25,667 nucleotides of DNA from a virus, in IMG/VR virus record IMGVR_UViG_3300032006_002038, positions 1 to 25,667 of that record, one strand, 5' to 3'. Every line of letters begins with the position of its first letter. The first letter of the stretch is position 1. The notes under the pieces were generated by a model. The model worked only from the letters and a program-made list of their open reading frames with translations. It searched no databases and was not told where the DNA came from. A program made the position numbers and the translations under genes. This document shows positions 1-25,667 of this stretch, piece by piece.

Positions 1-25
1 TCGAATCCCTGGAGGAAAACAAATA

Positions 26-247
26 ATGGTATACTGTGATTTCTGCGGAACCTGCATTATGGCGGGTCAGGGTGATCCTGATGGAACTGGCTACGTTACC
101 CTCACCACTCCACCGCTGAAGATGTCATTCCAACGGGCCAAGGTGGCACAAATCCTACACATGTGCAACGCTTGCATGTGCCGTGCAATCGATGACCGTT
201 ACTCGGACTATGCCGATCCTCCAGTAGAACGGGGGCAAGGACATTGA
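26..247 (+). CDS. Small Cys-rich hypothetical protein (putative zinc-binding)
   Basis: A 73-residue protein that I do not recognise. A GGAGG Shine-Dalgarno sequence at 11-15 precedes the ATG. Two cysteine pairs, CDFC near residues 4-7 followed by a further Cys at 10, and CNAC near 47-50 with another Cys shortly after, are spaced as in a small zinc ribbon or knuckle, so metal binding is plausible. Nothing else in it points to a function. Its stop overlaps the TTG start of the next gene, which suggests translational coupling in a run of small phage genes. A role as a small regulatory or host-interaction protein would fit, but that is a guess. Confidence 0.55.
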   Translation: MVYCDFCGTCIMAGQGDPDGTGYVTLTTPPLKMSFQRAKVAQILHMCNACMCRAIDDRYSDYADPPVERGQGH

Positions 248-423
248 GTAAAATCGGAGAGAAGATCCTACGAGACATGCGTGACACCCTACAAGAGGAG
301 CAGAGAGCCCGAGACCTGCAAAAGGACTACGATGCTAAGGTGAAGGAGATGCGCGACCTCTTGGAGGAAGTCGGAAAGATCCTTAATAGTGACCCCAACG
401 ACGAAGGGAAGGAGGAACGATGA
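244..423 (+). CDS. Small charged coiled-coil-like hypothetical protein (TTG start)
   Basis: A 59-residue protein not recognised as any family. It starts with TTG, overlapping the stop of the upstream gene as TTGA, with a purine-rich GGGGGCAAGG stretch just upstream as the likely ribosome binding site. The product is very rich in Lys, Arg, Glu and Asp with regularly spaced Leu, Ile and Val, so it is probably almost entirely alpha-helical and may form a coiled coil. Its stop overlaps the next start as ATGA. The gene call rests on tight overlaps with both neighbours and an uninterrupted frame. The start codon is less certain than the frame. Confidence 0.5.
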   Translation: MSKIGEKILRDMRDTLQEEQRARDLQKDYDAKVKEMRDLLEEVGKILNSDPNDEGKEER

Positions 424-596
424 GCCAGAACACAACAACAGTAATTCTCACCAAGCAGGCTGACAAGAAATACAGCGTGAAATGTGAAGAGGACGTGGCT
501 GGGAAAGGAGCAGCACGCGTACTCGGTACCGTTTACATCCAAAAGTGGTTCGCCGAAGATGCACAATCATTCGAAGTGACCATCACCCGGAAATAA
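420..596 (+). CDS. Small hypothetical protein
   Basis: A 58-residue protein of unknown function. The ATG overlaps the upstream stop as ATGA, and the AAGGAGGAACG just before it is a strong Shine-Dalgarno sequence. The protein looks like a small beta-rich domain: alternating hydrophobic and polar residues at the start (TVILTK), middle (RVLGTVYIQKW) and end (FEVTITRK). No membrane segment or cysteine motif is visible. It is the last gene of a three-gene overlapping run, and the intergenic region after it carries a strong promoter for the following unit. Confidence 0.55.
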   Translation: MSQNTTTVILTKQADKKYSVKCEEDVAGKGAARVLGTVYIQKWFAEDAQSFEVTITRK

Positions 597-623
597 AGGT
601 ACCGGCTTTGCGACAATACGTCC

Positions 624-652
624 TTGAAAATAGGACAGGAGTGTGATATAAT
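624..652 (+). promoter_or_regulatory. Near-consensus sigma70 promoter with extended -10
   Basis: TTGAAA at 624-629 is followed by exactly 17 bases and then TATAAT at 647-652, with TG at 644-645 giving an extended -10 element. This is the best promoter visible in the window and predicts transcription starting near 659. It reads rightward into the small gene at 717 and towards the terminator at 1066-1145. It implies that the host's housekeeping RNA polymerase transcribes this unit. Confidence 0.85.
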
Positions 653-683
653 AATACATCAGTGGGACGAAGAGTTCGTAACA

Positions 684-699
684 GGAGGTAAGAACCTCC
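684..699 (+). promoter_or_regulatory. Leader hairpin containing a decoy or sequestered Shine-Dalgarno
   Basis: In the leader made from the promoter at 624-652, GGAGGT (684-689) and ACCTCC (694-699) form a perfect 6-bp stem with an AAGA loop. The stem hides a perfect anti-16S sequence 33 bases before the ATG at 717, too far away to serve that start. The actual ribosome binding site is probably GGAAAGG at 700-706, immediately after the hairpin. The stem could stabilise the 5' end of the mRNA or modulate ribosome loading. Confidence 0.5.
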
Positions 700-716
700 G
701 GAAAGGTAGAACGGAT

Positions 717-1055
717 ATGGATGATATCCTAAGTGCAGTCGAAAACGAGGCAGCAGCGCTGTCCGATGCGGACATTCAGGCACAGCTTGAAGGTCTGATG
801 AAGCAGAAAAAGGCTCAGGCTGAGCGTCAGAAGGAGTACAACAGTTCTCCTGAGGCGAAGGCAAAACGGGCTGAGTACAACAAACTCCGCGCGCAGGATC
901 CTGAAGTCGTTGCAAAGCGTAAGGAGTACCAACAGCGTCCTGAAACCAAGGAACGCAACAAGCTGTATCGGCAGAAACGTGCCGCGGAACAGAAAGCCAT
1001 CCTCGCTGAGGCGGCCAAGCGCGGCATTACCTTAGAGTCCCTTCAAGGACAATAA
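717..1055 (+). CDS. Highly charged helical repeat protein (putative nucleic-acid binding)
   Basis: A 112-residue protein. I chose the ATG at 717, preceded by GGAAAGG, because an in-frame TTG at 624 lies inside the promoter and upstream of the predicted transcript start. Residues 38-88 hold degenerate repeats built on an EY-x(n)-PE-x-K-x-K pattern: KEYNSSPEAKAKR, AEYNKLRAQDPEVVAKR and KEYQQRPETKERNK. Similar tandem repeats occur in some phage HNH or DNA-binding proteins (from memory). Here there is no HNH motif, only the basic helical repeats, so DNA or RNA binding is the likeliest role. The gene has its own strong promoter and terminator, suggesting high expression independent of its neighbours. 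Confidence 0.65.
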   Translation: MDDILSAVENEAAALSDADIQAQLEGLMKQKKAQAERQKEYNSSPEAKAKRAEYNKLRAQDPEVVAKRKEYQQRPETKERNKLYRQKRAAEQKAILAEAAKRGITLESLQGQ

Positions 1056-1065
1056 GGTAACCTTC

Positions 1066-1145
1066 GGGGGATCAGCCACCCGTTAGGAGTCTTCAGGCTC
1101 TCGATGCCTGTCCGCTCTGAGAGTCGCTGGTCCCCCATCTTTTTT
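1066..1145 (+). terminator. Rho-independent terminator with internal secondary structure
   Basis: GGGGGATCAGC at 1066-1076 pairs with GCTGGTCCCCC at 1126-1136 (11 bp, one G-T wobble) and is followed by TTTTTT at 1140-1145. The 49-base interior is itself structured: CAGGC (1094-1098) and GCCTG (1106-1110) form a 5-bp hairpin with a 7-base loop, and CTC-TGA-GAG sits at 1115-1123. The multi-branched top is larger than a simple terminator needs. It separates the small charged gene from the queC operon. Confidence 0.8.
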
Positions 1146-1180
1146 CCGGTTACTTGACCTTGAACTTCAAGGAGAATCGT

Positions 1181-1903
1181 ATGAACGATCAGTACATGGA
1201 CGTGAAACCGAGCAACATAAAACCTCCATATGCAGGAGCCAAGGCTGTTGTACTCCTTAGTGGTGGCATGGACAGCACTACTCTCCTCTACAATGTCCTG
1301 TCGAACGGATACAAGGCCCACGCGCTCGGCTTTGACTACGGACAGCGACACCTGAAAGAACTAGCAGCCGCACAGAAGATCGCAACAAAGGCACGTACAC
1401 CATTCAAGCTCATCAGTCTTGCCTCAGTTCACGACAACATCCTTTCTCATGCCGGCAGCTCTCAGACCAACGAATCCGTTAGAGTACCCCACGGACGCTA
1501 CGACGACGAAAGCATGAAACAGACCGTCGTACCCAACCGTAACATGATGATGCTGAGCATCGCTACCTCGTATGCAATCGTGCTCAAAGCGGACATAGTC
1601 GCCTATGCAGCTCATCATGGTGACCACGCTATCTATCCTGACTGCCGTCACGAGTTCATGGAATCCATACATGCGACAATGCGTATCTGTGACTGGCACC
1701 CAGTATCCCTTTATGCTCCGTTCCGTGAGATGCGTAAGGAAAACATTGCACATCACGGAAAAGCTCTCGGCGTGCCCTTCGACCTTACATGGTCCTGCTA
1801 CGAAGGCAACGACATTCACTGTGGCAGGTGCGGCACGTGCGTAGAACGCAAAGAGGCCTTCGTTCTTTCCGATGTGCCTGATCCTACGGAATACGCAGCA
1901 TGA
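1181..1903 (+). CDS. queC: 7-cyano-7-deazaguanine (preQ0) synthase QueC
   Basis: QueC converts 7-carboxy-7-deazaguanine to preQ0 using ATP and ammonia, the last step of preQ0 synthesis. The PP-loop ATP pyrophosphatase motif SGGMDS lies at residues 27-32, followed by PNRN at 118-121. The zinc site is complete: C206, C214, C217 and C220 in a C-x7-CGRCGTC arrangement. At 240 residues it has normal bacterial length. The ATG at 1181 has AAGGAG six bases upstream; an upstream in-frame TTG at 1154 lacks a site. It opens the gene run after the terminator and overlaps the next gene as ATGA. It lies about 6.5 kb from queD, queE and folE, so the pathway genes are dispersed. There is no fused amidotransferase domain as in Gat-QueC proteins. 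Confidence 0.95.
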   Translation: MNDQYMDVKPSNIKPPYAGAKAVVLLSGGMDSTTLLYNVLSNGYKAHALGFDYGQRHLKELAAAQKIATKARTPFKLISLASVHDNILSHAGSSQTNESVRVPHGRYDDESMKQTVVPNRNMMMLSIATSYAIVLKADIVAYAAHHGDHAIYPDCRHEFMESIHATMRICDWHPVSLYAPFREMRKENIAHHGKALGVPFDLTWSCYEGNDIHCGRCGTCVERKEAFVLSDVPDPTEYAA

Positions 1904-2556
1904 CTATCTCCAGACAGGAATACAACGAACTCCGCGAACACCTCCGAGACAGACCGGACATCTGGACGGAGCTTCCCAACGGTCTCTGGGCTCGTTCTGT
2001 TGACGATGTTCCACAGCTTGCTCTCGTCCTGACTCCGAAGAACGGCACAGTAGATCTTCGCGTCGTGCCGAGTGGTTGGGACGACGATGAATGCACCAAG
2101 TACATCGAAAACCTGCTTGCCCACTGGACTAGCTACGGACAACGCCTTCGCATCCAGAAGTTCTTGGAAGGTATCGTCGAGGGCACCGCAGCTGACACAG
2201 CACATCAACTCATTCGCATCCTTCACTCGGACAGCTGGGATCCTGAAAATGCCCCTTTCCAACTCAGTCTTCCAGCGGACATTGCAGGACCAGATGTCAA
2301 GACCGAAGACCTGCCAAAGCTTCTCCACTTTCCTCTTGTAGGAGGAGGATGGCTACGACTCGCTCCGCAAACTACAGCATTCCACGTAACCGTCTCTGTG
2401 CCTCTTCACAAAGACTACGGCGGCGGTTACGCATCGCATCTTACAGGCTATGTTCGGCCTTCCGACGGACGCATCAGACAAGCAGCAGCAATGCTGTCCG
2501 GAAAAGAAATCGCACCCGAAGAGGAATCAACACAACTACCTTTACCCATTGAATAG
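1900..2556 (+). CDS. Hypothetical protein with C-terminal sliding-clamp-binding-like motif
   Basis: A 218-residue protein that I do not recognise. It overlaps queC as ATGA. The body is mixed alpha/beta without cysteines, obvious catalytic motifs or membrane segments. An acidic, flexible tail (residues about 203-212) leads to QLPLPIE at the extreme C-terminus, which resembles the bacterial beta-clamp-binding hexapeptide QLxLPL in both sequence and placement. If real, the protein would be recruited to the host sliding clamp, in keeping with its neighbour, the Cas4-like nuclease. The motif is short and could be chance. No biochemical function can be assigned. Confidence 0.7.
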   Translation: MTISRQEYNELREHLRDRPDIWTELPNGLWARSVDDVPQLALVLTPKNGTVDLRVVPSGWDDDECTKYIENLLAHWTSYGQRLRIQKFLEGIVEGTAADTAHQLIRILHSDSWDPENAPFQLSLPADIAGPDVKTEDLPKLLHFPLVGGGWLRLAPQTTAFHVTVSVPLHKDYGGGYASHLTGYVRPSDGRIRQAAAMLSGKEIAPEEESTQLPLPIE

Positions 2557-2565
2557 GAGAAACGT

Positions 2566-3558
2566 ATGGCTGAGAACCCTAGTTCAGATCCCATAATCCC
2601 GAAAGACAGAATCGTCCTTCGGCAGTCCGCGATCAAAGAGTACCAAAACTGCAAACGTCTCTACGGTTGGTCCCGATTACAAGGCCTACAGCCTGAAGGT
2701 CGACGTCCAGCTCTTGCAATAGGCACCGCAATCCATCATGGCCTGGCAGAGATCTTTTCAGGTACCGAAACCAGGGCCGCCACGAACGAGGCTGTGGAAA
2801 AGTTCAAAGAAGAAATGGGTCCTGCTGCACTCCCAGGCGAAGCCACAATACTAGTAGATGGTGAAGACCTAATCCGGAGAATGCTTCCGGCATACACTTC
2901 ACACTGGGAGAACATGGGTGACCTTTTCTCTCCCCTCGGCATCGAAGTCGAGTTCTTCGTGGAAGTCGGTGAAGCCACCGGAGTGTTCATTCGGGGCCGA
3001 GTTGACAACATAAACAGCATGAAAGGTGGTCTCTGGCTCGTTGATCACAAAACGATAGGACGCAACGATCCTCGTGACCGTCTCAAATACGAGATGGATG
3101 CACAACCTACCACCTACATCTACGGCCTCACGAAACAGCTCTCCACAGAAAGCATGGGACGTGGAGGCAAACCAGTCATCGTTCGAGGCCTAATCGTTGA
3201 CTGGCTCATCAAGACCAAAACTCCACAGTTCGAACGTGAGGCATTCTCTCGCACCGTTCCTGAACTACGTGAATGGGAATCCGAAACGATCGAAATCGGA
3301 CAGGAGATCCTTGCCAGGTTCGCACGAGTACGTGACGGCGAAGATTGGAAAACGGTCTTCTACAAGAACACGGATCACTGCTTCCGCTTCGGAACGTGTC
3401 AGTTCAGGGACCTTTGCCTGGAAGACACGGAAGCACGGCGAAGCATGTTCATCCAACGCCCGCCTGACTATGTCGACGAGGCACAACAGGCTCTGAACAC
3501 CGGCAACGACTTTGACATCACGAACTCACAGTTCTCTCCACAGGCAGACACGGAATGA
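2566..3558 (+). CDS. Cas4/RecB-like PD-(D/E)XK nuclease with 4Fe-4S cluster
   Basis: A 330-residue exonuclease-like protein, probably acting in phage recombination or DNA end processing. The nuclease core shows GTAIHHGL (His 57/58), GRVD (D147), VDHKT (D160, K162) and a following Q180 in QPTTYIYG, matching the RecB/Cas4 arrangement. Four cysteines, C29 in NCKR and C272, C278 and C284 in a C-x5-C-x5-C cluster near the end, match the Fe-S staple of Cas4 and AddB nucleases. The start is supported by AGGAG upstream. No CRISPR array or cas1/cas2 gene is present, so this is a phage recombination or replication nuclease rather than CRISPR adaptation. Together with the downstream Sak4-like ATPase and DUF669-like SSB it makes a plausible recombination set. 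Confidence 0.85.
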   Translation: MAENPSSDPIIPKDRIVLRQSAIKEYQNCKRLYGWSRLQGLQPEGRRPALAIGTAIHHGLAEIFSGTETRAATNEAVEKFKEEMGPAALPGEATILVDGEDLIRRMLPAYTSHWENMGDLFSPLGIEVEFFVEVGEATGVFIRGRVDNINSMKGGLWLVDHKTIGRNDPRDRLKYEMDAQPTTYIYGLTKQLSTESMGRGGKPVIVRGLIVDWLIKTKTPQFEREAFSRTVPELREWESETIEIGQEILARFARVRDGEDWKTVFYKNTDHCFRFGTCQFRDLCLEDTEARRSMFIQRPPDYVDEAQQALNTGNDFDITNSQFSPQADTE

Positions 3559-3821
3559 CCTACGTTCGTCTCCTACAAGGGAATCTCTTGATCGTCAAGG
3601 ACCCTGATACCACAATGCACAAGGGCCTGCATCTTCCTGACATCAGAAAGGTGCGGGCTATGACTGGAAAGGTTCTCATGCATGAACAAGGCTGGCTCGA
3701 AGACATGAAGGGGAAACGCATTGTCTACGCCAAGTTCTCCGAGAAACCTTTCCCAATAGGTGAAGCACCCCTCTTCACCATAACTGAGGACTCTGTGATG
3801 GCAGTCCTCGATGAGGAGTAG
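3555..3821 (+). CDS. GroES-like (Cpn10) co-chaperonin homologue
   Basis: An 88-residue protein with the layout of a GroES subunit. An N-terminal strand with LLIVKDP matches the first strand of Cpn10, and KGLHLPD falls where GroES has its mobile loop and GGIVL segment. GKVL, KGKRIVYAKF and the terminal ITEDSVMAVLDE correspond to GEVL, the VGDIVIF strand and the SESDILAIVE end of GroES. At 88 residues it is close to normal length. Its probable role is to cap the host GroEL chamber, as T4 gp31 does for its capsid protein. The start overlaps the nuclease stop as ATGA. The mobile-loop sequence is divergent, so which GroEL it binds cannot be judged. Confidence 0.72.
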   Translation: MTYVRLLQGNLLIVKDPDTTMHKGLHLPDIRKVRAMTGKVLMHEQGWLEDMKGKRIVYAKFSEKPFPIGEAPLFTITEDSVMAVLDEE

Positions 3822-3824
3822 CAC

Positions 3825-3992
3825 ATGACTGGACAAGACCTGATTGACACCTTCAAGGAGTTCATAACGGACGAATTGAAGAGCGAGACTGGCAACGACC
3901 TACAAATTACAGAAGAGCGTGCCCGTGAACTGATCTCCGATGCTGAAGATCATCTCATTGACTCTCTCGAAGACTCCGGAGCAGACTTTTAA
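3825..3992 (+). CDS. Small acidic hypothetical protein
   Basis: A 55-residue, strongly acidic protein (Asp and Glu abundant, almost no aromatic residues) that is probably helical throughout. GAGGAG at 3813-3818 is a good Shine-Dalgarno sequence for the ATG. The stop TAA shares its last base with the following ATG (TAATG), typical of coupled phage genes. The family is unknown. Its acidity and size recall small phage inhibitor or DNA-mimic proteins, but nothing specific supports that. Confidence 0.6.
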   Translation: MTGQDLIDTFKEFITDELKSETGNDLQITEERARELISDAEDHLIDSLEDSGADF

Positions 3993-4207
3993 TGATCCTG
4001 TACAACCAGCATGGTAACGCATGGGCTGAATTTGCTCTAGGCATGGGTCCGGCAGGTCAGACAATGACCCTTCGCATGAAGCGGCGTGGACAATCAGAGA
4101 TCGAAGATCTGATCACCTTCTTCGTGTACGAGGACAAACTGGTCTACGGCAGCTCAAACAACAAGCCTGTAATGCCTGGCAAGGCTCTTACGAAGGAGGA
4201 AACCTAA
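3992..4207 (+). CDS. Small hypothetical protein
   Basis: A 71-residue protein of unknown function that looks like a compact beta-rich domain: strands WAEFALG, MTLRMKR, ITFFVYE and KLVYGSS. The start overlaps the previous stop by one base. The end runs directly into the TTG start of the next gene, and its last codons provide that gene's Shine-Dalgarno sequence (AAGGAGGA at 4193-4200). No cysteines or membrane segments are visible. Confidence 0.6.
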   Translation: MILYNQHGNAWAEFALGMGPAGQTMTLRMKRRGQSEIEDLITFFVYEDKLVYGSSNNKPVMPGKALTKEET

Positions 4208-4996
4208 TTGCCGAGCAGTCTCCCGAAGCTCTATCGTACAGATGAACTCGAAGCCAGCTACGCTACCGTTCTAGGCTTTGGTCCGGCAGGGGCAGGCAAG
4301 ACGTATTCAATACGCTCTTGTCCCAAACCTCTGATCCTTGCCACAGAACTTGGCGAGACGAAGGGATTCCTGTCACTACAGGATCTCCACCTTCCCTTCA
4401 TCCCAATCGGTTCTCACGACGATCTCGTGTCCGTGATTGCCGAGCTCAACAGTACTCCTGGAGAATGTTCCTACGAGGGAGAGAACTTTGAAACCATCGT
4501 TCTCGACAGCATCACGCATCTCGGTGAGATGTACCTCGAACAGTTCATGAAGATCAAAGGCTGGAAAGACCTGCACGGAGCCGATGCTCGAGGTAAAGAT
4601 CCTCGACAAGCCTATGGCTATCTCTCCGAGAAAGGTCGACAGGCTTACAAGCTTCTCTTCAGTGTTCATGCTCACCTCTACATCATCGCAAGGGAAGGCC
4701 TGCTGCAGGTCGGTGATGGAAAAGAGGCTACCTACTTCCCTGTCCCCGAGCTTCCAGGACAACGCTTACCACGCGAACTTCCTGGATGGCCCGATGCCTC
4801 GGTTCGTCTTGCCCGAAAATCCGCTAAGCACGTGCTGCTTACCACAGGAGAAGAAGGCGCGCCGTGTCGTGTACGTAGTCCGGAAGGGGCTCCAAAGCTT
4901 GCATCGCGTTGTCGACCTAACGTAGGTGCGTTAATGCGTTACATGTGTGGAGACCATTCCGCGGCGGATGATCTTGATCTGAAGAAGGCAGTATGA
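4208..4996 (+). CDS. Sak4-like RecA-fold ATPase (AAA_24 type; putative recombinase)
   Basis: A 262-residue P-loop ATPase. Walker A is GPAGAGKT at residues 25-32, and a Walker B-like TIVLDSITHL carries D100. Length, the N-terminal position of the P-loop and the phage context match the Sak4/AAA_24 group of small RecA-related proteins that promote single-strand annealing or strand exchange. The start is TTG with AAGGAGGA seven bases upstream; no better in-frame ATG is close. Two genes downstream lies a DUF669-like SSB, a frequent partner of such ATPases, and upstream is a Cas4-like nuclease. A role in replication-linked ATP hydrolysis rather than recombination remains possible. Confidence 0.78.
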   Translation: MPSSLPKLYRTDELEASYATVLGFGPAGAGKTYSIRSCPKPLILATELGETKGFLSLQDLHLPFIPIGSHDDLVSVIAELNSTPGECSYEGENFETIVLDSITHLGEMYLEQFMKIKGWKDLHGADARGKDPRQAYGYLSEKGRQAYKLLFSVHAHLYIIAREGLLQVGDGKEATYFPVPELPGQRLPRELPGWPDASVRLARKSAKHVLLTTGEEGAPCRVRSPEGAPKLASRCRPNVGALMRYMCGDHSAADDLDLKKAV

Positions 4997-5112
4997 CGAA
5001 ACACGCTTGGTACATTGGCAGCTTCGTCGTGATCTACACGCTCGTTCACCGCATAGAAGTATTTGTTCTTCTGTGCATTCTAGGCTTCCTCTTTTGGGAG
5101 CTGACTGACTAG
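4993..5112 (+). CDS. Very small membrane protein
   Basis: A 39-residue protein whose ATG overlaps the ATPase stop as ATGA. Residues 6-18 and 22-36 are strongly hydrophobic, separated by a short HRIE stretch, so it is either one long membrane helix or a tight two-helix hairpin. The family is unknown. Such micro-membrane proteins in phage early regions may be inhibitors, accessory lysis proteins or superinfection factors; the sequence does not decide. Confidence 0.55.
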   Translation: MTKHAWYIGSFVVIYTLVHRIEVFVLLCILGFLFWELTD

Positions 5113-5126
5113 GAGGTCAGTAACTC

Positions 5127-5525
5127 ATGGTACAAATCCCCAACGCAGTACCCGTCGAAGAAATGAAAGGTAACGAACCCGTTCCTGAAGGTCGTTACAA
5201 CCTACGTTGCGAAAAGGCTGAGTTCGTCGCAAAGGGTAAACAGGCCACAAGCAAAGACCCCTACGCATCTTGCCAATTCGTGATCACAGGACCTGAAGAC
5301 CAGGAGTCGTACATTGGTCGTAAGGTCTTCGCTAACCTCATGCTTGCAGGGCGTGGAATGTTCCTTACCAAGGGCTTCCTGACCGGCAGTGGCGAGGACA
5401 GCTCCTTCATCCTGGAAGACACTGACCAGCTTGAAGGTCGTGAAGCAGGTGCCACTGTTCTGATCGAAAAGCGTGAAGGTTACGACGACCGTAACCGGAT
5501 CAAACAGTTCGGACAGTTGCTCTAA
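5127..5525 (+). CDS. DUF669-like single-stranded DNA-binding protein
   Basis: A 132-residue protein with the pattern of the phage DUF669-type SSB family: an N-terminal acidic stretch, then PEGRYNLRCEKAEFVAKGK, a strand pattern SCQFVITG, then GRKVFANLML, and a final strand ATVLIEKREGYDDRNRIKQF. This is an OB-fold-like arrangement in a protein of the expected length. It would coat single-stranded DNA during replication and recombination, working with the Sak4-like ATPase just upstream. It differs from bacterial SSB in lacking an acidic C-terminal tip. AGGAGG in 5111-5116 is the ribosome binding site. A long structured inverted repeat follows directly after its stop. Confidence 0.68.
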   Translation: MVQIPNAVPVEEMKGNEPVPEGRYNLRCEKAEFVAKGKQATSKDPYASCQFVITGPEDQESYIGRKVFANLMLAGRGMFLTKGFLTGSGEDSSFILEDTDQLEGREAGATVLIEKREGYDDRNRIKQFGQLL

Positions 5526-5531
5526 CAGTTA

Positions 5532-5621
5532 GGGATGGATGTCCCGTTCTAGGGTGAGCGTCTTGCCAAGAATTGCCCATTCTACGGGATGCTCTGCGGG
5601 ACATCCATTCCCCCTTAGGGG
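5532..5621. promoter_or_regulatory. Long structured inverted repeat (candidate regulatory RNA or replication signal)
   Basis: Left arm 5532-5546 pairs with right arm 5597-5612: 12 perfect base pairs (5535-5546 with 5597-5608), one bulged T at 5609, then three more G-C pairs. The interior contains a smaller nested hairpin: GGGT 5552-5555 pairs with GCCC 5575-5578, enclosing TCTT-GCC-AAGA at 5561-5571. A second small hairpin CCCC-TTA-GGGG (5611-5621) shares bases with the end of the long stem, so the two could be alternative folds. That second hairpin holds the GGGGAG upstream of the ATG at 5631. No T-run follows, so it is not a simple terminator. A translational switch, an sRNA, an RNA-processing site or an origin are all possible. 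Confidence 0.6.
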
Positions 5622-5630
5622 AGATACCGT

Positions 5631-5993
5631 ATGAAACACACTCTTCCAGGTGGTGCGACTCGATCCGAACGTGCACCAGATCACACCCTCGTTCCTACAG
5701 AGGGCCTACGGTGCATAGTAGACCGTTTCGAACTCGGTCGGGAAACACATGGAGCTTGGCAGTGGCTGAGAAGCCTTGACACGCGTGAGAACGCAGAAGC
5801 ATTTTGCCATGAAGCTGTCAATCACATCCACGAGCACCTTGCTCAGATGTTAGTTGATGGAACTAAAAAGGACGATCACCTTGGTGCAATCGGCTGGGGT
5901 GTTTGTGTCCTCGCGTACGCACGTAAACAATTCGGGGACGAAGTTCTCCCCGTACAACCTAAACCGCCCACTAGGGTAGGAGGTACACAATGA
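5631..5993 (+). CDS. DUF5664-like protein (putative dATP/dGTP diphosphohydrolase-type fold)
   Basis: A 120-residue, mostly helical protein. The order LVPTEGLRCIVDRFELG, THGAWQW, then HEAVNHIHEHLAQ and DDHLGAIGWGVCVLAYA resembles the phage DUF5664 family, annotated as the N-terminal part of dATP/dGTP diphosphohydrolases related to MazG. His and Glu/Asp residues (HEHL, DDHLGAI) could bind metal. If the assignment is right it would adjust nucleotide pools during phage replication, next to the deazaguanine genes. The ATG follows the structured element at 5532-5621. Its stop overlaps the next ATG as ATGA. The family assignment is from memory of the pattern and uncertain; coding status is firm. Confidence 0.5.
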   Translation: MKHTLPGGATRSERAPDHTLVPTEGLRCIVDRFELGRETHGAWQWLRSLDTRENAEAFCHEAVNHIHEHLAQMLVDGTKKDDHLGAIGWGVCVLAYARKQFGDEVLPVQPKPPTRVGGTQ

Positions 5994-6157
5994 AAGCATG
6001 GTGGAAGTCCAAAACGTTCTGGCTTAACCTAGCGACACTCGGAATAGCATCTGCAGTGGAACAACCTAACCCAGAAGCCGTAGCACAGGTCTTGGCAGTA
6101 GCCAACATCATACTACGCTTCTTCACGAACACGGCAGTCGGACCACAAGACGGATAA
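5990..6157 (+). CDS. Small membrane protein, possibly holin-like
   Basis: A 55-residue protein with TAGGAGGT just upstream, overlapping the previous stop as ATGA. A basic and aromatic N-terminus (KAWWKSKTFW) leads into a hydrophobic stretch LNLATLGIASAV, then a short polar turn (EQPNPEA) and a second hydrophobic helix VAQVLAVANIILRFF with a short polar tail. This SKTFW...NIILRF layout is common in small phage and prophage proteins often annotated as holin or holin-like. A terminator follows. The endolysin lies about 9 kb away on the other strand, so a lysis role is plausible but not shown. Confidence 0.6.
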   Translation: MKAWWKSKTFWLNLATLGIASAVEQPNPEAVAQVLAVANIILRFFTNTAVGPQDG

Positions 6158-6163
6158 CCCTAA

Positions 6164-6191
6164 GGGCGGGCTGAGAGGCCCGTCCGTTTTT
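6164..6191 (+). terminator. Rho-independent terminator
   Basis: GGGCGGGC (6164-6171) pairs with GCCCGTCC (6178-6185), with one G-T wobble and a 6-base loop, and is followed by TTTTT at 6187-6191. It ends the transcript of the small membrane gene and the upstream run. Only 12 bases separate it from the next ATG, and I see no promoter between them, so the downstream operon may depend on read-through or a promoter type I cannot recognise. Confidence 0.82.
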
Positions 6192-6203
6192 GAAAGGTAT
6201 AAC

Positions 6204-7724
6204 ATGAACAAGCCTGACTACGATTGGTGGGTAAAGAACGCACACTCGGACTCAGCCTTCCTGCTGCTTATGGATGACGCGGACCTGTTTGAACAGGCCA
6301 TCTGCAGCCGGCTGAAAGAAGTCGACCGGCCCTTTGATCAGGGCGTTGTGAACCAAGCAATGTGGCGTGCGATTCACGAACAAGACCGCTACGGGTCGCT
6401 ATCGTCGATCCTCGCAGACATTAAAGAACTTCCTTCATCAGCTCCAAACGGCAGGTTCGGACACGTTCGCGGACACCGATCCGGCTTTGCAGATGCTGAC
6501 GGACCATTCCTTGCTTTAGGACTTTCAGCATTCTGGGTTCCTTGGGCCGTCAAGAATGGTCGAGATGACCTGTTGGACGATATCGCCAAGTGGGCTGCAA
6601 AGGCTGGAGCATCCTACGTTCGTTGGTTTGGCATGCATGACTGGGCTGGAGGCGTAGATCCCACAAATGCGAACATAACCAACTACGACGGTCTAATGAG
6701 AGAAGCGATCACCGAACTGGCTAACCGAGGCCTACGATCCCAGATCACACTTTACACTCGACGTTCCATGGGCAACGAAGATCTTTTCCAAGAGTGGACA
6801 CGTGACTGGGTACCTATCATCAACGACCATATGGACAACATCCACATGATCGAGATCTGCAATGAGTGGAACCACTCCCACAACAACTGGACCGACGAGG
6901 AAGTGCAACGGCTCGGTCACATCCTTCACTCTGAGACACGAGCGATGTTGGCCCTGTCTGCTCCTGTCTCTGGTGATGGTTGGGACAGCATTAAAGATCG
7001 TCTCTCGCACCTGTACTCGGGCTTCAACTCGTTCAAGGTAGTCACTCCTTTACACATGCCGCGACGAGACAACACGGGTGAAGGTCCTTGGCGTTGGGTG
7101 CGACAACCTTGGCACATGAAAGAGGGCATCGCCAACTGTGGCTGTCCTTACGTTGACAACGAACATCAACGGTGGGACAAGTCACGTCCGCAAGGCTCTC
7201 GCATCGTCTCCGTGGCAGCTGCAGCACCCATAATCTCCTGGATCTGTGGTTGTGGCGGAAGCACTCACCACGATGTCTACGGAGTCTACCCTCCAGACAT
7301 CCTCTCTGGATACTCCAAAGACGAGAACTCCTGGAAGCTTGCCGAGGTACTCGGCAAAGTAATCCCTAAGCTTCCAAGGCAGCTACCTTCCTGGACACCA
7401 TCGCGTGTCGGGGAAGACTGGTCCGGTGTTGAACATCCCTTTCCAGAGCTCCTCGACCAACACTGGTCCTTCAACTCGGACCTTGACGATGGCGTATCTC
7501 GTGCCTTTGCCGCACTTGATCCGAGCGACCACAAACGTTACGTGGTCTGCCTTACTGGCGTACTAGGTACCATAAAGCTCAAACACAAGGACCGTAGCTT
7601 CCACATCTACAGCCTTAGCACTGGCAAGGAGATCTATCACGGACCAGGCGCCATAGCATTTCGTGACGAAGGACACCCTGAATTCGGTTCTGCAGTCCTC
7701 ATTACCTCGGAGAATATAACATGA
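6204..7724 (+). CDS. Clan GH-A-like glycoside hydrolase (TIM-barrel) homologue
   Basis: A 506-residue protein. The start DADGPFLALGLSAFWVPWA near residue 97, followed by GASYVRWFGMHDW (136-147), an IEICNEWNH segment and a PYVDNEHQRW segment, follows the strand order of cellulase-like (GH5/GH-A) barrels. N220-E221 would be the Asn-Glu acid/base pair on strand 4 and E320 the nucleophile on strand 7. The first ~95 residues are a separate helical region without a clear match. There is no signal peptide or membrane segment. It is unusual among replication and nucleotide genes. Substrates could be host surface glycans, exopolysaccharide or a sugar attached to DNA; none can be chosen from sequence. 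AAAGG precedes the ATG, and its stop overlaps the next gene as ATGA. Confidence 0.68.
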   Translation: MNKPDYDWWVKNAHSDSAFLLLMDDADLFEQAICSRLKEVDRPFDQGVVNQAMWRAIHEQDRYGSLSSILADIKELPSSAPNGRFGHVRGHRSGFADADGPFLALGLSAFWVPWAVKNGRDDLLDDIAKWAAKAGASYVRWFGMHDWAGGVDPTNANITNYDGLMREAITELANRGLRSQITLYTRRSMGNEDLFQEWTRDWVPIINDHMDNIHMIEICNEWNHSHNNWTDEEVQRLGHILHSETRAMLALSAPVSGDGWDSIKDRLSHLYSGFNSFKVVTPLHMPRRDNTGEGPWRWVRQPWHMKEGIANCGCPYVDNEHQRWDKSRPQGSRIVSVAAAAPIISWICGCGGSTHHDVYGVYPPDILSGYSKDENSWKLAEVLGKVIPKLPRQLPSWTPSRVGEDWSGVEHPFPELLDQHWSFNSDLDDGVSRAFAALDPSDHKRYVVCLTGVLGTIKLKHKDRSFHIYSLSTGKEIYHGPGAIAFRDEGHPEFGSAVLITSENIT

Positions 7725-8299
7725 CAGACAGCGTTTTCGAAGCACGTGACCTAGATGAAATCGTCTACCACCTGAGAGATCAAATCCGGCGTTTCGAGTT
7801 CGGACCTCAGGACATAGCTGTTCCGGTAATGACTGGGGCGATTCACTTCGCCTCGGACCTTCTCCGTGCACTAGAATGGGAAGGGCCTGTCATGCCAATA
7901 TGCGCTCGCTCTTACGGCCTTAACAATTCGCAAGGCGAAAAGGTTACTGTCGCGTGGACTCCGAACACTTCGGAACCGACCGACGAACTCCGTATCCAGG
8001 AGGAAACCTATGCGCGTATCCTGATCATTGACACAGTTCTCGAAACTGGAATGACTGTCAATGCAATCGACGAGGAGATCACTCGCAAGATGCCTTGGGC
8101 AGGCGACGTCTACCTTGCAGTGATGTTCGACAAGTCCGATCACAACCACTACGCGCCCGTAAGACAAACCTTTATCGGTCAGACAATTCCTCGAGAACAG
8201 TTCCTCGTCGGATACGGCATGGATTCCTGTGGACGCAACCGAAACACACATCAGGTCTGGACGAGCTGCGTAGGACGTTCTGAGGACGTAACCTCATGA
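7721..8299 (+). CDS. Hypoxanthine/guanine phosphoribosyltransferase-like protein
   Basis: A 192-residue protein with the full layout of HPRT: PVMTGAIHFASDLLRAL (residues 35-51) at the pyrophosphate loop, ARSYGLNNSQGE at the flexible Ser-Tyr loop, RILIIDTVLETGMT (99-112) at the PRPP motif, and FLVGYGMDSCGRNRN near the end, like the VGYGLDYNEYYRN of HPRT. HPRT attaches hypoxanthine or guanine to PRPP to make IMP or GMP. The PRPP motif is atypical: Asp-Thr replaces the usual acidic pair and Glu replaces the Asp of DTG. It lies just upstream of queD and queE, and DpdA exchange releases guanine, so guanine salvage or use of a deazaguanine base is an attractive but unproven role. Confidence 0.82.
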   Translation: MTDSVFEARDLDEIVYHLRDQIRRFEFGPQDIAVPVMTGAIHFASDLLRALEWEGPVMPICARSYGLNNSQGEKVTVAWTPNTSEPTDELRIQEETYARILIIDTVLETGMTVNAIDEEITRKMPWAGDVYLAVMFDKSDHNHYAPVRQTFIGQTIPREQFLVGYGMDSCGRNRNTHQVWTSCVGRSEDVTS

Positions 8300-8499
8300 A
8301 CCTAACCCTGATACTCAACGTAGCATCCATTCTCTGCGTAGGATGCTCCGTCCTTATTGTAGGATACTACCCGATATGGGCTCTCGGCCTGTGCTTCATA
8401 TCGGGTCTAATCACTTCTCAGGCCAGTCGATTCGACATACACATAACGGAGGAACCAGATGAAGATCTCCCTAACAAGAGAACTGGCGATGGGGCATAG
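8296..8499 (+). CDS. Small membrane protein
   Basis: A 67-residue protein overlapping the previous stop as ATGA, with GAGG upstream. Residues 2-24 and 26-42 are hydrophobic, separated by a YYP turn, so it probably forms two membrane helices with an acidic C-terminal tail. Its last 41 bases overlap queD in a different frame, and within it lies queD's Shine-Dalgarno sequence (GGAGG at about 8448). The family is unknown. The long overlap argues that translation of queD is coupled to it. Confidence 0.6.
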   Translation: MNLTLILNVASILCVGCSVLIVGYYPIWALGLCFISGLITSQASRFDIHITEEPDEDLPNKRTGDGA

Positions 8500-8890
8500 G
8501 CTCTATGGCTATCAAGGCAAGTGTGCGAACCTTCACGGCCACAACTACGGCTTCGAAATCATCATCAATGGCAATCCAGACCAGGCTCTCGGACTAGTCA
8601 TGGACTTCAAGGAGCTCGGTCAGATCATAGATCGCATCCTTGAGCCGTTCGATCACTGCACCCTCCTCATGGACGGGGATCCCATTGAAGACGCGCTGAA
8701 CACGCACCGTTCGAAACATCAGATCTTGACGCGCAATCCGAGTGCTGAGAACATCGGCAGCCTGATCTTCAACCTACTCATGAACGAGGGCATACGAGTC
8801 TCGTACGTTCACGTAAAGGAAACATCCGACAGCTGTGCCTACATTGACCGAGTTGACCGCGACGTCAGAATCCTACGAGGGCTGTCATGA
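8459..8890 (+). CDS. queD: 6-carboxy-5,6,7,8-tetrahydropterin synthase QueD
   Basis: QueD converts dihydroneopterin triphosphate, made by FolE, into 6-carboxytetrahydropterin, the second step to preQ0. In this 143-residue protein the zinc ligands H13, H26 and H28 (LHGHNY) are present. So are the catalytic C22, the D65-H66 pair, the NPSAEN segment around 93-98 and E121 near the end (KETSDSCAYI). Length and motif order match bacterial QueD. The ATG at 8459 has GGAGG upstream and lies inside the end of the membrane-protein gene. The stop overlaps queE as ATGA, so the two enzymes are translated together. Confidence 0.95.
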   Translation: MKISLTRELAMGHRLYGYQGKCANLHGHNYGFEIIINGNPDQALGLVMDFKELGQIIDRILEPFDHCTLLMDGDPIEDALNTHRSKHQILTRNPSAENIGSLIFNLLMNEGIRVSYVHVKETSDSCAYIDRVDRDVRILRGLS

Positions 8891-9522
8891 ATCTTCACGT
8901 ATCCGAGAGGTTCAAATCCATCCAGGGAGAAGGCGTTTGGTGTGGAGCACCAATGGCATTCATTCGTCTGTCTGGCTGCTCCGTCGGAAAGACGGTCTGC
9001 CACATGTGCGACACCGACTTCGAAGAGAAACATTCCTTTCGAGGTGGTGGCATCTACAGTCCAGATGAACTAGTAGCGTGGGCAGGCAACTACGAACGCG
9101 TCTGCCTTACCGGAGGAGAGCCTCTGGACCATCCCATCGACGAACTCGTGCACAAGCTAATCGCACGAGACAAGTTCATCCACGTAGAAACGTCAGGCAC
9201 GAAACCTATGCCGGAGTGTTTCGAGGACAACTGGACCGACATTCATCTATGCATCAGTCCTAAGCCGGGCTACGATCCCACCCTGCTTCGTAACGCTGAC
9301 GAGATCAAAATCATCGTACCGGGACTCGGAACCGGAAAGGGCTGGCCTGACCTCAATGAGGCTCTGAAATGGGCTTGGGAAGGCAAACGTGTATTCGTGC
9401 AGCCCGCGAACCACACCCATAACATAGATCACACTAACCTCAAACGTTGTATAGACCTTGTCGCAGAGCACCCAGAGCTGCACCTGTCCGTACAACTTCA
9501 CAAGGTGTTACAAGTGCAATGA
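8887..9522 (+). CDS. queE: 7-carboxy-7-deazaguanine synthase QueE (radical SAM)
   Basis: QueE rearranges 6-carboxytetrahydropterin to 7-carboxy-7-deazaguanine using a 4Fe-4S cluster and S-adenosylmethionine. This 211-residue protein has SIQGEG near the start and cysteines C31, C38 and C41. Their spacing, C-x6-C-x2-C, is longer than the textbook radical-SAM C-x3-C-x2-C, and QueE is a family known to vary here. TGGEP follows around residues 75-79, and the terminal LSVQLHKVL is typical of QueE. The start overlaps queD as ATGA with GAGGG upstream. Its stop overlaps the following small gene in the same way. All residues needed for activity appear present. Confidence 0.94.
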   Translation: MNLHVSERFKSIQGEGVWCGAPMAFIRLSGCSVGKTVCHMCDTDFEEKHSFRGGGIYSPDELVAWAGNYERVCLTGGEPLDHPIDELVHKLIARDKFIHVETSGTKPMPECFEDNWTDIHLCISPKPGYDPTLLRNADEIKIIVPGLGTGKGWPDLNEALKWAWEGKRVFVQPANHTHNIDHTNLKRCIDLVAEHPELHLSVQLHKVLQVQ

Positions 9523-9812
9523 AGAAAGTACATGACATCGTTACGACGAGAGATCGTAGAACCTCAGTATCCTTCATCCAACACGGCAACGTCGATGATG
9601 GTTACGTATACGAACTAGTCTGTCCTTGGTGCTCGACGAGCATACACAAACTAGTTGCTCACCCTGAAGCAGAATGGCCTGATGTCTTGAAGACGATAAA
9701 ATCTTACCAGGACCCCCATGATCGCGTGTGTCCCCAGAGTGGCAGTGGCGTATTCGCAGTAGAGCGTACTACGACTCCCCTAAACACATCAAAGCTCATT
9801 CGCGAGGAATAA
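9519..9812 (+). CDS. Small hypothetical protein with a CxxC motif
   Basis: A 97-residue protein. I chose the ATG at 9519 because it overlaps the queE stop as ATGA; an upstream in-frame start would lie deep inside queE. CPWC at about residues 36-39, a later His and a single Cys in VCPQS may form a small metal site. The sequence is otherwise unfamiliar. Its place between queE and folE suggests a connection with the deazaguanine pathway or only with the shared transcript. Confidence 0.6.
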   Translation: MKKVHDIVTTRDRRTSVSFIQHGNVDDGYVYELVCPWCSTSIHKLVAHPEAEWPDVLKTIKSYQDPHDRVCPQSGSGVFAVERTTTPLNTSKLIREE

Positions 9813-9825
9813 CGGAGATGAAACA

Positions 9826-10383
9826 TTGGCGAAACTCGACCGGCGTAAAATTGAAGAAGCAACGCGACTCTTCCTTGAAGGCATTGGGCAAGACCCTAAT
9901 GACCCTAACTTCAGGGACACACCTAAACGAGTCGCTAGGCTCTGGAAGGAGCTGCTAAGTCCGAAGAGAGTAAAGTACACAACCTTTCCAGACTCGTACG
10001 GAAGTATGGTCATTCTACGCGGACACAAAGTCCACGGAGTATGTCCTCACCACCTCCTACCCGTTGAGATGTCCGTATACGTAGGCTACATCCCAAACGC
10101 GAAAGTCCTTGGCCTGTCCAAGCTTGCACGTGTGGCCGAAGAACAACTCAACGCACCGATCACACAAGAGACCTTCACCAACCGTATCGCGGAACGTCTG
10201 GCAGCTCTAGACCCCAAAGGCATTGCAGTCGTAGTCTCTGGGCGTCATGGCTGCATGCGTCATCGAGGCGTTCGTACAGAAGCTGACGTAGTCACATCTG
10301 CGATGCAAGGCGTATACCTTACGAACCCTACAGCACGACAGGAGTTCCTCCAACTGGCAGGATGCCCGGAGCACCTTACATGA
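9826..10383 (+). CDS. folE: GTP cyclohydrolase I FolE
   Basis: FolE opens the purine ring of GTP to give dihydroneopterin triphosphate, the first step in folate and in preQ0 synthesis. In this 185-residue protein C73, H76 (from CPHH) and C143 (HGCMRHRG) make the zinc site. The pattern LGLSKLARV, with the TNRIAERL helix after it, is diagnostic. TTG at 9826 is the start, with GGAG eight bases upstream and no in-frame ATG nearby. Given queD and queE upstream, it serves preQ0 synthesis and would lift the host's limit on precursor. The stop overlaps the polymerase start as ATGA. Confidence 0.95.
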   Translation: MAKLDRRKIEEATRLFLEGIGQDPNDPNFRDTPKRVARLWKELLSPKRVKYTTFPDSYGSMVILRGHKVHGVCPHHLLPVEMSVYVGYIPNAKVLGLSKLARVAEEQLNAPITQETFTNRIAERLAALDPKGIAVVVSGRHGCMRHRGVRTEADVVTSAMQGVYLTNPTARQEFLQLAGCPEHLT

Positions 10384-12794
10384 GCAAACCCACATTCGAT
10401 AAGCCCGACCACTGCATTGACTGTCCACTCTATGACGAGCCAGGACCTGTCCCTGCAGTAGGACCTACAGACGCCAAGATGCTTTACGTAGGTGAAGCTC
10501 CTGGTGAGACCGAAGTTGACTCACCTATGTTTCGACCGGACCGCATGGCACCCTTCATCGGTGGTTCAGGTCGTATTCGCAACAGCATCCTAGGGCAAGC
10601 AGGCATCTCGTACAAAGACATACGTACCTGCAATGTCGTAAAATGTCGTCCACCCCGGAACAGAGCACCATCCGAAGTTGAAGTCAGGAAGTGTGCCAAG
10701 TTCCTCATCGAGGAGATACGCAATGTCAACCCGAACGTCATCGTCGCAGCAGGAGCAACACCCCTTAAAGTCCTCACAGGACTCGAAGGAATCGCTACAT
10801 GGCGAGGAGTCCCTGTTGAAGGATTCGAAAAGCGAAAGATCTTCCCCACTTGGCACCCAGCCTTCATCATGCGACAGCAATACCAGTGGCCCTTCGCAGT
10901 CCACGACATGGTCAGAGCGAATGCTCAAAGCTCGTCCCCGGAGCTCCGCCGCGTACCGATCGATGTTATCCCGTCTGCAAGCGCTACAGCTACTGGAGAA
11001 AGTGTTCTCCGTCGCGCTCGAGAGGTCGGGAGCTTCTGCTTCGACTTTGAAACGACAGGGCTCTACCCAAGTACCGATACGATTAAAATGGTCGGAATTG
11101 GGGTCGAGCCAACACAGGCTTACGTGTACGATTGGACCTCTCGTAGTCAGCAACTCTTTCAGGAACTTGCTGCAGACCCTAAGATCGAAATCGTGGGTCA
11201 GAACGTGGAGTCGTTCGACATTCCCTTTGCCGAAGCGAAAGGCTTCAAGTTCGAAGGACCAGTCTTCGATACCATGGTCGCATTTCACCTCTGCAACGCC
11301 AGCTACGGACACAAGCCGGTCAAAGAAACCCGCAGGCAATTCGGTGCGGAAAAAGACCTCTCGTTCATAGCCAGCCTACACACCGACATGGTCTACTGGA
11401 AGTCACGAGAGCATTACAAGAACGATCTCCGCGAGGTCTGCGGAAAGGACGTCATTGCAACTGCTCGTGCTGCGGAAGACCTAAAGAAGGAACTCGCTGG
11501 GTACGGCATGACAGACCTATACTACAAGCACGTCATGCCTGTTCAGCCAGTACTTCGTGAGATGCATAACAACGGGATCAAGCGTGATGAAGAAACCTCT
11601 GTACGCTGGTCTCTGGCTCTGAAACGGAAAGCCCTACAGCTGGAAGAGAACCTAAAGAAGGAACTCAACCAGCCCACGTTGAACATAGCTTCCTCACAGC
11701 AGCTCTGCAAGCTCCTATACGACGATATGGGACTGCCTGCTCAGACACGAGAGCGTAAGGGCAAACCCTCAAGTCGTTCTGCAGACGCTGAGGCACTAGA
11801 ACACCTCGCAGAGAAGTACGACAACCCTGTCCTGAAGCAGATCGTAGACATCAGACACCTACGTAAAATGGACAGCACCTTCATCAATGTCCGAACAGAC
11901 GATGACGGCTTCGTACATCCATCCTTCGGGACATCCAAGACCGCTAACGGACGACTCAACAGCTGGAATCCAAACGGTCAAAACATCCCTTGGATGATGC
12001 GTAGCATCTACGTCTCGCGGTTCGGCAAAGAAGGGGTTCTGTACGCCTCTGACTGGTCTCAGATCGAATGGCGACTCGCAATGGTTCTCTCCGGAGATCC
12101 CGTAGGTCTTGAACTCCTGGGCTCTGGTGTCGACCAACACAAAGGTGTCTATGCAGAAGCCTTTGGCAAGCGCATTGAAGACATTACTCCAGATGAACGT
12201 CACGAGGCGAAATTCATCGTCTACGGACTGGGCTACGGACGTGGAGCACAAAGCATCTCCGAAGCACATAACATTCCGTTCGACAAGGTTCAGGTCTTCG
12301 TGAGACGATTCTTCGAACGCTTTGCCATCTACAACATCTGGAGAAAGGGACAGGAGCAATTCGTGAAGAAGAATCACTACCTGGTAAATCCCTTCATGAG
12401 GCGTCGCTGGTGGTACACGCGTCAAATCACCGAGATGTATAACTTCCTACCAGCCAGTACAGCTGCAGACATGATGTACGTCGCCTTGCGAGAAATCTAC
12501 GATGGACTCCCCAAGGATGCAAAGATGATCCTTTCCGTCCACGACGAGATCGTAGTAGACACCCCTAAGGACTGTGCCAAGGAAGTGCATAACATAATCC
12601 AGAGCGTAATGGAAAAGACGTGGCCCGACATAACAGCCTCTTCAGCAAATCCAAAGGAGGTGCGGAAATGGTATCCCGATGGGTGGCATTGTCCTGCAGA
12701 GGGCTTCTTCGGGAACAACTGGAAAGACTGTAAAGGTAAAGACACGAACTCACTTGAGAAGGACGCTGCTATCAGAAAGGAGCTGGGACTATGA
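10380..12794 (+). CDS. Uracil-DNA glycosylase / family A DNA polymerase fusion
   Basis: An 804-residue replicative polymerase with an N-terminal repair domain. Residues 1-185 are a family 4-like uracil-DNA glycosylase: GEAPG at 38-42, HPAFIMR from H159, and C12, C15, C89 and C105 fit the 4Fe-4S ligands, with C84 nearby. Residues about 215-370 are the proofreading exonuclease: D222 and E224 (DFETTG), N275 and D280, D357. The polymerase follows: motif A SDWSQIEWR with D558, motif B with R607, K611, Y615 and Y619, motif C H721-D722. Tyr 615 replaces the Phe of E. coli Pol I and matches T7 polymerase. Motif A has Trp twice where DYSQIELR is usual. I prefer the ATG at 10380, coupled to folE, over 10362. 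Confidence 0.93.
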   Translation: MSKPTFDKPDHCIDCPLYDEPGPVPAVGPTDAKMLYVGEAPGETEVDSPMFRPDRMAPFIGGSGRIRNSILGQAGISYKDIRTCNVVKCRPPRNRAPSEVEVRKCAKFLIEEIRNVNPNVIVAAGATPLKVLTGLEGIATWRGVPVEGFEKRKIFPTWHPAFIMRQQYQWPFAVHDMVRANAQSSSPELRRVPIDVIPSASATATGESVLRRAREVGSFCFDFETTGLYPSTDTIKMVGIGVEPTQAYVYDWTSRSQQLFQELAADPKIEIVGQNVESFDIPFAEAKGFKFEGPVFDTMVAFHLCNASYGHKPVKETRRQFGAEKDLSFIASLHTDMVYWKSREHYKNDLREVCGKDVIATARAAEDLKKELAGYGMTDLYYKHVMPVQPVLREMHNNGIKRDEETSVRWSLALKRKALQLEENLKKELNQPTLNIASSQQLCKLLYDDMGLPAQTRERKGKPSSRSADAEALEHLAEKYDNPVLKQIVDIRHLRKMDSTFINVRTDDDGFVHPSFGTSKTANGRLNSWNPNGQNIPWMMRSIYVSRFGKEGVLYASDWSQIEWRLAMVLSGDPVGLELLGSGVDQHKGVYAEAFGKRIEDITPDERHEAKFIVYGLGYGRGAQSISEAHNIPFDKVQVFVRRFFERFAIYNIWRKGQEQFVKKNHYLVNPFMRRRWWYTRQITEMYNFLPASTAADMMYVALREIYDGLPKDAKMILSVHDEIVVDTPKDCAKEVHNIIQSVMEKTWPDITASSANPKEVRKWYPDGWHCPAEGFFGNNWKDCKGKDTNSLEKDAAIRKELGL

Positions 12795-13525
12795 TAGAGC
12801 TTGCAATGGAAATACCAAGGGCATTACTGAAAGACATCTCACCCCTGTGCGACTTCGAATTCTGCCTTGCACAGGAGACTGACAACGAGGAGTACGCAAA
12901 GTTCTACAAGGAGGCAGTTGAAAAGATCGGTCGCACTTGCATCATGGACAATGGCTTCCACGAGTTAGGCAGACCTCTGTCTGTCCTGGAACTCTTTGCA
13001 GCGGCGAACAAGGTCAACCCCACATACGTAATCGCACCGGACATGCTCGACGATCTGAAGTGGACGTTCGAGGAGTGGAAGAAGTGCAAACATGTCTTTC
13101 GAGATTCCAAGGTGAAGGTCATTCCTGTTCTCGTAGACGCTCCAGAGCTCGACCAAAAGTCTTTCATCCTAAACATTGATGGGGACGTCCTGTGTTTGCC
13201 TTTCCGACGTCCTCGGCTCAACTGGTATCGCTTTCACCGGGAGGAGATCCGAAAGAAGTTTCAGCACATCCACCTACTAGGCATCAACACTCTAGAAGAG
13301 CTAGAAGCCTTTTCCCAACTCGGGTACGAAGATGGCATACGCCTAACAGTAGACACATCAAAGCCTGTCAAGTGGGGACTTCTCAAACAACGCCTGATCA
13401 GTCTAGACTCCGTACGCGGTGCTCCCATTCACAGTTCTTCTCTCATCGGAGTTGAAAACGTCTCCCAGGAACAGCTGGGCACGATCTCTTGGAACATAGC
13501 CTATCTGAGGAGATTCCTCGGATGA
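12791..13525 (+). CDS. dpdA: DpdA-type DNA 7-deazaguanine transglycosylase
   Basis: A 244-residue member of the tRNA-guanine transglycosylase superfamily, of the phage DpdA kind that exchanges guanine in DNA for a 7-deazaguanine base. Diagnostic segments are IMDNGFHELG (51-60), YVIAPDMLDD (79-88), LPFRRPR, HLLGI (161-165) and VDTSKPVKWG (187-196). D53 and D188 are my candidates for the active-site acids. It is much shorter than tRNA enzymes and has no CxCxxC zinc motif. AAAGGAG precedes the ATG, which overlaps the polymerase stop. Together with FolE, QueD, QueE and QueC it makes a full make-and-insert system. It could be a TGT for another nucleic acid, but the context argues for DNA. Confidence 0.87.
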   Translation: MIELAMEIPRALLKDISPLCDFEFCLAQETDNEEYAKFYKEAVEKIGRTCIMDNGFHELGRPLSVLELFAAANKVNPTYVIAPDMLDDLKWTFEEWKKCKHVFRDSKVKVIPVLVDAPELDQKSFILNIDGDVLCLPFRRPRLNWYRFHREEIRKKFQHIHLLGINTLEELEAFSQLGYEDGIRLTVDTSKPVKWGLLKQRLISLDSVRGAPIHSSSLIGVENVSQEQLGTISWNIAYLRRFLG

Positions 13526-14904
13526 ACACTCTCTCAATCTCTGAACAGGTCGCAAAGCTGATGGGCCTACTTCAGACGCTGTCTCGGGACAAGGCAACAC
13601 CAGAACTACTTGAACGTGTTGTCTCATGGATCAATGATCTTCCCGAAAACGAACGTCCTCCTGATCTCGACGATGCCCTACGCACGGCGTTCAATCTATC
13701 CCAGGACCGTGTAGAAGAAATCGTCAGTCCATCTGGGCGCTCTGACCGTAACTCGTTTGAAGACCTTGTCCCTCCAGTGGGATGGCTCTCACGCTATGTA
13801 GACTACACACGCAACACCGAACCACCGACTCCCTTTCATTTCTTTGCAGGGGCGGTTACCGTCGGTGCGGCACTCGGACGTAACGTCAAGTTCGTCAAGG
13901 GCTCATACAGTGTCTATCCCAACCTCTCTGTGATCATCGTAGCTCCATCCGGAAAGTGTCGTAAGACCAGTGCATGCAACATTGGCATAGGCTTCTACCG
14001 GAAGATGGGCGGGCTGATCCTAGCAGACAAGACAACCCCTGAGGCCCTGATCGAAGCCTTCAAGGACAGAGACAAAGCCGTAGGACTTATCTACGCACCC
14101 GAGCTCGCAGTCTTTCTCGGTAAGCAGAAATACAACGAAGGCATGGTGCCAATGCTGACAGCTCTGTTCGATTGTCCCGATGAGTGGTCCTCAGCTACCA
14201 TCATGCGAGGAGAAGCCAAGCTCTCTGAAGTAGCTCTTTCCTTTCTTGGTGCTAGCACTATCGACTGGATCCAAACAGCCATTCCAAAGGATGCTTTCGG
14301 TGGCGGCTTCATGTCACGTCTTCTCTTCGTAGTCCAGGAAAGTACTCCACGAGTATTTCCAATACCACCGCCTCTCGATGAACGAACCAAAAAGGACTTG
14401 CAGTCCGAGCTCCTGTTCATAAGCAAACTGAAAGGCGACTTCGTTCTCACTAGCGAGGGCAGAGACTGGTACGAGAACTGGTATCGAACCCGAAACGTTG
14501 GTGCAGGGGCGTCCAGACAGTACGCCGGATACTTCGAGCGTAAACCAGACCACATAATGCGGATGGCAATGATCCTAGCAGCGGCGAGACTCGAAGAGGA
14601 CCTGCTCCTTACCAAGAGTGACCTGGCTCGAGCTAACAAGATCCTTACCTGGCTTGAAGCCTTCCTACCAAGCACCTTTGACGAGTTCGCAACAACTGAA
14701 CAGGATGACCAGGCTCGCAGGCTCGTACGGCTTCTCAAGAACAACGGTGGCGCTTTGCAACATAGTGACCTACTCCGTAAGTCCAGACTCTCAAGCTGGC
14801 ACTTCAAGAACGCTACGAAGACTCTCCGTGAAGGCGGACAGCTATCGTGGAATGGGCAGACTCGTACCTACGTACTCACTCCCATAGGATGGAAAACAAC
14901 ATGA
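13522..14904 (+). CDS. DUF3987-like P-loop ATPase (putative replicative helicase)
   Basis: A 460-residue protein. I chose the ATG at 13522, which overlaps dpdA as ATGA with GAGGAG upstream. The first ~80 residues are acidic and helical. The centre has APSGKCRKTS (141-150) as a modified Walker A, GLIYAPELAVFLG as the Walker B region, SFLGASTIDWI, and FMSRLLFV with R266 as a possible arginine finger, as in DUF3987 proteins. Residues about 395-460 look like a winged helix (DLLRKSRLSSWHFKNATKTL). Such proteins commonly accompany phage polymerases and probably act as replicative helicases. No separate DnaB helicase or primase is found here, which strengthens that idea. Walker A lacks the usual GxxxxGK spacing, so ATPase activity is inferred. 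Confidence 0.68.
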   Translation: MNTLSISEQVAKLMGLLQTLSRDKATPELLERVVSWINDLPENERPPDLDDALRTAFNLSQDRVEEIVSPSGRSDRNSFEDLVPPVGWLSRYVDYTRNTEPPTPFHFFAGAVTVGAALGRNVKFVKGSYSVYPNLSVIIVAPSGKCRKTSACNIGIGFYRKMGGLILADKTTPEALIEAFKDRDKAVGLIYAPELAVFLGKQKYNEGMVPMLTALFDCPDEWSSATIMRGEAKLSEVALSFLGASTIDWIQTAIPKDAFGGGFMSRLLFVVQESTPRVFPIPPPLDERTKKDLQSELLFISKLKGDFVLTSEGRDWYENWYRTRNVGAGASRQYAGYFERKPDHIMRMAMILAAARLEEDLLLTKSDLARANKILTWLEAFLPSTFDEFATTEQDDQARRLVRLLKNNGGALQHSDLLRKSRLSSWHFKNATKTLREGGQLSWNGQTRTYVLTPIGWKTT

Positions 14905-15326
14905 GCAATAGCAGATACAACTGGCTCGCAATCGCTTCTGAACTAGACTACACAACCACACTAGCCATGTGGACCGACCTATACATCACTCGCAACCTCT
15001 CTACAGCAGCCATAGCCCGGAAGTTTGGAGTCTCCCAGAACACCATACGCTCCGAGCTAGCAGGGGCGAACATACCGTTCCGGTCGCGCGGTGGCCCCAA
15101 CAACGCCAAGATGACTATGACCGCAGAGATAGCGCAGGCGATCATGGAGCGGGGTATGTCCGCGACTGCTAAGGAGCTGGGAGTAAAGTATGGGACATTG
15201 TACAAGCGCTATGTCAAGTACAAAGGTCAGAACATGCGAGAAGAAGTCCGTCAGCGACAAGCTGGAGAAGGCGTTTCCGACTTTCAACACCCTGAAGGAG
15301 GGTCCGATCATGCAACGAATCGATGA
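14901..15326 (+). CDS. Protein with two helix-turn-helix segments (putative DNA-binding)
   Basis: A 141-residue protein starting at the ATG that overlaps the previous stop; an in-frame ATG at 14889 is an alternative. LSTAAIARKFGVSQNTIRSE (33-52) and MSATAKELGVKYGTLYKRYV (86-105) each look like a helix-turn-helix, separated by a basic linker RSRGGP. It resembles small phage DNA-binding proteins that recognise a paired site and may regulate transcription or join host-type terminase or recombinase functions. Its last 37 codons overlap the end of the leftward amidase gene by 113 bases. The tail in that overlap is polar and low in hydrophobics, as expected of an extension rather than a folded domain. 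Confidence 0.7.
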   Translation: MSNSRYNWLAIASELDYTTTLAMWTDLYITRNLSTAAIARKFGVSQNTIRSELAGANIPFRSRGGPNNAKMTMTAEIAQAIMERGMSATAKELGVKYGTLYKRYVKYKGQNMREEVRQRQAGEGVSDFQHPEGGSDHATNR

Positions 15327-15786
15327 ATCCGAGTTCAAGGAGAACGGCTGGCATGGCTGTTCCCTTAAGTACGTGAAACTTATCAGTTTCCCTGACGCCG
15401 CGGATATGGTAGCCATTGAACCTGCTACCTACCTCTTCAAGGATATCCTCAGCCGCAGTCAGGGCTTTCTTGGACCCTTTGAAAGTCCAAGTCTCCATTC
15501 CGACGGCTTCGATTCCGGCGAGTCGCTTTTCTTCTGGCACCGCATTGAGATGCACGGACAGGAATATATCGCTGTTATAGGCGTTCGCCCTGACACACCG
15601 TTCGGCGAGAGTGACATACTCGTCAATTCCTCTGGTCACGATGGTCCTGGTGGGTTTCTTGTCGAGGAGAGTCTTAAGGTCCAGTACAAAACTGAGCGCT
15701 GCGTCTTTCTCCCGGTAAGTCCCCCAGACGGTTCCTGGATCACGCCCGCCATGGCCCGGATCAAGACAAATCCGTGGTAGCCTCAT
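15214..15786 (-). CDS. N-acetylmuramoyl-L-alanine amidase (endolysin, Amidase_3)
   Basis: A 190-residue zinc amidase that cleaves the bond between N-acetylmuramic acid and L-alanine in peptidoglycan, so it is the likely endolysin. Zinc ligands H12 (DPGHGG), E26 (YREKD) and H79 (SVHLNA) and the catalytic E151 (LLELGFID) are all present. There is no signal peptide, membrane segment or separate cell-wall-binding domain, so it is a single-domain enzyme needing a holin for access to the wall. Its ATG overlaps the stop of the upstream structural-type gene as TAATG, with only a weak ribosome site, so expression is probably coupled to it. Single-domain enzymes of this type suit a Gram-negative host, which is suggestive only. 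Confidence 0.93.
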   Translation of the reverse strand: MRLPRICLDPGHGGRDPGTVWGTYREKDAALSFVLDLKTLLDKKPTRTIVTRGIDEYVTLAERCVRANAYNSDIFLSVHLNAVPEEKRLAGIEAVGMETWTFKGSKKALTAAEDILEEVGSRFNGYHIRGVRETDKFHVLKGTAMPAVLLELGFIDSLHDRTLLQGVESRKRLLQLVADGLLLACSDLCT

Positions 15787-18230
15787 TACTCGATCATCCG
15801 TTTAAGGTGGTCTATACGCGTAGGACCTTCGTGTGTCGGGAATCCAGTAAGACCGCGCATGAACTCTCCGAAGGGCTGATTCTGAAAAGCCTGCCAATCG
15901 TCGATCAGCTTACCTCCTGGAAACGGATTGTCTATGTCCTCAAACACCCTACTGATGCCACCGAACTGCCGTGGAAATGGGTTCAGCTGATCAATTGCTC
16001 GTACCGCTCCGGACGCACGCATGCGCGTAATGGGATCCCTGACAGGTTCAATATCGAACTGGTCTGCGATCCCTTCCGGAAGAGCATCACCTAACCCTAC
16101 AGCAGCCTGAGAATACAGACTGCCCATAACATCTAACATAGGGCCACCTTGATAGGACAGTGGACTGAAGAATACCCAGTTGCTTACGTCTGCACCGAAT
16201 ATCTCTTCACCCGCTGCACCCATAGCCCAGTTAGCTCCGAGCCATGTGCCGATATGCTTCAGCCGCCGCTGCGTAGATCCTCTCATAGCAAGTCTGTTCA
16301 TATGAGCTATGTACCAGCTTGGCCACGTACCGTACTGGCCAAAGAATTTTCCAACTGTCGTCTGGAGTCCAGGTGCCGAGTTGCCTGCACGATACATGAA
16401 CTGGGTCTGGTTCACATGTTCGATTCCTAGCTGATGTACTACGAGCTCAACTAGGCTTTTCCTGTCTATGCCTGATGCAGCTTTAGCCTTTAGGAGATTT
16501 CCCTTTATCGACGTCTCTAAATATCCTCCCTTAGGTGATGTGACGTCTAGCGCACTACCCTCGTAGAAGCGGTTCCACGCCTTTGCACCTCCATCACTCT
16601 TCATGAAGGCTTCCGCAGCCTTTCTGGCCTTGTGGGTCATACCGAAATACGCTACGCCCCTGTTCCACGTTTCTGCTTTTCTAAAGCCCCACCAGCCAGC
16701 GCTCTTGTACTGGTCCCAAGCCTGGTGCCACTTGCTCCCGACAGCTGAGTCCGTAGTCCGAGCCATGTCAGCCATTCCAGCGGCAGCCTCTGCAGCTTGC
16801 ATAGGCGTCTCTGTAGTAGTGACAGCACCCATCCTTTGGAGGTACTCTGTAGCAGATATCCGCTTACCATTAAGTGTGACCTTCTGTGTCGGGTCTGACA
16901 TCATCTGCAACCCGTACAGCATGTCCTTTCCTAAGACCGGAAAGCTTGTGATAAACGGCTGCATAAAATTTCGCATGGCCACTCCTGGATTGAAACCCAT
17001 GTTGGCCATGTAGTTCATAGACAAGAGATTCTGGGACAGATTCAGATACTTCTCTGCTCCGACCTCTTTAGTGCCGAGACGTCCCCCAGTCTTATCAAAC
17101 ACCTTGTTCTCGACTTTCGCCATCCACTGGGCAATGTTAATCTGCGTGCTGTCAGGGATGTTCCGAACAGTGCTAGTGTACCGCATCCACAGATCGTACA
17201 GATCTTTTGGCATCCTGCCCGCTTTTGCATACTGTGCTATGTCCGTGCGTGCCCTATTCCACGGTCCGGCCATGTACTTGACTTCGCCATGCTTACGAAA
17301 GATCTTACCCAAGATAACAGCAAAGTCGTATTCCTTGTCGTCGATCAATAGCCGCCCTGTGTATAGATCTTCCGCCATCTCTCCGCCCAGCTGGATTCGT
17401 TGTTCAGCCATGAGTTCCTGAACAGACTGTCGTCGAGTTGGATCGTCTGGACGGATCTTAGGAGGCATCCTCTGCAGCTCTACGCGTGTTGACGCTTCCT
17501 GAAGGACAGCCATGTGACCGCCTTTCCTGTACGCAGGAAACTCCAAGAAGAAGTCCATCATCTTCCGTATGCCTTCGTCGCCTTTGCCCCAGCCCTCCTG
17601 TGCCTTACCCCAACGTATGATAAGGTCTTCAATCTTCTGAGCTGCATCCCATATCGCAGGAGAGAATTCGGCCCTTAGCTTGGCAAGATTGTCCCGCGAT
17701 ACCTGCGGACTTTTACCTCCCCACTTATTTGCGATCATGTGTTCGAAGAGCTGCCAGGTATCCTGACGGTCTTTAAGGTTGTCCATTCCGAACCCTTGTG
17801 ACTGGCCATGCCGGGTCCTTTGTCGCGGTAACCCTCGAGCAATGGCACGAACCTCTTCTATCCATGGACGAACCTGTACTTCTAACTCCGTTATGCCATT
17901 CTCTATGGCTCTGAAGTGTCGGTACAGTGGAAGGTCGAGAGCTGCCTCAGCACGATTAAGTAGTTCGCCCATGGGGAAGACCAATCGCTGAACCGGATTG
18001 TATCCTGTATCCAAGTGCTTCCCTCTATCCTCATTTAGCTTCTTAATCAAGACGTCCGTCATGTCAGCGTCAGACTTGTTCAGTAAATCCGACACTGCCC
18101 TGCCAGCAACATCCGCCCTTACAGTATCAGGCGTACCTGCAGGAAATGGTTTCCCTGGAGTGAACAAGTCTGGCAACTTTGCTTTTGGGTTAGGTGGTCC
18201 GTCAGGCGGCGGACAATTCTGATCTACCAT
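15786..18230 (-). CDS. Large internal virion-like protein (814 residues)
   Basis: An 814-residue protein in the leftward, probably structural, module, between the endolysin and the giant nuclease-containing protein. AGGAGCG precedes the ATG. The N-terminus is proline-rich (residues 6-35). The middle is largely helical with many Trp, Tyr and Met residues, and the region from about 450 to 720 is rich in Gly, Ala and aromatic residues (SAGWWGFRKAETWN, GQYGTWPSWYIAHM, YQGGPMLDVMGS). This composition is typical of podovirus ejection proteins and large polyvalent-type proteins, but no enzymatic motif is recognised. Size, order and strand suggest a protein carried in the virion and possibly injected. 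Head or tail location cannot be told from sequence. Confidence 0.6.
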   Translation of the reverse strand: MVDQNCPPPDGPPNPKAKLPDLFTPGKPFPAGTPDTVRADVAGRAVSDLLNKSDADMTDVLIKKLNEDRGKHLDTGYNPVQRLVFPMGELLNRAEAALDLPLYRHFRAIENGITELEVQVRPWIEEVRAIARGLPRQRTRHGQSQGFGMDNLKDRQDTWQLFEHMIANKWGGKSPQVSRDNLAKLRAEFSPAIWDAAQKIEDLIIRWGKAQEGWGKGDEGIRKMMDFFLEFPAYRKGGHMAVLQEASTRVELQRMPPKIRPDDPTRRQSVQELMAEQRIQLGGEMAEDLYTGRLLIDDKEYDFAVILGKIFRKHGEVKYMAGPWNRARTDIAQYAKAGRMPKDLYDLWMRYTSTVRNIPDSTQINIAQWMAKVENKVFDKTGGRLGTKEVGAEKYLNLSQNLLSMNYMANMGFNPGVAMRNFMQPFITSFPVLGKDMLYGLQMMSDPTQKVTLNGKRISATEYLQRMGAVTTTETPMQAAEAAAGMADMARTTDSAVGSKWHQAWDQYKSAGWWGFRKAETWNRGVAYFGMTHKARKAAEAFMKSDGGAKAWNRFYEGSALDVTSPKGGYLETSIKGNLLKAKAASGIDRKSLVELVVHQLGIEHVNQTQFMYRAGNSAPGLQTTVGKFFGQYGTWPSWYIAHMNRLAMRGSTQRRLKHIGTWLGANWAMGAAGEEIFGADVSNWVFFSPLSYQGGPMLDVMGSLYSQAAVGLGDALPEGIADQFDIEPVRDPITRMRASGAVRAIDQLNPFPRQFGGISRVFEDIDNPFPGGKLIDDWQAFQNQPFGEFMRGLTGFPTHEGPTRIDHLKRMIE

Positions 18231-18238
18231 ACACGCTC

Positions 18239-21200
18239 CTATAACTTACATGGCTTCCACATGCCGTTCGTTTCCCATTCTTGCTTCTCTGCGTCCGAGT
18301 ATATTCTATGCCTCTTACCGTCAGGGGCGACTCTGATAACGCGTCCGTCCTTACGATAATGATTAGTCATTCCATTGGCTCTCTGAAAGGAATACATCGC
18401 AGCACTGTCAGCATCTACACCTGCCAAGATATTCAGGCCGTGAGGGTGCCTATCGAGCTGGAGAACTATCTCATTAACGCTTTTAGATGGATCGATTCCC
18501 AGATGCTTCAGAGCCCTCTGAACGGGCACGGTCTTCAAGAGAGCCTGGACCTGTGGATGATTTATAATAGCCATCCTGGCTCCTGGAGGATCAACCTCAA
18601 CACCCATCTGCTCGTCCAACTTAGTATACGTCACGTTCTGATACTCTCCAGTCAGAACAGGATCCGGCAAGTGTTGCTGATGTATTCCAGAACTCTCGTC
18701 CAGCAAACTAAACGTCTTAACAAACGCTTCCTCGTCACCTGTCATGACTTCCGTGACGGCAATGTCTCCTCGGGCTACCTGCTTCATGGCTTCTTCCTGT
18801 GTAGCTGTCGCAGCGAATTTCGTGCTGTCCACTTCAGCATCGGTCTGCGCCCCCATCTTCAGATAGTAGCCTGCCTGGTCTGTTAATTCTTCCGCATGCT
18901 TGGGAGGCCTTACGACTCCCTCCAGGAACTCCCGAGCTTCCAGACTTTCCTTGAAGGTTTCACCGAGAGCCCCATATCTGTGCTGTCCGGTCAATGTGTA
19001 GAGTGTAACACTTCCATCAGAGTTCATCTGGACGCGAAGGCCTACCTCATCGGCGAGCTTGTGCAGTTCTGAGACCGACGATCTTGGAAGCCGTTGCTCT
19101 GCAAGCTCTCTGAGTGTCATCATAGGTGCGCTACCTGCTTCAACGTAATGATGACTGTCTTTGCTCAGTCTCACGGCTACCTTGATATCGGGATCGTAAC
19201 CGTCGTCTAGCATCTTTTGAGCCGCACGTCTTGCCGTCGCTATGAACCCTGGAGCATCGCCATTCCTCCACGGCCTTGCTTGTCCTCTATGCGTTCCAGC
19301 TTCGGTTTCCCAACCGTGCTTGCCTCGATGCTGGAGCGTTCCCCCAGGACCTTCCTGCTCGAACATGTCACGTGTGAGCCAATACGACTGCGGTGGTGGA
19401 TCTGGAGCTTCTCCAATCGCAAGTCCTCTGCCCTCAGGATGGTGTGCTATGATAGACGTTCCTTCGGGCAAGTCCCTTATGGATCTCGCGCCGCTCATAA
19501 GATCCTCTAGGTCAATGGCTCCTATCTCCCTCATCGCAGTTGGCAGGTGACCATACTCTACTTCAGCAGCTGATAGAACATCAGCATCACCCCTAACAGC
19601 ACGTACCATCGTGTCGATCTCGTCCTGAGTTGCTGTTGCCCAGTTGATGCCTCCTAGTGCCTGCCAGACATCTTCTTCAGTCGCTCCAACGTAATCACCT
19701 CTATCGCCTACCCTAGTATCGTATTCGATCTTAATCTCGTCTCGCGTTAGCGCCTGAGGGTGGACAGGATAGTCTATCCCTCCAACGTTCTCTGTCGCGG
19801 CTGGCAGGCCTCCAGTTCCTTCGCTTGTGCGTCCCGGATTCTGAACGACACGTACGCGTTTACCCTCTCGGCGTAACTCAGGCCTGTCATCGATAGGAAA
19901 ACCGGCCATCCTTGGATTCTCTGCACCCGCAGCTGACGTATAAAGGCGGCTAGCTGCCACTAGGTCTTTCGGCGCATGCTCTATCGCATAGCCATACTCA
20001 CCCGTCGGCAGGTGAATTTCCCTGGTGACAGGAATGGACAGCACTAACTCTTCACCGGCAGGAGTAATTCGTTGATGACCTATAACATACGCTGTGTGGC
20101 GCTCTCCTACATCTATCTTCTGGAGCATCCGCATCCAAGGATACATCTTACCCGGATGCTCTGTCCAAATTTGTCCTGACCTCATGTCGATAAGTAGCTG
20201 AGCAGGCTGATCTCCATGTTCTACCAGATGCTTATACTGCTTTCTCGGAACTGCTGTACCATCAACCTGGACAACTACCGAGCCTATAGGTACCTGAGAT
20301 ACGGCACCATGACTATCCTGAACCGTGATCATACCATCTTCTTCTGTCGGTATCCTGCCCTCAGCATCTCCTCTCCTGGCAATAGTATCGATATCAAGGT
20401 CGCCCATGCGTTCCAAGGTGCGTTCGCGACGAAGACGCAATTCTCGGATCCCATTATCATACTTTGACAGCTGCGCAACGCGCTCAGGCAACTCAGGGCC
20501 TACCCTACTGGGTCCTGTCCTACTCACCCGTATGGATTCGTCAGTGCCCTGAATCAGAGCCAGACGTTTATCTTCAAGCAACTTTATCGCACGCTCGGTT
20601 CCTTCCAGGCTAAGCTCGTTCAGCCTTCGCTGGTATCGAAGCTTCGCATAACTAATCTCGCCTGTGATCTCGTTAATGGCGTGAGAGGCAGAATAGTCCT
20701 CATGTCTGGGCTTGCGTCCTGTCCCTGCAATGTTCCCCGTCGTGGGATCTAATGCCTCTCCGGAAGCGAAATCAGCAATCGGACCACGTTGAGGACCGTG
20801 CGGGAGTTGCTTGAGTTCATCAAGTCGAACCTCTAGAAGTGCGATCTCTTTCGCAAGGTCTTTAAGGTCCTGATGCAAGCCGGCTGACTCATAGTAGTCG
20901 GGGCGCCCAAGCAGATCCGTTGTCATATCGGGTCTGTGAATGGTGCCCGTCGGACCTTTACCTGGAGCGTAAGGTACTTGGTGAATGCGCTCGGCATAAT
21001 TCTCCATCCACCGAAGCTTGTTCACGTCCTTAAAGTCCATGACGTCAGTGACAACCTCGTAAGGTGATCCACCTAAAGGTTCATACAGACCGTATTCCTT
21101 CTTCATGGATGTCAGATTGTCAATCTCGTCGTTTAGGGCTTTTCGTGCACCCTCCAATTGAACTTTGAGTCCAGCAAGGTCTTCGCCAGGTAAGGGCTCT

Positions 21201-24136
21201 CCTGTTCTTCCGTGGTAGACAGGTCTTCCTCTTTCCCGAAGAGCCCGCTCAAGCTCGTTGTAGTCTCCCTCCGCCTTCGTAACCCGAGCCTGTAATTCCC
21301 GGATGCGAGCCTGAGTACTGCTAGAAAGTTTTCCTGATGTTACTGCAGCTCCCTCTGCCTGAGCTGTACCTTCGACGTGCGTTAGGCGATGATGTTCTGA
21401 GCCGGGCCCACTGGCAGGCGGACCCTCATACTCTCGTACTCGCGCGTAGCGTTTCTGCGCAGCGTCGTAAGCAGGAAATCTCGCTGCCTGTGCTTCGGTA
21501 AGCTTTCCACCATTATTAACCTTATCCGCAAGGATGCTCATGTAAGTACGGAGCTTCCTTTCGATAGGTTCGTTCGCAGGGCCGATCTTCCTAAGTGCTG
21601 CGAGGAACCTCGCCTCTCCACCCTTGAGATATGGATCTATGGACAGTAGCTCGTACTGTCGTGATACTCCCGTCAGGGGACTGATCTCTGTGTCGTCAGT
21701 AACCTGACCGACGTTTCTTGTCTTCCTATCCGAATATCGTGAAACTGTTCCTGCTTCGGGAGGTTGGCGTTTCTGTTCCCTGCGACGTACGTTACGTCTT
21801 GTCCATTGAGGGTTCTTCGGGTAATCTTTTGGGAACCTTTGGATCTGCTCTCCATCTACAACGTCGCGTACGATACGCTTTGAAAACCGCAAGAACGAAC
21901 TGTGATGTCCTTCTCCCTTAAGCTTAAGCATTCCCCACTGAGTTTCTGCCTGTGTCTGCACCATCAAACGTTCGATGGGACTTAGCCGTGCCCAGTGCGC
22001 TGCGGTAACCTGATTCAGGCCTGCGGGAGCACTGAGATCGCGTAAGATGCCAACTTGGAAGGGGATACCCTCTCCCTGCAACGCCTTGCTCATTCCCCAC
22101 CAACCCGACCGCATCTTCTTCATCCATTCAGGCACGCGCAGGATTTCCACAGGTTCGAAGTCGCAGTTCGAACATCTCTTCATGACCCCACTGAGACGCG
22201 TTCCGGGTCTCGATGTACTCGTACCTGTATGATCTCCTGCAGGACCTCTTGGCTCGCCAGAACCACCGCGCCGTGCCTGCGCATCAACGTTTAGGCCTCC
22301 GACCTCATCGAGAACCACTGTCGTATCTGCAGAGGAGGTGTTCGCGGCATCGTTGTTACCGTCGTTTGGTTCATCTTCCGCGACTGACCTCCTCCGCGCA
22401 TTTACATACTGCTCATCGAAGTGTGTCGCCCATTCCGGAGAGCGCGCATAGCGAGCCGTGGTCTTGGCGCTTAGCTTTATGTCTAGGTCGGGAGGGAGAC
22501 TAAGCGACCCAGCCTCGCTTTCAAACAACTTATTCACATCCAGAATCCAAGCGTCTTGGAAGCCCGGATCAGTTAGACGTTCGTTTTCGACATAGTACTG
22601 CCACCGAAACTGAGTCGCTTCAGGAGTTGAATACACCGCTCGCAAATCCTCGACGTGCTGTAGTTGTCGTGCTTGCAGGTCTTCCTGTCCGGGATTCATC
22701 TTGTGCCATTCTTGAATCCTGGCCGCAACGGAGTCCCAATCGTACTCTATGTCTACTCGGAGGACTGAAACTTGTCCATCGTCTCCAGTCAATGCTCGAA
22801 CAGCGTCAGCACCTTCTGTCCAAGCTGGGAGAATTGCATTCTTGGCTTGCTCTGCTTCGAATGCAGCGTTCAGATTTATTGGGTTTCTCGGCTGACTTGC
22901 AGAATCAGACATCCTCACGACTACGTCATCTAGGACGTCGCCTGGAACGGCCTTTCCTCCACCGAAGTTGATGTCAGTCAGAAAGTCTTCAACCTGTTCC
23001 CGCGGCCTGCCTGTCATTTCAACGATTTTGTCTACTGCCGCCTTGTGCTTTATTGGTCCGCCGACTTCATCTATCGTGGCTGTTGGGACTAACAACATCC
23101 CTATGCCCATCTCAAAGACTCCACCGAGGAGAGCATTCTCTAAAATGTGTCTGATCCGACTTTGACCATCTTGTAACCTACCACCTGCTACCAGCAACGA
23201 ATCTGTGACGAAACCACTCTTAAACAGCCTCCACGCTTTTTGTGCCCGATTCGTGGCACTGTAGACTCCAAAGCCTGCCGTAGTACCAACGTTGATCGTA
23301 ATCGCAGCTGGAAGCATTCCTACCATCATTCCTGTCATTTGGGGCCCGCCAGAACGTGCAACGGCTTTGGCGTACTCGTTTCGTCCTATGCCATACCGTT
23401 TACGCTGCTCCGGTTGATCATACCACTGAGTCGCGTAACGCTGCAGATCACTGATTTCCTGTTGTAGCTTGTCGTAATATGGCGTAAGCCCGAAGGGCAT
23501 CCACTCTGCAGACAGTGGATAGATCAAGCCTTGCGTGATCGCTCTGGTGAACTGCTGTCGTTCTAGCTCTAACAGCTGCTTTTCGGTAGGAGCAGTTCTA
23601 GCGTATTCAGCTCGCCAGTCCTTATCGAATTCCGCCACCAAGGCATTGGCAGTGCGTCCATCAGGCAATTCGAAAGCGCCCAGAGGCCTACCATAAACGT
23701 CGTGACCTCCAGTAGGGTGGTACTTGAAGTTGTTGCCGCTCGCGACTAGAGCTTCCATGAAGCCTTTGGCAGCTTGACCTCCAGGCTCGCTCATCTCTCG
23801 AGCATCAACACCAGTAAGTCTAATCGTGCCTATCCCGGCGATACGTACAGTGTCACCGTCAATGACCTGATCTATCTTCATTGTGCCCGGACGTTCGACT
23901 CTGTACTGCTTATACCCCTCTTCTTGGTCGTGGACGATTTGATTGAACTGGTCAATTGCCATATCCAAGGGATCTGTCGAGGGCTGCTCGTCGCGGAGGA
24001 TCTGACGCAGCAACTCTTCCCAGTCAGCTATAGTATCGTTCAGCGCTGGCGGTACAACGGTCGCGCCACCAGTACCTACACCAGCTATAGTACGCCTAGC
24101 GCCCGTCTCGATTAACTGTCTTACTCCTTGTGCCAT
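18239..24136 (-). CDS. Giant virion-type protein with staphylococcal-nuclease domain (1965 residues)
   Basis: A 1965-residue protein. Residues about 86-172 form a thermonuclease (SNase) domain: DGDT with D93 and D95, R106, D111, E114, D146 and R150 (VYGR), so every catalytic position of the Staphylococcus enzyme is kept. Residues 264-292 and 334-352 are hydrophobic and may cross a membrane. Residues 585-650 form a polar low-complexity linker, C655-x2-C658 could bind metal, and 935-1020 is coiled-coil-like. The remainder is unrecognised. AAAGAGG precedes the ATG, and only 8 bases separate it from the next gene. Such size in a leftward module suggests an injected internal protein. The nuclease might degrade host DNA or RNA after entry. 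No lytic transglycosylase motif is visible. Confidence 0.78.
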   Translation of the reverse strand: MAQGVRQLIETGARRTIAGVGTGGATVVPPALNDTIADWEELLRQILRDEQPSTDPLDMAIDQFNQIVHDQEEGYKQYRVERPGTMKIDQVIDGDTVRIAGIGTIRLTGVDAREMSEPGGQAAKGFMEALVASGNNFKYHPTGGHDVYGRPLGAFELPDGRTANALVAEFDKDWRAEYARTAPTEKQLLELERQQFTRAITQGLIYPLSAEWMPFGLTPYYDKLQQEISDLQRYATQWYDQPEQRKRYGIGRNEYAKAVARSGGPQMTGMMVGMLPAAITINVGTTAGFGVYSATNRAQKAWRLFKSGFVTDSLLVAGGRLQDGQSRIRHILENALLGGVFEMGIGMLLVPTATIDEVGGPIKHKAAVDKIVEMTGRPREQVEDFLTDINFGGGKAVPGDVLDDVVVRMSDSASQPRNPINLNAAFEAEQAKNAILPAWTEGADAVRALTGDDGQVSVLRVDIEYDWDSVAARIQEWHKMNPGQEDLQARQLQHVEDLRAVYSTPEATQFRWQYYVENERLTDPGFQDAWILDVNKLFESEAGSLSLPPDLDIKLSAKTTARYARSPEWATHFDEQYVNARRRSVAEDEPNDGNNDAANTSSADTTVVLDEVGGLNVDAQARRGGSGEPRGPAGDHTGTSTSRPGTRLSGVMKRCSNCDFEPVEILRVPEWMKKMRSGWWGMSKALQGEGIPFQVGILRDLSAPAGLNQVTAAHWARLSPIERLMVQTQAETQWGMLKLKGEGHHSSFLRFSKRIVRDVVDGEQIQRFPKDYPKNPQWTRRNVRRREQKRQPPEAGTVSRYSDRKTRNVGQVTDDTEISPLTGVSRQYELLSIDPYLKGGEARFLAALRKIGPANEPIERKLRTYMSILADKVNNGGKLTEAQAARFPAYDAAQKRYARVREYEGPPASGPGSEHHRLTHVEGTAQAEGAAVTSGKLSSSTQARIRELQARVTKAEGDYNELERALRERGRPVYHGRTGEPLPGEDLAGLKVQLEGARKALNDEIDNLTSMKKEYGLYEPLGGSPYEVVTDVMDFKDVNKLRWMENYAERIHQVPYAPGKGPTGTIHRPDMTTDLLGRPDYYESAGLHQDLKDLAKEIALLEVRLDELKQLPHGPQRGPIADFASGEALDPTTGNIAGTGRKPRHEDYSASHAINEITGEISYAKLRYQRRLNELSLEGTERAIKLLEDKRLALIQGTDESIRVSRTGPSRVGPELPERVAQLSKYDNGIRELRLRRERTLERMGDLDIDTIARRGDAEGRIPTEEDGMITVQDSHGAVSQVPIGSVVVQVDGTAVPRKQYKHLVEHGDQPAQLLIDMRSGQIWTEHPGKMYPWMRMLQKIDVGERHTAYVIGHQRITPAGEELVLSIPVTREIHLPTGEYGYAIEHAPKDLVAASRLYTSAAGAENPRMAGFPIDDRPELRREGKRVRVVQNPGRTSEGTGGLPAATENVGGIDYPVHPQALTRDEIKIEYDTRVGDRGDYVGATEEDVWQALGGINWATATQDEIDTMVRAVRGDADVLSAAEVEYGHLPTAMREIGAIDLEDLMSGARSIRDLPEGTSIIAHHPEGRGLAIGEAPDPPPQSYWLTRDMFEQEGPGGTLQHRGKHGWETEAGTHRGQARPWRNGDAPGFIATARRAAQKMLDDGYDPDIKVAVRLSKDSHHYVEAGSAPMMTLRELAEQRLPRSSVSELHKLADEVGLRVQMNSDGSVTLYTLTGQHRYGALGETFKESLEAREFLEGVVRPPKHAEELTDQAGYYLKMGAQTDAEVDSTKFAATATQEEAMKQVARGDIAVTEVMTGDEEAFVKTFSLLDESSGIHQQHLPDPVLTGEYQNVTYTKLDEQMGVEVDPPGARMAIINHPQVQALLKTVPVQRALKHLGIDPSKSVNEIVLQLDRHPHGLNILAGVDADSAAMYSFQRANGMTNHYRKDGRVIRVAPDGKRHRIYSDAEKQEWETNGMWKPCKL

Positions 24137-24139
24137 ACA

Positions 24140-25667
24140 TTACCTCTTTAGTGAACGGATCGGATTAGATGCGCGTTCTTCGGGTGTACCGGCTACCTCA
24201 AATTGCGGTTTGTACGTTGCCCCCTGTATTGCCTGTTGCATCACGGAATTCGGAACTCCACCTACTCGACGCTGCATGTACTCCTGTTGCGGCGTCATTT
24301 GAGGTACGATGTCTTGCTGGGACACCTGATTCGGTACCACTGCATTTGCTACATCGCTTAGGCCGTTCAAGGCGTCTATAATAGAAGCGTAAGTACCGTT
24401 GGTCGGGTTATCCCGGAAATTCATTATCGCCTGCATCAAAGGCTTGGCCCACCCGATGAAGTCACTGCCGGCTGGCTCCAGTGCAGCCCGTTCAGCAACT
24501 TCACTACCTACCTTCTCTACCGCAAGTTTCATAGCGTCCATGTTGCCCTGGAGCACTGCAGCCGCAGGCAACATCGGCCTTAATCGTGCTATGTCATCCG
24601 CTGTAGTAGTTTCCGTCAGAACAGGCGTGGTATCCCATTGCTGGATCTGCTCCATGAATTTCCCAATATACTCTTCGGTGATAAACTTACCACCACTAAT
24701 CTCATCCGGATCGTGAATGCCTAAGCTGTTCGCTACATGCTTCTCGTACTCAGGGCCGTCGTCACCGAGCTCGTCGATGATAGCGTTCCAGATCAGTTTC
24801 GTTCTATCAGCCTGTTGCTTCAGGGTCAATTTTCCTTGGTGCTGGTATCGTGTTCCTCGGGCTTCGCGGTAGGGCTCCATTGCATGGATCATCCACGTTG
24901 CTGGATTAGTCCCATCAGGGGTTTGCTGGTACTGTTGGATCAAGGCACTGAGCGTTGGGAAGTCTAGCGTAGGGCCTTGTCCGTACCCCGCGTCGATGTT
25001 CTCCTGTATGTCTGCCTCAATGGCCCGCTGCGCGCGACCGGTTAGATTCTGTCGCTCAAAGTCAGTTAGCGGGGTGGTTCTGCGATCTGCCTCCTGAGGG
25101 AGCGCAGCAAAGTGACGTCTAACAAAATCTGTCATGCCAGCCAAGGTCGTAAAGACTGTGTTGAGCATACCTAACGGTACGACTCCAGCTGGATCCGTGA
25201 CATGTGACGACTCGAACAGATTCACCATGCGTGCTATGTGTTCCTTGAGGAAGTCTCCGAATCCCGGAATACCAGCAATGTCTTCCCCACACTGAATGTA
25301 GTTAGCTCCTTTCTGATCTGAACACAGCTGGTCAACGATCGCTACTGTCTCATCGAATGCCTTCTTGTTCAGTTCCGCGAATCTCCGCGCATTCCTGGCG
25401 TCGTGTATGCCCGCTATTAGGTTATGATCGCGCGTCTCCCGATCAGCATCTCCCGAAATGGCCTGGGCTTCCACTATAGCTTGATGCACCGATTGTCCTG
25501 ATTGGCCACCATCTCCGAGTAAGTCTATGACAGACTGGTCCATGTTCAGAAAGCTTTCTTTTTGCTCGGCAGCAGAGAGAGCATGATACCCTGTCATGTA
25601 CTCCCAGCGAGCTATCTCCCACAACTGTTTCTCGTTCAGGCCCTTCGCCCATGGGAGATCGCGGAGA
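24140..25667 (-). CDS. Structural-module protein of unknown function, 5' end beyond the window
   Basis: The frame stays open to the edge of the window, so the gene starts outside it; an internal TTG at 25624 is the first possible start but is probably not the true one. The 508 visible residues are mostly helical, rich in Gln, Ala, Asp and Glu, with no membrane segment or recognised catalytic motif. Two cysteines lie close together in LCSDQKGANYIQCGEDI. The C-terminal 80 residues are rich in Gln and Pro (QMTPQQEYMQRR) and end basic (SLKR). The stop lies just 3 bases before the giant gene, whose ribosome site is within this gene's last codons. It is likely another virion-internal or scaffold-type protein. 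Confidence 0.65.
   Translation of the reverse strand, partial: LRDLPWAKGLNEKQLWEIARWEYMTGYHALSAAEQKESFLNMDQSVIDLLGDGGQSGQSVHQAIVEAQAISGDADRETRDHNLIAGIHDARNARRFAELNKKAFDETVAIVDQLCSDQKGANYIQCGEDIAGIPGFGDFLKEHIARMVNLFESSHVTDPAGVVPLGMLNTVFTTLAGMTDFVRRHFAALPQEADRRTTPLTDFERQNLTGRAQRAIEADIQENIDAGYGQGPTLDFPTLSALIQQYQQTPDGTNPATWMIHAMEPYREARGTRYQHQGKLTLKQQADRTKLIWNAIIDELGDDGPEYEKHVANSLGIHDPDEISGGKFITEEYIGKFMEQIQQWDTTPVLTETTTADDIARLRPMLPAAAVLQGNMDAMKLAVEKVGSEVAERAALEPAGSDFIGWAKPLMQAIMNFRDNPTNGTYASIIDALNGLSDVANAVVPNQVSQQDIVPQMTPQQEYMQRRVGGVPNSVMQQAIQGATYKPQFEVAGTPEERASNPIRSLKR

Follow-up and report, generated by a model that had tools for sequence, protein, structure and literature searches.

What is a staphylococcal-nuclease (SNase) domain doing at the N-terminus of a giant phage protein? 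A sequence-only reading of the DNA studied here had described such a domain in a virion-type protein of 1965 residues, with two hydrophobic segments close behind it, and had suggested that the nuclease would enter the cell with the genome if the protein is injected. The window analysed is an entire IMG/VR contig of 25,667 nt. The contig is classed as linear, so the window is probably a fragment.

We found that the giant open reading frame is real at its predicted coordinates and that it lies on the minus strand (Table 1). It belongs to a tight run of minus-strand genes, of which the first is truncated where the contig stops and the last encodes an amidase. Three bases separate the stop of the upstream gene from the start of the giant gene, and eight bases separate the stop of the giant gene from the gene for an 814-residue partner protein.

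Table 1. Features of the window, with the basis for each assignment
Feature	Position	Strand	Basis
Upstream gene, cut by contig end (508 aa visible), gp15-like position	24140-25666	-	Position alone
Giant gene, 1965 aa (ATG at 24136, stop at 18239), candidate gp16-like ejection protein with N-terminal SNase	18239-24136	-	ORF call; orthologues; synteny of relatives' late operons
SNase domain, residues 81-180 (about)	23597-23896	-	phrog_452 endonuclease (residues 86-178), E 3.6e-6; predicted fold, Z 11.5; residue check
First hydrophobic segment, residues 267-289	23270-23338	-	Kyte-Doolittle peak 1.3; surrounding region aligns with SNase-less relatives
Second hydrophobic segment, residues 331-358	23063-23146	-	Kyte-Doolittle peak 1.6
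C-terminal conserved region, residues about 1627-1957	18266-19258	-	BLAST matches to L014, L015, L017, L018, L010, L011
Partner protein, 814 aa, tail-700/PLxRFG-like	15786-18230	-	NCBIfam NF032893, E 1.9e-6, under its cut-off
N-acetylmuramoyl-L-alanine amidase, final gene of the run	15214-15786	-	Pfam Amidase_3, E 1.9e-38
QueC	1154-1903	+	E 8.2e-61
QueD-like PTPS	8459-8890	+	preQ0/7-deazaguanine set
QueE-like radical SAM protein	8887-9522	+	preQ0/7-deazaguanine set
GTP cyclohydrolase I	9826-10383	+	preQ0/7-deazaguanine set

We confirmed that the giant has an N-terminal SNase domain with intact catalytic residues. In addition to the phrog_452 match, the giant matched staphylococcal thermonuclease structures in the PDB (E 0.0045). 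The Pfam SNase profile (PF00565) gave 12.7 bits, under its gathering cut-off of 21. Residues D93, D95, R106, D111, E114, D146 and R150 are all present. By alignment, D93, D95, R106, D111, E114 and R150 are the equivalents of D19, D21, R35, D40, E43 and R87, respectively. The AlphaFold2 model was poor overall (mean pLDDT 47.7) and fair over residues 81-180 (pLDDT mostly 65-80). This part of the model is a predicted beta-barrel OB fold with the strand and helix order of SNase, and it matched staphylococcal nuclease in Foldseek (E 2e-4) and in VIA-align (Z 11.5, rmsd 2.8 over 99 residues). The residue check, the phrog_452 match and the predicted fold bear out the sequence-only reading, which had reported a full SNase domain with all seven catalytic positions.

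Direct searches with these genes did not reach other members of the family. The giant, its partner and the gene upstream all failed to match any of 50,697 phage records by tblastn, and no relatives were found when viral contigs were scanned with the single sequence of the giant or the partner. A scan of genome contigs found no bacterial prophage relatives. A sister contig (L006), reached through the DNA polymerase, holds an orthologue of 1856 residues. An alignment of the partner gene gave 17 related-phage loci (16 excluding the sister, some of them near-duplicates). A further locus, L031, came from an additional scan, and L032 is a fragment resembling L017.

We found that the giants are a single family with the partner domain C-terminal. 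The domain is fused to the giant in most relatives, whereas the window and sister contigs, like L010 and L011, encode it separately in a second gene. Five giants carry SNase at the equivalent N-terminal place (window, sister, L013, L017 and L031; orthologues of 1856-2180 residues), so the fusion recurs in four contigs besides the window. The Pfam SNase profile scored above its cut-off in L013 (50 bits), L017 (43.6 bits) and L031 (47.3 bits). Eight giants with complete N-termini have no SNase (L010/G002, L011, L014, L018, L022, L023/G011, L024 and L025); this count leaves out L015 and L021. A PF00565 scan of the SNase-less contigs yielded a single match, weak and under the threshold, at another place in the L018/L019 contig. 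In L015, an ORF at the opposite contig end resembles the upstream gene. The giant gene of L010 (also L066; contig G002) seems to span the ends of a 48.4-kb contig; since the far-end ORF is similar to the L011 giant in its N-terminal part, this record is probably a permuted complete genome.

SNase is an optional N-terminal module, being absent from the giants of eight related phages. The segment that follows SNase ('GL..P.S') and the hydrophobic region are shared with the better-aligned SNase-less giants (L014, L011 and L018), which makes the domain appear to be a neatly delimited N-terminal cassette. In a tree of the C-terminal domain, the SNase bearers fell into two supported groups, window plus sister and L013 plus L017 plus L031. 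The tree fits one or two SNase changes alike.

The phage family phrog_8809 (2317 residues) matches the giant through the SNase stretch only; this match suggests that other giant phage SNase proteins are probably already in databases, unnamed. Mycobacterium phage Adler was rejected as a precedent, its SNase being a small free-standing gene and no giant. Other phage SNases that we found were mostly small free-standing ORFs. These include most of the viral contigs L033-L062, whose shared DTPETVHP motif was selected for by the search pattern itself.

The sequence-only reading had called the giant virion-type. Gene order leads to this description, and the late operons of its relatives support it. 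The window is cut at 25667, upstream of the giant, so its late-operon placement comes from these relatives. The sister has, on the same strand and in this order, an SU10-type adaptor (SU10_adaptor, E 2.3e-13), a fibre-like protein of 506 residues, a virion protein (phrog_3287, E 1.4e-37), a GNAT-like protein of 183 residues, proteins of 629 and 828 residues, the giant, the partner and the amidase. The contig of the L017 giant (L063) has the SU10_adaptor and phrog_3287 genes. The contig of the L031 giant (L064) has terminase (phrog_38, E 4.3e-57), SU10_portal (E 4.1e-21) and capsid (E 2e-18) genes on the same strand. In the SNase-bearing relatives the giant follows the adaptor and nozzle as the last ejection gene of the late operon. 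For the gene immediately upstream, no similarity was detectable between phages, including between the window's copy and the sister gene in that position.

The slot of the giant in these relatives is the ejection-protein slot of T7, P22 and N4-like phages (PMC8954989, PMC12633501), and the head of SU10 releases five types of ejection protein (PMC9509320). In T7, the N-terminal transglycosylase of gp16 is periplasmic after ejection, and later parts of the protein are in the inner membrane and cytoplasm. The N-terminal enzyme is swapped or missing among relatives of gp16, which has membrane segments and binds DNA, though it is not a nuclease (PMC8954989). N4 ejects a giant enzyme, its virion RNA polymerase, encoded in the same operon slot (PMC12633501). 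Judging from synteny, the giant is probably packed in the virion and ejected with the DNA.

Both hydrophobic segments noted in the sequence-only reading exist, and they are moderate (Kyte-Doolittle peaks of 1.3-1.6). The C-terminal conserved region is also present in SNase-less relatives by BLAST. A model of the C-terminal 736 residues had a mean pLDDT of 51 and gave no meaningful fold match. Pfam, PHROG and NCBIfam profiles and the C-terminal fold comparison recognised no effector domain besides SNase. The partner aligns to the C-terminal part of the giants L013, L014, L017 and L018, and it weakly matched an internal virion protein family (phrog_12003, E 0.06). We found no sequence or profile similarity between the giant and known ejection proteins, including gp16.

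By analogy with T7 gp16, we suggest, with a probability of roughly 0.5, that the giant is a gp16-like ejected protein of an SU10-type short-tailed phage and that its N-terminal enzyme would be a Ca2+-dependent nuclease active in the envelope. We infer its packaging, ejection, catalysis, Ca2+ gating and target. SNase lies at the end of the giant where gp16 has its transglycosylase. As a late product, the giant would be loaded into the head; it would leave before the DNA and would form part of a trans-envelope channel. During assembly, the very low Ca2+ of the cytosol would keep SNase inert. Once displayed in the envelope, as the gp16 enzyme is, it would be switched on by the Ca2+-rich surroundings and would cut exposed nucleic acid, either that of the host or the in-transit DNA of competing phages. 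The genome of the ejecting phage would meanwhile run within the channel.

SNase enzymes need near-millimolar Ca2+, as is found outside the cytoplasm and far above bacterial cytosolic levels. Given this requirement, a Ca2+ switch would explain how a nuclease can be carried beside the phage's own DNA. Two points count against the proposal: a nuclease packed there would be a hazard, so that Ca2+ gating or another brake would be needed, and ejection itself does not require SNase, since eight relatives do without it. The broader proposal, that some SU10-type phages arm an envelope-spanning ejection protein with a Ca2+-gated nuclease and that this enzyme, outside the channel, degrades nucleic acid of the host or of competitors, is tentative.

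The pattern of conservation in SNase bears on the proposal and on a rival to it. Between L013 and L031, identity was 84% in the SNase region (dN 0.13) and 53% in the middle region of the giant (dN 0.43); with synonymous sites in this pair close to saturation, dN is the more reliable figure. This constraint on SNase counts in favour of the proposal. The Ca2+ ligand Asp40 is replaced by Asn in two of the five copies, those of the sister and L031, and catalysis cannot be assumed family-wide. From these sequences, SNase catalysis may lack strict selection in the family. The substitution, in a domain otherwise strongly conserved, makes a DNA-binding or structural role a live rival: the OB fold could serve the ejection machine, for example by gripping the leading end of the genome, with catalysis dispensable. 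That gp16 of T7 binds DNA without being a nuclease (PMC8954989) fits this explanation. However, the full catalytic set is kept in the window, L013 and L017, and even the Asn40 copies retain the equivalents of D19, D21, R35, E43 and R87. We consider a purely binding or structural role somewhat unlikely.

The other two explanations keep the nuclease active and place it in the cytoplasm or in virion production. The giant could be a polyvalent-type effector, ejected to act as a conflict protein in the host cytoplasm, where SNase would degrade host DNA or RNA; this is the line taken by the sequence-only reading. It is a multidomain protein of a late operon with a PLxRFG-like partner domain, and injection has been proposed for polyvalent proteins, but the 2017 survey of them has no SNase in its text (PMC5512222). 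Moreover, neither the profile searches nor the C-terminal fold comparison recognised a second effector domain in the giant, and the Ca2+ requirement of SNase far exceeds bacterial cytosolic levels. We judge this explanation improbable. Alternatively, the nuclease could work during virion production rather than at ejection, in late clearing of host DNA or in trimming of packaged genome ends. Late-operon expression would fit this equally, and phage SNases are often free-standing. It would then be hard to explain why the domain is fused to a giant that has membrane-like segments and occupies the ejection slot, and cytosolic Ca2+ is low. We consider a role in virion production very improbable.

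The sequence-only reading had also suggested that host DNA is attacked while modified phage DNA is spared. We found no specific support for this. A link between SNase and the 7-deazaguanine genes was rejected: QueE was found in most related contigs, including the SNase-bearing L017 and L031 contigs and at least six SNase-less relatives, and the gene adjacent to PolA was also found in relatives with an SNase-less giant. The nuclease and the modification genes therefore do not travel together; genes for 7-deazaguanine modification occur generally across these phages, independent of the nuclease. Guanine recognition plays no part in cleavage by SNase-type enzymes, and 7-deazaguanine in phage DNA would therefore not be an obvious protection. 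The near-millimolar Ca2+ need of SNase also argues against simple cytoplasmic action.

Several plus-strand genes of the window deserve mention in their own right. Directly after the DNA polymerase gene is one for a 244-residue protein (12791-13525), conserved in 12 of 14 related contigs. Its match to phrog_19058 is weak (E 6.8e-4), and it had no Pfam match and no meaningful PDB match. A possible role is that of the enzyme inserting the base in the 7-deazaguanine pathway. The polymerase gene itself (10362-12794) encodes a uracil-DNA glycosylase superfamily domain fused to a family A DNA polymerase. A 506-residue protein (6204-7724) had no Pfam match and a weak PHROG match.

The known enzymes of podovirus ejection proteins are mainly peptidoglycan hydrolases, with an RNA polymerase in N4-like phages. 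If our proposal is correct, an optional DNase on an ejection protein would show that such proteins are platforms for delivery in general, and it would be uncommon equipment for the very start of infection. It would also pose a testable question: by what means can a phage carry an active nuclease together with its own genome? Function is directly testable with orthologues that have or lack SNase and that carry Asp40 or Asn40. A literature search found no SNase or thermonuclease in an ejection, internal virion, polyvalent or tape-measure protein, although absence from the papers searched is not proof. SNase is unmentioned in the text of the polyvalent-protein survey (PMC5512222) and, for such proteins, in a jumbo-phage overview, and a review of ejection proteins names no nuclease (PMC8954989).

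The window domain has the predicted fold and full catalytic set of the staphylococcal/micrococcal nuclease family (PF00565, phrog_452). Unlike the small secreted or free nucleases, it is embedded in a virion-type giant, and Asn40 occurs in two of five orthologues. The giant resembles polyvalent proteins and PLxRFG giants (PMC5512222, PMC9505181) in being a very large multi-part phage protein in a late gene context, with a partner gene that weakly matches tail-700/PLxRFG; unlike polyvalent proteins, it shows one recognisable effector domain, SNase (PMC5512222). In the Tme effector of Streptomyces contractile injection systems, a nuclease is likewise fused to a membrane-associated, ejected protein related to phage virions. 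That injection system is bacterial, and its nuclease is of EndA type and sits at the C-terminus of a protein related to tape-measure proteins (PMC11126660). Like the virion RNA polymerase of N4 (Schitoviridae gp50; PMC12633501), the giant is a very large putative enzyme of the ejection cluster of a short-tailed phage, although it has a nuclease rather than an RNA polymerase and its ejection is a proposal from gene order. Like gp16 of T7 and P22 (PMC8954989), it is the last and largest ejection-cluster gene of the late operon, with an N-terminal enzyme module missing in some relatives, hydrophobic segments behind it and very fast divergence. No sequence similarity to gp16 was found, and the two differ in size (609-1337 residues for gp16, 1965 plus the 814-residue partner here) and in the enzyme, a transglycosylase in gp16 and SNase in the giant.
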